DNA of 64,000 nucleotides, from NCBI RefSeq assembly GCF_014636865.1, contig NZ_BMER01000001.1, positions 1,538,718 to 1,602,717 of the forward strand, in the 5' to 3' direction. Made by a program: the position numbers and the translations under genes. This DNA is from Parapedobacter pyrenivorans (lineage in GTDB: Bacteria; Bacteroidota; Bacteroidia; Sphingobacteriales; Sphingobacteriaceae). Each line of letters opens with the position of its first letter. Position 1 is the stretch's first letter. Positions 1 to 64,000 of the stretch are shown in pieces. The notes below the pieces were generated by a model, which was not told where the DNA came from, made no database searches, and was given only the letters and a program-made list of their open reading frames with translations.

Positions 1-2274
1 CCACCAAACAATCGGTGAGGCAATCACCACGGCCACGAGCACCAGCTTGATAAAACCTCCTGATAGAAGCGCTACTATTCCAGACACTGATGCGCCAAGC
101 ACTTTGCGGATGCCGATCTCCTTTATGCGTTGTTGCGCAGTATGCAGGATGAGGCCGAATACGCCCATGGCTGAAAGGAATAGCATTAAGCCGCTAAAGA
201 ACGAGAATAAAGTCTGCTGCTTCTGCTCGGCCTCATATTGCTTATCTAAAATATCAGTTACCCATTGCGCATCCAACAAGCGATTGGGATAAAAATCCTT
301 CGATAGCTTCACCAGCGATTGTTGCGCTTGCCGTCCCATACCCGGCGTGGCGCGGATAAACATCCCGGTATCATCGGGGTTCTGTTCTGCAAAGATGAAC
401 ACGGGGCCTAGGGCGTGGTGTAGGGATTCGCGGTGGAAATCTTGTAGGATGCCAACCGGTGTATAACCTAATTTTGGGATGGTCACACCCAACTTTTGGA
501 TACCTAATTGCTTAGCGGTAGACGCCGGAATCAGTGCCGAACGCGAGTTGATGTATTGGCGTCGTTCAAGGCTATCCATTTCGGAGGCGGCCATCATGTC
601 AAAGACATCTGTCCCGTACGCCGCGTCTAGGTATCGGCCTTGTTGGAGTTTGAAATCCAGCGTACGTGTAAAATCGAAGTCGGCAACGATGAAATGTATG
701 GCAATTTTTTCATTCTCCTTTTGCGGATGGTCAAACGAAGGCCGGGAGAAGATGGTGTTGCCGTCCACAGGATTCCAACTGGCGATACTGGCGGCTTCAA
801 TACCCGGTAGCTTCTTCAGTTCGGTTTTGAATAGTTCTCCTTTTCCTTCCCAGTTGCGGAAGCCAATATGTAGCAGGCTTTCTTTGTCGTATCCAATGGG
901 TTTGTTGGTTAGGTAATTCACTTGATGCCTCACCACCAGCAGTGCTATCAATACCGCGATTGCGATCGTAAATTGCAGAACAACCAACGCTTTCCGCAAA
1001 CCACCTGCGCTGAAGAGATTGCCTTGAAAGAGCTTGCCGCGTAGCGTGTTGGATGGCTTGAGTCCTGATAGTATCCAAGCGGGGTAAGCGCCGGTAAGAG
1101 CACTTACTCCAAAAACAAGCAACAAGGTAATGCTTAATATACGGGAGTCGATTAGCAGCGAATGTTCCAATTTATGGTCCATAAAGCTTTCTACCACGGG
1201 TAATGCCAGTGCATAGAGGGCGATGGCGACTAGTGTGCTTATCAAGAAAAATAATAGGGACTCCGTGAGGAATTGCCCGACAAGCTGACTGCGTTGAGCG
1301 CCAAGAATTTTGCGAACTCCTGTCTCTTTAAGCCGTTGCATCGCTTGAGCGGTACAGAGGTTTACAAAGTTGATGCAGGCAATGAGCAGGAGCAGGACGC
1401 CGACACCGATGAGGATATAGATGGTGCTGCGATTGCCTCGCGCAGTGATTGCGCTGTCGTAGTCGGAGTCGAGGTAAACATCGGTGATGGGCTGTAACCC
1501 GTAGACTTGCTCGCCTTCCTTCAGTTCAATGTAATGCCGTACCCAGTTGTTCATCTTTTTAGTGAATGCTTGCGGATCCGTTCCAGGTTCTAGCAGATAG
1601 TAGACTCTTGAGTGGAAGAAGGATCCATCTTTGCTTAATGTGGCATTTGTGGGTTTGGTGAGGGCGACGACATCTGCCCGAAGGTGGGTGTTTTCAGGGA
1701 TGTTTTTGATGATTCCCGTGATTAGGAAGGTGTGCTTTTCGTTACTCCACGTGGGCACATCTTCGATAATTTTTCCGACAGGATTCTGGTCCTTGAAATA
1801 CGTATCACGGAAGCGTTCGGTAATCAGTAGGTTCGTTTGCCCGGCGATGAAGTTAGGGCGCCGACCATCGACAGGTACCAAATCAAGCATGTCGAACGCA
1901 TTGGTGTCGGCATTCAGCACCCGCGCCGCAATACCGTCAGGATTTTCTAAGCCCAAACGGAATCGCTGTTTGACCGTCGATATTTGGGAAAATTGTACGA
2001 CCTCCGGAAAATTATCCTTCAAGGCTTTACCAAGTTCGGCCGGCGAGTAAGGTGCTTTTTGGTGGAACCCATCACCCATGTTTCTATCCTGGTAAACTTT
2101 GTACAGGTCTTGTGCCCGTGTCCAGAATTTGTCGTATGATAGCTCGTCGATGACCACGGTGAATACCAGCATAGCGGCGGTAAGCCCGATGGTAAGTCCG
2201 AGGATGTTGATGACGGCGTAAGCCCGGTTATTTACTATCGTGCGCCATGCGGTTTTGAAGTTATTCCTTATCAT
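1..2274 (-). CDS. FtsX/MacB-type ABC transporter permease, C-terminus cut by window
   Basis: Inner-membrane permease of the MacB/FtsX class, which transmits ATPase work to the periplasm for export of drugs, peptides or lipophilic compounds; the substrate cannot be read here. The frame is open from the ATG at 2274 to base 1 (758 codons), so about 30 residues are missing compared with the ~790-residue paralogues downstream in this window. A first membrane segment lies near residues 20-42, a periplasmic core follows, and the FtsX signature appears twice (LKETGVRKILGAQ in the middle, IKEIGIRKVLGAS near the end). It is the last visible gene of the ATPase-permease operon starting at 10720. A 309-bp gap rich in palindromic repeats separates it from the preceding permease, so it may be less tightly co-expressed. 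The family assignment is firm; the function is inferred. Confidence 0.85.
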   Translation of the reverse strand, partial: MIRNNFKTAWRTIVNNRAYAVINILGLTIGLTAAMLVFTVVIDELSYDKFWTRAQDLYKVYQDRNMGDGFHQKAPYSPAELGKALKDNFPEVVQFSQISTVKQRFRLGLENPDGIAARVLNADTNAFDMLDLVPVDGRRPNFIAGQTNLLITERFRDTYFKDQNPVGKIIEDVPTWSNEKHTFLITGIIKNIPENTHLRADVVALTKPTNATLSKDGSFFHSRVYYLLEPGTDPQAFTKKMNNWVRHYIELKEGEQVYGLQPITDVYLDSDYDSAITARGNRSTIYILIGVGVLLLLIACINFVNLCTAQAMQRLKETGVRKILGAQRSQLVGQFLTESLLFFLISTLVAIALYALALPVVESFMDHKLEHSLLIDSRILSITLLLVFGVSALTGAYPAWILSGLKPSNTLRGKLFQGNLFSAGGLRKALVVLQFTIAIAVLIALLVVRHQVNYLTNKPIGYDKESLLHIGFRNWEGKGELFKTELKKLPGIEAASIASWNPVDGNTIFSRPSFDHPQKENEKIAIHFIVADFDFTRTLDFKLQQGRYLDAAYGTDVFDMMAASEMDSLERRQYINSRSALIPASTAKQLGIQKLGVTIPKLGYTPVGILQDFHRESLHHALGPVFIFAEQNPDDTGMFIRATPGMGRQAQQSLVKLSKDFYPNRLLDAQWVTDILDKQYEAEQKQQTLFSFFSGLMLFLSAMGVFGLILHTAQQRIKEIGIRKVLGASVSGIVALLSGGFIKLVLVAVVIASPIVWW

Positions 2275-2287
2275 TTTCTTTCGTACC

Positions 2288-2357
2288 GTTTCAGTCTGTT
2301 GCCACCCCCACCTAGGATGTGGTAGCGAAGCACCCTGAATCCAGCCGACGCGTAAAC
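2288..2357. repeat. Palindromic repeat copy A (degenerate)
   Basis: It begins with GTTTCAGTCTGTTGC, has the core CCTAGGA, and contains a GTAGCGAAGC and GAATCCAGCC block before ending in CGTAAAC. It aligns with the better-preserved 79-bp copies at 2504 and 9965, but its right arm has decayed. Bases 2322-2387 are repeated almost exactly at 2452-2518. Confidence 0.6.
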
Positions 2358-2417
2358 CTTTTCCATCCCATTGTTTTAGCCTATTGCAGACCCCAAATCC
2401 CCTTCCTACCTACAATT

Positions 2418-2487
2418 GTTTTAGCCTGTTGCGAAGGCGGCCTAGGATACAGTAGCGAAGCGCCCTGAATCCAGCCGACGCGTAAAC
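2418..2487. repeat. Palindromic repeat copy B (tandem duplicate of A)
   Basis: Left arm GTTTTAGCCTGTTGC, core CCTAGGA, right end CGTAAAC. From GTAGCGAAGC onwards it matches copy A over about 66 bases with one substitution and one inserted C. This indicates a ~130-bp tandem duplication in the gap between the permease genes. Confidence 0.65.
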
Positions 2488-2503
2488 CTTTTCCATCCCC
2501 ATT

Positions 2504-2582
2504 GTTTTAGCCTATTGCGGAATCAACCTAGGAATTGGGAGCATCGCGAGCCGATTCCAGTTGATGAGCAACAGGCTAAAAC
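2504..2582. repeat. 79-bp palindromic repeat copy C, intact
   Basis: The outer arms are GTTTTAGCCTATTGC (2504-2518) and GCAACAGGCTAAAAC (2568-2582), complementary at 14 of 15 positions. The interior also pairs: ATCAACCTAGGAATTGG against CCGATTCCAGTTGAT. The element ends one base before the last base of the stop codon of the permease at 2584, so it would form a strong hairpin directly behind that gene. This is a family of intergenic palindromes with no transposase in view. It could act as a terminator or as an mRNA stabiliser. Confidence 0.75.
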
Positions 2583-2583
2583 A

Positions 2584-5022
2584 TCACTCATCCCTCAAAC
2601 TATCCACCGGATTCGCCAATGCCGCCCTTATCGCCTGTGAGCCCACTGTCAGTGCCGCGGTCACCATGGCTACCAATCCCGTACCTGCAAACATCCACCA
2701 TTCCATATCGATGCGGTAGGCAAAGTCAGCCAACCAGCTATTCATGGCCCACCACGCGATGGGCGAAGCGATAACCAACGCAATGACAACCAGTTTTACA
2801 AAATCTTTAGACAAGAGCTGTACGATGCTGCCTACCGTTGCGCCGAGCACCTTGCGGATGCCGATTTCCTTGCCGCGCGTGTTAATGGTGTAGGTAGCCA
2901 AACCCAATAATCCCAGGCAACTGATTAAGATGGAAAGTGACATCGCCCAGGTCAGTAAGCTGGCGGTAGCTTGTTCGTGTTCGTAAAACTGAGCAATCAT
3001 TTCATCCACAAATTGGTAGTTGAAATCCTCATCGGGATACAGGCCGTGGTAAGCTTTTTGGATTTGGGCGATCGCATGGCTCCACGACTGGCCATCTCGA
3101 TTTGGCTTGAGTCGTACATGGAACGTCGATCCGTTGTTTTTTTGAAACAACAGCGGCATAATGGACGATCTGGTGGATTGATGATGGAAATCTTTCATGA
3201 TTCCCACAATCGGTACCGCATTGCCATTCCAATTGAGAAACTTACCCAAAGCCTCTTCGGGCCGTTGAAAGCCGATTTCCTTCACAAATTGCTCGTTAAC
3301 CAGTAGCTCATTCGTGGCGTCTCCGGGTGATATATTCCGGCCCGCCACCAGCTTGATTCCGTAGACATCGAGGTAATGTTCGTCACCCCATCGGATCTGC
3401 GTGGTTGGTTTTAGCTCCTCCGTCCCGTTATGAAAGGAGACCGTGGTAAAGGACACCCCGCGATCGGCCGGGGCATGAAAGCCGGTGCTCGCCAACTCGA
3501 CGCCCGGCAGGGATTGGACGGTATGCAGTAGCTGTCTGCTTTTCGTTTCGGCCGTATCCCGAGGAGTGTCAAATTTGAAGATGGCCCCCGTATCGAACCC
3601 CATATCGGAGTCGATGGAATAGTTGATTTGCTGGCTTACGATGAGGGTTGCCAAAATAAAGAACTGGGCTATGGCGAATTGGGATATCGTGAGTATTTTC
3701 CTTACGCCAGCATGGCGGGTCTGCCCGGTCAGTCCCGAAACCTGATTTCTTAAAACGGATGTAGGGGTAAATCCGGATAGTATCAGTGCCGGATAGCATC
3801 CCGAAAGAAAGCTGACTACGGCGACGAGCAGTAGGAGTACGAACAGATAACCCGGTTGGAACATGAAATCGGCCGTCAGCCCTTCAGGGATGAATTTGGA
3901 AAAGAGTCGAAGAATGATCGGTATGGATAATATCGAAAGGACGGTAGCGACACTGGTCATGACGACGGTTTCGCCCAGGAATTGTTGAATCAATTGCCGC
4001 TTGGAGCTGCCCATTGTTTTACGCACACCAATTTCCTTTGCCCGCTGCGATGCTTGCGCGGTAGTGAGGTTGATAAAATTAATACAGCCCAATGCGAGCA
4101 GGAAAGCCGCCACGGCCATTAAGCCGTATAGGGTCGACTTCTGTGCAATACGGCCGCCGATATTGGGGTAGAGGCGATTGAAATGGATGTCATGGAGCGG
4201 TTGCAGGCTAAGCGTGATGTCTTTGCCCCGTTCCGTGTTGTGTTGCTGATAGAACGTATTCAGTTGGGCTTGGAAGGCCTGTGCAGACTGGTTTGCCGAT
4301 AATTTGACATAGAGTTGGGAATAGGCCATCCAGTCATCCCACACATCCATCATGAAATTTTCCTTCAGCGAAGAAGCTTCGATGGTTGCCAAGGAAATGA
4401 ACTCCCTGCCATTGAAATCCGTCGGCTTATCCAGATCGCCTACTACACCGGAGACGGTAAGGGTGAGGTCATTGTACGTGAGTTGTTTGCCGATGACCGC
4501 GGTCGGAGACAAGTCCGGAAAATAGAGCCGTGCGCGGCTTTGGGTGAGGACGACCGTGAATGGCTGGGCAAGTGCAGAAGATTGCTGCCCACTAATCCAC
4601 TGGTATCCCAACAACCGAAAATAGTCGTTATTGGTAAAGACGACGTCTTTTTGCTTTTTGAACAAAAGCGGCTTTGAAGCATGATCCTCATCGATCCGCA
4701 CATGAATGGTCGCATCCCCTTGAAATTGGAACACTGGAACGGTTTGCTCGATTCCGGTAATCTCGTTGGGTATAGCGCTGCCCAAAGGCGCAGGCACGCC
4801 TACACTGTGACCTTCAACGCCATTGAAATTGGCATCAATTACGATGCGGTATATCCGGTCGCTATCTCGTTGGAAGGTGTCGAAGCTGAATTCGTAATAA
4901 ACAATCAAGGAGATGACCAGAGCCGCGCTGATTCCAATGGAAAGTCCAAGCAAATTCAATACCGTGAAGAGCTTGTTGCGCCATAGGTGGCGATAAGTGG
5001 TAGTGAAAAAGTTCTTTATCAT
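2584..5022 (-). CDS. FtsX/MacB-type ABC transporter permease
   Basis: 812-residue inner-membrane permease with the duplicated architecture common in Bacteroidota: a membrane segment near 20-43, a periplasmic MacB-like core, an FtsX block with RAKEIGVRK at 327-335, a second periplasmic region, and a second FtsX block starting with KEIGIRKVLG at 718. It ends in the tail NPVDSLRDE, which recurs in paralogues here. It is the third permease behind the ATPase at 10046-10720 and starts 24 bp after the preceding permease, so the two are probably co-transcribed. The role is inferred: export or envelope remodelling powered by the operon's ATPase, probably with a HlyD-type adaptor. The substrate is unknown. 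Confidence 0.9.
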   Translation of the reverse strand: MIKNFFTTTYRHLWRNKLFTVLNLLGLSIGISAALVISLIVYYEFSFDTFQRDSDRIYRIVIDANFNGVEGHSVGVPAPLGSAIPNEITGIEQTVPVFQFQGDATIHVRIDEDHASKPLLFKKQKDVVFTNNDYFRLLGYQWISGQQSSALAQPFTVVLTQSRARLYFPDLSPTAVIGKQLTYNDLTLTVSGVVGDLDKPTDFNGREFISLATIEASSLKENFMMDVWDDWMAYSQLYVKLSANQSAQAFQAQLNTFYQQHNTERGKDITLSLQPLHDIHFNRLYPNIGGRIAQKSTLYGLMAVAAFLLALGCINFINLTTAQASQRAKEIGVRKTMGSSKRQLIQQFLGETVVMTSVATVLSILSIPIILRLFSKFIPEGLTADFMFQPGYLFVLLLLVAVVSFLSGCYPALILSGFTPTSVLRNQVSGLTGQTRHAGVRKILTISQFAIAQFFILATLIVSQQINYSIDSDMGFDTGAIFKFDTPRDTAETKSRQLLHTVQSLPGVELASTGFHAPADRGVSFTTVSFHNGTEELKPTTQIRWGDEHYLDVYGIKLVAGRNISPGDATNELLVNEQFVKEIGFQRPEEALGKFLNWNGNAVPIVGIMKDFHHQSTRSSIMPLLFQKNNGSTFHVRLKPNRDGQSWSHAIAQIQKAYHGLYPDEDFNYQFVDEMIAQFYEHEQATASLLTWAMSLSILISCLGLLGLATYTINTRGKEIGIRKVLGATVGSIVQLLSKDFVKLVVIALVIASPIAWWAMNSWLADFAYRIDMEWWMFAGTGLVAMVTAALTVGSQAIRAALANPVDSLRDE

Positions 5023-5046
5023 TTTATTTAGCAGTAAAATAATCCA

Positions 5047-7419
5047 TCACTCGTCCCGCAACGATTCCACCGGGTTGGCCACTGCCGCTCGGATTGCCTG
5101 CCAACTGACCGTCAATAGCGCAATCAGTAACGCTGCGCCTCCGGCTAAAACAAACATCCACCATTGGATATCAATCCGAAATGCGAAATCGTCCAGCCAG
5201 GTATTCATTACCCACCAAGCAATTGGCGACGCAATGACCACGGCCAATACCACCAAAAGGATGGATCCGGCGGATAGGAGCTGTACAATGCTTGCCACAC
5301 TAGCTCCCAGTACTTTGCGGATGCCGATCTCCTTCACCCGTTGGCGGACGGTATAGGTAGAAAGCCCCAAAAGACCGAGGCAGGAAATGAAAATCGCAAT
5401 GCCGGCGAATATGTTGAATAGCAAGCCGGCACGCTGATCTGTCCGGTATTTAGCTTCAAATTGTTGGTCGACGAAATTATACTTAAAAGGAGCAGGGGAG
5501 TCACCTGCATATTTTTGGTATTGCTGTTCAACGGCCTTGATGGCATTCGAGGCCTCAGCCGCAGTGGTACGTACATACAGCATGCTGCCGTCGTACCAGT
5601 GGAAAAAAAGGAGGGGAGAAATTTTTTCCTTGAGCGACTTAAAATTGAAGTCCTTCACGACACCAGCAATGGTTCCCGGGCGGTCGTGGAAGCTGATGGG
5701 CGTACCCACATAAGGCGGAGTGAGGCCCATTTCCCGAACGGCTGCTTCGTTGACAACATATAAGTTGCTGTCGGCGGCGGTACCGGTTAAATTTCGCCCT
5801 TCCAGCAATTGGATGCCCATCGTGGGTATAAAATCTTTGTCGATCGATGACTGAGCGATGATGAGGCTGCTGTTGACCGGTTTTCCGGGCCACTCGAGGT
5901 CGCCGGTCGCATTGCCCATATTGGTGATGTCATACATGTCCGAAAGGGCGACATTAACGATACCGGGATGATTCCTTAACTCATTTTTTACCGCTTCGAT
6001 ATGCTCTACTGCATCATCGGGAAGCGCCACACTGAATACGTAACTTTTATCGTAGCCGAGATCGAGCTTCCGCATATAGGTCATTTGGCGACTGATGACG
6101 AACGTGGCAACGATCAATACCATGGAGATGGCAAACTGGAAGACAACAAGTGCTTTGCGTAATAATGTGACTCCAACCCCGGATGCCATTTTCCCTTTCA
6201 TCACCTGGAGTGGTTGGAAACCGGATAGCAGGAGTGCGGGATAAATCGCCGCCGCCAATAACGTACCTAAAGCCGAGTAACCGATGACTTTCCAGATTTC
6301 CATGTTGGATAGCGAAAAATGAAGTTGCTTGCCAGCGATGTCGTTGTACAAGGGTAGGAGTACGACAATCAATCCGACGGCAACCAGCAATGCGAAACAG
6401 AAGAGCAGCGCGGTCTCCACGATAAATTGCAGGAACAATTGCACCTTGCTGGCGCCGACGACCTTCCGGATGCCGACTTCACGGGCCCTCACGAGTGCCC
6501 GGGCGGTAGTCAAATTGATATAATTGACGGCCGCGATCGCTAATACCATGATGGCAATGAGTAAGAAAATCTGTACCATCCTTGCAGCGGCGTTGTTTCC
6601 GTCAGCACTCACCAGGTGCATGTCTGCTAGAGGCTGTAAGTTAAACTGTACCGTGCTTTCCCCGTTTCTGGCATCTTTATAAAGTTGGGTGAATTTTTTT
6701 CCAACGACCTCCGGATGGGCCCCGTCTCGTAATTTGACAAAAGTGGTAAAGGAGTAGCTGCCCATGTCTACATCGATGGTTTTCCACTGGCCATTGCCCC
6801 CATCAGCGGTAAATCGCTGCGCATAATGGGCCATGGGTAGTATGGCATCAAATGCCAAGGATGAATTGTCTGGAAAGTCGTGCAGCAATCCAGTAACGGT
6901 GAGGTTATCTCCCCTAAATTGAAGCACCTTGCCCAAAGGATCATCATCACCAAAGAATTTTTTTGCAGTCGATTCAGTCAGGACGATGCTATACGGATCG
7001 GGGAACAGCTGCTCGGGCCTGCTTTTGAGTAGTTCGAAGTTGAATAGCGATAGGAAGGTGCTATCTACATAAGCCGTAGTGAAACCATCGAGGACTGTGC
7101 TCCGGTCTTCGGTCGCCAACACCTGGCCGTTCCACTCATTGATGCGGACAATCCCCTCAACCTCGGGCAGCGATTGGGCGTATATGGCTAATGGACCAGG
7201 TACTCCCTCCCAAACGGTATTGGCATCCAAATGGGCGGTAAACCGATGGATTCGGGAAAAGTCCTTATGGAAGCGATCGTAACTTTTTTCATGTTGCACC
7301 CAAAGGAGCAGCAAAATAGCGGTAGCAAGACCGAACGCCAAGCCACTGATGTTAACGAAGGTATGGAACTTGTGTTCCTTCAGGTTCCGCCACGCGGTTT
7401 TGAAATAGTTTCTGATCAT
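5047..7419 (-). CDS. FtsX/MacB-type ABC transporter permease
   Basis: 790-residue permease of the same family and layout as its neighbours: an N-terminal membrane anchor after a short basic start, a periplasmic core of about 230 residues, an FtsX block with RAREVGIRKVVGAS, a second core, and a final FtsX block with VKEIGIRKVLGAS. It ends in NPVESLRDE. It is the second permease of the operon. A 113-bp gap holding palindromic repeat copy D precedes it, and 24 bp separate it from the next permease. Several permeases behind one ATPase suggest alternative or heteromeric membrane partners. That is an inference from gene order. Confidence 0.9.
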   Translation of the reverse strand: MIRNYFKTAWRNLKEHKFHTFVNISGLAFGLATAILLLLWVQHEKSYDRFHKDFSRIHRFTAHLDANTVWEGVPGPLAIYAQSLPEVEGIVRINEWNGQVLATEDRSTVLDGFTTAYVDSTFLSLFNFELLKSRPEQLFPDPYSIVLTESTAKKFFGDDDPLGKVLQFRGDNLTVTGLLHDFPDNSSLAFDAILPMAHYAQRFTADGGNGQWKTIDVDMGSYSFTTFVKLRDGAHPEVVGKKFTQLYKDARNGESTVQFNLQPLADMHLVSADGNNAAARMVQIFLLIAIMVLAIAAVNYINLTTARALVRAREVGIRKVVGASKVQLFLQFIVETALLFCFALLVAVGLIVVLLPLYNDIAGKQLHFSLSNMEIWKVIGYSALGTLLAAAIYPALLLSGFQPLQVMKGKMASGVGVTLLRKALVVFQFAISMVLIVATFVISRQMTYMRKLDLGYDKSYVFSVALPDDAVEHIEAVKNELRNHPGIVNVALSDMYDITNMGNATGDLEWPGKPVNSSLIIAQSSIDKDFIPTMGIQLLEGRNLTGTAADSNLYVVNEAAVREMGLTPPYVGTPISFHDRPGTIAGVVKDFNFKSLKEKISPLLFFHWYDGSMLYVRTTAAEASNAIKAVEQQYQKYAGDSPAPFKYNFVDQQFEAKYRTDQRAGLLFNIFAGIAIFISCLGLLGLSTYTVRQRVKEIGIRKVLGASVASIVQLLSAGSILLVVLAVVIASPIAWWVMNTWLDDFAFRIDIQWWMFVLAGGAALLIALLTVSWQAIRAAVANPVESLRDE

Positions 7420-7439
7420 TTTTTAGTGTTCTGTGGTCA

Positions 7440-7517
7440 GTCTATGTTGTTGCAAAATCAACCTAGGAATTGGGAGCAGCGTGAACCGATTCCAGTTGAT
7501 GAGCAACAGTATGAATT
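7440..7517. repeat. Palindromic repeat copy D (core intact, arms decayed)
   Basis: The interior is nearly identical to copy C: ATCAACCTAGGAATTGGG, then AGC, and CCGATTCCAGTTGAT, flanked by GTTGC and GCAAC. The outermost arm bases no longer pair. It lies between two permease genes of the same operon, like the other copies. Confidence 0.65.
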
Positions 7518-7532
7518 GATTATAAACATTAA

Positions 7533-9917
7533 TCACTCATCCCTAAGCGAATCCACTGGATTAGCCAATGCCGCTTTGATGGCTTGCCAGCTTACGGTCA
7601 GTAATGCGATTGCTGCTGCTAATATGCCCGTCATCGCGAATACCCACCATTCAATATCGATTCGATAGGAATAACTGGCTAGCCACTTGTTCATGGCATA
7701 CCAGGCAATGGGCGAGGCGATAACGAACGAGAACATCACTAGTTTCAGAAAATCTTTCGACAGCAGTTGCGTTACGCTCCATATCGATGCACCGAGCACC
7801 TTCCGTACACCGATTTCTTTGGTGCGGCTTTCTGCCATGTAAGCTGCCAGGCCAAACAAACCCAGGCAGGATATGACAATAGTGAGCAGCGCAAAGAGAC
7901 CCGCCAGTTTGCCGGAGCGTTCCGCGCTCTTGAATTTCTCCGCATAGTTCTCATCGACAAATACATACTCAAACGGATATTGTGGGTTGTACGCCTTGAA
8001 AATCTTCTCCATCCGGGCAAGGTTGTCTGCCGTGCTGTTATCGGCGTTAAGTTTTACATGCAGGATATAGGGCGAATATCCGGCGGGTCCGTTGATCATC
8101 ATCGGGCTGATGGTTTGCTCGAAAGGCGACTGCAGGATGAAATCCTTGATAACCCCCACTACGTGGAAGTATTCGGTCCCGTCAACCCACTTGATACGGG
8201 TGCCAACGGGATTCTTAAGCCGCATGGCTTTTACGGCCGCTTCGTTCAATAGGATTGCCATGCTATCGGTAGGGAATTTGTACACGTCGATATCGCGGCC
8301 GGCAACCAATTCAATACCAAAGGTTTTTGTGAAATCAGCATCCGTACCCAAACGTACAAAGTCAAGCTTTTCATCGGCCTTTGTGCTCCCTTCCCAGTGG
8401 AAGCCCCAGCTGTCGCTCCACTGCTGGGTGATGGGGTTAGCCGAAAGCGAGACCGAGGTTGCTGCACCGCCGGTGAGCAGCTCGTTTTTTATGGCAGCAT
8501 AATGCTTGTCCATATCTCCCTGATAAAAGAGGTATACCATGTTCTCCCGGTCATATCCGGTATCTCGGTTCAACCCATGTTGGATTTGGCGGTAAACGAT
8601 GATGGTGGCAATAATGAGGATGATGGCAAAGGTAAATTGGATCGTCACTAACACCTTTCTTGGAGCAATCAGGGCATTTTCCTTCTTGAACGTTCCCTTG
8701 AGCACACTTATGGGATTGAACGATGAGAGGTAGAAGGCAGGGTAGCTGCCTGCAACCAAACCGGTTATTAGGATAAACCCAGTGACAAATAGCCAGAAAA
8801 AGGGGTCGCCATAGGGTATGAAGAGTGCTTTCCCCACCAATTGGTTGAAACCACCCAAACTCAATTGGACAATCAGTAAAGCAACGAGGAAAGAAAAGAT
8901 ACTGAGGAGAATGCTTTCGATGAGGAACTGCGTGATCAATAAGGTCTTACTTACGCCCACAACCTTTCGGATACCTACTTCCTTTGCACGCCGCTCGCTT
9001 CGCGCAGTGCTGAGATTCATAAAGTTGATGCAAGCGATCAACAGAATAAATGCAGCGAGTACCATGAATAGCCGTACGGTGACCAGGTTGCCGGCCACCA
9101 ATCTGCCGTCTTCCGACTTATTATACAGGTAATAGCGGCTCAAGGGCTGCGTAAATACTTCGGTCGTAGAGGCGCTTGCCGTTTCTTTTGTGTGGTCTAT
9201 GGTGATGGTCCTTATCTTTCGGTCGAAAGCTGCTTGGCTTGCTCCGGGTTTCAACAGCGTGTACGTATTGACGGAATTATTGCCCCAATGGGTGTCGTTC
9301 CAGCCCAACCGTTCCAAATGTTCCCAAGGGAGCAGGTAGTCAAACGCCAATAGGGTATTGTTCGGCAGATCCTTTAGAATACCAGTTACGGTCACGTTAC
9401 GGTTGCTATCGATGCGGATGGTTTGGCCCATGGCATCCGCGTTACCGAAGAGTGTTTTAGCGAATTGCTCAGTCAGGACAATATTATGGCCATCTGCCAA
9501 CGCCGTGGCGGGATCTCCTTTTATCAGCGGAAAACTGAAAACGTTGAAAAAGCCACTGTCTGTAAAAGCACCTCGCGAATTGAAGTTTTTGTCGCCAACG
9601 GTGAATAAGAACGTCATGTTATTGATCCGCACGGCATCTTCCACCTCGGGATAATCGGCTTTTAAGGTTGGAGCCAGTATCTTGGGGGTATTGCCCCACG
9701 CCCAGCGGTTGCCATCGGGGCCGGTATCCCGGTTGTACATCACATAGATACGGTCTTCTTTTTCGTGAATCCGCTCCATACTCAGCTCATTCTGGATCCA
9801 TACGATGATCAACAATGCAGCAGCCATGCCAATGGATAACCCGGTGACGTTGATCAATGAATAAGCCTTGCTTTTAGCGAAGTTCCGGAATAATGTACGG
9901 AGATAGTTCTTGATCAT
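7533..9917 (-). CDS. FtsX/MacB-type ABC transporter permease
   Basis: 794-residue permease, first of the four behind the ATPase. Features in order are a membrane segment near residues 18-40, a periplasmic MacB-like core, an FtsX block with RAKEVGIRKVVGVS near residue 310, a second periplasmic stretch, and an FtsX block with TKEIGVRKVLGAS followed by three membrane segments. The C-terminus is NPVDSLRDE. It is most like the permease at 49116-51482, which shares the FMNLSTARSE-type stretch before the first FtsX signature. The 128-bp gap to the ATPase contains palindromic repeat copy E. Membership of the family is clear; the transported compound is not. Confidence 0.9.
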   Translation of the reverse strand: MIKNYLRTLFRNFAKSKAYSLINVTGLSIGMAAALLIIVWIQNELSMERIHEKEDRIYVMYNRDTGPDGNRWAWGNTPKILAPTLKADYPEVEDAVRINNMTFLFTVGDKNFNSRGAFTDSGFFNVFSFPLIKGDPATALADGHNIVLTEQFAKTLFGNADAMGQTIRIDSNRNVTVTGILKDLPNNTLLAFDYLLPWEHLERLGWNDTHWGNNSVNTYTLLKPGASQAAFDRKIRTITIDHTKETASASTTEVFTQPLSRYYLYNKSEDGRLVAGNLVTVRLFMVLAAFILLIACINFMNLSTARSERRAKEVGIRKVVGVSKTLLITQFLIESILLSIFSFLVALLIVQLSLGGFNQLVGKALFIPYGDPFFWLFVTGFILITGLVAGSYPAFYLSSFNPISVLKGTFKKENALIAPRKVLVTIQFTFAIILIIATIIVYRQIQHGLNRDTGYDRENMVYLFYQGDMDKHYAAIKNELLTGGAATSVSLSANPITQQWSDSWGFHWEGSTKADEKLDFVRLGTDADFTKTFGIELVAGRDIDVYKFPTDSMAILLNEAAVKAMRLKNPVGTRIKWVDGTEYFHVVGVIKDFILQSPFEQTISPMMINGPAGYSPYILHVKLNADNSTADNLARMEKIFKAYNPQYPFEYVFVDENYAEKFKSAERSGKLAGLFALLTIVISCLGLFGLAAYMAESRTKEIGVRKVLGASIWSVTQLLSKDFLKLVMFSFVIASPIAWYAMNKWLASYSYRIDIEWWVFAMTGILAAAIALLTVSWQAIKAALANPVDSLRDE

Positions 9918-9964
9918 TTTTTAGCTGTGAGATATGAGACATCCACCTATATCCTCTTTCCCAG

Positions 9965-10043
9965 GTTTTAGTCCGTTGCAGACACGGCCTAGGAAACGTC
10001 AGCGCAGCGCCACGGATCCAGTCGTGGAGCTACGGGCTGAAAC
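9965..10043. repeat. 79-bp palindromic repeat copy E
   Basis: Left arm GTTTTAGTCCGTTGC (9965-9979), core CCTAGGA, right arm TACGGGCTGAAAC (10031-10043), the same 79-bp length as copy C. It sits between the ATPase stop codon (10046) and the first permease. The sequence differs from copy C inside, but compensating arm changes keep it foldable. That suggests selection for, or spread as, a hairpin. Confidence 0.7.
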
Positions 10044-10045
10044 AA

Positions 10046-10720
10046 TCACCCCACCGTTTCCATCAATACCTGCCCATCCAACATGCGGATGATGCGATCG
10101 GCATAGCGGGCGTCGTGTTCACTGTGCGTTACCATCACGATGGTCGTACCTTGTTCATTCAGCTCGGTGAGCAATTGCATCACCTCATTACCGTTGTTGG
10201 AGTCGAGGTTACCGGTAGGCTCATCCGCAAGGATCAGCTTGGGGTTGTTCACCACGGCACGGGCTACGGCCACGCGTTGTTGCTGGCCGCCCGAAAGCTG
10301 CTGGGGGAAATGATTGCGGCGGTGCATGATCTGCACTTTTTCCAAAACTTCCTCTACGCGTTTCTTGCGCTCTGCTGCCGGCACTTTGGTATAGATAAGT
10401 GGCAACTCTACGTTTTCGAATACCGTAAGCTCGTCGATGAGGTTAAAGCTTTGAAAGACGAAGCCAATATTGTGCTTGCGTAGGTCCGAGCGCTTGCGCT
10501 CGTTGAATTTGGCCACCTCGATGCTGTTAAAGAGGTAGCTTCCATTGTCCAGGTCGTCCAATAAGCCGACGATGTTAAGCAACGTGGATTTTCCACATCC
10601 AGAGGGACCCATTACGGCGACGAATTCACCCGCTTTCACGTGAATGCTCAAATTGTTGAGCGCAACCGTTTCCACTTCTTCGGTACGGTAAAATTTTTGC
10701 AGTTCGGTAATTTTGATCAT
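10046..10720 (-). CDS. ABC transporter ATP-binding protein, MacB/LolD type
   Basis: 224-residue cytoplasmic ATPase that would power the FtsX/MacB permeases. Walker [10 protein letters not shown] lies at 38-46, the Q-loop at FVFQSFNL near 88-95, the signature LSGGQQQR at 142-149, Walker B LILADE at 162-167, and the H-loop histidine in MVTHSEHD. Length and motifs fit the LolD/MacB/FtsE group of single-domain ATPases. It is the first gene of the minus-strand operon that continues through four permeases. Upstream are two 16-bp palindromes and a TTGGAACG element (10833-10929), matching those in front of the HlyD operon at 55178. It may therefore also energise the two permeases there, which have no ATPase of their own; this last point is inference. 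Confidence 0.93.
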
Positions 10721-10832
10721 GTTTATACAGCTATCAGCAGTCGGCCATCAATTTTCGGCAGTCGGCCTATGCGTGGTTCGTTATTCATTGTGGTTACTCA
10801 ATATTATTCTTTAATCCTTCACCCTATATTAT

Positions 10833-10929
10833 CGTTCCAATTTTTTAACTAGCTGAAAAACAGCTGTAAAACACGATATCAGGTTTGCGGACTGTCCGAT
10901 ATCGGACACCTCATGTTCGCTTGCGGACA
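10833..10929 (-). promoter_or_regulatory. Twin-palindrome promoter region of the ATPase-permease operon
   Basis: The palindrome TGTCCGATATCGGACA (10893-10908) is perfect. A second copy, TGTTCGCTTGCGGACA (10914-10929), starts exactly 21 bp away, two helical turns. Reading toward the gene, TTGGAACG (10840-10833) follows 55 bp after the first palindrome. This resembles a -24 element of a sigma-54 promoter with enhancer sites, although the -12 part (TATA) is not canonical. The same layout is found at 55229-55332. Confidence 0.65.
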
Positions 10930-11032
10930 CCTCATCGCTGGTTGCCTATTCAGCTGCCCGAATGGTGGGCGTTAAAATACTTGAATTTAGGGATTGTTTG
11001 GAACGTTCGATAACGTTAATTTCGCCGAGCGA

Positions 11033-11040
11033 TAGATTTG
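11033..11040 (+). promoter_or_regulatory. -7 element for the lipoprotein gene at 11082
   Basis: TAGATTTG matches the Bacteroidota TAnnTTTG consensus exactly and would give a leader of about 35 nt. No good TTG lies 19-21 bp upstream, so the -33 part is weak. Confidence 0.4.
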
Positions 11041-11081
11041 TAGTTAATAAATATATTTATAATTAATAATAACGTAATCCG

Positions 11082-11825
11082 ATGGTCATCCATTCTTTAT
11101 CCAGAAAAGTCAACCCATTCCGTTTTATTTCGATGCTAGTGGTAATGGTAACTTGTGTTGCCATCCTCTCCTGTAGTAAAGACAACGATCCGAGCCCTGA
11201 AGATGATGCGGAGTTGCAGCAGGAGATTGGTAGTCTTCCCGGACTTGGCGAGCAATCGGGCACTCCGCAGGGTACCGCATTTAAGTTGCCCGATGGTGTT
11301 ACCGTGGACGGTACAATCACGGGGGACTACTGCGATGAAGCGGAAATACGCATCGGAAGCGGCCACTACGTGACCGTCTGTGTCGGGCTTCGGAATGACA
11401 ACGATGAAGAAAAGAAAGTCATTTTCCCCGGCGGACTTATCCTGGTTTCCGAAACTGATGAATACCAGCATGGTGTGGTGGTGGAGGAAACGATGGTTGT
11501 CATCCCGCCAAAAAAGACAATCCGTTTCATTTTCCATACGTATTGCGGTAACAATAGCCGCTCTTCGGCTTCGTCGTTGGCAGTCTATACATTTGGTCCG
11601 GTGACCAATAGCAAGTTGCTAGGTAGACTCATCGATGATTTGAAGGGCAAAAAGATTGCGGCAGTGGATTATTGGGATGAAGATGGTGTTTCGGATGATT
11701 ATTACGCGATTGAGTCTACCGTACAAGCGTTGGTATGGCAGATCACCGATGGTTCGGCTTTTATGGACTGGGAGACGTTCAATCACATGTACCAGCAGCA
11801 ATTGAACGAATTGCCCAATAAATAA
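11082..11825 (+). CDS. Putative lipoprotein of unknown function
   Basis: 247 residues with a lipoprotein signal: basic residues, a hydrophobic stretch at about 14-29 and the lipobox ILSC with Cys31, followed by an acidic linker (SKDNDPSPEDD). It should be anchored in the envelope. The mature part has no family I recognise. It holds three further cysteines, in DYCDE, TVCVG and TYCGN. Its C-terminal third has VQALVWQITDG, reminiscent of the Q-x-x-x-W stretch of Gram-positive thioester domains, but the resemblance is short. It diverges from the efflux operon and converges with the DUF6266 gene, ending 6 bp from it. The ATG at 11082 fits the TAnnTTTG element at 11033. Confidence 0.75.
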   Translation: MVIHSLSRKVNPFRFISMLVVMVTCVAILSCSKDNDPSPEDDAELQQEIGSLPGLGEQSGTPQGTAFKLPDGVTVDGTITGDYCDEAEIRIGSGHYVTVCVGLRNDNDEEKKVIFPGGLILVSETDEYQHGVVVEETMVVIPPKKTIRFIFHTYCGNNSRSSASSLAVYTFGPVTNSKLLGRLIDDLKGKKIAAVDYWDEDGVSDDYYAIESTVQALVWQITDGSAFMDWETFNHMYQQQLNELPNK

Positions 11826-11831
11826 GGTACA

Positions 11832-12479
11832 TCAGGTACTGATTGCCGGTACATGGATATGCATGCTATCGGAGACCAGCCCTCCCCCGAAGGAGACCAA
11901 TGAAAGGAATACCTCGACTTCGGAGCCTATCCATTTTTCGTGGGCAGGCAAATCACATTGCTGGGCATTGCGGGATGTATGATTAAGAAAGTTGTACCAC
12001 AGTTCGGTCTTTTGGGAATAAACAACAACGGAAAGGCTGTCGGTTCGGTATGCATTTGCTGCGCCGGTGTTGTCCCGCCAGGAGAGGGTTAAACCGTTAT
12101 CCCCCCAGGCTGCGGTCACATCCTCCAGCCCCGGCAGCTCGCCCTGGCTGATCCGGAACTTGCTCCACTCGATTTCCAGGTTAGGGTATTCCCCTTTGAT
12201 GGCCTGCTTTTTATTCAGCGAAAGGGCGAGGTTGAATGCGGTCATGTCCAGTGATTCCACGGCATTCCGGAATCCCGCCCGGATGAAAACCTTAAGCGGT
12301 GCAAGCGCGCCCATGATAAGTTTCATGGCCTGTTCGTTGGCAAGCCGTGCCTCGCTTCGTGGCTGGTTGTTCTTCCGGGGTAATCCGCGGATGACGTCTT
12401 TCCCTTTCCATTTGTAACCAACAACGCTTCCTACTTTTCCGCTGAAGCCCCCGTTGGGCCCGTTTCTGAGTATTGCCAT
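11832..12479 (-). CDS. DUF6266 family protein
   Basis: 215 residues beginning MAILRNGPNGGFSGKVGSVV, the typical N-terminus of DUF6266 proteins, which are common in Sphingobacteriales and have no known function to my knowledge. I prefer the ATG at 12479 over one 10 codons upstream because AGGAG lies 8 nt before it and family members start there. A near-perfect promoter (TTG-N19-TACTTTTG, 12507-12536) is directly upstream. The central part is basic and the C-terminal part looks like a beta-sandwich repeat. There is no signal peptide and no membrane segment. The 3' end abuts the convergent lipoprotein gene. Confidence 0.85.
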   Translation of the reverse strand: MAILRNGPNGGFSGKVGSVVGYKWKGKDVIRGLPRKNNQPRSEARLANEQAMKLIMGALAPLKVFIRAGFRNAVESLDMTAFNLALSLNKKQAIKGEYPNLEIEWSKFRISQGELPGLEDVTAAWGDNGLTLSWRDNTGAANAYRTDSLSVVVYSQKTELWYNFLNHTSRNAQQCDLPAHEKWIGSEVEVFLSLVSFGGGLVSDSMHIHVPAIST

Positions 12480-12506
12480 GGTATGGTCTCCTAATTGGTT
12501 TATATC

Positions 12507-12536
12507 CAAAAGTACATTATCTCTTTAATTAATCAA
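12507..12536 (-). promoter_or_regulatory. Promoter of the DUF6266 gene
   Basis: On the minus strand, TTG (12536-12534), 19 bp, then TACTTTTG (12514-12507): both elements and the spacing match the Bacteroidota consensus. The predicted start is near 12501, giving a leader of about 20 nt with AGGAG before the ATG at 12479. Confidence 0.7.
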
Positions 12537-12597
12537 AATATAAACCGCTTTTTAGTAATGGGTAAGAGTAATTTCATAGGTATTCTGACCAATTAAA

Positions 12598-12627
12598 CCC
12601 CTATTATTCCCCTATTAACCCCCTATA
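12598..12627. repeat. Three helically phased direct repeats
   Basis: CCCCTATTATT, CCCCTATTAA and CCCCCTATAA follow one another with periods of 11 and 10 bp. They lie about 100-125 bp upstream of the predicted DUF6266 transcription start. Phased short direct repeats are often binding sites for response regulators. No regulator is in view. Confidence 0.4.
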
Positions 12628-12703
12628 AAATGCTATTTATTTAAATAGTTTTGGTCATATTGGTGGGTCATTTATTGATCGTTCGAAGGGGCTTTACAAA
12701 CAG

Positions 12704-12735
12704 AAAGGTTTCCAAATACCCATTTGGAAACCTTT
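12704..12735 (-). terminator. Hairpin terminator after PUL1
   Basis: A perfect 14-bp stem: AAAGGTTTCCAAAT (12704-12717) and ATTTGGAAACCTTT (12722-12735) with a 4-base loop. It begins 45 bp after the stop codon of the glycosidase gene. On the minus strand it is followed by the T-rich TTTCTGTTTG, consistent with intrinsic termination of the PUL1 transcript. Confidence 0.65.
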
Positions 12736-12780
12736 CATAACGAGCAAACGATCGTGTTTGCTTACAAAATACGGGATGAA

Positions 12781-14994
12781 TTACCAATCCAATTTGACGT
12801 GCATGCCATCCGGATGGTTTTCGAACTGGAGAAAATAGGTGTGTGATGAAGCGTCCCAAGACGTCCTGACATCGCTGACGGGATTTCCTTCCGGATCCAC
12901 TACCGCGAACTGTCTAGGTTCGGTCGGCAGCAGCACACGCATGACATTGGTGGTATGTAACGGGCTACGGCAGACAAACGCATAGCTGTTCCCGGTGATG
13001 TCCTCCTCGTAGATCCGCGAAGCGGACGCCAGTACCTGTGGGGTGGACGGTGTGACAACGCGGCTGAGGTTGTACAACAAAGCTTGTCGCCCCGGTTGGA
13101 CCACTTTACGAGCTAGCACAGGCAATGCGGGATCATATAGATCAATCACCGGGCCGTCGATGGTAAATGCGGCTGCGTCATCATTTTCATCTAAAACGGC
13201 GGCGATATCGTACGGCCCTCTTTCCAGGTACAGTTGGTTTTTGAAAATAAGACTGTTGGCCGAATTCCGCTCATACAGGTCCTTAACTACTTGGATAAAC
13301 TGCTGGTCGCCGCCTTTTTTCAATACGTATTCCTTCGGATCGTTCCGGAAGATATGCACAGTACCCTTGCCATAGGTGTATTCGCCAGTGGCAGCGCCAG
13401 CCGGAATGCCCAGCTGTTCGAAGAGGTGGTCGGAAGGCCGTTGGTAAGTGTTGCCATCACTGTTCCACCACTCGGTGACGGTTTGGTATGGATCCTCGTC
13501 GCGTCCGCTGTAGACCAAGATGCCGCCCTTTTTTACCCACTGGGCCAAGTAGCGATGGCCTTCGGCCGACATCGGCTTCATGTTGGAGTAGGTCATCAAC
13601 AGCACTCTGGTGTCTTTTAGGGTTTCTTTGTACGACACGTTTTCCAAATGTACCGTCTTCACGGGAACACCCCGTTTCAGAAAGGGCAGTGCCTGGCCGT
13701 AGAAGTTAGCCAATTGCGGATCCTCGTATCCATCATGTGTCGGAAACCGTTGGAACATCAGGGAGTTGGCCATCAATACACTGATGCCGTGGCTGCCGGA
13801 CACGGTATTCTCGGATAGCGGCATGTGATTGAGTGTATTGATCATCACCTGCATCTGGGTCGAATAGTGGCGGGGGATTTTCGCCTTCTCTTCGCTGTCT
13901 TTGCTGACCCGGTACAGCCCCTCGTAGATGCGGTCGGGCCACGGCATGACCTCATAGTCGGCAATCTGGGGATACAGCAACTGGGCGGTAAACGTGGCCT
14001 CGTAGTTGTTCTTATAGTCTACCCAGTCACGGGGCCAGTCTTCGATCGGGTCGGTAAGGAAAAACATCTTCCTGCCGGTAGGAGCCGTCATGGACTCCAT
14101 GGAACCGTACTCCAGAAAGGCCGTTTCAAATACACGCTCTTTTTCCTTCCCATTGAAATAGTTCGGTTCGCGGGCAGTGCCTGTCCATACCTGCGCGATA
14201 TAGCCGTCAACAACATCGAGCGAAGCAAGGCTCGCCTCGGGGCTCACGATCTGCCATTGCGAATAGTTGACGAGTGAGTGCGTAGGTACGTAACAGCGGA
14301 TGTCCATGCCCTTGCTTTTTCCGTATTCCTTGGCGTAGGTAAATACATCCTTTAAGGCATTGTAATACAGCTGGTATTTCAGCTTGTTGGACAGGTAGGT
14401 GTTTTCGGGCGACTCGTGCTGCGGGCGCCAGGGGAAGCCATAATAAGCTTGCCATTCCCGTTTGAAGGCCTCGCTGTATCCGGCACGTGCCCAGAACTCC
14501 GGTTCTTCCATGTAGATGGCATCAATGCCGGCATCGATAACCCGTTTAACGTGCATCTCCTTGATGTATTTCAGGTAGTTGGCGGTTGGCACGATATAGG
14601 GAACCATGCGACCGTGCCAGATGGTGTCACCGCCACGTTCCACCTGCCCTTCGTCCAGGTGCCACTTGCCGTCCCATTCGCCGGTGAAATAATCCTGGTA
14701 CTCGCCCCAGGCAATACCCGTCATGAAATGGGCGGTGTATCCGCGCTCCCGCCAGGATTGTACCCGTTCTTCAAAGGATTTTCCTTTGCGTTTGTCGGAG
14801 GGATTACCGCCTACACCGTAAACCATCGCGATATCTGCCCGTGTGTCGGTCGCGGGTTTCCAGTGTTGCGAGGTCTGAAAACTGGTTTTTTCACGGACTG
14901 CTGTTTTCCCGCTTTTGCCAGGCTGTTTCCGGGAGGCACACGAGACGGCGACCAATAAGCTGATTAATAGCATCGTTATTCTGTTCATCATCAT
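12781..14994 (-). CDS. Putative GH42-like glycoside hydrolase, lipoprotein
   Basis: 737 residues with a lipoprotein signal (VSCAS, Cys near 19), so probably cell-surface or periplasmic. The N-terminal ~400 residues read like a clan A TIM barrel, with acidic strand ends such as DAIYMEEPEFW near residue 165. The following segment (VLLMTYSNMKPMSAEGHRYL, then WVKKGGILVYSGRD) resembles the GATase-like trimerisation domain of GH42 beta-galactosidases. A beta-rich tail ends the protein. I cannot assign a CAZy family with confidence. It is the last gene of PUL1, 12 bp after the DUF3823 gene, which argues for a role in breaking the glycan that the SusC/D pair captures. Substrate and catalytic residues are unproven. 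Confidence 0.65.
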   Translation of the reverse strand: MMMNRITMLLISLLVAVSCASRKQPGKSGKTAVREKTSFQTSQHWKPATDTRADIAMVYGVGGNPSDKRKGKSFEERVQSWRERGYTAHFMTGIAWGEYQDYFTGEWDGKWHLDEGQVERGGDTIWHGRMVPYIVPTANYLKYIKEMHVKRVIDAGIDAIYMEEPEFWARAGYSEAFKREWQAYYGFPWRPQHESPENTYLSNKLKYQLYYNALKDVFTYAKEYGKSKGMDIRCYVPTHSLVNYSQWQIVSPEASLASLDVVDGYIAQVWTGTAREPNYFNGKEKERVFETAFLEYGSMESMTAPTGRKMFFLTDPIEDWPRDWVDYKNNYEATFTAQLLYPQIADYEVMPWPDRIYEGLYRVSKDSEEKAKIPRHYSTQMQVMINTLNHMPLSENTVSGSHGISVLMANSLMFQRFPTHDGYEDPQLANFYGQALPFLKRGVPVKTVHLENVSYKETLKDTRVLLMTYSNMKPMSAEGHRYLAQWVKKGGILVYSGRDEDPYQTVTEWWNSDGNTYQRPSDHLFEQLGIPAGAATGEYTYGKGTVHIFRNDPKEYVLKKGGDQQFIQVVKDLYERNSANSLIFKNQLYLERGPYDIAAVLDENDDAAAFTIDGPVIDLYDPALPVLARKVVQPGRQALLYNLSRVVTPSTPQVLASASRIYEEDITGNSYAFVCRSPLHTTNVMRVLLPTEPRQFAVVDPEGNPVSDVRTSWDASSHTYFLQFENHPDGMHVKLDW

Positions 14995-15006
14995 GGATGT
15001 TCGTTG

Positions 15007-15774
15007 TTAGAGAATGGCTACTTTTTTCGGTTCGTTATAATTAAAGCGCTGCGCACCTTCTACATTGTAATCGATGCGGGCACCCACGCGCACGTAATAA
15101 TCCCTGTTCATCGAAAAACTGTCTTGGGTAGTCAACGTAACGACTTCCCCAACGGAGCCGTTGGCCTCGGTTCCGGTAATCCTCACGGTATACCGGTTGT
15201 CGTAATTGTTATCCCCGACGTAATAGCTGGAGGAATTAATGAAGAGGGCGATTTCAGTGACATCTTGCTGGAAGTCAGGATTGGCGGTTCCGCGTGTAAC
15301 CCGCACTTGGACGGTGATGCTACCATTATCGTTCAATACCGGTTCGCCTACCCATTCTACATTCAAGAAAGGCTCCACTTCAAATGTCAGGTCGGTCACT
15401 CCTTCGATGTCCACGGTTTGGCTTTCATCCGTAATGATATCGCCGTTTCCGTCACGTAGGATCAGCGGCACGAATGGTCCCTGTGGCACAACGTTATAAT
15501 TTCCTTTGAAAATTTTGGTGTTGTTGAATGTGCCGTCCTGCATGCAGGTAAAGAAGTAAGGCGTAGGGTTGTCGCTCCAGCTCAGCTCCAACAACCGCAG
15601 TCTGATACCCCGGTCGCCCATTTCGGTCTGTATTGGCGCTTTGGTCGCCTTGTCAATCACGCGGCCCTGCAACGTTTCGGATGGGGGAGCGTAGTTGTCG
15701 AGCTTTTGGCATGAAAATAGGCCGGTGCACAGCAGGCCCGATAATACGTATGTGATAATTTTTTTCGCTTTCAT
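15007..15774 (-). CDS. DUF3823 domain lipoprotein, SusE-position glycan-binding protein
   Basis: 255 residues from the ATG at 15774. The longer frame starting at 15849 runs through the hairpin and lacks a signal peptide at its start, so I reject it. The signal peptide ends in the lipobox LFSC with Cys21. The mature start LDNYAPPSETLQGRVIDKAT and the stretch LLELSWSDNPTPYFFTCMQD are typical of DUF3823, a family found beside SusC/SusD pairs. Two beta-sandwich-like halves follow. In PULs such proteins usually sit on the cell surface and bind glycan; here that is inferred from position. It lies between SusD and the glycosidase. Confidence 0.85.
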   Translation of the reverse strand: MKAKKIITYVLSGLLCTGLFSCQKLDNYAPPSETLQGRVIDKATKAPIQTEMGDRGIRLRLLELSWSDNPTPYFFTCMQDGTFNNTKIFKGNYNVVPQGPFVPLILRDGNGDIITDESQTVDIEGVTDLTFEVEPFLNVEWVGEPVLNDNGSITVQVRVTRGTANPDFQQDVTEIALFINSSSYYVGDNNYDNRYTVRITGTEANGSVGEVVTLTTQDSFSMNRDYYVRVGARIDYNVEGAQRFNYNEPKKVAIL

Positions 15775-15816
15775 CTGTTTATTTTTTTGCTTTTTAGTTG
15801 TCAGATGGAGCCTTTG

Positions 15817-15865
15817 ATGATTAGAATAATCATTAAGCACGCAGGGCAATGATTATTCTAATCAT
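15817..15865 (-). other. 18-bp perfect inverted repeat between susD-like and DUF3823 genes
   Basis: ATGATTAGAATAATCATT (15817-15834) and its exact complement (15848-15865) enclose a 13-base loop. The hairpin would form 21 nt after the SusD stop codon. No U-tract follows on the minus strand, so it is more likely an RNA-processing, stability or attenuation element than a simple terminator. Confidence 0.6.
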
Positions 15866-15886
15866 GTCGGGTTCATCTTTCAATAA

Positions 15887-17821
15887 TTAATAGCCAGGAT
15901 TCTGTACTAAATTAGGGCTCTTGGTGATTTCACCCGGATCGATCTGTTGGTAATACCAGCGCGTGTCAAACGTGAAGATGGCGTTGCGCTCTTCAAAGCG
16001 ATCGTCAAAAAACCATTTTTCTGCGTTTTCTGCGTAGAACGGCATCAGGGCGCGGTAGGTACGTCCATTTTGCTCATCATCCATGATCCGCCAGCGCTTC
16101 AGGTCCCACCAGATTTTGTTCTCAAAGCTGAGTTCTTTCCGCCGTTCCTTCCGGATGATATCAATAGATGTCAGCGCAGCCGGGCTTGGTAATATATCCG
16201 CGCCGGCCCTTTCTTGGATTTGCCGGATGCATTCGTAGGCATCACCCAAATAGTCGGCGCCGCCTTCGCCCGCCTCGGCCAGCTCATAAGCGGCTTCGGC
16301 CCGGTTGAGGAGCACTTCTGCATAACGCAGTTCAATCCAGGTCTGGTCCGAACGGTTTTCGACGACCAGTGCGGGGGGCATGTCGGGATTGAGCCATTTC
16401 CGGACGGAGAAGCCCGTCAGTGCGGGAGCTGCGAAGTTGAAGAAACGTCCGCTCCGGCCGGCAGGGTTCATCAGCGTGCCGTCGGGCAGTTCGTGCGGCT
16501 CCTGCTGTGGAACGGCCGACGTGACCAACCGGGATGCGGCGGATGAATTCTCATAAGTCGTACGCGCACCCACCGGTTGCAACCGGTCTATTCCGCCGGC
16601 AACATCGCCGGTATAGATGCCACGCCAGATTTCCACGGTTTCATTCTTGAGCTGATCACCGGGGAAAATGATCGTCGCCCGTAGACGGGGTTCGGCATCC
16701 GCAAAAAAGTCCATTTGGTTGTCATAGAGTTCGTATTTTCCTGCTGCATCGTAAACCTCAATGCGGCCATCGCTCGTTTTAGGTAGGCCATCGAAGAGCT
16801 CTACAAAATCGAGCGTCGGGTTAACGGAAGAGGAATAGCCGGCGACCTGAAATTGGTAGGGGATGTTGTACACGTCATAACCGTGCACGGATTCGGGATA
16901 GCCGTATTGCTTCACAAAGATGTTTTCAGGGCTCTCCTCGTCAAAAAACAGATCCACATAATTTTGGTACTGCGCCTCTTTGTCGTCGGCTTGCCATCCG
17001 TTTTTGTACAGTGAATAATGGCCTTCCAGTAGTTTGGCCGCATCATAAGCCTGCTTGAAAAAATCAGCGGCCCGCTCGGCGGGAATACCACACAGCCGGC
17101 TATTCTCATTGTCAAATAGCGTAATTTCATTGTACTTAGCGATGGAACCGCCGAATAGCATCGCCCGGGATTTGAAACCGGCAGCAGCGTATTTGTTGGC
17201 CCTGCCTGTTTGGTTGCTTTCGGGGAGCAGCTCCCAGGCCTGGTCAAAATCGGCAGCGATATGATTGTAAGTCGCTTCCTCTGATGAACGGGGTACCTGC
17301 AGCTGCTCAATCGGCTGCTCCGGGAAGTTAAGGACCTCGTCCACGATCGGCACACCACCGTAACGCTTCGCTAGCTCGAAATAGGTTACCGCACGCATGA
17401 AATACGCTTCACCCAGCCAATGGTCTACGTCTTCTTGGCTAAAGCGGGAGGCTTCCATGTACGTGGGCAACGTCTTGATGAAATAGTTAATGTCGCGGAT
17501 CAGCGCGTAGGCATTCCCCCAATAATAGACGGCTTCGGTTTCGGCCGAGCTCTGATTGGCGGACAACGCTTCCCCGGTAATTGTGGGGAAGGGATCGATG
17601 ATCCAGAATTCGTTGAATCCCCGCCTCGGTGTATAGCGGAAATCTTGGATGGGAAGCTGGCCATACAGCCGGGCCATGTAACTGGCGATGCCGTTGGGGC
17701 TGCCAAATATATCATCGTCCTGTACGACATTCATCGGCGGCACGTCCAGCTTGGTACAGGCCGGAACGGTAAATAGCAGGGCCAATGACAGTATAATGGT
17801 ATTATATCTTGATGGTCTCAT
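15887..17821 (-). CDS. SusD/RagB family outer-membrane lipoprotein (PUL1)
   Basis: 644 residues. The signal ends in VPACTKLDVPP with Cys22, so it is a lipoprotein expected on the outer surface as the lid of the SusC channel. It has the SusD traits: tetratricopeptide-like helices in the N-terminal half (YFMRAVTYFELAKRYGGVPI), and near the C-terminus IIRKERRKELSFENKIWWDLKRW, the family's most conserved stretch (quoted from ERRKELSFE onwards in spirit; positions about 560-585). It ends with SPNLVQNPGY, the usual SusD tail. It starts 8 bp after the SusC stop codon. Together the two import an oligosaccharide; its identity is not readable from sequence. Confidence 0.95.
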   Translation of the reverse strand: MRPSRYNTIILSLALLFTVPACTKLDVPPMNVVQDDDIFGSPNGIASYMARLYGQLPIQDFRYTPRRGFNEFWIIDPFPTITGEALSANQSSAETEAVYYWGNAYALIRDINYFIKTLPTYMEASRFSQEDVDHWLGEAYFMRAVTYFELAKRYGGVPIVDEVLNFPEQPIEQLQVPRSSEEATYNHIAADFDQAWELLPESNQTGRANKYAAAGFKSRAMLFGGSIAKYNEITLFDNENSRLCGIPAERAADFFKQAYDAAKLLEGHYSLYKNGWQADDKEAQYQNYVDLFFDEESPENIFVKQYGYPESVHGYDVYNIPYQFQVAGYSSSVNPTLDFVELFDGLPKTSDGRIEVYDAAGKYELYDNQMDFFADAEPRLRATIIFPGDQLKNETVEIWRGIYTGDVAGGIDRLQPVGARTTYENSSAASRLVTSAVPQQEPHELPDGTLMNPAGRSGRFFNFAAPALTGFSVRKWLNPDMPPALVVENRSDQTWIELRYAEVLLNRAEAAYELAEAGEGGADYLGDAYECIRQIQERAGADILPSPAALTSIDIIRKERRKELSFENKIWWDLKRWRIMDDEQNGRTYRALMPFYAENAEKWFFDDRFEERNAIFTFDTRWYYQQIDPGEITKSPNLVQNPGY

Positions 17822-17829
17822 AATCTCAA

Positions 17830-20800
17830 CTATAATTTGATGTTTAATCCAACAGTGTATATCCGGCTCAATGGATACAGGTTACCCCAACTTTCGTTCG
17901 GGTGCTCGGGGTCCAATTCGATGGTCTTGAACGTAAGGAGATTGTAGCCGTTGAAATAGACACGTACATTCTTTAGGCCGATTGATTGCGTAAGCCGATT
18001 GGCGAACGTATACCCAAAGTCGAGGCTTTTCAGGCGGAGGTAACTGGAATTGTGCATATTGAATGCCGAATTCTCGTCGGGCAACGTTCCGGTGTAGGCG
18101 TATTTCCCCGGAGTCCAAACGGTGGTGTGATCATACGGGTCTACAGTCGGATCTGTTGGATGCCACCTGTCCATAAAGTAGCTGAGTGCATTGGAGAAAT
18201 CATTGCCCCACATCGGTTCGCGAAGTTGTTCGATGTATTTCACATAGCTCAGTGCCGAGCCTTGGAATAGCGCATTCAGGTCGAACCCTTTCCAGGCGGC
18301 GCCGATATTGAAGCTGAAATTGAAGAAAGGGCTTTGACTGTCTTGATAAACGATGGGATAGGCATCCAGGCCGCTGATGATTCCGTCGCCATTCCAGTCT
18401 TCATAAATATAGTCTCCGGGCAGTGTGCCACGGCCGTAGTACACAGGGCTGTTCGCGATTTCCTCGTAGGATGCGAAGCGCCCCTCGGCTCCATAACCCA
18501 CATGGAAGTTTTGGTTTCGGTTGGCATTGTTATTCCGCCAATTTTCATAGGAGTTCCCAGCTCTGGAGCGTTCGTCGTGCAGCTTCCGAATCCGGGTATA
18601 GGTCACCATACCGCGTAGGTTGTATTCCAGGTCGCCGATGTTGTTCCGGTGGTTCAACTCTACTTCGAAGCCACTAGCGCGGTCACTATTCAGGTTTTCC
18701 TGCGGAAGGGCGGCGCCGACCACGCCGGGCAGGCTTAATGCACGGGTGACTAGCAGTCCTGTGCGATGCCGGTTAAAATAATCGACCGTACCACCCAACA
18801 GTCCATTCCAAGCACTGAAGTCGACGCCGACGTCTGCCGTTTTGGCCTCGTACCAGGTAATCATCGGATTGGCAATTCCCTTGCTTGCGGCTGAGTTCAC
18901 GAAGGATCCATCGAAGAAGTAACCCCCGGGAAGACGGTTGTTATCCCCTCCGGCAGGATAGGTGTAACCCGTGATAAACTGATAACTGGATGCGCCGTCG
19001 TCGCCCATGACGCCATACGAACCACGGATTTTGAAGTCGTCGACAAACTGCATAAACGAGTCTTTCCAGAAGTTCTCTTCAGACAATCGCCAGCCCACGG
19101 AGGCGGAAGGGAAAAAGCCCCAACGGTTGGCGCTCCCGAATAGGGAGGATCCATCGTATCGGAGGCCGAATTCGGCGAGGTATTTGCTCTGGAAATCGTA
19201 TGTTACGCGGCCAACGATTCCCATGTTTGTTTTTTCGTATAGGTCGTTTTCTCCGGTATTCATGTAGGCGATCTGGTTGCTGGTTATGCCGGCAAATAGT
19301 TGGTCCAGATCCAAGGCAAGCTCACGCTGTGCAAAGAAGTTATCGCCTGCGCGGCGCTGCCCCTCCAACAGGGCGAGGCCGGATATGCGGTGATCGTTGT
19401 TGAACGTTTTATTGTAATTGAGCGACAGCTGATAGAGCGTAACCCCTTTTGTGAAATATTCCCTGCGGAAGGTGTTCGGGCTTGCGAATGCGCGTGGCGT
19501 ATAAACGTCACTCGCCTCATCATACGTGTACACGTTGTACTCTTTGTTATACAGGCGGTTATCGGCAGCCTGGAAATCGTAACTGAACATGCCTTTTGCC
19601 GTCAGCCCGTCGATGCCGGGAATGTCGTAAGACATGGTCATGGACGATTGGAACCACTTATTTCCGAATTGCTTGTAGCCGCTTAGATCGGCGTCCATCA
19701 TGGCGATGGGGTTTTCACCTTCAATAAGCCCCTGTTGCAAATATTCGGGGTTGCCATTGGCATAGGGCGCTTGTATCGCTGAGGCACGTTGGAACGTGCG
19801 TATGATCCAATCGGAGTTGGTATAGGGTTGCTCCTTCTTGTCTGTGATGCCGTTGATGTTCAGTTCGATACGCAATCGGTCGCTGATCTTCGCCGAAAGG
19901 TTGGACCGCAGGTTGAATCGGTCGTAGTTCAGGCTATTGCTTCGGATGAACGATTCCTGTTGTTGGTAGCCTATACTGGTAAAGAATTGGACTCTTTCGG
20001 AGCCGCCCGTGGCGCTTAAGGTGTGCTGGGTTTGCGGTGCTGATGGCCGCATCACGAGATCCCACCAATCGGTGCTCGGCATGGTGCCGTTGCGGTAGGC
20101 TTCTATTTCTTCCGGCGTGTATGCGCGCGTTCCACCGTTGACGTTGTGCATGGTTTTTTCATTGCGCAGCGTCATCCAGTCGGCCGCATCAACACCTCGC
20201 GGTGAACCGGCGGGGTTTTGCAGGCCATAACTACCCGAATAGTCCAGATCGACCGTACCCGCCTTTCCCTTTTTGGTGGTAACGAGGACGACACCATTCG
20301 CGGCACGCACCCCGTAAACAGCGGCAGATGCATCTTTAAGCACCGAAATGGATTCGATGTCATTTGCGTCAAGCCGTGTGATGTTATCGCGCGGTACGCC
20401 GTCGATAATCACCAGCGGTGCGCCGAAGCCGCGGATATCAAACGAATTGTTGAAAGAACCCGGTTCGGAACTTTTCTGAACAACACGCACGCCTGGGATT
20501 TTGCCGGTGAGCATGTTTTGGACATTTTCATTCCGGGTGGTCGTGATCTCCGCGTTGCTGACCGAAGATACAGCGCCGGTCAGCGTTTGCTTCCGCTGCG
20601 TGCCGTATCCCACCACAACCACTTCTTCCAAGCTGGCCGAAGAGGAAGGTTCTAGGCTAATGGTGAGGTCTTGCTGTGCACCAACAGCCACTGTTTTGGT
20701 GTTGTAGCCGATAAAGCTGACCGACAGCGAGTCTTGTGGATCTGCGGTGATGGTAAATTTACCTTCTGCATTGGTCGTCGTACCACGATCCGTGCCTACA

Positions 20801-20982
20801 ACGCGTACCGTAGCGCCAACCAACGGAGTGGATGTCTCGTCCACGACTGTCCCGCTTATGGAAGCTTGTGGAGGTGCCTCGTTGGCATTGGCCGACAGGG
20901 GAACGCACATAGCTAGCGCGCAAACCGCTATGAATAGCAGGCTATTTACACGCGCGGCATAATAATTGGATATTACATTCAT
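17830..20982 (-). CDS. SusC/RagA family TonB-dependent outer-membrane transporter (PUL1)
   Basis: 1050 residues: signal peptide (about 1-34), a carboxypeptidase-regulatory-like beta domain (ASISGTVVDE onward, about 40-115), the SusC motif LEEVVVVGYGTQRKQ, a plug with VIIDGVPRDN and ISVLKDASAAVYG, then a 22-strand barrel ending in an aromatic-rich C-terminus. There is no STN domain before the plug, so control through an anti-sigma factor, as in STN-bearing transporters, is unlikely. It is the first gene of PUL1, preceded by a promoter at 21300-21329 and a leader of about 310 nt. It pairs with the SusD protein to import glycan fragments using TonB energy. Confidence 0.95.
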   Translation of the reverse strand: MNVISNYYAARVNSLLFIAVCALAMCVPLSANANEAPPQASISGTVVDETSTPLVGATVRVVGTDRGTTTNAEGKFTITADPQDSLSVSFIGYNTKTVAVGAQQDLTISLEPSSSASLEEVVVVGYGTQRKQTLTGAVSSVSNAEITTTRNENVQNMLTGKIPGVRVVQKSSEPGSFNNSFDIRGFGAPLVIIDGVPRDNITRLDANDIESISVLKDASAAVYGVRAANGVVLVTTKKGKAGTVDLDYSGSYGLQNPAGSPRGVDAADWMTLRNEKTMHNVNGGTRAYTPEEIEAYRNGTMPSTDWWDLVMRPSAPQTQHTLSATGGSERVQFFTSIGYQQQESFIRSNSLNYDRFNLRSNLSAKISDRLRIELNINGITDKKEQPYTNSDWIIRTFQRASAIQAPYANGNPEYLQQGLIEGENPIAMMDADLSGYKQFGNKWFQSSMTMSYDIPGIDGLTAKGMFSYDFQAADNRLYNKEYNVYTYDEASDVYTPRAFASPNTFRREYFTKGVTLYQLSLNYNKTFNNDHRISGLALLEGQRRAGDNFFAQRELALDLDQLFAGITSNQIAYMNTGENDLYEKTNMGIVGRVTYDFQSKYLAEFGLRYDGSSLFGSANRWGFFPSASVGWRLSEENFWKDSFMQFVDDFKIRGSYGVMGDDGASSYQFITGYTYPAGGDNNRLPGGYFFDGSFVNSAASKGIANPMITWYEAKTADVGVDFSAWNGLLGGTVDYFNRHRTGLLVTRALSLPGVVGAALPQENLNSDRASGFEVELNHRNNIGDLEYNLRGMVTYTRIRKLHDERSRAGNSYENWRNNNANRNQNFHVGYGAEGRFASYEEIANSPVYYGRGTLPGDYIYEDWNGDGIISGLDAYPIVYQDSQSPFFNFSFNIGAAWKGFDLNALFQGSALSYVKYIEQLREPMWGNDFSNALSYFMDRWHPTDPTVDPYDHTTVWTPGKYAYTGTLPDENSAFNMHNSSYLRLKSLDFGYTFANRLTQSIGLKNVRVYFNGYNLLTFKTIELDPEHPNESWGNLYPLSRIYTVGLNIKL

Positions 20983-21299
20983 CTGTATAACGTATTAAGG
21001 AATTGTTTTTCAATTTCAAGAAGTGTCGTGGCGTCATAACCCAGTCCAAGAGGGCTGGCTGTTCCCGTCAACTGATGCTGTCTATAACGTGTTCGTAAAG
21101 GACGACAACTGACGAATGCCTTTTGTTTTGGCCTAACACGGACAGCAAGAAGTTATCAGGAGACCACAGCGAATTAGCTAATACGTTTAAGCAAAGCTAA
21201 CCAAGCTAACATTTTACCACTAAGTCCCTTCACTACCAAATCATGTGTTCGTTTAAAAGATTCCATGCTAACATGGGCCTTCATTGGCTAACGATAGTG
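20983..21299 (-). promoter_or_regulatory. Long 5' leader of PUL1 with GCTAAC repeats
   Basis: No gene is supported here. If transcription starts near 21293, about 310 nt of untranslated RNA precede the SusC gene. GCTAAC occurs at 21196, 21205, 21267 and 21287 on the plus strand, and GCTAAT at 21177. The repeats could be operator half-sites or pairing sites for an RNA. Nothing resembling a known riboswitch was recognised. Confidence 0.35.
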
Positions 21300-21329
21300 C
21301 AAATTTAGGCTATGAAATCGTTTTAGCAA
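21300..21329 (-). promoter_or_regulatory. Promoter of PUL1 (SusC operon)
   Basis: Minus strand: TTG (21329-21327), 19 bp, TAAATTTG (21307-21300). This matches the Bacteroidota TTG-N19-21-TAnnTTTG pattern and is the best candidate between the HEPN gene and the SusC gene. Confidence 0.6.
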
Positions 21330-21480
21330 TTATTCTTTGTCACGATTTTTTGACAGGGGGCAAAAGTTTTTTTATCAATGGAGACTAAATTGCAGACCAA
21401 ATCTCCAGTAAGAATCGGGTCTCTCCGTGTCTTCATACGGTGCCACACAACAGCCTTCATCGACCCGAACCCGGAAAAAA

Positions 21481-23259
21481 TTAATGTCCAGGAGTTTCTT
21501 CAGAGCGGATTTCGGTTTTTGCTGCTTCGGCCGGTCGGGCTTCCTGCACCACGTTTGAAGAAGTGGAAGCAACCAGGCCATCCAGGTATTCGAATACCGA
21601 TTCACACACTTGTGCAGCATGCGTTCGGAACCTATCGTAGTTGGCGATGGCAGTGGTTAGGTCTGTGTCTGTCGGTGCATCCTCTTTCTTGTAACGCACC
21701 GCATTCAAGCTGTTGGCGAGGGCTTTGAGTGCATCTTTATCCGCGTCGCGCCCCGTAACGAAGCATTCCGCAAGTTCGGGCGATATCAAGTTGCAGACCT
21801 GGAGCAGGAACGGGATGTTGCATTGGTCTACGCGATAGCCGATACCGGCATAAATTAAGCCGATGCAAAGCTGTTCGAGGCTTTGGGCAACAAGCATGGT
21901 GGCGGCACCGATGTCTTTCCGTTGATTACGGGCGAGTTGGGCGCACTGCAGGTAGGTGTCGGCTTTATACTTGCGGTACTTCCAGGCTGCGCGTGATTTT
22001 TCAAGCGCGAGCGACCAATCCGGTTCGGGCACGGAAAGCGGTTGCAAGCCTTCGTGTACATAGAGGGTGGTTCCCTTGGATAAGGCCTGGATAAAGAAGT
22101 GGTTTTTCTTTTCCAACGCGTGTTTCGTGTGCTGGGCAGCACAGAGGAGTACGGTGACGCGGATAAGTGGGTGGACGATGGTATGGCTTTTGGATGTGCT
22201 GCCTGAGCCGATGCCCAGTACATAACAATGGCCCATTTTCGCTGATGCAGGCTGGTCGGAAGTGTAACGTATCAATTTTTTGGTTTGGCTGATTTCATGG
22301 CCCAGGAGGATGAGGTAATCCAGTGCTTCGCGTTTGGCGACACCGGTCAGGATGGTGTTGAACGCTTTAGCCTGTTCGATGGCCAATTCGGCCGATAATG
22401 GTTCGGGCAAGGTGATTTTTATCGCATGCGGGCTGTCATCTGGTGTTATTACCGGTTCGACAGGCGCCGGATCGACCGCTTTATTGATGAGCAATTCCAG
22501 TGCCCGCATGCATTGATCGTAATACCTATTACACCATTCCAATAGCGGTATAAGTTTTTGGTATAGCTGGTCCAGTTCTTCGGGTTCGACATCGAAATTC
22601 CGTTGGTAGCGCACCGCGGTATACGATTGGTCGATAAGTTTCAAGAGGCGGAAGTAGTGCGGTTCACCTTTGGGAAACAGCTCGGCGAATTCGGGGATGT
22701 ATTTGCCCATCAGCCTGAGGTGTTCCTGCAAGCCGTGGCTAGGCCGATCACGCTTGAACACGGCGTTTTCTATCCCGCGGAAGGTCAGCTCAGCCGCTTG
22801 GTGCAGCATGAAGAGTGCTTGTGCATGGTTTCCTTTTTCACGGTAGAAATGCATCCCGTCAAGGAAATCCAGTTGTTTGACACGACCTTTTTCATAATGT
22901 TCTTGCGCTTTCGTCCGGACACTTTCCAGCTGTTTCCGCGATAGGATAGGTAGCGGCTTTTTACCGCTGAGTAGACGCAGGTGTGGTTCGCGGCAAGCCA
23001 ATAGGTAATAAAGCGAGCCGTTATTAAGGGCCGTTTTCAGTTCGCCATAAGGAATAAGGTCGAAACTATGTTCCGGCGCTTCGGCGAGGCAGAGCTCGGC
23101 CATGGGTTCCAGCGTTTTGACGGCCACTTGGCATTTAGCACCCACCACAATGAGCAATCGCCTTGCAGTGGTATCGATAAAAGGATACTCAAATTCAAAG
23201 ATGCGGTCAACCGGGATTTTGGTAGCCAGCTTGTCGAGGATGGGCTGTAAGATATGCAT
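21481..23259 (-). CDS. Tandem nucleotidyltransferase-like/HEPN-like protein
   Basis: 592 residues that divide into two similar halves. Each has an alpha/beta part (about 1-125 and 285-425) reminiscent of minimal nucleotidyltransferases, followed by a helical HEPN-like part (about 137-250 and 430-562). The HEPN-like parts carry corresponding stretches: FMLHQAAELTFRGIE with AVRYQRNF at 216-222, and MLVAQSLEQLCIGLIY with AVRYKKED at 520-527. The R-x4-6-H ribonuclease motif is not present, and I see no clear GS-x-D-x-D nucleotidyltransferase site. HEPN/MNT pairs often form toxin-antitoxin modules; here both would sit in one chain, so the activity is uncertain. The gene diverges from a small XRE regulator, with twin operators between them, suggesting repression by that regulator. 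Confidence 0.7.
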   Translation of the reverse strand: MHILQPILDKLATKIPVDRIFEFEYPFIDTTARRLLIVVGAKCQVAVKTLEPMAELCLAEAPEHSFDLIPYGELKTALNNGSLYYLLACREPHLRLLSGKKPLPILSRKQLESVRTKAQEHYEKGRVKQLDFLDGMHFYREKGNHAQALFMLHQAAELTFRGIENAVFKRDRPSHGLQEHLRLMGKYIPEFAELFPKGEPHYFRLLKLIDQSYTAVRYQRNFDVEPEELDQLYQKLIPLLEWCNRYYDQCMRALELLINKAVDPAPVEPVITPDDSPHAIKITLPEPLSAELAIEQAKAFNTILTGVAKREALDYLILLGHEISQTKKLIRYTSDQPASAKMGHCYVLGIGSGSTSKSHTIVHPLIRVTVLLCAAQHTKHALEKKNHFFIQALSKGTTLYVHEGLQPLSVPEPDWSLALEKSRAAWKYRKYKADTYLQCAQLARNQRKDIGAATMLVAQSLEQLCIGLIYAGIGYRVDQCNIPFLLQVCNLISPELAECFVTGRDADKDALKALANSLNAVRYKKEDAPTDTDLTTAIANYDRFRTHAAQVCESVFEYLDGLVASTSSNVVQEARPAEAAKTEIRSEETPGH

Positions 23260-23269
23260 GGTTTAAATC

Positions 23270-23338
23270 GTTAAGAATTTCTTTACAAATGTACTGATAT
23301 TATTTCAATATTCCTATTTTTTGTTAAGAATTTCTTTA
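23270..23338. promoter_or_regulatory. Twin operators and promoter between HEPN and XRE genes
   Basis: GTTAAGAATTTCTTTA occurs twice as a direct repeat, at 23270-23285 and 23323-23338, 53 bp apart (about five helical turns). Each contains the dyad AAGAA-T-TTCTT. Directly beside the first copy, CAAATGTA (23286-23293) is a perfect TAnnTTTG -7 element on the minus strand. A bound repressor would block the HEPN-gene start. The 23381 XRE protein is the obvious candidate ligand. Confidence 0.6.
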
Positions 23339-23380
23339 TATTATTAATATTGGTCTATACAAACGATAAGTATTTAAAGT

Positions 23381-23599
23381 ATGACCCCTTTAGGAGAGTA
23401 CCTGGCTAGGAAATCGGTCAATAAATCGATGGTGGCACGGCGTACCGGCTTAAGCAAGCCCCGTATCAGCGAGCTGTCATTGAATCCGACGGCCAAGCTA
23501 CGGGCCGACGAGTTGGTATTGATTGCGAAGGCGATCGATGCAGATCCATGTGAGATGCTGGTAAAGCTATATGGACATCTGGAATTGACCGGTGATTAG
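23381..23599 (+). CDS. XRE/Cro family transcriptional regulator, small
   Basis: 72 residues, nearly all helix-turn-helix: GEYLARKSVNKSMVARRTGL forms helices 1-2, SKPRISELSLNP the recognition region, and the rest two further helices. It has no ligand-binding domain. Proteins of this size often act as autorepressors or antitoxins. It is transcribed away from the tandem HEPN gene, and the shared 121-bp gap carries two identical dyad operators. It overlaps by 4 bp, tail to tail, with the convergent MFS gene. The target and regulatory role are inferred from position. Confidence 0.8.
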   Translation: MTPLGEYLARKSVNKSMVARRTGLSKPRISELSLNPTAKLRADELVLIAKAIDADPCEMLVKLYGHLELTGD

Positions 23600-24813
23600 G
23601 TCCTTTTCCCGGCCATTATTTTATTGATGATGATCAGTCCGCCCAGCATGCAGACTGCCCCGATCAGGAAGTGCACGCCGGGGAAGCGGAAGGGTGCCTT
23701 TTCGGTGGTGAAATAGGAAAATGTGCCATTCATGATGAGCGGACCCAGGATGGTGGTGAGGCTCATCAGGCTGGTTAGCGCCCCCTGAAGTTCACCCTGT
23801 TGGTTGCTGGTTACCTGCCCTGCGATGACGGCTTGCAGGGAAGGGCCGCAGATACCTCCTAGGCAATAGGGTACCAGGAAGACAAACATCATCCAGCCTT
23901 CGGTCGCAAAGGCAAAGAGTACGAGCCCCAGGGTATACAAGGAGAGCCCGAGATAAATGCTCTTTTCGTTTCCGAGTTTCGGGGTAACGACGCGGGTGAG
24001 GCCAGCCTGCACCAATCCGGTGAGTACGCCAACAACAGCCAGGGAAAAGCCAATCATTTTTTCGCTCCAGTCGAAACGGTAGATCGTGAAGAAGTTCCAG
24101 TTGCTTTGTACGGCCTGTGCGCCGAGGTATACAAGAAAGAAGCTCAGTGCGAGTCCGCCGATCTCGGTGTGCTTGGTGAGAAAAGCCAGCGACCCCCAGG
24201 GGTTGGCCCGTTTCCAATCGAAAGCCCGTCGGTTATCCTTTTGAAGCGATTCGGGCAAGAGGAAGTAGCCGAACAGGCAGTTGAGCAGGCATAAAGCCGC
24301 CGCCGCATAAAAAGGCGCACGCAATCCCCACACCGAGAGCAATCCGCCCAGCGCGGGGCCTAATACAAAACCCAGGCCGAATGCAGCGCCGATAAGTCCG
24401 AAGTTTTTCGCCCGCGTGGTCTCATCTTCGCTGATGTCGGCGATATAAGAGGCAGCGGTGGTGAAGCTGGCACCCGTGATACCGGCGATCACGCGGCCCA
24501 GGAACAGCCAGCCGTAGGTGGGTGCCCAAGCAAGGATCATGTAGTCGATACCGAAGCCCAACAAGGAAAAAAGCAGTACCGGACGCCGGCCAAACCGGTC
24601 GCTGAGATTGCCCATCACAGGAGAAAACAGAAACTGCGTAATGGCAAACACAGATAGCAATAGCGCGCCATAGGTACTTGCCTCGTTGACTGGTATTCCT
24701 TTTAATTCGGCGATCAAATCGGCCATTACCGGTATAATGAGGCCCCATCCCATGACGTCGATCAATAACGTGACGAAGATGAAGCCAATGGCCGCGCTTT
24801 TGGAAGTTTGCAT
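23596..24813 (-). CDS. MFS transporter, Tet/TCR-type drug exporter
   Basis: 405 residues with about twelve membrane segments. The motif GNLSDRFGRRPVLL between segments 2 and 3 is the MFS motif A of the drug:H+ antiporter group, and GAAFGLGFVLGPALGG in segment 5 matches the antiporter motif C. Overall it looks like the TetA/TCR branch, whose members export tetracyclines or other small molecules in exchange for protons. Resistance cannot be concluded from this alone, as many chromosomal homologues have other substrates. It is a single-gene unit between the XRE and ROK genes. The start at 24813 gives a short cytoplasmic N-terminus. Confidence 0.85.
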   Translation of the reverse strand: MQTSKSAAIGFIFVTLLIDVMGWGLIIPVMADLIAELKGIPVNEASTYGALLLSVFAITQFLFSPVMGNLSDRFGRRPVLLFSLLGFGIDYMILAWAPTYGWLFLGRVIAGITGASFTTAASYIADISEDETTRAKNFGLIGAAFGLGFVLGPALGGLLSVWGLRAPFYAAAALCLLNCLFGYFLLPESLQKDNRRAFDWKRANPWGSLAFLTKHTEIGGLALSFFLVYLGAQAVQSNWNFFTIYRFDWSEKMIGFSLAVVGVLTGLVQAGLTRVVTPKLGNEKSIYLGLSLYTLGLVLFAFATEGWMMFVFLVPYCLGGICGPSLQAVIAGQVTSNQQGELQGALTSLMSLTTILGPLIMNGTFSYFTTEKAPFRFPGVHFLIGAVCMLGGLIIINKIMAGKRT

Positions 24814-24906
24814 CGAATTATACCGAAAATTTGCCCGGCAATATTAGTGATAATTTTATTCTCGGCGCGTAATTTTTTGACGTCGGCGGGGTGCGTACCC
24901 GATCGC

Positions 24907-26142
24907 TTAGGAAGTGATCGCCAGCAAGCGATCCCTCACCAGCAAGCAGGCGCCCGTGATTCCCGCTTTGTCGCCCAATTGAGAAATGGTGAGCTGCGTA
25001 TCGTTATTCACCAGACTCAGGGAGTATTTGTTGAGCGAGTTTTTTATGGGTAGCCTGATGTAATCGCCTGTGGCGGCCAAACTGCCACCCAGTATAATCA
25101 ATTCGGGGTTGAAAAGGTTGACAAGCGTGGCCATACCTTTGCCGATCTTTTCTCCTGCTTCGGTAATGATCTCGATAGCAAGGGTATCATCGCTGTTGGC
25201 CGCTTCGATAATATCTTCCAGTTTGATGTCTCCGGGATTAGGGTGTTTGCTCGTAACGATACTGCTGGCTCCTTTGCTGAGCTTTTCCCTGAAAATCCGC
25301 ACGATAGCCTCACCCGAGGCCTCGGTTTCCAAGCAGCCCTTTTTGCCGCAATGACAAAGGATCTCATTGCTCAGTATCGGGATATGTCCAATCTCGCCGG
25401 CAAAGCCCGACTTGCCATAATAGAGTTGACCGTTGACCATGATGCCCATGCCGATGCCGTGGTCGATATTGACGAATAAGACGTCTTTTTCATCCCGGAC
25501 TGCGCCGTTGCAAAATTCGCCATAGGCCATGGCCCTGGAGTCATTTTCCAAGAAGGTATGGATGCCGATGGCTGTTTCGATGATGCTGCTCAGCGGGTCT
25601 TCGTGGAAATTGAAAAAACTATAGCTGTAGCCGGTTTTGTAATTGATGCGTCCGCTGAGGTTGACGCCAATTCCAAGGATTTTTTCGCGTTGTACCGCAC
25701 TGGAATCAATGAAATCTTGGATAATGGCGCATAATGCATTTAGCGACCGTTCCGTATTGTTTAGCAGATAAGGGATCCCTTCCGTGGCTTTGATGAGATT
25801 GCGTCTGAAATCCATAAGGCCGATATTGATGCGGAAATTCTTCACCTCGACGCCCACAAAAAAAGCGGAATTGGGCTCTAGGCCGTAAAGATTCGGCTTA
25901 CGGCCGACGCCGGAATCGGTTTTTCCATAATCCTTTACCAAATCGTCGGCCATCAGCTCGTTTACGAGTTCGCTGGTCTTGGGTATACTGGTATTGAGTA
26001 CTTTGCTCAGGTCGGCCAACGTCGCATTGCCGTCGTTAGCAAAATGCGTCAATATCCGCTTTTTGAGCCTGATATTCTTATAGGCAACGCCCGTGAGCTC
26101 CGTGCTGTGCAATTCCTCGAAGAAAGTGGTATTCGTTGTCAT
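24907..26142 (-). CDS. ROK family transcriptional regulator (NagC/XylR type)
   Basis: 411 residues. An N-terminal winged helix (about 20-85, with LADLSKVLNTSIPKTSELVN) is followed by a sugar-kinase-like ROK domain. The ROK zinc site CHCGKKGCLE and the signature GFAGEIGH are present, as is the glycine-rich IDHGIGMGIMVNG. I use the ATG at 26142 rather than a TTG four codons earlier. A perfect -7 element at 26170-26177 predicts transcription just upstream. Such regulators bind a free or phosphorylated sugar and repress catabolic genes. It diverges from PUL2 across a 312-bp AT-rich gap and is the likely local regulator. Which sugar it senses is unknown. Confidence 0.88.
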   Translation of the reverse strand: MTTNTTFFEELHSTELTGVAYKNIRLKKRILTHFANDGNATLADLSKVLNTSIPKTSELVNELMADDLVKDYGKTDSGVGRKPNLYGLEPNSAFFVGVEVKNFRINIGLMDFRRNLIKATEGIPYLLNNTERSLNALCAIIQDFIDSSAVQREKILGIGVNLSGRINYKTGYSYSFFNFHEDPLSSIIETAIGIHTFLENDSRAMAYGEFCNGAVRDEKDVLFVNIDHGIGMGIMVNGQLYYGKSGFAGEIGHIPILSNEILCHCGKKGCLETEASGEAIVRIFREKLSKGASSIVTSKHPNPGDIKLEDIIEAANSDDTLAIEIITEAGEKIGKGMATLVNLFNPELIILGGSLAATGDYIRLPIKNSLNKYSLSLVNNDTQLTISQLGDKAGITGACLLVRDRLLAITS

Positions 26143-26454
26143 CAATGGCAACAATTAATTAACGATATACAAACATATGCATTTTTAAAAAAAATTAAAA
26201 ATATTGTGATAATAAACCCAAAAATGGCCGTTTGTAAGTGCTGGATAGGTAAGTGGATAGATTGTTAATAGGTGATTTGAGATATTAAAGAAAATAAATT
26301 ATTAATATGTACCTTATTTAAGAAAATAATTTAAAAATAATTTGGATGAATGAAAAATATATTATTATTTAGCAGCCTAAATTATAACCAAGACTAAGTG
26401 GGATGTGATTTCGGCAAATCCCAACATGTACAAATAGAAAGAAGAGGATAGTAG
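26143..26454. promoter_or_regulatory. AT-rich divergent promoter region, ROK gene / PUL2
   Basis: No gene is supported. On the minus strand, TATGTTTG (26177-26170) matches TAnnTTTG for the ROK gene, though a -33 TTG is lacking. On the plus strand, I found no consensus promoter for PUL2. AGAAGAGGA lies just before the ATG at 26455 as a strong ribosome-binding site. Long A/T runs such as TTATTTAAGAAAATAATTTA may hold the ROK operator. Confidence 0.4.
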
Positions 26455-27654
26455 ATGATTGATGCAGCGGCACTGGCGGAGCTTTATAAAAGCCAGTTAT
26501 TGGATGATGTTATTCCATTTTGGTTGAAAAATTCGGCTGACGACGAATACGGTGGCTATTTTACCTGCCTAGACCAACGTGGTCGTGTATATGATACCGA
26601 TAAGTTTGTCTGGTTGCAGGCGAGGCAGGTATGGTGCTTTTCGATGCTGTATAACCAAGTGGCACAACGGCAGGAATGGCTTGACTTTGCGTTATCGGGT
26701 GCCAGATTTCTGATGGCTAATGGGCGGGATGCTGCGGGCAATTGGTATTTTGCATTGAATCAAGCAGGTATTCCGCTGACCCAACCTTACAATATCTTCT
26801 CGGATTGCTTTGCAGCGATGGCATTCGGCCAGCTGAATAAAGCTACAGGAGATGCGGCACATGCTGAAATCGCCAAACAGACCTTCCATCAAATCCTTCA
26901 GCGTAGCAGCAACCCCAAGGGGGCATATAATAAGCAATATCCGGATACACGTTCACTCCAGAACTTTGCCCTCCCGATGATTCTATGCAACCTGGTGCTT
27001 GAAATCGAACACCTGCTCGATCCGGGCGTGGTGGAAGAAACCGTCCGCTCCTGTGTCGATACGATAATGGATCGGTTTTACCAGTCGGAATCAGCTGTAA
27101 TTCTGGAGAACGTTACCCCTGATGGCCGGTTTTCCGACTCTTTCGACGGAAGGCTGGTTAATCCAGGCCACGGGCTGGAAGCCATGTGGTTCGTGATGGA
27201 CCTTGCAAAACGCTCGGGCAATGCGGAGTTGGCCAGGAAGGCTACTGACATTGCCATACAACTCGTTGAATACGGATGGGATAAAAAGCACGGTGGCATC
27301 TTTTATTTCCTCGATGTTAAAGGGAAGCCGCTGCAGCAACTGGAGTGGGATCAGAAACTCTGGTGGGTGCACATCGAAGCAATGATTGCTTTTGCGAAAG
27401 GGTATTTGCATACGGGCGACCAGCGTTGCGCATCGTGGTTTTCAAAGCTGCATGGTTATACCTGGTCACATTTTCCGGACGCACAATACGGCGAATGGTA
27501 CGGTTACCTCAACCGCAGGGGAGAGGTATTGCTACCTTCAAAAGGCGGTAAATGGAAAGGATGCTTTCATGTGCCTCGGGGATTGTTCCAACTGTGGAAG
27601 ACCATGGAAGCTATTTCGACAAGACAAAAGAAGTTGATGGTTCAGGATAACTAA
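26455..27654 (+). CDS. AGE family (N-acylglucosamine / cellobiose) 2-epimerase
   Basis: 399 residues, the usual length of the AGE family, an (alpha/alpha)6-barrel that epimerises sugars at C2 in the cytoplasm. The two catalytic histidines appear to be His239 (in NPGHGLEAMW) and His372 (in KGCFHVPRG). Their separation of 133 residues matches that of the known pair in renin-binding protein. LWWVHIEAMIAF and SLQNFALPMI are other family landmarks. Members act on N-acetylglucosamine, cellobiose, mannobiose or mannose, and this sequence does not decide among them. It opens PUL2, 2 bp before the sugar MFS gene, and diverges from the ROK regulator. Confidence 0.88.
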   Translation: MIDAAALAELYKSQLLDDVIPFWLKNSADDEYGGYFTCLDQRGRVYDTDKFVWLQARQVWCFSMLYNQVAQRQEWLDFALSGARFLMANGRDAAGNWYFALNQAGIPLTQPYNIFSDCFAAMAFGQLNKATGDAAHAEIAKQTFHQILQRSSNPKGAYNKQYPDTRSLQNFALPMILCNLVLEIEHLLDPGVVEETVRSCVDTIMDRFYQSESAVILENVTPDGRFSDSFDGRLVNPGHGLEAMWFVMDLAKRSGNAELARKATDIAIQLVEYGWDKKHGGIFYFLDVKGKPLQQLEWDQKLWWVHIEAMIAFAKGYLHTGDQRCASWFSKLHGYTWSHFPDAQYGEWYGYLNRRGEVLLPSKGGKWKGCFHVPRGLFQLWKTMEAISTRQKKLMVQDN

Positions 27655-27656
27655 TT

Positions 27657-28901
27657 ATGGCATTCGTACCTGTAAATAGCCCAATGGCGAATGAGACCAA
27701 TGGACGGTCGTATACACCGGCGTTAATTGTTTTGGCTGTACTGTATTTCATGATGGGGTTCATCACCTGTTTGAATGATACGCTTGTGCCATTTTTTAAA
27801 ACCGGATTTACGTTGAACTATGCGGAATCGGCGCTGGTACAGTTTTATTTTTTCCTGACGTATGCTGTCATGTCTATCCCTGCTGGAAAGATTGTGGAGA
27901 AAGTCGGTTATAAACAGGGAATGGTATTCGGTTTTGCTATAGCAGGGATTGGAGCGCTTTTGTTTTTCCCGGCCGCGTTATTGCATCAGTATCAACTTTT
28001 CCTCGGCGCGTTGTTTGTGCTAGCGATTGGCATCGTATTGTTGCAGGTGGCGGCAAACCCGTATATCACCTTGCTCGGCAAACCGGACACCGCCTCGTCG
28101 AGGTTAACGCTGATCCAGGGGGTGGGCTCAATCGGTACGACGGTCGCTCCACTGTTTGGCGCACATTTCATTTTATCGAGATTATCCGAATCCAATGCGT
28201 CTAGCGATGCGGTCAGCATGCCCTATCTGGCCATCGGCGGGATGCTGTTTTTGATTGCATTGGTTGTTTACTTTTTGGCGTTGCCTAAGGTTGCGAAAGA
28301 CGAAATGGAGTTGCGACAGCCTAATGGCCGTGCCCGTCAGGGGATCCATACGTTCCGTAACTTGAATTTCGGCTTGGTCGGTATTTTCATGTATGTGGGC
28401 GCGGAGGTTGCCATTGGTACGTTCCTGACCAACTACGTTGCCGATCGGCTGGATATCGGGGAGCATTCAGCGAATAACTACGTCGCTTTTTATTGGGGTG
28501 GGATGTTGGTTGGCAGGCTGATAGGCTCTGTATTGCTAAAGCTTTTCAAGCCGCAGCATGTGTTGGTGTTTGCTGCTGGCTCCGCTGTTGCTCTTATCCT
28601 GTTTTCTGTTTTTTCGAGCGGTTACCTCGCGGTATGGACGATGATTTCCGTCGGGCTCTGCAATTCGGTGATGTTTGCTATTATTTTTTCGTTGTCGGTT
28701 CAGGGTCTGGGACGGTACACGACGCAGGCTTCCGGGTTATTATCCACAGCTATTGTAGGTGGCGCGGTGATTCCATACTTACAAGGTGTATTGATCGATG
28801 TCAGCGGGTGGGAGCTCGCATTTATATTACCCATGCTGTGTTACGCCTATGTTTGCTATTATGGACTTTATGGGTACCGTGTGCGGAGTCCCGGCAGTTA
28901 A
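27657..28901 (+). CDS. Sugar:H+ symporter, FucP/NagP-like MFS
   Basis: 414 residues with about twelve membrane segments. LYFMMGFITCLNDTLVPFFK in segment 1 and LLQVAANPYITLLGKP near segment 4-5 are characteristic of the FucP family of fucose, glucose/galactose and N-acetylglucosamine importers in Bacteroidota. It would carry a monosaccharide or small glycoside across the inner membrane, feeding the epimerase encoded just upstream. The start at 27657, 2 bp after the epimerase stop codon, suggests translational coupling. An ATG nine codons later (27684) is an alternative. The sugar cannot be specified. Confidence 0.87.
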   Translation: MAFVPVNSPMANETNGRSYTPALIVLAVLYFMMGFITCLNDTLVPFFKTGFTLNYAESALVQFYFFLTYAVMSIPAGKIVEKVGYKQGMVFGFAIAGIGALLFFPAALLHQYQLFLGALFVLAIGIVLLQVAANPYITLLGKPDTASSRLTLIQGVGSIGTTVAPLFGAHFILSRLSESNASSDAVSMPYLAIGGMLFLIALVVYFLALPKVAKDEMELRQPNGRARQGIHTFRNLNFGLVGIFMYVGAEVAIGTFLTNYVADRLDIGEHSANNYVAFYWGGMLVGRLIGSVLLKLFKPQHVLVFAAGSAVALILFSVFSSGYLAVWTMISVGLCNSVMFAIIFSLSVQGLGRYTTQASGLLSTAIVGGAVIPYLQGVLIDVSGWELAFILPMLCYAYVCYYGLYGYRVRSPGS

Positions 28902-28967
28902 TCCTTACCTCTTAATGATATAAAAAATCCAATTACACAGACTTGAAAACCATTTTAACTTAAATAT

Positions 28968-31900
28968 ATGAAAGAAAAAGATACACGATTATGGCGCATG
29001 GGTACGTTGATCGGGCTCGTGCGAATGAGGTGGTTATTGGCCATCGCACTGTATGTGGTATTTGCCGGCCAACCGTTGTCTGCAACAGGGAAAGCATCCC
29101 TCCAGGACCAGGTAACGGGGCTTGTGGTCGATTCTTCCCGAACACCGTTAGCTGGTGCCACCGTGCTCATCAAAGGTACAGCGGTGGGAACGCAAACCGA
29201 TAAAGGCGGCCGGTTTGCTTTTCCGGGCGTCGGAAAGAATGATGTACTTGTCGTTACGTACACAGGATACACTACCCAAGAGGTACAGGTTACCGGATCT
29301 GATATGGTGGTGGTGTTAGAAGCAGACCAGTCGGCGTTGGATGAAGTGGTCGTCGTGGCATTTGGTACACAGAAGAAAACGGATATGGTTGGTGCTGTAA
29401 CGTCAATAAAGCCATCTAGTCTACGTGTTCCATCCAGCAACCTAACCACTGCACTGGCTGGCCAGGCCGCAGGGATTATTGCGTACCAGCGCAGTGGCGA
29501 ACCCGGGCAGGATAATGCGGATTTTTTTATCCGCGGCGTTACCTCCTTCGGAACGGGTAAGGTAGATCCACTGATATTGATCGATGGTGTTGAGCTGAGT
29601 ACCACGGAACTCGCGCGGTTACGACCGGACGATATCGAAAGTTTCTCCATTATGAAAGACGCCACCTCTACCGCACTGTATGGTGCGCGCGGTGCCAATG
29701 GTGTCATTTTCGTGACCACGAAACAGGGGAAAGAGGGCGCTGCTTCGATTTCCTTCCGTGCAGAGACGTCACTTTCCGCGCCGACTAAAAATGTGGAATT
29801 GGCCGATCCGGTAACGTTTATGCGGCTTTACAACGATGCGCAATATGCACGGAATCCGTTTGATGAGCCTTTGTATCCTACGGAAAAGATTGATATGACC
29901 GCTGAAGGTGTGAGCCCGGTGATTTTCCCGGCTGTGGACTGGCGGTCTGCATTGTTCAAAAATAACACCCTTAACCATCGCTACAACCTCAATGTTTCCG
30001 GGGGTGGGAAAGTAGCCCGGTATTACGTTGCTGGCTCGCTTGCGCAGGATAATGGGGTGCTTCGCGTTGACCCGGTCAGTAACTTCAACAATAACATCGA
30101 TTTAAAAAGCTATACGCTACGCGCCAATGTAAATGTCAATCTGACGAAATCTACCGAGTTGATCGTACGGCTAAGCGGCAATTTTGATGATTATACCGGG
30201 CCTATCCAGGGAGGAAGCGACATTTACAACACGGTGATCCGGACAAATCCGGTTGACTTCCTTCCGTTTTATCCGAAAGATGAAGCGCATCAGCACGTTC
30301 AGCACGTCATGTTTGGCGGGGTTTCGGGGAGAGCGTTCCTGAACCCCTATGCAGATATGGTTAAAGGGTATAAGGATTATAACCGGTCATTGATGATGGC
30401 CCAAATGGAAATAAAACAAGACCTGTATTTCCTGACCGAAGGGCTGACATTCAGATCCATGTTCAATACGAACCGGATTTCGCGCTTTGACATCGAGCGA
30501 GCCTATAAGCCGTTTTTCTATCAACTGGAGTCTTACGATAAGCGGACACTGGATTACGAAGTCGGGGTGTTCAATGAGACAGCGGGGGAGGAATTTCTGA
30601 GTTTTACACTCAATCCCGACCTACGTGAGCAGCAAACGGTGTTTTATATGGAGAATGCCTTGAATTATAGCCGGGTATTTAACGAACGGCACAGTCTCAG
30701 CGGGATGCTTGTGTCCATTATGCGTTCAGGGATGAATGCAAAGGCAGGTAGCCTGCAGCTTTCTCTGCCATCACGTAATTTTGGCGTGTCGGGCCGCGCT
30801 ACCTACGCCTTCGATAGCCGTTATTTTGCTGAGTTCAATTTTGGATATAATGGCTCCGAAAGATTCTATAAAGATAAACGGTTCGGCTTTTTCCCTTCAT
30901 TCGGGTTGGCATGGACGGTATCCAACGAGGAGTTCTGGAAGCCGTTCAAGGATAACGTGAACAACCTGCGACTCCGTGCTACCTATGGATTGGTGGGTAA
31001 TGACGCGATCGGCGAGGCAACGGATCGTTTCTTCTACCTTTCAAACGTTGAAATGAACGCGGACTACCGTGGCTTCGCATTCGGCCGCGAATCCGGACGA
31101 TTCTTGAACGGCATTGACATTACCCGGTACTCAAATATTGATATTACGTGGGAGAAATCGCAGAAACTGAACCTTGCACTTGAACTTGGACTATTCAACA
31201 AAATAACCGTGCAAGCCGATTATTTCAGGGAGAAGCGATCCAATATCTTGATGGACCGGGCTGATATCCCGTCGACGATGGGACTGACTGCGCCGGTACG
31301 TGCGAATGTTGGTGAGGCGGAGGGGCAGGGCATCGACGTATCCGTCGATTACGCGCATAGCTTTTCAAACGGACTTTGGTTACAGGCAAGGGGAAACTTT
31401 ACCTATGCGACGAATAAGTACCTCACCTACGAAGAACCGCAATACGAGCAGGAATGGTGGAAATCGCGTATCGGATATCCACTGAGCCAACAATGGGGCT
31501 TTATTGCCGAGCGATTGTTTGTGGATGATAATGAGGTAAATAACTCCCCCGCACAGAATTTTGGGACCAAGAACGTGGCCGGTGATATCAAATACAAGGA
31601 CGTTAATGGTGACGGTGAAATCACCGCCTTGGATATGGTGCCCATTGGCTATCCTACGGTTCCCGAAATTATCTATGGAGGCGGCTTTTCCATTGGCTTC
31701 AAGAATTTTGACTTGTCGGCGTTTTTCCAGGGTTCCGCTTATTCTTCGTTCTGGACGGGAGGGACAGCCTGGAACGCAGCGACCGGAGGGTATATTACCG
31801 GACCTGCGAACGTCGAACCTTTTGTGGGAGGAAAGCAGATCATCAAGGCGTACGCGGATAGCCATTATTCGTTGGAAAATCCCGATCTGTACGCACGGTG

Positions 31901-32180
31901 GCCAAGGTTTAGTACCGAGTCTCAGCAGAACAACACGCAGTTGAGCACCTGGTGGTTGAATAACGGGGCGTTTCTGCGGCTTAAGCAGGTTGAAATGGGT
32001 TATTCACTTCCTCAGCGACTTGCAGAGCGGATGTATATGAAGAACCTACGTCTTTACGTCAGTGGATCCAATCTGTTTTTGATCAGTGGCTTTAAGCTAT
32101 GGGACGTAGAGATGGGCGGAAATGGACTGGGCTATCCGCTCCAACGTGTCTATAACCTCGGTATAAACCTTACTTTCTAG
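28968..32180 (+). CDS. SusC/RagA family TonB-dependent outer-membrane transporter (PUL2)
   Basis: 1070 residues. A long basic N-terminus precedes the signal's hydrophobic core at about 22-38. Next come a carboxypeptidase-regulatory-like domain (VTGLVVDSSRTPLAGATV, about 48-115), the motif LDEVVVVAFGTQKKTD, a plug with PLILIDGVELS and FSIMKDATSTALYGARGANG, and the beta-barrel. No STN domain is present. It lies 66 bp after the MFS gene and 11 bp before its SusD partner. The pair imports an oligosaccharide or glycoside through the outer membrane. A later start at the internal Met in RMGTLIG is possible. Confidence 0.94.
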   Translation: MKEKDTRLWRMGTLIGLVRMRWLLAIALYVVFAGQPLSATGKASLQDQVTGLVVDSSRTPLAGATVLIKGTAVGTQTDKGGRFAFPGVGKNDVLVVTYTGYTTQEVQVTGSDMVVVLEADQSALDEVVVVAFGTQKKTDMVGAVTSIKPSSLRVPSSNLTTALAGQAAGIIAYQRSGEPGQDNADFFIRGVTSFGTGKVDPLILIDGVELSTTELARLRPDDIESFSIMKDATSTALYGARGANGVIFVTTKQGKEGAASISFRAETSLSAPTKNVELADPVTFMRLYNDAQYARNPFDEPLYPTEKIDMTAEGVSPVIFPAVDWRSALFKNNTLNHRYNLNVSGGGKVARYYVAGSLAQDNGVLRVDPVSNFNNNIDLKSYTLRANVNVNLTKSTELIVRLSGNFDDYTGPIQGGSDIYNTVIRTNPVDFLPFYPKDEAHQHVQHVMFGGVSGRAFLNPYADMVKGYKDYNRSLMMAQMEIKQDLYFLTEGLTFRSMFNTNRISRFDIERAYKPFFYQLESYDKRTLDYEVGVFNETAGEEFLSFTLNPDLREQQTVFYMENALNYSRVFNERHSLSGMLVSIMRSGMNAKAGSLQLSLPSRNFGVSGRATYAFDSRYFAEFNFGYNGSERFYKDKRFGFFPSFGLAWTVSNEEFWKPFKDNVNNLRLRATYGLVGNDAIGEATDRFFYLSNVEMNADYRGFAFGRESGRFLNGIDITRYSNIDITWEKSQKLNLALELGLFNKITVQADYFREKRSNILMDRADIPSTMGLTAPVRANVGEAEGQGIDVSVDYAHSFSNGLWLQARGNFTYATNKYLTYEEPQYEQEWWKSRIGYPLSQQWGFIAERLFVDDNEVNNSPAQNFGTKNVAGDIKYKDVNGDGEITALDMVPIGYPTVPEIIYGGGFSIGFKNFDLSAFFQGSAYSSFWTGGTAWNAATGGYITGPANVEPFVGGKQIIKAYADSHYSLENPDLYARWPRFSTESQQNNTQLSTWWLNNGAFLRLKQVEMGYSLPQRLAERMYMKNLRLYVSGSNLFLISGFKLWDVEMGGNGLGYPLQRVYNLGINLTF

Positions 32181-32191
32181 AAAATACAGCA

Positions 32192-34090
32192 ATGAACGCA
32201 ATCAAAACGATTATATGCGGTGCAGTTTTATCGCTAACAGTATCCTGTCAAAAATACCTGGATATTGTCCCCGATAATATTGCCACGGTTGAATATGCTT
32301 TCCGTATGCGGGTAACCGCAGAAAAGTACCTGTTTACCTGCTACTCCTTCCTGCCAAGAATGGGCGACATGTACCAAAATCCAGCCATGTTCGGCGGCGA
32401 TGAACTCTGGCTTTCGGCAGATAAGTCATGGTGGCCAAACTGGGTGGTCGCCCTGGGGAACCAAAACGTGAATAATCCGGTATTGGATTATTGGAACGGT
32501 GCCAATTCCGCTATGGCATTGTGGACTGGCATTAGCCAATGCAATATCTTTCTCGAGCATATCGATCAAGTTCCCGATATGGACGATCGCGAAAAGGCAC
32601 AATGGGCGGCGGAAGCAAAATTTCTAAAGGCCTATTATCATTTTTTCTTGCTGCGGATGTATGGACCTATTCCGATCATCGATGAGAATCTGCCGATTTC
32701 GGCATCGGGAGAGGAAGTCCGTGTCATCCGGAGGCCTGTCGACGAAGTGTTTGAATATGTTGTTAACCTGCTGGATGAACTTGCGCCGGATTTGCCAAAC
32801 GAGGTGCGTGACGAAAACTCCGAACTGGGCAGAATTACGAAACCCATCGCGATCGGAATGAAGGCGAAAGTGCTTACCTATGCGGCTAGCCCGCTGTTTA
32901 ATGGAAATACGGACTATGCCGGGTTCACCAATCGTGACGGCATCCCGTTGTTCAATACAACCTACAGCGCTGAAAAATGGGTTCGGGCTGCCGAGGCCTG
33001 TAAAGCGGCAATCGAGCTATGCCACTCGCTTGGTTATGCGTTGTATGAATTTGAAGGGAGCCAACAGACACGCAATATTTCCGCTGACACCAAACTTCAT
33101 CTAACCACCAGAGGGACGATTACTGAGCGGTGGAATAATGAAATTATCTGGGCGAATACGGGAAGTACAACGCGTGACCTGCAAGTATGGGCTGCCCCCA
33201 GGGTCTTGGAACCGTCACACGTCGGTAACCAGGAGCCCAATGGCAGTATCGGTGTGACGATGAAAGTTGTCAACCTCTTCTATTCGAAAAACGGTGTGCC
33301 CATTGATGAAGATGTGACGTACAACTATTCGGAACGCTACGCCTTGCGGACAAGTACTGCCAGTGAAAAATACCAGATCAAAGAAGGATACACCACGTCC
33401 CAGCTGAATTTCGACCGGGAACCACGGTTTTATGGTACACTGGGCTTTGATGGCGGTGTTTGGTACGGGCAGGGACGGTTTGACGATAATGACCCTTACT
33501 ACCTGCAGATCAAGAAAGAACAGATAGGCGGTAAGATTCAGGTGGGGTGGCACTCGGTAACCGGATACTATGCAAAGAAGTGGATTAATTATACGAATAC
33601 GTCGGTAAATACGGGCACATATACGTCAATCAATTGGCCTTGGGTGATGCTTCGCTTGGCGGATTTATACCTGCTTTATGCGGAAGCGCTTAATGAGGCC
33701 CAAGGGCCGAATCCAGAGAGCATTCGTTACGTCGACCTGGTCAGGGAAAAGGCTGGTCTGGATGGGGTGGTCGATTCATGGGCCAATTTTTCCAAAAATC
33801 CGCAAAAGCCGTCAACCGTGGGTGGGTTGCGGGAAATCATTCACCGTGAGCGGAATATTGAACTCGCTTTAGAAAGTCAGCGGTTTTGGGACCTCCGCCG
33901 GTGGAAGACCGCCCCGGAGGAATTGAATCAGTCGATTTCGGGTTGGGATGTCGACCAGGTCACTCCAGAGGCATACTATCGTGTGCGTATACTGTACGAT
34001 CAAACGTTCGGGCTTAAAGATTATTTCTGGCCAATCAGGGAGAACGATCTGATCGTGAATAAAAATCTTACTCAAAACCCCGGTTGGTAA
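32192..34090 (+). CDS. SusD/RagB family outer-membrane lipoprotein (PUL2)
   Basis: 632 residues. Signal peptide with lipobox TVSC (Cys19), then QKYLDIVPDN, the usual start of mature SusD. TPR-like helices include AKFLKAYYHFFLLRMYGPIP. The conserved SusD block near the C-terminus reads IIHRERNIELALESQRFWDL, followed by RRWKTA. It ends in LTQNPGW. It forms the substrate-binding lid of the adjacent SusC channel. It is 11 bp downstream of SusC and 44 bp upstream of the first discoidin-like lipoprotein. Confidence 0.95.
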   Translation: MNAIKTIICGAVLSLTVSCQKYLDIVPDNIATVEYAFRMRVTAEKYLFTCYSFLPRMGDMYQNPAMFGGDELWLSADKSWWPNWVVALGNQNVNNPVLDYWNGANSAMALWTGISQCNIFLEHIDQVPDMDDREKAQWAAEAKFLKAYYHFFLLRMYGPIPIIDENLPISASGEEVRVIRRPVDEVFEYVVNLLDELAPDLPNEVRDENSELGRITKPIAIGMKAKVLTYAASPLFNGNTDYAGFTNRDGIPLFNTTYSAEKWVRAAEACKAAIELCHSLGYALYEFEGSQQTRNISADTKLHLTTRGTITERWNNEIIWANTGSTTRDLQVWAAPRVLEPSHVGNQEPNGSIGVTMKVVNLFYSKNGVPIDEDVTYNYSERYALRTSTASEKYQIKEGYTTSQLNFDREPRFYGTLGFDGGVWYGQGRFDDNDPYYLQIKKEQIGGKIQVGWHSVTGYYAKKWINYTNTSVNTGTYTSINWPWVMLRLADLYLLYAEALNEAQGPNPESIRYVDLVREKAGLDGVVDSWANFSKNPQKPSTVGGLREIIHRERNIELALESQRFWDLRRWKTAPEELNQSISGWDVDQVTPEAYYRVRILYDQTFGLKDYFWPIRENDLIVNKNLTQNPGW

Positions 34091-34134
34091 TTGAACGACG
34101 GAAATTTTGTATTAATCAAGAAATTGAATAGGCA

Positions 34135-35325
34135 ATGAAAAAGAAACAATTAACGTTCATGATCGCCGGCTTTCTGCTGATTGTAGCAGGTTGTAAGGAT
34201 ACGGCGATGGGACCGTTGGCAACGAACGGCGATATACCGGGAGTTATTTCCAATTTACAAGTGACGAATGTAGCAGGTGGTGCAAAGATTACCTATACGC
34301 TGCCTGATGACGAAGATGTGTTGTATGTCGTCGCCGAATTTATATCCGCATCGGGAGCGGCACGCACAGTGAAAGCATCCGCTTATACAAACTATATCAT
34401 ATTGGATGGCTTTGCTGATACCCAGCCCAGAGAAGTAACCCTCTACGCAGTTAACCGCTCAGAAAGCCGGTCCAAGCCGGTGGCTGTAAACATCAACCCG
34501 CTCAAAGCCAATCTGCATGTCGTGTATGAGTCGCTGAAAGTGCGGGAAACTTTCGGAGGAATCAATGCATTGTTTACCAATGATGAAAGTGGTGAGTATG
34601 TTTTTTATACGCTGATCAAAGATGAAGATGGTGGATGGGTCTCTTATGACCGGCTTTATACCAACGCCAAGGAACGGGACTATTCCGTCAGAGGACTGGA
34701 ATCCGAACCAACCGACTTTGCGTTTTTCTTTACCGATAAATGGAAAAACTCGTCGGATACACTTTTTACAACGATGACCCCCTTGTTTGAGGTAGCACTC
34801 GACAAGTCAAAATGGAAACATCTTCCCTTGCCAAACGATACGTATGTCCCGGAGTTCGCTGATTGGCGGGTCGAAAACCTATGGGATGGAACGACAGGGT
34901 TGATTTTTTACGTAAAACCAAATTTGGAAGACTTAGCACTGCCCAACTGGTTTACGATTGACCTGGGTCAGGAAGCGAAGTTCAGCCGTATCCGGGTGAA
35001 CCAGTTGTCCCATAACGATGCTTGGATGTTCCAGGGCGGCGCCCCCAAGGAGTTTGAGGTGTATGGCAGTAATGCCCCTGCAGCAGATGGTAGCTGGGAC
35101 AGTTGGACGTTGTTGTCTGAATACGAGTCTGTTAAACCTTCCGGGCGCCCATTAGGCGATTTATCCAATGAGGATAGGGCTGTAGCCATAGCGGGGGAAG
35201 ATTTTACGTTTCCACTGGAAGTGGATTCGTACCGCTATATCCGTTTCAAAACCAAGCGGACGTATGGTGGTAACTTGAATGTGATGATCGCGGAGTTGAC
35301 ACTCTGGGGGCAACCGGTAAACTGA
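34135..35325 (+). CDS. DUF4959/DUF5126/DUF5000-type surface lipoprotein
   Basis: 396 residues. Lipobox VAGC (Cys20). An N-terminal fibronectin-like domain (PGVISNLQVTNVAGGAKITY, about 35-115) and a second beta-domain (about 120-215) fit DUF4959 and DUF5126. The C-terminal ~165 residues form a discoidin-like (F5/8 type C) DUF5000 domain with NWFTIDLGQEAKFSRIRVNQ and RYIRFKTKRTYGGNLNVMIA. This architecture is common just downstream of SusC/SusD, where it is thought to bind glycan at the cell surface. The C-terminal domain is about 60% identical by eye to that of the next gene; the N-terminal parts differ. Confidence 0.85.
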   Translation: MKKKQLTFMIAGFLLIVAGCKDTAMGPLATNGDIPGVISNLQVTNVAGGAKITYTLPDDEDVLYVVAEFISASGAARTVKASAYTNYIILDGFADTQPREVTLYAVNRSESRSKPVAVNINPLKANLHVVYESLKVRETFGGINALFTNDESGEYVFYTLIKDEDGGWVSYDRLYTNAKERDYSVRGLESEPTDFAFFFTDKWKNSSDTLFTTMTPLFEVALDKSKWKHLPLPNDTYVPEFADWRVENLWDGTTGLIFYVKPNLEDLALPNWFTIDLGQEAKFSRIRVNQLSHNDAWMFQGGAPKEFEVYGSNAPAADGSWDSWTLLSEYESVKPSGRPLGDLSNEDRAVAIAGEDFTFPLEVDSYRYIRFKTKRTYGGNLNVMIAELTLWGQPVN

Positions 35326-35352
35326 GTTTAGATACACAAAACAAGACTAATC

Positions 35353-36591
35353 ATGAAAACCAATCAAATGCGATTGCATATAACGGGTCTTTCCACTGTC
35401 ATTATTGGGCTGTTGGCAATCGTCAGCTGCAAAAAGATGGATGACCAATATCGGGCATTCATCGAAGGTGGCGAAACCATCTATGTAGGAAAGACAGACT
35501 CCTTGGCTGTCCATGGTGGAAACGGCCGGGTGGAGGTTTCCTGGCTGCTGATCTCCGATCCCAAGGTAACCGGGTATCGGTTATTCTGGAACAACGGTAA
35601 AGACTCCTTACAAGGCGATCTCTCGAAAACATCGACAATCGATACCGTACGCGTAACCATTACGGATCTAGCCGAGGGTATTCATCATTTTGATGTCTTC
35701 CTGTTCGACCGCTACGGTAATTCTTCAGTTAAATCTTCCATTAGTGGAAAGTCGTACGGGGAGCGTTACCAGCGTTCCCTGTTGAATCGGGCATACCGAA
35801 CGATTCGACGGATAGGCAATGATTTGGAAATCGGTTGGATGCCTGCAGATAATACGATGGCCGATGTTGAACTCCACTATGTGGCGGAAAATGGCGAAAA
35901 TGTTGTACATCAAGTAGCGCCATACCGGGTCCTGGATACGTTGTCTAACTTTCCGCGGGCTGGGAAATTTACCTATCGGACAGCCTTCCTACCGGAAGCA
36001 GCTGCATTGGATACGTTCTATTCGGAGCAAGAGGTCTTTCAGGAGGTGCTTGAGGAAGCATTGCTCGACAAAGCCGTGTGGTCACTCAACGCCTTGCCAT
36101 CTGATACGTACCTGCCGGAATTCAATGATTGGAAAATCGAGAACCTCTGGGATAATCAGATTAGCAGTCCCAACTTCTTTTACATGAATCCCAATCTCCC
36201 TGAGCTGTCGCTTCCCAATTGGTTTACCTTGGATTTAGGCTACGCAAGCCGACTGACAAAAATCACGGTAAACCAGCTCTCCCATGATCCCTATTGGATG
36301 TTTAATGTTGGTGCTCCTAAACAATTTGAAATCTATGGTAGCAATGATCCAGCTTCAGACGGTAGCTGGGATAGCTGGACGCTCTTGGGTACGTTCGAGT
36401 CTGTGAAGCCTTCCGGTTTGCCTGTTGGCGAAGTATCCGAACAAGACGCAGCCATTGCCGTTGCAGGTGAAACGTTTAATTTCCCAGCTACGGATAAGTT
36501 CTACCAATACATTCGGTTTAAGACAAACGCCACGTGGGGCGGCAACCTGAATGTCATGATCGCGGAATTAACATTTTGGGGTTATCAATAA
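35353..36591 (+). CDS. DUF4998/DUF5000-type surface lipoprotein
   Basis: 412 residues. Signal peptide with lipobox IVSC (Cys27), then KKMDDQYRAFIEGGETIYVG, a typical DUF4998 start, continuing through fibronectin-like beta-sandwiches to about residue 235. The C-terminal discoidin-like domain (about 240-412; NWFTLDLGYASRLTKITVNQ, QYIRFKTNATWGGNLNVMIA) is a close copy of that in the preceding gene. Probably a second surface glycan-binding lipoprotein of the same locus with a different N-terminal half. The stop codon directly abuts the ATG of the next gene, so translation is probably coupled. Confidence 0.83.
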   Translation: MKTNQMRLHITGLSTVIIGLLAIVSCKKMDDQYRAFIEGGETIYVGKTDSLAVHGGNGRVEVSWLLISDPKVTGYRLFWNNGKDSLQGDLSKTSTIDTVRVTITDLAEGIHHFDVFLFDRYGNSSVKSSISGKSYGERYQRSLLNRAYRTIRRIGNDLEIGWMPADNTMADVELHYVAENGENVVHQVAPYRVLDTLSNFPRAGKFTYRTAFLPEAAALDTFYSEQEVFQEVLEEALLDKAVWSLNALPSDTYLPEFNDWKIENLWDNQISSPNFFYMNPNLPELSLPNWFTLDLGYASRLTKITVNQLSHDPYWMFNVGAPKQFEIYGSNDPASDGSWDSWTLLGTFESVKPSGLPVGEVSEQDAAIAVAGETFNFPATDKFYQYIRFKTNATWGGNLNVMIAELTFWGYQ

Positions 36592-38052
36592 ATGATGAAC
36601 ATCACCTATACAATTGTGGCTTGTTTGCTGACATTGGCTTCAGGCTGCAAGAAGGAAAAGCGGGTATCGACGGCAGATGAAACGTACGTCATTCCCAGCG
36701 AAAAGTTAGCGGCTATACACGCGGATGATGTAACCATCCAGATTGATCCGGGGTTTGCCTACTATCAAAACCGTTCGGCACAAAGCATAGCGGAAGAGGT
36801 GAAACTTGCTGGATTCAAGGCCGTCCATTATTTCGTGGTCAATGAAAATCAGGTGAATGGCGACCTGATTGATGCATTCCATAATGAAGGGATGCGTGTC
36901 TGGCTGATGACGTTAGGGAATGGTACCTATTCGACAGCTGGGTACCCCGCGGGATGGGAACAGTGGAAAATGGGGCTGAATAATAGCATCAATGGGGCTG
37001 CTGGTTTTACATTTCTATCGCCTTTCAACACAGACTTTGTTTCGTGGAAAAAGCGGAGCTTAGTTAAGCTAATGACAACTTATCCGTTTGATGGCTTGGA
37101 ATTGGCTGAAGCTTATTTTCCAGAATGGGAGGCCATCGCGAAAGGAACTTACGGAGATGTCGGTCCGCTTGCGCAACTGGCTTTCAAAACGCAGTATGGT
37201 CTGGATATGCCGAATTTTTCGGATCCCTCGGCTGAGGATTACTATACGAAAAAGCCGGAGGTTTATCAGCAATGGGTTGATTTCAGAGTTAATGCGGTGA
37301 ATCAGTTCCTTAACGAGTTGATTAACGGCGAGGGCGGCGTACGGGACGCTAGGCCGGATGCGCTGGTTGCCACGTGGAGTCTCGCGATCGATGCTGGCCC
37401 GAAGTCGTTTGAACGGCTTAGGGAAGACCAGGGACTGGATGCCGCTGCTATGGTCAGCATGGTAAAGCCGGATGTCCATTATTTTCAGACGCATTGGCCG
37501 GACTGGGTGAAGACCGAAGCGCAGCTTCCACCCGATTACATGCGGCATTACCAAGGGTTTGTGGACCAGCTTAAAGCGGTGCATCCCAACGTGCCGATTG
37601 GTGTTCAAGCCGATATCGGTTCGGCAAAAAACATGATCAAATCGGCCTATTGGGTCAGGGAATTTAATAAGGCCGCATCACAGCACAGTTATGCTACCTG
37701 GACAAGTTATGAATACCATCTCGGTGGCTATATCTATACCGAACCCCCTGTGCCCAAAGCCGCCAAGCGAACTGACGGAAAATCCATCGTGATTTCATTC
37801 AGCAAACGGATAGACAGTGCTACGGGTGAAGATCCGTTGAACTTTTCCTTTTCACAGCGTCAGAATCCTGTTTCAGTAACGATATCATCCGTAAAAGTGG
37901 ATGGTAACCGCATCAAGATAACTGCGGATGATTTTCCTGCCAGCTCTTTTGATATTCATTTTAAACAGATTGAGGACACGCCTGATCTGTGGTTTCATAA
38001 GGGGTTTTCCGCTCATCAGGTGGATGCGAACTCAACAATCACGATTGAGTAA
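36592..38052 (+). CDS. Unassigned TIM-barrel-like lipoprotein, possible glycoside hydrolase
   Basis: 486 residues. Lipobox ASGC (Cys19). From about residue 45 to 385 the pattern of strands and helices suggests a (beta/alpha)8 barrel: VTIQIDPGFAYY, FKAVHYFVVNENQ, MRVWLMTLGNG, FDGLELAEAYFPEW, DALVATWSLAID, VPIGVQADIG. Acidic residues at strand ends, such as the glutamates in LELAEAYFPEW, could be catalytic. A beta-sandwich tail of about 95 residues follows (IVISFSKRIDSATGEDPLNF). I do not recognise a named family. Its place inside PUL2 directly after the glycan-binding lipoproteins makes a glycosidase or lyase plausible, but this is inference. Confidence 0.6.
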   Translation: MMNITYTIVACLLTLASGCKKEKRVSTADETYVIPSEKLAAIHADDVTIQIDPGFAYYQNRSAQSIAEEVKLAGFKAVHYFVVNENQVNGDLIDAFHNEGMRVWLMTLGNGTYSTAGYPAGWEQWKMGLNNSINGAAGFTFLSPFNTDFVSWKKRSLVKLMTTYPFDGLELAEAYFPEWEAIAKGTYGDVGPLAQLAFKTQYGLDMPNFSDPSAEDYYTKKPEVYQQWVDFRVNAVNQFLNELINGEGGVRDARPDALVATWSLAIDAGPKSFERLREDQGLDAAAMVSMVKPDVHYFQTHWPDWVKTEAQLPPDYMRHYQGFVDQLKAVHPNVPIGVQADIGSAKNMIKSAYWVREFNKAASQHSYATWTSYEYHLGGYIYTEPPVPKAAKRTDGKSIVISFSKRIDSATGEDPLNFSFSQRQNPVSVTISSVKVDGNRIKITADDFPASSFDIHFKQIEDTPDLWFHKGFSAHQVDANSTITIE

Positions 38053-38139
38053 GGATATTTTTAAGGCAATCCGTCTTGGACAGTCCCAACGAATTCGAAG
38101 GCCGAGGCTAGTCTTTTTGAATACGGAATAGAATAATAG

Positions 38140-39726
38140 ATGGAGAATAGCAAAATGAAGAAGAACAAAATAAGGCAATTAAGTCTTTTTCTTATTATTT
38201 TCGGAGTCCATTGGTTTGCTTGTTCGGCGAGCCATAGCCAAGTGAAGCGGGGAACGGAAGCACTGCTTATCAGTAAAGAACACTTAAAAGATAAAATAAA
38301 AGGCGGCTGGGCTGGACAGACCATTGGGGTCACGTTTGGTTGGCCAACGGAGTTTCAATATCTGGGTACGTACATTCAGGATGATCAGCGTATTCCGTGG
38401 CACGATGATTACGTCAATGAAGCCATGACGGCATTCCCAGGGCTATATGATGATGTCTATGTGGATTTGACGTTTGTAGAAGTGTTCGAAAAGTCGGGTA
38501 TCGATGCGCCTTTGGAGGTGTTTGCGGACGCATTTGCCAGTAAAGAATACCAGTTGTGGCATGCTAACCAGGCCGGGCGATATAATCTGCAGAACGGCGT
38601 GCCAGCAGATCGGGCCGGCCATTGGTTGCATAACCCACATGCCGATGACATCGACTTTCAAATCGAAGCCGATTTTGCAGGGTTGATGAGCCCCGGGATG
38701 CCAGGCGCGGCGACAGGCGTGGCCGATAAAATCGGCCGGTTGGTTAATTCGGGTGATGGACTATATGGCGGGGTCTATGTAGCCAACCTTTATGCGTTGG
38801 CATTCGTGCACGACAATATTCCGTTTATCGTGAAAGACGCGTTACAGGCCATTCCTGCGCAAAGTAATTTTTACAAATGTATTTCGGATGTTATCCGTTG
38901 GCATGGCCAATACCCTACTGATTGGAAGCAAACTTGGTTTGAACTGCAGAAGAAGTGGGCAACAGAGGTGGGATGTCCGAGCGGCGTGTTCCATCCGCTT
39001 AATATCGATGCGAAATTGAATGCCGCCTACGTGGTCATGGGTTTATTGTATGGAGGCGGAGATTTTACGCAGACGATTGAAATTGCCACACGGGTGGGAC
39101 AGGATTCGGATTGCAATCCGGCTACTGCATTCGGCGTGCTTGGTGTCGTAAAGGGATACAGCCAGATCCCGGCATATTGGTTAGCTCCACTACAGCGGGC
39201 CGAACATCGCAAATTCAGCTACACGAACCTTTCATTGGCGGAAGTGTACGAAGTCGGATACCAACATGCATTAGCATCAGTTGCCTTCCATGGCGGGGAT
39301 ACTACCGGCAATACCGTTAAGATGCCAGAGATGGCGGTTAAGGCGGTCGAATTTGAAGAAAATTTCGCTGGTCATTTTCCGGTCGAGCTAAAGCCGCTCG
39401 GTACGGTGTTTTCTGATAATTATGTTTTTGAAGTGGACGGTATCGGTTTTGTCGTCCGCGGTTATGCGGCGAAGAAATCGGCAGATGCCCCGGATCACGT
39501 GTTACGGGCCGGATTGTATATCGACGGAAAGGAAGTGGAACAGGCCGATTTCCCGACCGACCCCATAAAGTCGCGCGCGGATCTGTTCTGGAGGTATCAA
39601 TTGGCAAAAGGGAACCATCAAGTAGAAATCAAGGTGCTGAATCCACATCCCGCGTATGAATTCCGTACCGTAGATTGCCTGGTTTACCGTGATGAACCGA
39701 ACCGGGGGATGCGGGTAATGAAATGA
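38140..39726 (+). CDS. Exported ADP-ribosylglycohydrolase-fold protein
   Basis: 528 residues. After a basic start and a hydrophobic segment (LSLFLIIFGVHWFACS, about 15-30), the ADP-ribosylglycohydrolase fold can be followed: KIKGGWAGQTIGVTFGWP, YDDVYVDLTFVEVFEKSG and the metal-site motif GQDSDCNPATAFGVLG, with aspartates in the usual positions. The family binds two metal ions and classically removes ADP-ribose from proteins. An exported member inside a PUL more probably acts on a glycoside, which is inference. About 130 C-terminal residues form an added beta-sandwich. It overlaps the following oxidoreductase frame at ATGA. An ATG at 38155 is an alternative start. Confidence 0.75.
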   Translation: MENSKMKKNKIRQLSLFLIIFGVHWFACSASHSQVKRGTEALLISKEHLKDKIKGGWAGQTIGVTFGWPTEFQYLGTYIQDDQRIPWHDDYVNEAMTAFPGLYDDVYVDLTFVEVFEKSGIDAPLEVFADAFASKEYQLWHANQAGRYNLQNGVPADRAGHWLHNPHADDIDFQIEADFAGLMSPGMPGAATGVADKIGRLVNSGDGLYGGVYVANLYALAFVHDNIPFIVKDALQAIPAQSNFYKCISDVIRWHGQYPTDWKQTWFELQKKWATEVGCPSGVFHPLNIDAKLNAAYVVMGLLYGGGDFTQTIEIATRVGQDSDCNPATAFGVLGVVKGYSQIPAYWLAPLQRAEHRKFSYTNLSLAEVYEVGYQHALASVAFHGGDTTGNTVKMPEMAVKAVEFEENFAGHFPVELKPLGTVFSDNYVFEVDGIGFVVRGYAAKKSADAPDHVLRAGLYIDGKEVEQADFPTDPIKSRADLFWRYQLAKGNHQVEIKVLNPHPAYEFRTVDCLVYRDEPNRGMRVMK

Positions 39727-39761
39727 ATGGAGTAACTTTTAATCAACATAGCAATAACAGC

Positions 39762-40757
39762 ATGAGTAGAAGATTAGATAGAAAATCGTTTATCCGGTCT
39801 GTGGCGGTTGCCGGAATCGGATTAGGTATGCTGGGACGATATGGTTTGCAGGCGAAATCATTTGCCCCTATCACCGGGAAACGGATAGGCATCATCGGGC
39901 TGGACACTTCACATAGTGAAGTCTTCTGCCGGATGATCAACGAAATGGGGGCAGAGGGACTGGGCTACCGGGTCACCGTGGCTTATCACCCTGCTTCCAA
40001 CCGGGATGTATTGAATCTGGTGCCGTCGGTTTCGAAAGCGTTGACCGATGCCGGTGTCACGTTGGTAAACAGCATGGATGCATTGCTGGATGCTTGCGAT
40101 GTAGTACTGTTGGAAACCATCGAAGGAGGACCGCACCTCGAACAGGTATTACCGGTCTTTGAAGCAAAGAAACGAGTGTTTATCGATAAGCCGCTCGCTG
40201 CGTCGTTACCTGGAGCCCGGGCGATTGCATCGGCCTCCGAACGGTACGGTACCCCGTTTTTTTCGTCGTCTTCCCTGCGTTTTGATCCGAACGTACAGCA
40301 GGTGATGCAAGGTTCGGTAGGCAAGGTAAACGGAGCCGATGTTTATACACCGGCAGAGTTGGAAGAAAGTCACTTGGATATGGCTTGGTATGCGATACAC
40401 GGTTTGGAGATGTTGTACGCGGTATTGGGGCCGGGCTGCCAGCAGGTATCGCGTATTTATACACCGGAGGCCGATGTCGTCACCGGGGTATGGGCAGATG
40501 GTCGTATCGGTACGGTGCGGGGCGTCCGTAAATGGCCTGTGGGCATAGCAGGTACGGCTTTTGGTGAAAAGGGGACAGCTCCGCTGGGGCCATTTTCCGA
40601 TCAGGCTTACCGCGGATTGATCACTCAAATTATACAGTTTTTTGATACGGGAATTGCCCCGGTAAAGCCGGCGGATACCTTGGAGATGTTCGCATTCATG
40701 GAGGCAGCGGACCGCAGTAGAAAACGTAATGGAAAGGCGGTAGCACTCGATGTATAG
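39762..40757 (+). CDS. Tat-exported Gfo/Idh/MocA family oxidoreductase
   Basis: 331 residues from the ATG at 39762. A start at 39723, overlapping the previous stop as ATGA, is the main alternative. The N-terminus SRRLDRKSFIRSVAVAGIGL is a twin-arginine-like signal, so the enzyme is probably folded with its cofactor and then exported. The NAD(P)-binding start is RIGIIGLDTSHSEVF, where GLDTSH replaces the usual G-x-G-x-x-G loop. The family motif appears as FIDKPLA. Relatives oxidise or reduce sugars at ring carbons, including C3 of glycosides. Substrate unknown. Located between the ADP-ribosylglycohydrolase-fold protein and the PQQ-type dehydrogenase, it suggests redox chemistry in the periplasm. 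Confidence 0.8.
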   Translation: MSRRLDRKSFIRSVAVAGIGLGMLGRYGLQAKSFAPITGKRIGIIGLDTSHSEVFCRMINEMGAEGLGYRVTVAYHPASNRDVLNLVPSVSKALTDAGVTLVNSMDALLDACDVVLLETIEGGPHLEQVLPVFEAKKRVFIDKPLAASLPGARAIASASERYGTPFFSSSSLRFDPNVQQVMQGSVGKVNGADVYTPAELEESHLDMAWYAIHGLEMLYAVLGPGCQQVSRIYTPEADVVTGVWADGRIGTVRGVRKWPVGIAGTAFGEKGTAPLGPFSDQAYRGLITQIIQFFDTGIAPVKPADTLEMFAFMEAADRSRKRNGKAVALDV

Positions 40758-43431
40758 CCTGGCTTGGAAATGGATTATGAAGGTTTTTATTCCGCTATAT
40801 TGTATTAGCTTTTTAGTGCTGACGGCATGTGTCGGCGGTTCGGGATTCCGTCCAACGGTAGCCCCCGATAGCAGCCGTTACACGCGTACGGTGCTGGCCG
40901 AGGGACTGGATGAGCCCATGGAGATGGTTATCCTCCCTGGCAACGACGTGCTGTTTGTGGAGCGTAAAGGGGGGGTGCGGCTTTACAAGGACGCGACAAA
41001 GGAGCTACGCACGGTTGCCAATTTCGAAGTGTTTAGCGGAATCGAGGATGGCTTGCTCGGGGTTGTCGCCGATCCGGATTACGAAAGGAACCACTGGCTC
41101 TATTTTTATTATGCAGTGGCAGGCGACAGCGCTGTTAACCGGCTATCGCGCTTTGAGTTCCGCAACGATAGCCTATCCAGACCAAGCGAAACTGTTATTC
41201 TGGAGATACCTACCCAGCGAATTTACTGCTGCCATTCCGCTGGCTACCTGAAGTTTGATAAGCAGGGGAACCTCTATCTTTCTACGGGAGACAACACGAA
41301 CGCCGAGGAGACCGAAGGGTATACACCGGTGGACGAGCGTGCGGGGCGTGGCCTGGCTGACGATCAGGCAACTGCAGCCAATACCAACGACCTGCGTGGC
41401 AAGATACTGCGTATAAAACCATTGCCGCAGGGTGGATACGCAATCCCAGAAGGTAACCTTTTTGCCAAAGGCACACCGAAGACCCGCCCTGAAATCTATG
41501 CGATGGGTATCCGCAATCCTTACCGGTTCAGTATCGACGCCGAAACGGGTTACCTGTATTTCGGCGAGGTGGGCCCGGATACGCAGGTGGAGGCACCCGA
41601 TGGGGAGAAGATGAGCTACGATGAGATCAATCAGGTGCGGGAGCCCGGGTTTTTCGGGTGGCCGTATTTTCTGGGGAATAACGATGTATTTCCCAAGTAT
41701 AATTACGAAACGAAGGCGGAGGAGCCGGGCAAAGATCCCGCAAACCCAATCAACGAATCACCGAATAATACGGGGTTACGAGAGCTTCCCCCGGCGCAGC
41801 CTGCCATGATCTGGTATGGCAAGACCAACTCAAAATATTTTCCGCTGGTGGGCAATGGCGGGGCCAGCGCCATGGCAGGTCCGGTGTTTTATAGCAAACA
41901 TTTCAAGAACGCGCCGTATAAGCTATCGGACTATTACGATGGCAAGCTGTTTATCTACGAATGGATCCGGGGCTGGATCATGGCTGTCAGCTTTGACGAG
42001 CAGGGGAATTTTGCCGGCATGGAGCCATTTCTGGATCATTGGAAGTTTGATGCACCGGTGGATATGCAGTTTGCACCCGATGGGGCCATCTACCTGTTGG
42101 AATACGGCACGAATTGGTTTGCTAAGAATACCAATGCACGGCTGATCCGTATCGAATATGCGGAGGGTAACCGGAATCCCATCCCCGCCATAACAATGGA
42201 TAGTCAATATGGAGCTGCACCATTCACCGTACAATTATCATCGGCAGGAACCATCGATCACGACGGGTCGGACCAACTGGATTATCATTGGGAGATTGAT
42301 GGAGAGGCCTATACGGGCCCGACGGTTTCACACACGTTTTCGGCCAATGGCAACCATAAGGTAGTCCTTACCGTAACGGATGGCCATGGGGGGAGCGGAG
42401 AAACCCAGCGCATGGTTTATGTGGGTAATACGCCACCCGAGGTGCGGATTTCCACCAAGGGCAACCGCAGTTTCTATTGGGATGATTCGGCACTGGACTA
42501 CCGGGTATTTATTACCGACAAGGAAGAGCAGGTCGATCCGGAACGGATATCGGTTTCTTTCGGCTATATTCCCCATGGTAAGGATGCGGCTATCGTGTTG
42601 ACAAATGGACAGGACGCGGCTAGTTTCCAATATCTCAAGGGGCAAACGCTCATTTCGAGCTTGGATTGTAAATCTTGTCATTCCGTGGATCAGGAATCGG
42701 TAGGGCCGACATACACGGCCATCGCCAAGCGGTATGCGCGCCAGGATGGCGCCACGGAGTTCCTAGCGGGCAAGATCATCCAAGGCGGCAGTGGGAACTG
42801 GGGAGAGCGGGCAATGTCGCCACATCCCGAACTGGCGCGTGAAGATGCGGTCGAGGTGGTCAACTACATCCGTTCGCTTTCATCTAAGGGAGAGAAGCTG
42901 CCGTTGCAGGGAGAACTGCCACTAACGGCACATCAGGGCCAGGAAGGCGTTTATCTGCTTACGGCATCTTACCGCGACGGGGGCGCAAATGGCATCGACG
43001 CTTTGGTGGCAAGAGATTATGTGTCGCTCCGGTATCCGTTGTTGCAGGCGGAGGATTTTGATGCGGGCAATGTAGCCATTGCGACTGTCACGACGGCTTT
43101 CATGGCCTATGTTTACGGCATCGTCCACGATACATACATTCGGTTCAATGCGATCGACCTTTCAGGCGTTGCGCGCATGGGCTTCCGGGTGCAGCCGAAC
43201 GGGTCTGGCGGGAACATCGTAGTACGGCAGGGCAGTAAGGACGGACCTGTTGTCTGTACCGTAACCGTACCCGCTGGACAGTACAGCGGTGCTGAGGACG
43301 GCTGGCAGGAGCTGTCAGCATCCGTAAAGGGAGAACTTGACAATAAAGACCTCTACCTGACATTTGAGAACCCTAGTGCGACTACGCACCTGTTCCATCT
43401 CGATTGGCTTAAATTCTACCGGAAACCATAA
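40750..43431 (+). CDS. PQQ-type sugar dehydrogenase with PKD, cytochrome c and CBM6-like domains
   Basis: 893-residue multidomain lipoprotein. Lipobox LTAC (Cys27). Domain order: a soluble-glucose/sorbosone-dehydrogenase-like beta-propeller (about 45-470; GLLGVVADPDYERNHWLYFY, MGIRNPYRFSID), a PKD domain (about 475-560), a class I cytochrome c domain with heme motif CKSCH at 640-644 and a later methionine ligand in RAMSPHPEL, and a C-terminal carbohydrate-binding domain of CBM6 type (about 765-893, starting LLQAEDFDAGN). It probably oxidises a sugar in the periplasm and passes electrons to its own heme. It overlaps the upstream gene by 8 bp. A start at 40777 would give a shorter signal. PQQ use is inferred from the fold. 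Confidence 0.85.
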   Translation: MYSLAWKWIMKVFIPLYCISFLVLTACVGGSGFRPTVAPDSSRYTRTVLAEGLDEPMEMVILPGNDVLFVERKGGVRLYKDATKELRTVANFEVFSGIEDGLLGVVADPDYERNHWLYFYYAVAGDSAVNRLSRFEFRNDSLSRPSETVILEIPTQRIYCCHSAGYLKFDKQGNLYLSTGDNTNAEETEGYTPVDERAGRGLADDQATAANTNDLRGKILRIKPLPQGGYAIPEGNLFAKGTPKTRPEIYAMGIRNPYRFSIDAETGYLYFGEVGPDTQVEAPDGEKMSYDEINQVREPGFFGWPYFLGNNDVFPKYNYETKAEEPGKDPANPINESPNNTGLRELPPAQPAMIWYGKTNSKYFPLVGNGGASAMAGPVFYSKHFKNAPYKLSDYYDGKLFIYEWIRGWIMAVSFDEQGNFAGMEPFLDHWKFDAPVDMQFAPDGAIYLLEYGTNWFAKNTNARLIRIEYAEGNRNPIPAITMDSQYGAAPFTVQLSSAGTIDHDGSDQLDYHWEIDGEAYTGPTVSHTFSANGNHKVVLTVTDGHGGSGETQRMVYVGNTPPEVRISTKGNRSFYWDDSALDYRVFITDKEEQVDPERISVSFGYIPHGKDAAIVLTNGQDAASFQYLKGQTLISSLDCKSCHSVDQESVGPTYTAIAKRYARQDGATEFLAGKIIQGGSGNWGERAMSPHPELAREDAVEVVNYIRSLSSKGEKLPLQGELPLTAHQGQEGVYLLTASYRDGGANGIDALVARDYVSLRYPLLQAEDFDAGNVAIATVTTAFMAYVYGIVHDTYIRFNAIDLSGVARMGFRVQPNGSGGNIVVRQGSKDGPVVCTVTVPAGQYSGAEDGWQELSASVKGELDNKDLYLTFENPSATTHLFHLDWLKFYRKP

Positions 43432-44645
43432 TGGGAACGATGTCTTCAACTTTACGGGTTAAGTTGTCGCTTGCCATGTTTCTGGAGTATTTTACCTGGG
43501 GCGCGTGGTATGTCACACTGGGTACGTATATGATTGACCAATTTCAGGCAGGTGCGGTCCAGATCGGGTCTGCCTATGCCAACCTGTCGGTAGCTGCGAT
43601 TATATCACCGTTTTTTGTAGGTTTGATTGCGGACCGGTTCTTTGCCGCCCAGCGGGTTATGGGAGTACTGCATCTTGCCGGGGCACTGACCCTGTATCTG
43701 CTCGGTACAATCAGCCAACCTTCCCTTTTCTGGTGGCTTTTGCTGTTATATACATTACTTTACATGCCTACCATGGCGCTAGCCAATTCCATTACTTTTA
43801 AGCAGCTGCGAGACGGCGGAAAAGAATTTCCCTATATCCGCGTATTCGGTACGGTAGGCTGGATAGCCGCTGGATTGATGGTCGGTTTTATGGGCCTGGA
43901 AAGCAGCCCTTGGATCTTTTATATAGCCGCCGGTTCATCGGTGGCACTTGGGATACTGAGTTTCTACCTTCCGGATACCCCACCCGACCGGGGCAATGCC
44001 GCAAGCCTTTCCACAGTGCTTGGCCTGGATGCGCTCGTATTGTTCAGGAACCGTTCGTTTATCATTTTTTTTGTGGCGTCACTGGCCATCTGTATTCCGT
44101 TGTCGTTCTACTATAGCTTTGCAAACCCCTTCCTGAATGATGTTGGGGTAACCAATGCTGCGGGTAAGATGACATTGGGCCAACTGTCGGAATTCGCGTT
44201 CATGCTATTGATTCCCTTGGTATTCCGCAGATGGGGAGTAAAGTTACTGCTTACGATCGGAATAGCGGCGTGGATACTCCGTTATGGATTGTTCGCAAAT
44301 GGCGATGCGGGTGCAGGGATATGGATGCTGTATTTCGGCATTCTCCTGCATGGGGTTTGCTATGATTTTTTCTTTGTTACGGGCCAGATCTATACAGACC
44401 GGCAGGCAGGTGAACGGTTCAAGAATGCTGCCCAGGGATTGATTACCTTTGCAACTTACGGCGTCGGCATGCTGATCGGTTCATATGTGTCGGGTTGGAT
44501 TACTCACGCATATAAATTGCCGGAAGGTGCGGGGGATCTGTATGATTGGCGGGGGGTGTGGCTAGTACCTGCGGGGATTTCACTGGCTATTTTAGTGGTC
44601 TTCGTAATGGTGTTCAGGGGTAATGGAAAGCAGATGGATAGGTAA
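43431..44645 (+). CDS. Nucleoside:H+ symporter family MFS transporter (NupG-like)
   Basis: 404 residues with about twelve membrane segments. The first segment, LSLAMFLEYFTWGAWYVTLG, is typical of the nucleoside:H+ symporter family, as are FPYIRVFGTVGWIAAGL and FFFVTGQIYTDRQAGERF. Biochemically known members import nucleosides, but many Bacteroidota members lie in sugar-degradation loci beside Gfo/Idh oxidoreductases. The substrate here may therefore be a glycoside or oxidised sugar (inference). The start overlaps the previous stop as TAATG, indicating translational coupling. It differs in family from the FucP-like importer at 27657. Confidence 0.87.
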   Translation: MGTMSSTLRVKLSLAMFLEYFTWGAWYVTLGTYMIDQFQAGAVQIGSAYANLSVAAIISPFFVGLIADRFFAAQRVMGVLHLAGALTLYLLGTISQPSLFWWLLLLYTLLYMPTMALANSITFKQLRDGGKEFPYIRVFGTVGWIAAGLMVGFMGLESSPWIFYIAAGSSVALGILSFYLPDTPPDRGNAASLSTVLGLDALVLFRNRSFIIFFVASLAICIPLSFYYSFANPFLNDVGVTNAAGKMTLGQLSEFAFMLLIPLVFRRWGVKLLLTIGIAAWILRYGLFANGDAGAGIWMLYFGILLHGVCYDFFFVTGQIYTDRQAGERFKNAAQGLITFATYGVGMLIGSYVSGWITHAYKLPEGAGDLYDWRGVWLVPAGISLAILVVFVMVFRGNGKQMDR

Positions 44646-44671
44646 ATGGTTAAATTAATTGTTATTTTGAA

Positions 44672-45754
44672 ATGATGAAGTTATCAAAAACAATACGCAT
44701 TCTGGTTGTCGGCTGTGGCAACATGGGAGCATCACACGCGCAGGCTTATCACAGTTTGGATGGGTTTGAGATCTGTGGACTGGTCTCTACCGGCACGAGT
44801 AAAGAACGGTTGAACGAAACGTTGGGAGGTAATTATCCGCTATTTAGCAATTATGAGGAGGCGCTAGTTGCAACCAATCCGGATGCGGTCTGCATCTCCA
44901 CCTACCCCGATACGCACGAGCAATTTGCCATCATGGCGTTTGATCATGGTTGTCATGTCTTCATCGAGAAGCCACTGGCGGATACAGTGGAGGGGGCAAA
45001 GCGGGTGGCCGAAGCAGCAAGGCGAACCGGTAAGAAGTTGGTTATCGGCTACATCCTGAGGTACCACCCTTCCTGGCAGCATTTCGTCGAACTGAGCGGG
45101 CAATTGGGCAAGCCGTTGGTCATGCGGATGAACCTCAACCAGCAGAGTCATGGCCGCATGTGGGATGTACATCGTAATCTGATGAAAAGCCTGAGCCCCA
45201 TCGTAGATTGCGGAGTCCACTATATTGACGTGATGTGCCAAATGACCAAAAGCAAACCTGTGCAGGTGAATGCCATCGGCGCCCGGCTTACGGATGATAT
45301 TCCGGCAGGCAATTACAATTATGGACAACTGCAGATCCGTTTCGAAGATGGTTCGGTGGGTTGGTATGAGGCCGGGTGGGGGCCGATGATCAGCGAAACG
45401 GCTTTTTTTGTGAAAGATGTATTCGGTCCAAAGGGATCACTTTCAATCGTTGCGAGGGATGCCGGCGCCACGGGCAATTCAGACAATGTATCGGCGCATA
45501 CCAAAACAGAATCGCTGCGCCTGCACCATGCGGAAATTGATGGGAACAATACGTTCGTGAAACCGGATGAATGGATAGACCTGACCGACGAACCGGACCA
45601 TCAGGAGCTGTGTAACCGGGAACAACGATTTTTCTTGGAAGCCATCCATTCGGACTTGGATTTGGATGAATTGACGCAACATGCCATCAGTAGCCTGGAG
45701 ATTGCATTTGCATGCGATGAATCGGTGAAGACAGGTCAACCGGTGTATCTCTAA
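44672..45754 (+). CDS. Gfo/Idh/MocA family oxidoreductase, cytoplasmic
   Basis: 360 residues with no signal peptide. Rossmann start RILVVGCGNMGASHAQAYHS, a classical G-x-G-x-x-G loop, then the family motif FIEKPLADTVEGAKR and the C-terminal alpha/beta domain with MKSLSPIVDCGVHYIDVMCQ, where the H-x-x-D type residues would be catalytic. It should act in the cytoplasm with NAD(P)(H), on a compound brought in by the MFS protein encoded 26 bp upstream. It complements the exported relative at 39762, so the locus has one such enzyme on each side of the inner membrane. The specific reaction is unknown. Confidence 0.87.
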   Translation: MMKLSKTIRILVVGCGNMGASHAQAYHSLDGFEICGLVSTGTSKERLNETLGGNYPLFSNYEEALVATNPDAVCISTYPDTHEQFAIMAFDHGCHVFIEKPLADTVEGAKRVAEAARRTGKKLVIGYILRYHPSWQHFVELSGQLGKPLVMRMNLNQQSHGRMWDVHRNLMKSLSPIVDCGVHYIDVMCQMTKSKPVQVNAIGARLTDDIPAGNYNYGQLQIRFEDGSVGWYEAGWGPMISETAFFVKDVFGPKGSLSIVARDAGATGNSDNVSAHTKTESLRLHHAEIDGNNTFVKPDEWIDLTDEPDHQELCNREQRFFLEAIHSDLDLDELTQHAISSLEIAFACDESVKTGQPVYL

Positions 45755-45822
45755 AGGCACTTTTTTACGTCGTTTTCTCCAAGTGTGATAAAATACAGTC
45801 ACGATTGGCGGAGTAATAGGTT

Positions 45823-45851
45823 TTGGGTCATGGCGATACCGGCTACTTTTG
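45823..45851 (+). promoter_or_regulatory. Promoter of the secreted protein gene at 45898
   Basis: TTG (45823-45825), 18 bp, TACTTTTG (45844-45851). The -7 element is perfect and the spacing is one base short of the usual 19. The predicted leader is about 40 nt. This gene therefore seems to have its own promoter in addition to any read-through from PUL2. Confidence 0.5.
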
Positions 45852-45897
45852 TACGTGACGCCACCGTACTAGTTACTAACCATTTCGCAAAACGACG

Positions 45898-46986
45898 ATG
45901 ATTGTAAGAATAATATCCCTTGGTCTTTTCTTGTTTGTTAGCCTCCCATCATTTGTTGCCCATGCTCAGGATGCTGCAGCACAACCCTGGATCCGGCCGG
46001 ACCATGCAGCGGATGAAGCCGTGTGGGGAATCGAAAACGGCATCGTGTTCAGCCTGTGGCCTTATGGCCTTGAGCATAGAAATGAGCGTCCCTATGGTGG
46101 TGGCCCTAGGGGGCTCATCCGCGTAGGTTATCAAAACGGAGAGGAAACGTACCTGATGAACTTTCTGGCTATCGAGCCTATCGTAAGTGGAAAAATAGAA
46201 TTCAGTGAGATTTCCCCCTCTGCAGTGGACGGTGTATGGGGCAAACTGCTGTGGGCTAGTGATACGCCGGAGGCGGGCTCATATTATCCTACGGCTCGTG
46301 CGCGAGGTGTGGTCAGCCAAGTTGGCGGGGCGGGAGAGGCAGTTGAGGAGCTATCCGTTTATGTATTTATGGAACGGTTTGCCCATGGAGCTGCTCCTTA
46401 TTTGAAACTTTCTATTCGCAGTGACCGTCCGGAGGAATTGTGCATCCAAGTATTTCACCATGAAGGCAGCACACCGATGGATCGATGTGCCATCACCGCC
46501 ACGATGGGTAACTATTCCCGGCTGCGGAATCTCCACTTGAAAGGTAGTGTGGTGACGTCGACCCAATTATATAACGGATTTGACGGAATCGATTTTATCG
46601 AAAAGGACGGCTATCCGATGAGCCAGATGCTGGAAGACACCGGTGGATACCTTTGGGCGTTGGCAACGGGTGATGAGACCATGGACGACCTGGCGGATTG
46701 GCCAGTTGATTCGCTGGCCCGGACCAAGATGGGCTGGAAATACCGTGCGCCTTTTAAGTTTACGCAATACTGGAAAAAGGAGAAAAAGACCGCCGATCCT
46801 TCCCTTTCGGTTCGGGTAAATGGAAGGGCCCGGTATTGGAGTGGCGGTAGTAGGGATAAATCGCACTACATGCGTATTCCAGGTGGTCCTTCATTTGAGA
46901 ATTTTGAACTCCAGGAAAAATATATCCCCGGTCAACGGTTTTATTACGGCCTGTCAAGAAAAACGCCGAGCGAACTAGTTGATTGA
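45898..46986 (+). CDS. Secreted protein of unknown function
   Basis: 362 residues with a clear signal peptide (LGLFLFVSLPSFVAHAQDA, cleavage near 23-25). The mature protein is rich in predicted beta-strands (GIVFSLWPYGLEHRNERPYG, GLIRVGYQNGEETYLMNFLA, LSVYVFMERFAHGAAPYLKL) and resembles a large beta-sandwich such as those of glycan-active proteins. I do not recognise a family. It follows PUL2 on the same strand after a 143-bp gap holding its own promoter, so it may belong to the same regulon. No catalytic motif is evident. Confidence 0.65.
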   Translation: MIVRIISLGLFLFVSLPSFVAHAQDAAAQPWIRPDHAADEAVWGIENGIVFSLWPYGLEHRNERPYGGGPRGLIRVGYQNGEETYLMNFLAIEPIVSGKIEFSEISPSAVDGVWGKLLWASDTPEAGSYYPTARARGVVSQVGGAGEAVEELSVYVFMERFAHGAAPYLKLSIRSDRPEELCIQVFHHEGSTPMDRCAITATMGNYSRLRNLHLKGSVVTSTQLYNGFDGIDFIEKDGYPMSQMLEDTGGYLWALATGDETMDDLADWPVDSLARTKMGWKYRAPFKFTQYWKKEKKTADPSLSVRVNGRARYWSGGSRDKSHYMRIPGGPSFENFELQEKYIPGQRFYYGLSRKTPSELVD

Positions 46987-47042
46987 TCCTTAGTTATTTC
47001 AACCTGCTTTTTGAAGTCAAATGTTAAAAAATGCAAAAACAG

Positions 47043-47091
47043 TTGTATTTTACGAATTCCTTCGTACTTTTGAAGTACGAAATTAATCGTA
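47043..47091 (+). promoter_or_regulatory. Promoter and double dyad operator of the blaI-like gene
   Basis: Promoter: TTG (47043-47045), 19 bp, TACTTTTG (47065-47072), a perfect match. Overlapping it are two dyads of the form TACGA-N6-TCGTA at 47051-47066 and 47076-47091, 25 bp apart. The inner half-sites also make a 9-bp stem, TTCGTACTT / AAGTACGAA, around the -7 element. This fits repression by the encoded BlaI-type protein. Confidence 0.7.
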
Positions 47092-47097
47092 TGATGT

Positions 47098-47469
47098 ATG
47101 GCGCATATAAGACCGACAGAAAGTGAATTGGAGATTTTGCAGATTCTATGGGAAAAGGGCGAGGCTAGCGTGCGGGATGTCCATGAAGTGTTATTGAAAA
47201 ACAAGGACGCAGGTTATACAACGACACTGAAGATTATGCAGATCATGCATGAGAAGGGCTTGGTAAGCAGGGATAGTTCGGCGCGGACACACATCTACCG
47301 GGCTATGGTAAGCCAGGAGCTGACCCAACGGCATCTGCTTGGTAAGATGATTGACAATGTTTTCAATGGTTCGGTTGGGCGGCTGATCATGCAGGCGTTG
47401 GGCAGCAATACGGCCAGTGCCGAAGAGCTTGCAGAAATAAAAAAATACCTTGATAACTTAGAAAAATAA
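47098..47469 (+). CDS. BlaI/MecI/CopY family transcriptional repressor
   Basis: 123 residues, the normal size. An N-terminal winged helix (PTESELEILQILWEKGEASV, then RDVHEVL and YTTTLKIMQIMHEKGLV) is followed by a dimerising helical tail. Family members bind dyad operators and are inactivated by proteolysis once the partner BlaR1/M56 peptidase senses a signal. The partner gene lies 5 bp downstream. The operators overlapping the promoter indicate autoregulation. No beta-lactamase gene is adjacent in the operon, though a beta-lactamase-like fusion lies at 62064. In Bacteroidota this pair often controls envelope functions rather than resistance. Confidence 0.9.
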   Translation: MAHIRPTESELEILQILWEKGEASVRDVHEVLLKNKDAGYTTTLKIMQIMHEKGLVSRDSSARTHIYRAMVSQELTQRHLLGKMIDNVFNGSVGRLIMQALGSNTASAEELAEIKKYLDNLEK

Positions 47470-47474
47470 ATACG

Positions 47475-49112
47475 ATGGAAAATTTTGGTCTATTGATTTT
47501 CAAGGGGCTGGGCTGGGGGATTATCCATTCCTTATGGATGGGTGCTATCCTTTATGGTTCACTGCTCTTAGCCTTCCAGTTTTTAAACGGACGTGCGAAA
47601 ATAAAATCGTTGCTGGCGGTAGTGGCATTATTGGTACTATCGGGATTCTTTTTCCTGACGTCTTTATATTACATAGCGGCTGATGTGAAAAGTGATCTGG
47701 CGGCTTTTACGGATGGTGCTGTCGCGTTTTTCCCATTGTCCGACTATAACAGTTCGTTTTCCTTCAAGGCAACGGTGGAACAGTATTTCCCATTAGTTGC
47801 CGTTTTTTATGCGCTTGGTGTACTCTTCCAGTTGGCATTGGTTGTAAGTGGTTTCCGAAAGTTACGTATGATCCGTACACAGGGCTTATTGGAAGTGCCC
47901 GAATCGTGGAAAGCGTTGCTGGCTAGCAAAAAGCAACAGCTGGGTCTTCGCAAATCCATCGCATTCCACCTTTCCACATTGGTGGATGTTCCGGCAGTAA
48001 TCGGCCACTTTAAGCCGGTTATCTTATTTCCTTTGGCACTTTTTTCCGGGATAAGCCCGGAGCAGGTAGAGACGGTGCTCATCCACGAATTGGCACACAT
48101 CAAGCGACGCGACTACCTCTTCAATCTCGTTAAAATAATCGCGGAGACGCTATTATTTTTCAATCCTTTTGTGTGGCTTATCGGTAGAATGCTTGAGACA
48201 GAGCGGGAAAACGCATGCGACGACATGGTGGTGGAGCTGACATCAAGTCCTATCCGATATGCGCAGACGTTGCTGTGGCTGGAAGAGCGACGCCAGCTGC
48301 CAAGCTATCGGCTGGCCATGCAGGCAATCACGAAGAAAAAGCAATTATTACTCCGAATTCAACGAATGACTAATATGAAAATTAACTATTTGAATGCCAA
48401 GCATAAATTGGCTATCCTGACACTATTGCTAGGCTGTATCGCTTCGCTCGCTTGGGTGAAACCCTTTGCGCGGGATACGGAGCCAACGGAAATGTACGTG
48501 TTACCAGCGGTCGCCGTTGATACGGTGGCTGCCCTAGCTGTGGATGCTGAAAAAAACATCGTGTTCCAGGCGGTAGCAAATGATACACTGCCCCCGGGCA
48601 GAAAATCGAACATCACCTTTACCGCTAGCAGCAGTGCAACGCAGACGTTTGAACCCTACGAGGATCTTCCGGATAGCCTGAAGATAGAAGTGGATGCCGC
48701 TCGGCATCATGCTGATTCGATCAAGGCGTACTTTTCTTCCCCTGAATGGAAGGAAGAGCAACGCAAGATAACTGCTGAAGTCCGTAAGCAGACGGATTCG
48801 ATAAAGGCATATTTTTCCTCCCCTGAATGGAAAGAAGAGCAACGCAAGATAACTGCTGAGGTCCGTAAGCAGACGGATTCTATCAAAGCGTACTTCACGT
48901 CTCCGGAATGGAAGGAGGAGCAGCGGAAAATAACGGTAGAAGTCCGCAAGCAGGCAGATTCGTTAAAGGCATATTTCGATTCGCCTGAATGGAAGGAAAA
49001 AATGGAGAAAATGAAGTGGTCCGACGAGGAACTGCGCAAACTCATCGAGCCGGTACGCAGACAAGCCGATTCGATCAGGATTCACTTCGAATCGGCAGAG
49101 CGGTTACCCTAG
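47475..49112 (+). CDS. M56 family (BlaR1-like) membrane sensor peptidase with C-terminal repeats
   Basis: 545 residues. Several membrane segments in the first ~150 residues and another near 315-335 surround a zinc peptidase domain. The motif is HELAH at 204-208, followed by KRRDYLF and the downstream ETERENACDD. It probably cleaves the BlaI-type repressor encoded just upstream when a periplasmic signal is sensed. The C-terminal part after about residue 414 lacks a penicillin-binding domain. Instead it has four to five tandem 27-residue units of the type DSIKAYFSSPEWKEEQRKI. These are charged, probably helical or coiled, and presumably periplasmic. The last codon lies 4 bp from the convergent permease gene. 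Confidence 0.85.
   Translation: MENFGLLIFKGLGWGIIHSLWMGAILYGSLLLAFQFLNGRAKIKSLLAVVALLVLSGFFFLTSLYYIAADVKSDLAAFTDGAVAFFPLSDYNSSFSFKATVEQYFPLVAVFYALGVLFQLALVVSGFRKLRMIRTQGLLEVPESWKALLASKKQQLGLRKSIAFHLSTLVDVPAVIGHFKPVILFPLALFSGISPEQVETVLIHELAHIKRRDYLFNLVKIIAETLLFFNPFVWLIGRMLETERENACDDMVVELTSSPIRYAQTLLWLEERRQLPSYRLAMQAITKKKQLLLRIQRMTNMKINYLNAKHKLAILTLLLGCIASLAWVKPFARDTEPTEMYVLPAVAVDTVAALAVDAEKNIVFQAVANDTLPPGRKSNITFTASSSATQTFEPYEDLPDSLKIEVDAARHHADSIKAYFSSPEWKEEQRKITAEVRKQTDSIKAYFSSPEWKEEQRKITAEVRKQTDSIKAYFTSPEWKEEQRKITVEVRKQADSLKAYFDSPEWKEKMEKMKWSDEELRKLIEPVRRQADSIRIHFESAERLP
48714..49037 (+). repeat. Four tandem 81-bp repeats inside the M56 gene
   Basis: Units begin at 48714, 48795, 48876 and 48957 (each starting GATTCG/GATTCT), and a short fifth start is at 49068. 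The first two are almost identical in DNA and the fourth is diverged in its second half. Each encodes 27 residues. Near-identical DNA copies suggest recent expansion, so copy number may vary among strains. Confidence 0.85.
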
Positions 49113-49115
49113 CGA

Positions 49116-51482
49116 TTATTCATCCCTTAGGCTTCTCGTCGGGTTTGTCAACGCAGCCTTGATGGCCTGTGAGCTTACGGTAAGCAATGCAATCAGCAGC
49201 GCACCCCCGCCAGCCAGCGCAAACACCCCCCAGTGCAGGTCGGTGTGGTACTGATAGTTGTCCAGCCAGTCGCTCATGATCCACCACGCGATGGGGAAGG
49301 CTACCGTGCAGGAGAGCAGTACGAGTACGACAAATTCGCGGTTGAGCAACCCGACCAATGACGAGATTGATGCTCCCAATACCTTGCGGATTCCCATTTC
49401 CTTTGTACGTCGCTCGGCGGTGAAGGCAGCGAGGCCAAAGAGGCCGAGACAAGAAATAATAATGGAGATTACAGCGAATACACCCGCCAGTTTCTGGATC
49501 AGCATTTCCGATTTGAATTTTTCATTAAAGACATTATCCAGAAACTCGTACTCAAATGGATATCCCGGATTGGTTTCCTTAAGGATTTCGCCGATCTGGG
49601 AAACCGTTTTCGACAGGTTCATCCCCGCTTTGGTCTTGATGTTGAGTACGCCCCACTTGGTCGCAAACGGATAGAACAGCACAGGTTCGGCAGGTGTATA
49701 CACGTTGTTGTACACAAAATCTTTCACGACGCCGACAATGGTGTGGGTGTCTTCACCCCAACGCACGGTTTGTCCTGCAACCCGGCCATCGGGCTGGATG
49801 AGCTTGGCAAAGGCCTCGTTAATAACGATGCTGCTGCTGTCGCCTAGCATATGCGGCCGGAAGTTGCGCCCATCGATCAACTGCATTCCCATGGCTGGAA
49901 TGAAGTCGGCATCGGTATGGAGGATACCGATCAATATTTGCTTGTTTGGATCTTTGTTTTCCCAGCTGATGCCCCAAGTATTCGAACCGATATTCAGCAC
50001 CCTCATGTTGCTAAGCCCCGCGGTTTCGACACCACCGGTAGCGATGAGCTTTTCCTTGATGACATCCAGGTGTTCCAGCATCTTCCCCCGCAAAGGTGTG
50101 GTCATGACCTGGCTATGCTCGAAGCCCATATCACGGCCCTTCACGTGCTGGATTTGTTGAAAAATGATAACCGTACAGACAATAAGGGTAATGGAAGCAG
50201 CGTATTGGATAATCACCAGCCCCCTACGTATGAACCCGGCCATGCCAGCTTTCTGTCTAGCTCCCTTTAGGGTAGCGATTGGGTTGAAGGATGAAAGGTA
50301 AAATGCCGGATAGCTTCCGGAAACGAGACCGCATACCACCACGATGCAGACCAGGAAGGCGAGGTGCATGGGTTCAACTAATCCAACCGTCAGCTCCTTT
50401 TCGACCAAGCTATTGAAAGGCCCGATGAATACAAAAATAAGTCCGATCGCAAACAGTGCCGACAGTGCGGCGAGAATCAGCGACTCGCCTAGAAATTGGC
50501 CAATGAGGGAGGTTTTGGTAGCCCCTACCACCTTGCGCATGCCCACTTCCTTAGCCCGTTTTTCCGAACGGGCTGTAGCAAGGTTCATGAAGTTGATGCA
50601 GGCAATGAGGAGTACCACCCAAGCGATAATGCTGAACAACCGCACGAATTTAATGCGGCCTTCCTGTTCGTTCCCATCGCGGTCGAAGCTGTTGTATAGC
50701 CGCCAGCGTTCCATCGGGTACAGGAAATTCTTATAGAACAGATCGTCACCCACTTTACGTTCCGCAAAATCATAGAACTGTTTGTTGACGTCGGCGAGAT
50801 CGGCCGAGGCCTCCAGCTGCACATACGTCAGGAAGCTGTTGTTGCCCCATGTCTCAAATCCGCCCTCACTCTGGCTTTCAAATTTTTTAAATGGAATAAT
50901 CCAATCAAACTGCACACTGCTGTTCTTGGGTAGATCCGCTACTATACCGGCAACGGTGTAACTTTCTTCATTGTTTATTCGTACCTGCTTGCCCATGGCC
51001 GGTTCGTTACCGAAAAGGCGTGCAGCAGCTTTTTGGGTCAGCACAATGTCGTTGATGTTGCCCATCGCGGAGGCCCGGTTGCCTTCGATGAATTCCAGCG
51101 AGAAGATGTCGAGGAAGTCAGGATCGGCATAGAACCCGGTTTGGTAGAGGGTCTTTTCGCCCAGATTGAACAGGAGTGGCGTTGGCCAGTTTACTCGCGC
51201 CGCGTACTTGACACCAGGCAACTCCGCTTTAATCGCAGGAGCTAATGGCCCAGGATTAGCTTCAAACACATAGGTGCCGCCATCGTGGGTTTGCTTGGAC
51301 TTCGATATATAAATATATTCCTTATTCGGAAAATGATTGTCATAGCTCATTTCGTCTTCCACCCATAGGAAAATGAGCGACGCGCAAGTGATGCCGATGG
51401 CCAGGCCAAAAATGTTAAGAAAACTGTATCCCCTGGTTTTCCAAAGGTTGCGAAAGGTGGTTTTGATGTAATTTTTTAGCAT
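49116..51482 (-). CDS. FtsX/MacB-type ABC transporter permease
   Basis: 788 residues with the double FtsX layout: an N-terminal membrane segment near 20-42, a periplasmic core, an FtsX block with RAKEVGMRKVVGAT, a second core, and a final FtsX block with TKEMGIRKVLGASISSLV, ending in NPTRSLRDE. By eye it is closest to the permease at 7533-9917. It is the last gene of the second efflux operon (HlyD adaptor, permease, permease), 49 bp after the preceding permease. The operon has no ATPase, so ATP hydrolysis must be supplied from elsewhere, possibly by the protein at 10046-10720. Confidence 0.9.
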   Translation of the reverse strand: MLKNYIKTTFRNLWKTRGYSFLNIFGLAIGITCASLIFLWVEDEMSYDNHFPNKEYIYISKSKQTHDGGTYVFEANPGPLAPAIKAELPGVKYAARVNWPTPLLFNLGEKTLYQTGFYADPDFLDIFSLEFIEGNRASAMGNINDIVLTQKAAARLFGNEPAMGKQVRINNEESYTVAGIVADLPKNSSVQFDWIIPFKKFESQSEGGFETWGNNSFLTYVQLEASADLADVNKQFYDFAERKVGDDLFYKNFLYPMERWRLYNSFDRDGNEQEGRIKFVRLFSIIAWVVLLIACINFMNLATARSEKRAKEVGMRKVVGATKTSLIGQFLGESLILAALSALFAIGLIFVFIGPFNSLVEKELTVGLVEPMHLAFLVCIVVVCGLVSGSYPAFYLSSFNPIATLKGARQKAGMAGFIRRGLVIIQYAASITLIVCTVIIFQQIQHVKGRDMGFEHSQVMTTPLRGKMLEHLDVIKEKLIATGGVETAGLSNMRVLNIGSNTWGISWENKDPNKQILIGILHTDADFIPAMGMQLIDGRNFRPHMLGDSSSIVINEAFAKLIQPDGRVAGQTVRWGEDTHTIVGVVKDFVYNNVYTPAEPVLFYPFATKWGVLNIKTKAGMNLSKTVSQIGEILKETNPGYPFEYEFLDNVFNEKFKSEMLIQKLAGVFAVISIIISCLGLFGLAAFTAERRTKEMGIRKVLGASISSLVGLLNREFVVLVLLSCTVAFPIAWWIMSDWLDNYQYHTDLHWGVFALAGGGALLIALLTVSSQAIKAALTNPTRSLRDE

Positions 51483-51531
51483 GAGCTTTTCAGTTATGGT
51501 AATTGGCTGTCAGCTGATCGCGCACCGCCAA

Positions 51532-53910
51532 CTATTCCGTCCGGATTGCCTTGATTGGATTCCCTTTCGCGGCTTTCAGCGACTTTCCACAGACGGTGAT
51601 CGCCGCGATTGCAAATGCCGTAAAACCAGCGATTACAAACACCCACCACTCCATGCCTGTTCGGTATACATAATTGGCCAGCCACTTATTCATCATCCAC
51701 CACCCCACGGGAAAGGCAATCAGGAACGATATTCCCACCAGTTGGAGGAAATCTTTGGATATCAGTAAGATGATGTTGGATATGCTGGCACCCAGCGTTT
51801 TGCGGATCCCGATTTCTTTGAATTTCGTTTCGGCAGTAAAGGTAACCAGGCCGAAAAGACCAAGAGAGGAAATAAGGATCGTGATTCCTGCAAAGACATT
51901 AAATAATTTACCGGCTTGAATGTCCCCTTTATAGAGTTTGTCAAATGATTCGTCCATGAATTGGTAGTCGAATTCAAATTCGCTGTTGTACTGTTTCCAC
52001 AGTTTATCCACGGCAGCGATTGCCTGTGCAGCATCATTTCCCGTAGTTTTGACATACATGCCGCCAAGGGGCATGCTAGCTTCCGCAAAAAGTACGCACG
52101 GCCCGATCGCCTTTTTCAGATCGTTGAAATGGAAATCCTTCGCAACACCAATGATGGTTCTGGGACTGTTGCGAAAGGTGATGGCCATTCCCACCGGATC
52201 TTCCAATCCCATTTGTTTGACGGCTGTCTCGTTAAGCACGATGTAACTCGTGTCGGACGGCATGCCTGAAAATCCCTGACCCGCCGTTAATGGGATGTCC
52301 ATAACCTCCAAAAACTGGTGGTCTACTGCCATTTGATTGACCATGAAATTGGCCATGCTGGAGGGTTTGCCCTCCCACTCAATATCTCCTGTGCCACTTC
52401 CAATGTTGCTGATGTCGCTACTGGCGGCGGTAATGCCTTTGATACCCGGCTGGCTTTCCAGCTCAGCGCGTATGGCATCAAATCGGCCGATGAAATTGCG
52501 TTGGGCGAAAAGGAAAACATTCTCCTTGTCATATCCCAATTCCTTTTTGCGGATGTATTCCAGTTGACGACTGATGATGATGGTAGCAATAATAAGTACT
52601 ACCGAACAACTGAACTGCACCACCACCAGGGCTTTACGGAAGCCATTGTTTTTGCCGATTCCCGGTAGGATGCCCTTCAGCGCTTGGACGGGCTTGAAGG
52701 TGGATAACAATAGCGCAGGATACACACCGGCGAGCAAAACTACAGCGAAGAGTGTGCAGCCAAAGAGTAACCACACGCGGGTATCCAGCAAGCTGAATGT
52801 CATTTCTTTTCCCGAAAGGCCATTATAGAGCGGCATAGCGGCATAGGTGAGCCCGATGGCCAGGGCCATAGCGATAACAAACACCACAACGGATTCGGTG
52901 ATGAACTGCCAGAAAAGATGCAGGCGATTAGCTCCTACTACCTTTCTGACACTGACCTCCTTGCTACGTCGCGTTGAGCGTGCGGTGACGAGATTGACAT
53001 AGTTGATGCACGCAATCAACAGAATGATGCCGGCTACGAGCGTGAATATCCGTACTTGTTGCATACCTCGTTCTTCACCTTTTCCATTATAGAGGTGCAG
53101 GTTTTCGAGGGGTTGGAGGTAATATACCAAAGTCTTAAAGATCTCCGCATCATTATTTTTTCGGTGGAGATCTGCCAACTGTTTTTCAGTAGCTTTTGGA
53201 TTAGTGCCTTTTTGGAGGAGAAAAAATGTACGGTAGCCAAAATTTCCCCATTCGGCATTGAGGCCATCTCCCTCTCGGTTTTCATTGAGCAAATCAAATG
53301 GAAGGAGAAAATCTGCTTCGATGGAGGAGTTGAGCGGAAAATCGTCGACAATGCCGGTGACACGGAAATTCCGCTTGCTATCTGCTGCAGCGGGATCAAC
53401 GGTGACCAATACCATTTGCCCGATGGCCTCCTTGTCGCCAAAATATTTCTTCGCTAGTGTTTTGGTGAGAATGATGGAGCTGTTGTCGGGGAACGGAGTC
53501 TGTTGACTGCCTTCCAACAACGAGAAGTCAAAAATCTTGAAAAAGGAAGGGTCGACATACTGGCCTGACTCCGTAAATTTGCGATCATCATTGATCTTGG
53601 TAATGGCAGCTTCACTATTACTGAATCGACAAGCTTCTTCGATGCCGGGTATTTCGGCTTTTCCGAATAATGCTAACGGTGGTGGGCCAACAGGCCATAC
53701 GTTATCCGACGAGGCATCAAACGTTGTGGATACCTGGTAAATCCGGTCAGCTTTGCTGTGCATGCGGTCGAAACTCAGCTCGTCCCATACCCATAGCAAA
53801 ATAAGGATGGCTGCAGAAAGGCTTACTGCTAACCCGGCAATGTTAATAGTGGAATACGATTTATTTTTGACGAGGGTTCGAAAAGCAGTTTTGATATAAT
53901 TCTTTAACAT
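51532..53910 (-). CDS. FtsX/MacB-type ABC transporter permease
   Basis: 792 residues, same architecture, slightly more diverged than the others. The first FtsX signature is RSKEVSVRKVVGAN and the second FKEIGIRKTLGASISNII. The C-terminal tail reads GNPIKAIRTE instead of the NPVxSLRDE of its paralogues. It lies 14 bp after the HlyD-type adaptor gene, so the two are co-transcribed and probably form one complex spanning the inner membrane and periplasm. The substrate is not readable. Confidence 0.9.
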   Translation of the reverse strand: MLKNYIKTAFRTLVKNKSYSTINIAGLAVSLSAAILILLWVWDELSFDRMHSKADRIYQVSTTFDASSDNVWPVGPPPLALFGKAEIPGIEEACRFSNSEAAITKINDDRKFTESGQYVDPSFFKIFDFSLLEGSQQTPFPDNSSIILTKTLAKKYFGDKEAIGQMVLVTVDPAAADSKRNFRVTGIVDDFPLNSSIEADFLLPFDLLNENREGDGLNAEWGNFGYRTFFLLQKGTNPKATEKQLADLHRKNNDAEIFKTLVYYLQPLENLHLYNGKGEERGMQQVRIFTLVAGIILLIACINYVNLVTARSTRRSKEVSVRKVVGANRLHLFWQFITESVVVFVIAMALAIGLTYAAMPLYNGLSGKEMTFSLLDTRVWLLFGCTLFAVVLLAGVYPALLLSTFKPVQALKGILPGIGKNNGFRKALVVVQFSCSVVLIIATIIISRQLEYIRKKELGYDKENVFLFAQRNFIGRFDAIRAELESQPGIKGITAASSDISNIGSGTGDIEWEGKPSSMANFMVNQMAVDHQFLEVMDIPLTAGQGFSGMPSDTSYIVLNETAVKQMGLEDPVGMAITFRNSPRTIIGVAKDFHFNDLKKAIGPCVLFAEASMPLGGMYVKTTGNDAAQAIAAVDKLWKQYNSEFEFDYQFMDESFDKLYKGDIQAGKLFNVFAGITILISSLGLFGLVTFTAETKFKEIGIRKTLGASISNIILLISKDFLQLVGISFLIAFPVGWWMMNKWLANYVYRTGMEWWVFVIAGFTAFAIAAITVCGKSLKAAKGNPIKAIRTE

Positions 53911-53924
53911 CGCGCCGTCAGGTT

Positions 53925-55178
53925 TTAATTACTAATGCTCAACTCCTGTACCCGATCGTATGTCTCATAACTGGAGGTTACCACTTTATCTCCCGGTTCC
54001 AGCCCGCTCACCACTTCATAATAGTCGGGGTTTTGACGACCGAGCTGTACATCTACACGATAAGCCGTCTTTCCATCTTCCGTAAGCTTAAACACCCAAT
54101 TGCCGCCGGTTTGCTGATAGAAGCCGCCCTTGGCCAACAGGATGGCCTTGGTCTCATCGCTGAGGGCAAGACGGATTTGGAGGGTCTGCCCGCGGCGGAT
54201 GCCCTCAGGAATCTCGTTTACAAATTCCATATCCACCTGGAAGCGTCCGTTGGTCACTTGCGTATATACCTTCTTGATGACAAGCTTATAGCTTTTCCCA
54301 GCAAACGTAAACTCACCCTCCAAGTCGGGGTAAATGCGGGAAATATAATGCTCATCGATATCCGCACGGACTTTGAATCCGGTAAGCACGTCGATTTGGC
54401 CGAGGCGCTCGCCTGCGGGTTTGTTCTGCCCAATTTCGGCATCGAAGGACGTCAGTTGTCCGTCTACCGGTGAACGAAGGATGAGATCATCCACTTTTTG
54501 ACGCATCAGCGCCAGTGCAGACATGCCGCTGGAGTACAATTTTTCGTTTTGTTGGAGTGATTGGACACTTCGGATCGAATCTTGCTCAATGTTTTCCCGT
54601 GTCAACTTGATCCGCTCTAGCTGATAATCGTATTCATTTTTAGCCTGCTGATATTCTTGCGAACCAATTGCTTTTTTTTCAAACAAGGTCTTATTGAGAT
54701 CATATAGCCGCTTAGCCTCTTTTAAGGCATTTTCAGCATCGACCATTTGATTGCGATTCGAAATAGAAGTTTGTTGGGCGTTCGTTTGGGCGATCTGCAT
54801 CTGGGTCAGGTTGTTGTATACGTTCGTTTCCTGGCTTACCAGGCTCAATTCCAAATCGGTATTCGAGAGCCGCATAATCGGGTCACCTTTTTTGAGTTTG
54901 GCCCCGTCCTCTACAAACTTTTCTTCCACCCGCCCGCCTACGGAGGCATCGAGGAAGATGCTGGTAAGGGGTAGTACCGTGCCGTTTACCGGTATAAATT
55001 CACGGAAGGAGTCTTCTTTCACTTCTGATATGGTGATACGTTCGGCATCCACATTGAGCCGCGAGTTGCCGGAGGTAAAATAATAACTGGCGAAGATCAA
55101 GGCCAAGATGCCCGCCCCACCCGCAACCATCGCGATGCGTTTACTGTTCCATCTTTTTTTTGGTAATGCTCTATCCAT
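53925..55178 (-). CDS. HlyD/RND-type periplasmic adaptor (membrane fusion) protein
   Basis: 417 residues. A membrane anchor at about 15-33 is followed by a split lipoyl-like domain (GGRVEEKFVEDGAKLKKGDP and LILRSPVDGQLTSFDAEIGQ), a long coiled-coil hairpin between them (about 115-225), a beta-barrel domain and a membrane-proximal domain (EVVSGLEPGDKVVTSS). Adaptors of this family link an inner-membrane transporter to a TolC-like channel. It heads the operon with two MacB-type permeases. Its promoter region shares the twin palindromes of the ATPase operon at 10720, implying joint control. No outer-membrane channel gene is in the window. Confidence 0.92.
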   Translation of the reverse strand: MDRALPKKRWNSKRIAMVAGGAGILALIFASYYFTSGNSRLNVDAERITISEVKEDSFREFIPVNGTVLPLTSIFLDASVGGRVEEKFVEDGAKLKKGDPIMRLSNTDLELSLVSQETNVYNNLTQMQIAQTNAQQTSISNRNQMVDAENALKEAKRLYDLNKTLFEKKAIGSQEYQQAKNEYDYQLERIKLTRENIEQDSIRSVQSLQQNEKLYSSGMSALALMRQKVDDLILRSPVDGQLTSFDAEIGQNKPAGERLGQIDVLTGFKVRADIDEHYISRIYPDLEGEFTFAGKSYKLVIKKVYTQVTNGRFQVDMEFVNEIPEGIRRGQTLQIRLALSDETKAILLAKGGFYQQTGGNWVFKLTEDGKTAYRVDVQLGRQNPDYYEVVSGLEPGDKVVTSSYETYDRVQELSISN

Positions 55179-55228
55179 TTTCTTGTCGCTATCGGCTGTC
55201 GGCTTTATTTTCTAGCCACCCATTACCA

Positions 55229-55332
55229 TACAACGCCGTGCCAAAAATATAACTAATTTGGATACAGTGTGTTGTGGTGGTGGGTAAAATGAAACTGTTC
55301 GATATCGGACACCTGTTGTGCGGTAGCGGACA
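55229..55332 (-). promoter_or_regulatory. Twin-palindrome promoter region of the HlyD operon
   Basis: TGTTCGATATCGGACA (55296-55311) and TGTGCGGTAGCGGACA (55317-55332) start 21 bp apart. TTGGCACG (55244-55237 on the minus strand) follows 54 bp nearer the gene, then GCGTTGTA. TTGGCACG is a textbook sigma-54 -24 element; the -12 part is imperfect. Layout and spacings equal those at 10833-10929. Confidence 0.7.
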
Positions 55333-55387
55333 ATTGATGAAGTTTATACGGCAACGGCGCTTGCGCGTGTGGAAGTAACGATTCGTC

Positions 55388-55798
55388 CTACATCAGGCCG
55401 TATTCCTTCATGACAGCCTCTTGGTCGTCGTGCGAAACATACCCTATAATCTTTGGTCCATTACCTGTATGTTGCAGAATATAGCTGATATCAAAAATTA
55501 TCGGTTTGTTTCCGGTTTTGGAAAACAGGGCTTCCCAGGTTACTTTTGCCAGTGTAAAGTGTTCGCCCATCGATGTAGTATCGACGTTGTGCGGTGTCAT
55601 TTTTTGCAGGCCGACCTGCTTATTGAATTGGAGTACACCGTTTAGCCAGTCGATGAATTGATCATCGTTGTCGTAGGAAGCTGCGCCGCCTGGGGCAGCG
55701 GCTATAAAGCTTTCGGCATAAAACGAAGCGATGGCTTTTGGATCATCTCCAACAGAAAATGAACCGTATGCCGTAAAGAAATCATAAAATGGCTGCAT
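55388..55798 (-). CDS. NTF2/SnoaL-like protein
   Basis: 136 residues, a typical length for the NTF2-like cone-shaped fold: an N-terminal helix (YDFFTAYGSFSVGDDPKAIA), the common FYAESFIAAAPGG turn, and four long strands (FTLAKVTWEALFSKT, PIIFDISYILQHT, GPKIIGYVSHDD). Families of this kind include isomerases and small-molecule-binding proteins of unknown role, and no catalytic residue can be assigned. It has no signal peptide. It stands alone between the HlyD operon and murF and is not obviously linked to either. Confidence 0.75.
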   Translation of the reverse strand: MQPFYDFFTAYGSFSVGDDPKAIASFYAESFIAAAPGGAASYDNDDQFIDWLNGVLQFNKQVGLQKMTPHNVDTTSMGEHFTLAKVTWEALFSKTGNKPIIFDISYILQHTGNGPKIIGYVSHDDQEAVMKEYGLM

Positions 55799-55892
55799 GT
55801 GACAACTAATTAAGCAACGAGGACGTTTACTATATTCCTTTGCAAGTAAACACGTTCAACCCGTAATGGTTTGCCGTAGTTACGGTGAAATG

Positions 55893-57194
55893 TCAAAGGT
55901 AGCTTACCAATTGTTCGAACGCCATGCCACGGGATGCTTTTAGTAACACCAATGCATCGGTGATCGGCTGTTGTTGCAACATGGCTTGTGCCTCTGCAGT
56001 GGTTTTGTAGAATTCAGCACCCGCAAAGCAGTGTTCGAAAAAAGCTTCGCCTACGAAAATTAGCCGATATACCTCAAGTGAAAGGGCGTGTTGAACCACT
56101 TGGTGATGCTCGGTATGTGATTCTGCACCCAATTCAAACATATCGCCGAGGATGACCACCTTCCTTTCGGCTTTGAGCATACGTAGGTTATCCAACGCAG
56201 CAGCCATACTGGTGGCATTGGCATTGTAATAATCGCAGATGATGGTATTGTGCTCCGTTTTGGTGAGTTGGGAACGGTTGTTTTTAGGTGTATATTCAGC
56301 GATACCCCGATTAATCTTTGCCGGTGGTACGTTGAAATGCTGACCAACACAGACGGCGGCCAGGATATTTTCGGTGTTGTAGGAGCCGGTAAGTTGAGTG
56401 GGAGTGATATGGGGCGTCGCAGCTGCCTGAAGTTTCCAGCTGACATTCAACAGCGGATCGGCCGAAACCAATTCGCCGACAACATCATTCCCGACTGAAA
56501 AGCCGTAAGTTACTACCTGCGGTACCCTACGGGCAGCAGCCATTTCGTGGAGTAATGGATTGTCATTTTGCAGAAATAAGGTGCCATTATGGGTAGCAAG
56601 ATAATCATACAATTCACCCTTGGCTTTCTTAACGCCCTCGAAACTGCCGAATCCTTCCAGGTGGGCTTTCCCTACATTGGTAATCAATCCATGCGTAGGC
56701 TGGGCAATCCCGCAGAGTAACGCAATTTCGCCCACATGGTTGGCACCCATCTCAATGATCGCTATCTCCGTTTGCTCGGTGATGGCTAGCATAGTCAACG
56801 GTACGCCGATATGGTTATTCAGATTACCCGTGGTGGCAAGGGTGTTGAATTGTTGCGATAGTACCGCGTGGATCAATTCTTTTGTGGTCGTTTTACCGTT
56901 GGTACCGGTAATGCCGACAATGGGAATCCGGAGTTGATGGCGGTGATGGCGGGCCAGTTCCTGCAAAGCGGTTAGTACATCCGCGACAAGCAAAAACCGT
57001 TCATCCGTTTGGTATTGCGGCTCATCGATAACGGCATACCTTGCACCCTTTTCGAGTGCTTCGCCCGCAAAGGCGTTGCCATTGAAGTTTTCACCCTTAA
57101 GGGCGAAAAAAAGACTGTTGGGCTGGATATTACGGGTATCCGTACTGATTGCGGGATGCTCGAGGAAATAAGGATATAATAATGCAGGCTCCAT
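55893..57194 (-). CDS. murF: UDP-N-acetylmuramoyl-tripeptide--D-alanyl-D-alanine ligase MurF
   Basis: 433 residues. The cytoplasmic Mur ligase adds D-Ala-D-Ala to UDP-MurNAc-tripeptide with ATP, the last soluble step of peptidoglycan precursor synthesis. N-terminal uridine-binding domain (STDTRNIQPNSLFFALKGEN), central ATPase domain with the P-loop GITGTNGKTTTKE near 100-112 and EMGANHVGEIALL, and a C-terminal domain with CDYYNANATSMAAALDNL and VILGDMFELG. These are MurF hallmarks, and the length is normal. It is a single-gene unit, divergent from the amidase gene, so two cell-wall genes share this intergenic region. Confidence 0.95.
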   Translation of the reverse strand: MEPALLYPYFLEHPAISTDTRNIQPNSLFFALKGENFNGNAFAGEALEKGARYAVIDEPQYQTDERFLLVADVLTALQELARHHRHQLRIPIVGITGTNGKTTTKELIHAVLSQQFNTLATTGNLNNHIGVPLTMLAITEQTEIAIIEMGANHVGEIALLCGIAQPTHGLITNVGKAHLEGFGSFEGVKKAKGELYDYLATHNGTLFLQNDNPLLHEMAAARRVPQVVTYGFSVGNDVVGELVSADPLLNVSWKLQAAATPHITPTQLTGSYNTENILAAVCVGQHFNVPPAKINRGIAEYTPKNNRSQLTKTEHNTIICDYYNANATSMAAALDNLRMLKAERKVVILGDMFELGAESHTEHHQVVQHALSLEVYRLIFVGEAFFEHCFAGAEFYKTTAEAQAMLQQQPITDALVLLKASRGMAFEQLVSYL

Positions 57195-57419
57195 GGTGCA
57201 AGTTTAGGGAAAGTTTGGGAATTATTCAGCGCTACTTTCAACACTGGATCACTGATTGGTACATATTGTTGCGGCTCTTTGATGTATAATGCAACAACAT
57301 GCATATAGTTTCAATTATTTTGCTTAACCTTGCTCAACCCAATGATAAACCAGTTAAAGGAAGGGAGCGCTTGCTGGTCTGATGTTGAAGACGATGTCGT
57401 CATATCGCTATTTATAAAT

Positions 57420-59177
57420 ATGTGGAAATTATACCTTCTTTCGTTTTGTTTAGTTTTGGCTTTTGAGGTTTCTTTTTGCTCATCAGTGGCATTGGGGCAG
57501 CAGCAACCCCGCTTAAAGGTGGTATCGCCCGCTGCGGATAGCAGCGTGGTGGCCGACACCGTCGCTTATTTCCGCGGGAAGGCCGACCCCACGGGTACAT
57601 TGTTCCTCAATGGGGAAGAGGTACCCGTTTATGGCACAGGAGTTTTTGCTGCTCCAATGTACCTGCGAACGGGGGTGAATGAGTTTTTGGTACAACACGT
57701 AGTGGATGCCGATACGCTACATAAACGCATCGTTGTGGTGTATGAAAAGCCAACTCCATTACAGCCTACAGCCGGTTTTTCCATTGAGTATACGCGCGTG
57801 CTGCCGAAGGGCGACATCTGGCTGCAGACTGGCGATCTCCTGCAGGTGGAAATGAAGGCAACACCCGGCATGGTGGCATCCTTTTATAAGGGCGTCCCGC
57901 TTTTTGAAATGGATACCGCAGACACCCATGTGGCAGGCATTTACCGTGGGGAATATACCATCCAGCCTTCGGACACCTTGGTGGACCTGCCCATCCCATT
58001 TTATCTCCATGATGGAGCGACCGAAAAGAACGTCATGGCGGAAAGCCGCCAGCGGATTACGATACTCAACCAGTCCCACGTGCTGACTGGGCTCACCACT
58101 GCCGGTCAGGTGCCGTTATATTACGGATTGGGCGCCGACCGTCTGGGCGGAGCCAAGATGGGGGAGTTGGATAGCTTGGTGAAACTGGAGGTGACAGGGA
58201 AGATGAATGACATGTACCGGGTAAGGCTGGCCGATCAGGTGCAGGCTTATATACCCGTGAATCGCCTTCGTTTGCAAAAGGGCGCACATTTCCGTCCATA
58301 CTCACTGACGGGCAGCTGGTCGGTGTTTTCGGATAGCACGGCCGACTTTGTGCGAATCGGCTTGAACGAGCGGCTTCCCTATACCCATCTCGTACAGCAG
58401 GAGCCAACGCGTATCGTGCTGGATGTTTATGGAGCGGTTTCAAACAGCAACTGGATTACACAGAAAGCGGGACTTGTAGCTATCCGGAACGTGTGGTATG
58501 AACAGCACAGTAAGTCGATTTTCAGGGTATATATCGAATTGAAGGAAAAGCAACTTTGGGGCTATGAGGTAGGTTATCAGGGGAATCAGTTGGTTATCCG
58601 GGTGAAGCCCCAGCCGGAAACACTTGACCTCCGGGGGCTCACCGTCGCTGTTGATGCAGGGCACGGTGGCAGTAACCGGGGTGCGGTGGGGATGACGGGT
58701 GTATTGGAAAAGGATCTCAACTTAGCGATGGCCCTGAAGCTGAAGACGGCACTGGAGAGGGCGGGCAGTACCGTGATCATGACACGGGACCGCGATCAGT
58801 CGGTCAATAACGGTCATCGTTTGAAGCGATTTCAGCGACAGGATCCGGATCTACTGATCAGCATCCACTGTAATTCTGCTGGCAACCCGATGGTGCAGGG
58901 CGTTTCAACGTATTACCGCTATCACGCGTACCGACCACTATCGCAGCACATCCTTACGGAAATGCGGCAACTGGATCTGGCCGACTTCGGCAATGTGGGC
59001 GGATTTAATTTCACACTCAACTCGCCCACGGAATTTCCCTCCGTATTGGTAGAGGTCGGTTTTCTTTCCAACCCGGCGGATGAGGAGCGGTTGCTGGACA
59101 GGCAATTTCACGGCGATGTAGCCGAGCGCATTGTGGATGGAGTGAAGGGGTTTTTGAGGGAGGTGAATGGTGGGTGA
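57420..59177 (+). CDS. N-acetylmuramoyl-L-alanine amidase (Amidase_3)
   Basis: 585 residues from the ATG at 57420, which begins a good signal peptide (LYLLSFCLVLAFEVSFCSSV). A frame open from 57330 would put 30 residues before it. The N-terminal ~400 residues are beta-rich, with segments resembling an SH3-like fold and an AMIN-like domain. The catalytic Amidase_3 domain is C-terminal: VAVDAGHGGSNRGAVG gives the first zinc histidine, ISIHCNSA a second, and SVLVEVGFLSNPADEE the catalytic glutamate. It cleaves the bond between MurNAc and L-Ala in peptidoglycan in the periplasm, acting in daughter-cell separation or turnover. It diverges from murF. Confidence 0.9.
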   Translation: MWKLYLLSFCLVLAFEVSFCSSVALGQQQPRLKVVSPAADSSVVADTVAYFRGKADPTGTLFLNGEEVPVYGTGVFAAPMYLRTGVNEFLVQHVVDADTLHKRIVVVYEKPTPLQPTAGFSIEYTRVLPKGDIWLQTGDLLQVEMKATPGMVASFYKGVPLFEMDTADTHVAGIYRGEYTIQPSDTLVDLPIPFYLHDGATEKNVMAESRQRITILNQSHVLTGLTTAGQVPLYYGLGADRLGGAKMGELDSLVKLEVTGKMNDMYRVRLADQVQAYIPVNRLRLQKGAHFRPYSLTGSWSVFSDSTADFVRIGLNERLPYTHLVQQEPTRIVLDVYGAVSNSNWITQKAGLVAIRNVWYEQHSKSIFRVYIELKEKQLWGYEVGYQGNQLVIRVKPQPETLDLRGLTVAVDAGHGGSNRGAVGMTGVLEKDLNLAMALKLKTALERAGSTVIMTRDRDQSVNNGHRLKRFQRQDPDLLISIHCNSAGNPMVQGVSTYYRYHAYRPLSQHILTEMRQLDLADFGNVGGFNFTLNSPTEFPSVLVEVGFLSNPADEERLLDRQFHGDVAERIVDGVKGFLREVNGG

Positions 59178-59199
59178 CCGTTGAATGGTCTGTGCACCG

Positions 59200-59616
59200 C
59201 TAAAACTGAATAAGGAAATCGGCGGCGCTTAATATTGGAATATTATGAAATGGATGCAATATGAGTAAATCATTGTCGCCTGTAATAATGCAAGTCGCTT
59301 CAGCTGCAACTCCTAATTCTAAATATTTATCGTCCTTCGGGTCGCGACTTGCCTGGATAGCTGAAATTGGTAACGACCACGATAGCATCTGGCGATCCAG
59401 GTATGTTAAAAAAGCAAGGCGGTCTTCGAGGCTGACAAATCGGTCAAATTTAGGCCTGAGAAATACATTCGATAGTTCAGATTGTATTGGAGGAGAGGTA
59501 ATAATACGACCTATACTTATAGCTCTGTCAAATGCTTTCGCATTGGTCTGGCTGCCGATGACAAATGCGCTGATTAACGTATTAACATCAAAAATGAAAA
59601 GCTTAGCCCTCTTCAC
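59200..59616 (-). CDS. PIN domain toxin of a type II toxin-antitoxin pair
   Basis: 138 residues from a GTG at 59616 (the TTG at 59631 is an alternative; no suitable ATG exists). The PIN fold is recognisable by its acidic residues: Asp in FIFDVNTLISAF, Glu in QSELSNVF, Asp in DPKDDKYLELG and Asp in TGDNDLLIL. PIN toxins are metal-dependent ribonucleases. The start overlaps the end of the upstream antitoxin gene by 14 bp, typical of coupled pairs. It matches the group annotated as putative toxin-antitoxin PIN proteins. The target RNA is unknown. Confidence 0.85.
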   Translation of the reverse strand: MKRAKLFIFDVNTLISAFVIGSQTNAKAFDRAISIGRIITSPPIQSELSNVFLRPKFDRFVSLEDRLAFLTYLDRQMLSWSLPISAIQASRDPKDDKYLELGVAAEATCIITGDNDLLILHPFHNIPILSAADFLIQF

Positions 59617-59833
59617 GAAGCAAGTCCTCAAGTATTTCTTGGGTGAGACCGTTTGCGGCCGCTTGACTCCGCAAATTATTCAGCGATTTCTCAAATTCAT
59701 CTTTTTCGGCCAAACGAATTTGCTCGACCAACCGTACTTCCACGTCCTTGGCAAACCGTTGCTTAGCTGTAGCAGGCATTCTCTTCCATGCCTGGGCCAA
59801 ACTGCCATCCACTTCCAATACAATTCGTTCCAT
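59603..59833 (-). CDS. Putative antitoxin of the PIN pair
   Basis: 76 residues, mostly helical and charged: MERIVLEVDGSLAQAWKRMP, then a helix rich in Lys, Arg and Glu (RFAKDVEVRLVEQIRLAEKD), ending in LLREEG. The start resembles the strand of a ribbon-helix-helix protein (ERIVLEVD), with the remainder wrapping the toxin. I take the ATG at 59833; a TTG three codons earlier would lie upstream of the predicted transcription start. It precedes and overlaps the PIN gene, which is the main reason for the call. Confidence 0.75.
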   Translation of the reverse strand: MERIVLEVDGSLAQAWKRMPATAKQRFAKDVEVRLVEQIRLAEKDEFEKSLNNLRSQAAANGLTQEILEDLLREEG

Positions 59834-59839
59834 AATAGA

Positions 59840-59871
59840 CAAAAATACAAATAATTATACAAATGCAACAA
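59840..59871 (-). promoter_or_regulatory. Promoter of the toxin-antitoxin pair
   Basis: Minus strand: TTG (59871-59869), 21 bp, TATTTTTG (59847-59840), a perfect -7 element. Transcription would begin near 59835, one or two bases before the ATG at 59833, so the mRNA may be leaderless. Confidence 0.5.
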
Positions 59872-59900
59872 TGCTATAACCTTAAATATCAGACATTGGA

Positions 59901-61994
59901 ATGAGACAATTAACTTTATTATTGCTGCTTTGCTCCCTGAGCTACTTGCTGATCGCTCAGCAACCTACGATGCAGCAGCTTACGACTTATCCATTTCCCT
60001 CGGAACTGGCAACCGCGACCACGGATAGCCGACTGGCTTTGGCTATCAACGAACAGGGTCGCCGCAACCTCTATGTAGCAGAAGGACCGGCATTCGAACT
60101 ACGTAAGCTGACGGCCTATGATGAAGACCTGGGTGATGAAATCACCAGCGTACAGCTTTCGGCGGATGGTAATTGGGTGGTCTACGTAAAAGGAGGCGAC
60201 CACGGGGGCTCCAATGCAAATACGCCCCGTAACCCGGCTTCCCTGCCTGTGGCGACCAAGGTACAAGTATGGAGTGTTCCCTTTGCTGGAGGGCAGCCGA
60301 AATTGCTCGCCGATGGCGATGATCCGGTGGTATCCCCCCAAGGCGATCGCGTTGCGTTTATCCGGCAGGGACAGGTTTGGACATGTGCCATCGATGGTTC
60401 CGGCGAGGCAGGACAGCTGTTTTATGCACGGGGCGTTAATGGCGGTATCCAATGGTCGCCCGATGGGACCGCACTGGCGTTTGTGTCGGCGCGAGGGAGC
60501 CATTCTTTAGTAGGTATATTCCGCAACAAACAGACACCTATCCAATGGGTCGCCCCTACGTTTGCGCGTGATGGCTCCCCTCGGTGGTCGCCGGATGGCA
60601 AACGGATCGCCTTCGTACGGCAAGATGCATGGGGTGGTGCGCCAGACTCGATACTTAGTCCGGTTATTAACCCGTGGGCCATATGGACGGCCAATGTCGA
60701 TGATGGTGATGCAGCCCCAATCTGGAGTGCACCGCGAACGCCGCAGGGTGCGGTGCCTACCACAAACGGGGGCACCAACCTGCATTGGGTGGGAAAAGAT
60801 CGGATAACGTTCCTTTCTTACCACGATAAATGGCCCCATCTGTATTCGATACGGGATACGGGCGGCGACGCCATGCTGCTCACTCCTGGGGCGTTTATGG
60901 TGGAACATATCAGGCCCTCGCCGGATGGCCAGTGGCTGGTGGCCAGCGCCAATACAGGCCCCGATAGGGATGACATCGACCGTCGCCACATCATCCGCGT
61001 GCCCGTGGATAAGCCCGACATGGAGGTGATCACCCCCGGAAAAGGCATCGAGGCCTTCCCAAGCATTACCGGTGATGGCAGGCACCTGGTTTTCTTAAGT
61101 GCCACGGCCTCGCGACCGTCGGTGCCTGCCCTATTGCCATGGCCGGGCACTAACACAACCGTCCGGTTGCTGGGTGAGCACCTCATCCCCGATATCTTGC
61201 AAAACGCTGAATTGGTGACGCCTAAGCGGGTGGAATTCAAGGCGCCGGACGGGATGACGGTCTATGCGCAATTGTTCGAGCCAGTGGGTGGAGCGGCTGA
61301 AAAGCCCGCCGTCGTATTCATCCACGGGGGGCCACAGCGGCAGATGCTGCTGGGCTGGCACTATGGCGACTACTATGCCAATACCTATGCATTGAACCAA
61401 TACCTCGCCAGCCGTGGATTTATTGTGCTTTCGGTCAACTACCGGCTCGGTATCGGCTATGGTTTCGACTTCCATAAGCCGTTATTTGCCGGACGATACG
61501 GTGCTTCCGAATACCAGGACATCAAGGCTGCCGGGGAATGGCTGGCCGATCAACCGCAGGTGGATGCTACGCGCATTGGCGTATATGGCGGATCCTATGG
61601 GGGATACCTCACCGCGCTTGCCCTGGGTAAGGATTCCGACCTCTTTTCTGCCGGTGTTGACATTCACGGCGTACACAATTACATCGGACGGATACCACCG
61701 GTAAGTGCTGAGCCGGCACCCGATGCGGAGAGGGCCATCGAGCTGGCCAGAAGCTCCTCGCCGGTATCTTATTTGGATACGTGGCGGTCGCCCGTGTTGC
61801 TTATCCATGGCGACGACGACGCGAATGTGGATTTCGAGCAAACGATAGACCTGCTGAACCGGTTGAAGAAAACAAATGTGCTGATAGAGACCCTGATGAT
61901 CCCAGACGATACGCACCATTGGATGTTATATGAACACCAGGTGATGGTCAATCAAGCGACTGCCGATTTTCTTCAAAAGCAATTATACCCTTAG
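59901..61994 (+). CDS. S9 family prolyl-oligopeptidase-type serine peptidase
   Basis: 697 residues. Signal peptide (LTLLLLLCSLSYLLIAQQP), so exported. An N-terminal beta-propeller contains WD40-like PD40 repeats (IQWSPDGTALAFVSARG, PRWSPDGKRIAFVRQ). The C-terminal alpha/beta-hydrolase has the nucleophile Ser565 in YGGSYGGYL, the acid Asp640 in HGDDDANVDF and the base His672 or His673 in DDTHHWML. The DPP4/acylaminoacyl-peptidase branch of S9 is the best fit, cutting short peptides in the periplasm. It diverges from the toxin-antitoxin pair and is followed after 69 bp by the beta-lactamase-like fusion gene on the same strand. Confidence 0.9.
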   Translation: MRQLTLLLLLCSLSYLLIAQQPTMQQLTTYPFPSELATATTDSRLALAINEQGRRNLYVAEGPAFELRKLTAYDEDLGDEITSVQLSADGNWVVYVKGGDHGGSNANTPRNPASLPVATKVQVWSVPFAGGQPKLLADGDDPVVSPQGDRVAFIRQGQVWTCAIDGSGEAGQLFYARGVNGGIQWSPDGTALAFVSARGSHSLVGIFRNKQTPIQWVAPTFARDGSPRWSPDGKRIAFVRQDAWGGAPDSILSPVINPWAIWTANVDDGDAAPIWSAPRTPQGAVPTTNGGTNLHWVGKDRITFLSYHDKWPHLYSIRDTGGDAMLLTPGAFMVEHIRPSPDGQWLVASANTGPDRDDIDRRHIIRVPVDKPDMEVITPGKGIEAFPSITGDGRHLVFLSATASRPSVPALLPWPGTNTTVRLLGEHLIPDILQNAELVTPKRVEFKAPDGMTVYAQLFEPVGGAAEKPAVVFIHGGPQRQMLLGWHYGDYYANTYALNQYLASRGFIVLSVNYRLGIGYGFDFHKPLFAGRYGASEYQDIKAAGEWLADQPQVDATRIGVYGGSYGGYLTALALGKDSDLFSAGVDIHGVHNYIGRIPPVSAEPAPDAERAIELARSSSPVSYLDTWRSPVLLIHGDDDANVDFEQTIDLLNRLKKTNVLIETLMIPDDTHHWMLYEHQVMVNQATADFLQKQLYP

Positions 61995-62063
61995 TGGCCA
62001 TCACTGATGGGGCTGGGGCTTATTGCGGCGGGTATCCAAACCGACATCACTAGATTAATTGAT

Positions 62064-64000
62064 ATGATGAAAACTGGAAAAATTGTGTTTTATGCGCTGT
62101 GGGCACTAAGCATCACAGGAATTTCAAAGGCGCAGGAACAATCGCTGCCTCCCGGGTTGGACGAGTACGTGGGTGCAGTGATTCACGCGTTTGACGTGCC
62201 GGGAATCAGCATCGGTATTGTCAAAGACGGAAAGGTTGTGTTAGCAAAGGGATATGGTGTGAAGAAATTGGGAACACCGGATCTGGTTGATGAAAATACA
62301 CTTTTCAATATCGCGTCAAATTCCAAAGCATTCACGGCTACGGCCCTTGCAATGCTCGTGGAGGAAGGAAAGCTTGACTGGGAAGATCCTGTAATCAAGT
62401 ATTTACCTTACTTTCAGCTTTCGGATGACTACGTGACCGCACACCTTACCGTTCGCGATTTGTTGGTGCATCACAGTGGGCTGCCAGCCTACGCCAATGA
62501 TTTTTTGCTGTTCCCCCCGTCGACCTATAGCCGTAAGGAATTGCTTAAGAAGTTGAAGAATGTACCATTGCGCCATGATTTCCGTTCAGTTTATGCCTAC
62601 GATAATATTCTTTACGTTGCGGCCGGCGAAGTGGTAGAGGCGGTCTCCGGCATGCCTTGGGAAGATTTCGTGAAAACGCGGATTTTCAATCGTGTGGGGA
62701 TGAAAAATACCATATCCCGATATAGTACCTTAAAAGACCAGCCCAATGTCGCGTATGCGCACGCCCGGCGGGACGGGAAGCTGGAAGTACGCGAACGGTA
62801 TTTCGAAACCAATATCGGCGACAATGGCAATCCGGCTGGTGGTATTGCGTCTTCGGCTGCCGACATGTCACGCTGGTTGATCACCCAATTGGATTCGGGG
62901 CGGACACCGGATGGGTTCCGGATATTCAGGCCATCCGCAACCGAGCAACTTTGGAAAATTGTACGGGAGATGCCCATCAGTAAAGAGCCGGAATGGCTTA
63001 AACCTAATCAAAAGAACTTCTATGGCTATGCGCTGGGCTTTCGGGCGTATGATTATCGGGGAGTAAAAGTAGTCGGGCATGGCGGCTTACTGACCGGTTT
63101 TGTTTCGCAGATCGCGATGGTGCCCGAGCAAAATCTTGGTGTTGTCGTGCTCACCAACCAGCTTTCGTCTGGTGCATACTGGTCGATCATTAACCATGTG
63201 CTCGACTATTACCTTGGCAATGAACCATTCGACTGGATTGCTGGATACAAAAAGGAGTTGGACAGCTCACTGGCCCGGCAAGATTCCTCCCGGGCCAAGC
63301 ATAAGCCCGCCATACCTGACCCTACGTTGAAACGGTCGTTATCCTTAGCCGATTACGCTGGAGCATACCGCGATCAGCTCCTGGGCAGGGGAGTAGTCAG
63401 TGTGGTAGGCGATACCACATTGCGTATCGATTTTATCAAATCGCCCCAGTACAGCGGTCTGCTTCGCTATTTCCATGGCGACTTATTCCGCTTGATCTAT
63501 GACAATACCGATCGGGGTAAGGGGCCGTTTCTGACCTTCGTGTTTAACGCTGATAAATCCATCCAAGAGGGCCGCTTCGTAGCTGAAAAGGCAGGAGAAG
63601 GTAGCGACTGGTCTGATGTGGTGCTGCGCCCGGAAAAAAGCGCGATCCTCGATACTGCCGAACTGCGCAAACGGATCGGCAAGACGTTGGCAGAACATCC
63701 TGATGGGCGCTTTGCCTATGCGCTATTGGATTTGCAAAGCGGTGACCAGCTGTTGTACAACGAACAGGAAACATTCCATGCGGCAAGCACGATGAAGACT
63801 CCGGTGATGATTGAAGTGTTCAAACAAGCCGCGGCGGGAAAATTCAGCATGACCGATTCGCTCACCGTCTATAATGAATTCAAGAGCATCGTTGATAACA
63901 GCAAGTTCTCCCTTCCGGCCAATACGGATAGCGAGGGCGATCTGTATGGCCGGATAGGTAGCAAAATGACTTGGCATGATATGGTGTTCCGGATGATTAC
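62064..64000 (+). CDS. Class C / class A beta-lactamase-like fusion protein, C-terminus cut by window
   Basis: At least 645 residues, open at the window end. Signal peptide (KIVFYALWALSITGISKAQE). The first serine-hydrolase domain (about 25-400) is of class C beta-lactamase/esterase type: Ser85 in SNSK, Tyr179 in YDN and an HGG motif (GHGGLLTGF). A DUF3471-like segment follows (SLADYAGAYRDQLLGRG onward, about 425-525). Then a second domain starts like a class A beta-lactamase: GRFAYALLDLQSGDQLLYNE with Ser575 in the S-x-x-K motif STMK. The two halves could cut peptidoglycan peptides, beta-lactams or esters. Whether the class A active site is complete cannot be seen. It is on the same strand as the S9 peptidase. 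Confidence 0.85.
   Translation, partial: MMKTGKIVFYALWALSITGISKAQEQSLPPGLDEYVGAVIHAFDVPGISIGIVKDGKVVLAKGYGVKKLGTPDLVDENTLFNIASNSKAFTATALAMLVEEGKLDWEDPVIKYLPYFQLSDDYVTAHLTVRDLLVHHSGLPAYANDFLLFPPSTYSRKELLKKLKNVPLRHDFRSVYAYDNILYVAAGEVVEAVSGMPWEDFVKTRIFNRVGMKNTISRYSTLKDQPNVAYAHARRDGKLEVRERYFETNIGDNGNPAGGIASSAADMSRWLITQLDSGRTPDGFRIFRPSATEQLWKIVREMPISKEPEWLKPNQKNFYGYALGFRAYDYRGVKVVGHGGLLTGFVSQIAMVPEQNLGVVVLTNQLSSGAYWSIINHVLDYYLGNEPFDWIAGYKKELDSSLARQDSSRAKHKPAIPDPTLKRSLSLADYAGAYRDQLLGRGVVSVVGDTTLRIDFIKSPQYSGLLRYFHGDLFRLIYDNTDRGKGPFLTFVFNADKSIQEGRFVAEKAGEGSDWSDVVLRPEKSAILDTAELRKRIGKTLAEHPDGRFAYALLDLQSGDQLLYNEQETFHAASTMKTPVMIEVFKQAAAGKFSMTDSLTVYNEFKSIVDNSKFSLPANTDSEGDLYGRIGSKMTWHDMVFRMI

Follow-up and report, generated by a model that had tools for sequence, protein, structure and literature searches.

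A twin-operator promoter shared by scattered MacAB-TolC-like exporter genes in Parapedobacter pyrenivorans points to a sigma-54-type regulon under one NtrC-type regulator

Two minus-strand operons of Parapedobacter pyrenivorans, one beginning with an ABC ATPase gene and the other with the gene for an HlyD-type adaptor, carry the same arrangement of paired palindromes and a TTGG element upstream, which raises the question of which regulator, acting on which form of RNA polymerase, would read it. Both operons lie in the stretch analysed here (the window: 64,000 nucleotides, C1:1538718-1602717, of a 5.93 Mb genome in 11 contigs). The promoter features, numbered from the start of the window, are as follows.

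10914-10929, minus strand: distal palindromic site of the ATPase operon promoter, TGTTCGCTTGCGGACA, about -116 to -101
10893-10908, minus strand: proximal palindromic site of the ATPase operon promoter, TGTCCGATATCGGACA, a perfect palindrome, about -95 to -80
10833-10840, minus strand: TTGGAACG, between the site pair and the ATPase operon
10820-10842, minus strand: -24/-12-like element of the ATPase operon, TTGGAACGATAATATAGGG, with TTGG at 10837-10840 and a non-canonical -12 part
55317-55332, minus strand: distal palindromic site of the HlyD operon promoter, TGTGCGGTAGCGGACA
55296-55311, minus strand: proximal palindromic site of the HlyD operon promoter, TGTTCGATATCGGACA
55237-55244, minus strand: TTGGCACG, between the site pair and the HlyD operon
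55225-55246, minus strand: -24/-12-like element of the HlyD operon, TTTTGGCACGGCGTTGTATGG, with TTGG at 55241-55244, in the TGGCAY-N4-TTG form shared with relatives

On the gene strand, both promoters have the distal palindrome first, the proximal one 5 bases on and TTGG about 52 bases further. An earlier note on this DNA had described 16-bp sites at 10893/10914 and 55296/55317, with starts 21 bp apart in both pairs, one perfect palindrome and TTGG elements nearer the genes; all of this is borne out, the perfect palindrome being the site at 10893-10908 and the TTGG elements lying on the minus strand at 10833-10840 and 55237-55244. With up to three mismatches, TGTCCGATATCGGACA matches four times in the window, where 100 shuffles gave 0.25 on average; one of the four (35442) is unpaired, and the site at 10914, with four mismatches, is not counted among them. 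Positions 10720 and 55178, which the note had offered as transcription starts, are instead start codons, and transcription would be expected to begin at about 10813 and 55217 if GG is taken as -25/-24.

The genes behind the two promoters encode parts of an exporter.

10046-10720, minus strand: ABC ATPase, 224 aa, first gene of its operon (ABC_tran, 7.6e-36)
7533-9917, minus strand: duplicated MacB/FtsX permease, 794 aa, ATPase operon
5047-7419, minus strand: duplicated MacB/FtsX permease, 790 aa, ATPase operon
2584-5022, minus strand: duplicated MacB/FtsX permease, 812 aa, ATPase operon
1-2274 (C1:1538553-1540991), minus strand: fourth permease, 812 aa, crossing the window start
53925-55178, minus strand: HlyD-type periplasmic adaptor, 417 aa, first gene of its operon
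51532-53910, minus strand: duplicated MacB/FtsX permease, 792 aa, HlyD operon
49116-51482, minus strand: duplicated MacB/FtsX permease, 788 aa, HlyD operon

Co-transcription of the fourth permease with the ATPase operon is less sure because a 309-bp gap separates it from the third. The window permeases carry two MacB_PCD and two FtsX stretches, and the ATPase is a separate protein. MacB itself has a fused ATPase and a single permease domain. MacAB-TolC, the darobactin exporter DarBCD and ADOP are the nearest named models for permease, adaptor and ATPase, and the proposed regulon also contains a TolC-like channel. Unlike those systems, however, the ATPase here is separate and the permease duplicated, and four named models score below their curated cut-offs: DarB, DarC and DarD reach 124.9 of 700, 177.3 of 450 and 300.8 of 375 bits against the NCBIfam cut-offs, and the ADOP model TIGR03434, tried on one permease, aligns over residues 6-794 with 289.7 bits against a cut-off of 622.3. 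The general adaptor model TIGR01730 scores at or above its cut-off. A gene for a BlaR1-type M56 peptidase (47475-49112) faces the HlyD operon and ends just past its 3' end. Elsewhere in the window lie a SusD-type gene adjoining a 1050-aa ORF and a gene for a 592-aa protein with a HEPN domain match (15887-17821, 21481-23259), which are unrelated to the twin operators.

A genome-wide scan for the pairs, which the earlier note had set as its test, found TGTYCG-N4-CGRACA twice with starts 21 bp apart (up to three mismatches) at ten places, and at none for the reversed control. All ten lie at exporter-type genes, which disposes of the random placement that the note had named as the outcome against it: eight precede MacB/FtsX permease, ATPase or HlyD operons, one a TolC-like channel and one a decayed permease.

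C1:1470782, C1:1529636, C1:1537580, C1:1082630, C4:37903 and C6:20826: pairs before permease operons
C1:1549610: pair before the ATPase operon
C1:1594013: pair before the HlyD operon
C1:1391101: pair before the TolC-like channel
C1:1510925-1510961: pair before the decayed permease, an intact-looking operator plus TTGGCGCG; both ends of the gene survive as pieces

Single exact sites of the form TGYYCG-N4-CGRRCA number 30 in this genome, against 4 for the control, and of the unpaired ones inspected, six are inside ORFs. By hand we counted 27 frames of more than 700 aa with MacB_PCD matches in the genome, most of them without an adjoining ATPase gene. If neighbouring same-strand permeases (internal gaps of 11-373 bp) are grouped into runs and co-transcription within a run is assumed, 22 of the 27 stand in runs behind a pair and one (C6:104777) behind a mixed operator; for the other four (C1:50138, C2:300683, C2:594513 and C4:157396) no operator was found.

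The mixed operator (C6:105623) consists of a 17-bp TGTATC-N5-GATACA palindrome plus a 16-bp site, upstream of a 776-aa permease; AGGCAC comes after it, and GC occupies the canonical -12 position. Two further pairs have a 22-bp spacing: one at C1:1078632-1078669, between an ABC ATPase gene whose product is 53% identical to the window ATPase and an MFS gene, the other at C5:377170-377207, followed by a TTTGGTATAG element, upstream of a 197-aa ORF without a Pfam match.

Paired activator sites are the textbook arrangement for NtrC regulators, and the earlier note had suggested a sigma-54-type promoter. That suggestion is supported: TGG occurs in each of the ten promoters, its GG beginning 54-56 bp past the pair and C being the next base in seven, and an RpoN gene is present (C3:414725, E 1.3e-55), but the -12 position mostly reads TGT, not TGC. 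The note had also called the -12 part non-canonical, and this is only partly settled, in that eight of the ten promoters have TG at the canonical sigma-54 spacing, 11-12 bases past the first G (followed by C in one), whereas the two misfits are the two window promoters. The window HlyD promoter reads TGGCAC-N4-TTGTA. In 66 HlyD promoters of relatives the columns run TGGCAY, four variable bases, T (53), T (64) and G/T (54), and this TGGCAY-N4-TT form is one base shorter than the sigma-54 consensus. A standard Bacteroidetes -33/-7 promoter was considered and set aside by eye only. The ten promoters also share an A-N-T-T-A motif at positions 12 to 8 upstream of GG (its A, T, T and A are kept in 8, 9, 10 and 8 of the ten, respectively; 10833-10852 in the window), and in a count made without a control, six of them have a one-mismatch match to an IHF-like site, on either strand, between pair and TGG.

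Which protein might bind the pairs? Five proteins of this genome match the sigma-54 activator domain strongly and four weakly; four of the strong five have receivers, and the fifth, without one, adjoins a MiaB-like gene. Our candidate, L060, is a 450-aa protein encoded outside the window (C1:1169017-1170366; L060:7018-8370), with receiver, sigma-54 activator AAA+ and Fis-type HTH domains all above Pfam cut-offs, and shares 85-88% identity with its counterparts in six Parapedobacter species. Its sequence marks it as an NtrC-family member, the variance in its GAFTGA loop notwithstanding; that it acts through sigma-54 is not assured. The adjoining gene (L060:8373-9692) encodes a kinase with two N-terminal membrane helices that have hardly any residues between them, a kinase ATPase domain and a weak, sub-threshold PAS match. 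By a crude hydropathy scan, this kinase and 79 of 92 relatives have two segments 1-15 residues apart, and the other 13 have one. The earlier note had advised looking for a linked NtrC-type regulator. In P. pyrenivorans the candidate is unlinked: L060 adjoins no pair and no pair lies upstream of it. In relatives, twin sites lie between the regulator and the HlyD operon.

For that comparison the best 80 of 259 regulator relatives were taken, plus 18 loci chosen for regulator or pairs, giving 98 loci, 97 of which matched; L123/L240, L191/L215 and L135/L217 come from the same genomes and the sequences are related, and locus counts are not independent. A divergent HlyD gene lies within 4 kb of the regulator-kinase pair at 72 of the 97 loci, and upstream of it a loose pattern, which allowed two changes and was run without a control, found a twin-like site in 71 of the 72. 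TGG follows within the searched range at 66 of 72 loci and at 53-56 bp, always as TGGC, at 61. At L205, L208, L209 and L210 the loose pattern took a first pair without TGG, and a nearer pair facing HlyD has TGG at 55-56 bp; at L206, the TGGC found at 54 bp is oriented towards the channel. At four Parapedobacter loci whose flanks are complete (L117, L118, L119 and L121), as in P. pyrenivorans, there is no HlyD, ATPase or permease match in the vicinity of the regulator; the contigs of L120 and L122 end too soon to judge. Parapedobacter lycopersici (L125, 70%) has an intact island, in which the pair separates HlyD from channel, regulator and kinase, and TGG stands 56 bp from the pair on both sides. 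The five g2 genomes that were read have, in this order, kinase, regulator and channel, twin sites, HlyD, and then ATPase and permeases. The island of genus g3 is less closely related (regulator about 47-51%; ATPase 67% in the two genomes read) but has pairs of this type too.

Across the order, pairs with up to two mismatches occur in 46 of 121 genomes, P. pyrenivorans included, and the control gave 0 in each. Presence or absence of the regulator says little here because every genome matches some relative at E <= 0.001, and position beside pairs was used instead. Among the matches listed, and with G000 and G016 set aside, 31 of 36 relatives have a pair within 2 kb of the best regulator relative and 5 of 36 do not; among the same matches, 31 of 55 pairs lie that close. 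In most islands the ATPase shares 82-95% identity with that of the window, falling to 67% in g3 and 53% in L124, whereas the window permeases are about 27-61% identical, in best local matches to one of two queries that may compare paralogues. Possibly one motor serves many permeases; a motor held constant by its many partners would account for this difference.

Many relatives use another, 17-bp form of the site, TGTATC-N5-CGNACA. Loci with the 16-bp and the 17-bp form differ little in their recognition helix, G(L/I)TR(T/A)ALYRR, in which the T/A change is independent of site form. Genus g4, with the regulator at 66-69% in most of those listed and no 16-bp pairs, was considered as a counterexample and rejected, as the HlyD promoters of L213-L216, the four g4 genomes read, have related 17-bp twins of the form TGTATC/TGTAAC-N5-CGNACR, with a 22-bp period as read by eye.

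The pairs, their spacing, the genes behind them, the -24-like element and the linkage in relatives can be read from the DNA directly. The earlier note had proposed one NtrC-type regulator for both window operons. Given that ten pairs stand at exporter genes, that TGG follows at 54-56 bp, that RpoN is present and that relatives hold the parts in islands, we believe that at least ten sigma-54-type promoters, one NtrC-type regulator-kinase pair and scattered MacAB-TolC-like exporter parts form one regulon, a reading to which we give a probability of roughly 0.7. On this model, phosphorylated L060 would bind two palindromes two helical turns apart, centred at about -88 and -109, and would activate RpoN polymerase at a TTTGGC...TGT-like element located about 55 bp closer to the gene. 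We infer activation, not repression, and a signal of membrane stress or peptide. The targets would be a single ATPase, HlyD adaptor and TolC-like channel, plus about 22 duplicated permeases. Exporter genes of this sort form one island with the regulator in relatives, whereas in P. pyrenivorans they are scattered, each piece retaining its operator.

The same operators and sigma-54 could, however, serve another reader, namely L057, L059 or L061, or several regulators sharing the sites. The main result against our assignment comes from genome G016, which has ten pairs, permeases, a TolC-like gene and an ATPase at 50%, in which no orthologue of L060 or of the window ATPase was found, and which has relatives of L057 (78%) and L061 (71%); the unlinked position of the L060 gene in P. 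pyrenivorans points the same way. Yet an L060-type regulator is found in all four congeners of G016, and we take its absence there as a gap or a recent loss. We consider another reader unlikely in view of this, of the twin-like sites beside L060-type regulators in 71 of 72 islands, of the 31 of 36 relatives, among the matches listed, with a pair within 2 kb of one, and of what Pfam scans gave for the neighbours of L057, L059 and L061 in P. pyrenivorans (MFS, no match and Iso_dh).

If L060 is the reader, its sigma-54-contact loop, GAFTDA instead of GAFTGA, still allows that it binds the pairs and acts on another polymerase form, activating or repressing, with TGGC as part of some other element. 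Among the 97 relatives the loop is GAFTDA in 86, GAYTDA in 7, GAFTGA in 2 and GSFTGA in 2, and the -12 element is off consensus, one base short in the HlyD promoters. The consulted part of one paper reports a GAFTDA protein with which sigma-54 was not found in a pull-down, the cause being left open (PMC10714721), and that of a review describes most mutants of GAFTGA as failing and the loop as being in contact with the -12/-11 DNA (PMC7175178); in the part consulted of another paper, by contrast, GAFTDA is among the loop variants expected to keep activity (PMC4641369). Moreover, the four relatives with a glycine loop (L172, L184, L187 and L189) have TGGCAY-N4-TT promoters all the same, TGGC lies at 53-56 bp in 61 of 72 HlyD promoters, and eight promoters of P. 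pyrenivorans have TG at sigma-54 spacing. A polymerase other than that of sigma-54 seems to us unlikely. Our guess is that GAFTDA and the unusual -12 element may have co-evolved. That the promoters are alike merely as a relic of duplication, with pairs that have no role and were copied along with the permease genes, would fit a duplicated, often tandem permease family and an operator before a decayed gene. But pairs are also found ahead of ATPase, HlyD and TolC-like genes, the sequence from pair to TGG differs among the ten promoters, and the spacing is kept in other genomes, and we find a relic hardly credible.

A regulon read by L060 through sigma-54 would resemble the NtrC, NifA and ZraR systems in the receiver, AAA+ and Fis-type domains of its regulator, in palindromes at about -88 and -109 and in a TGGC -24-like element. 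The NifA site, TGT-N10-ACA, has the same outer letters as the twin operator. In contrast to those systems, the loop is GAFTDA, the -12 element mostly TGT, and many exporter operons stand under one operator. In the open-licence PMC literature searched, we found no match to the operator sequence, nor the regulator-kinase pair, nor any link between scattered permeases and a single ATPase, adaptor and channel. Six Bacteroidota or transporter terms are all absent from a sigma-54 survey (PMC3162934). A 2025 paper predicts sigma-54 promoters upstream of COG0577/FtsX-like permeases, enriched in Bacteroidia among others, and the part of it consulted is without the twin operator, the regulator-kinase pair or such a link (PMC12316311).

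The kinase invites comparison with BceS, which, according to the consulted part of one paper, has two membrane helices and no outer domain and relies on its ABC transporter (PMC8534201). As in BceRS-BceAB, a kinase built in this way is found beside an ABC exporter with an FtsX-type permease; unlike BceRS-BceAB, the system has an NtrC-type regulator, an adaptor plus TolC-like channel and many permeases, and flux sensing would be an analogy. The Bce response regulator is OmpR-type. The exporter regulon may work like Bce, yet it is not a member of the Bce module because its regulator is NtrC-type, not OmpR-type, and we read it as a Bce-like, sigma-54-wired exporter regulon. More tentatively, and with the odds rather against it, it may be the Bacteroidota counterpart of Bce, in which a kinase without an outer domain would sense, across the membrane, what MacB-type permeases are doing, and its NtrC-type partner would induce a shared ATPase, adaptor, channel and about 22 exchangeable permeases, the twin operator marking the orphan permeases of that motor.

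The analysis puts forward a candidate regulator for the sigma-54 link predicted in 2025, and the system offers a natural test of the requirements on the GAFTGA loop and the -12 element. A shared operator would show which motor, adaptor, channel, regulator and signal are used by orphan permeases.
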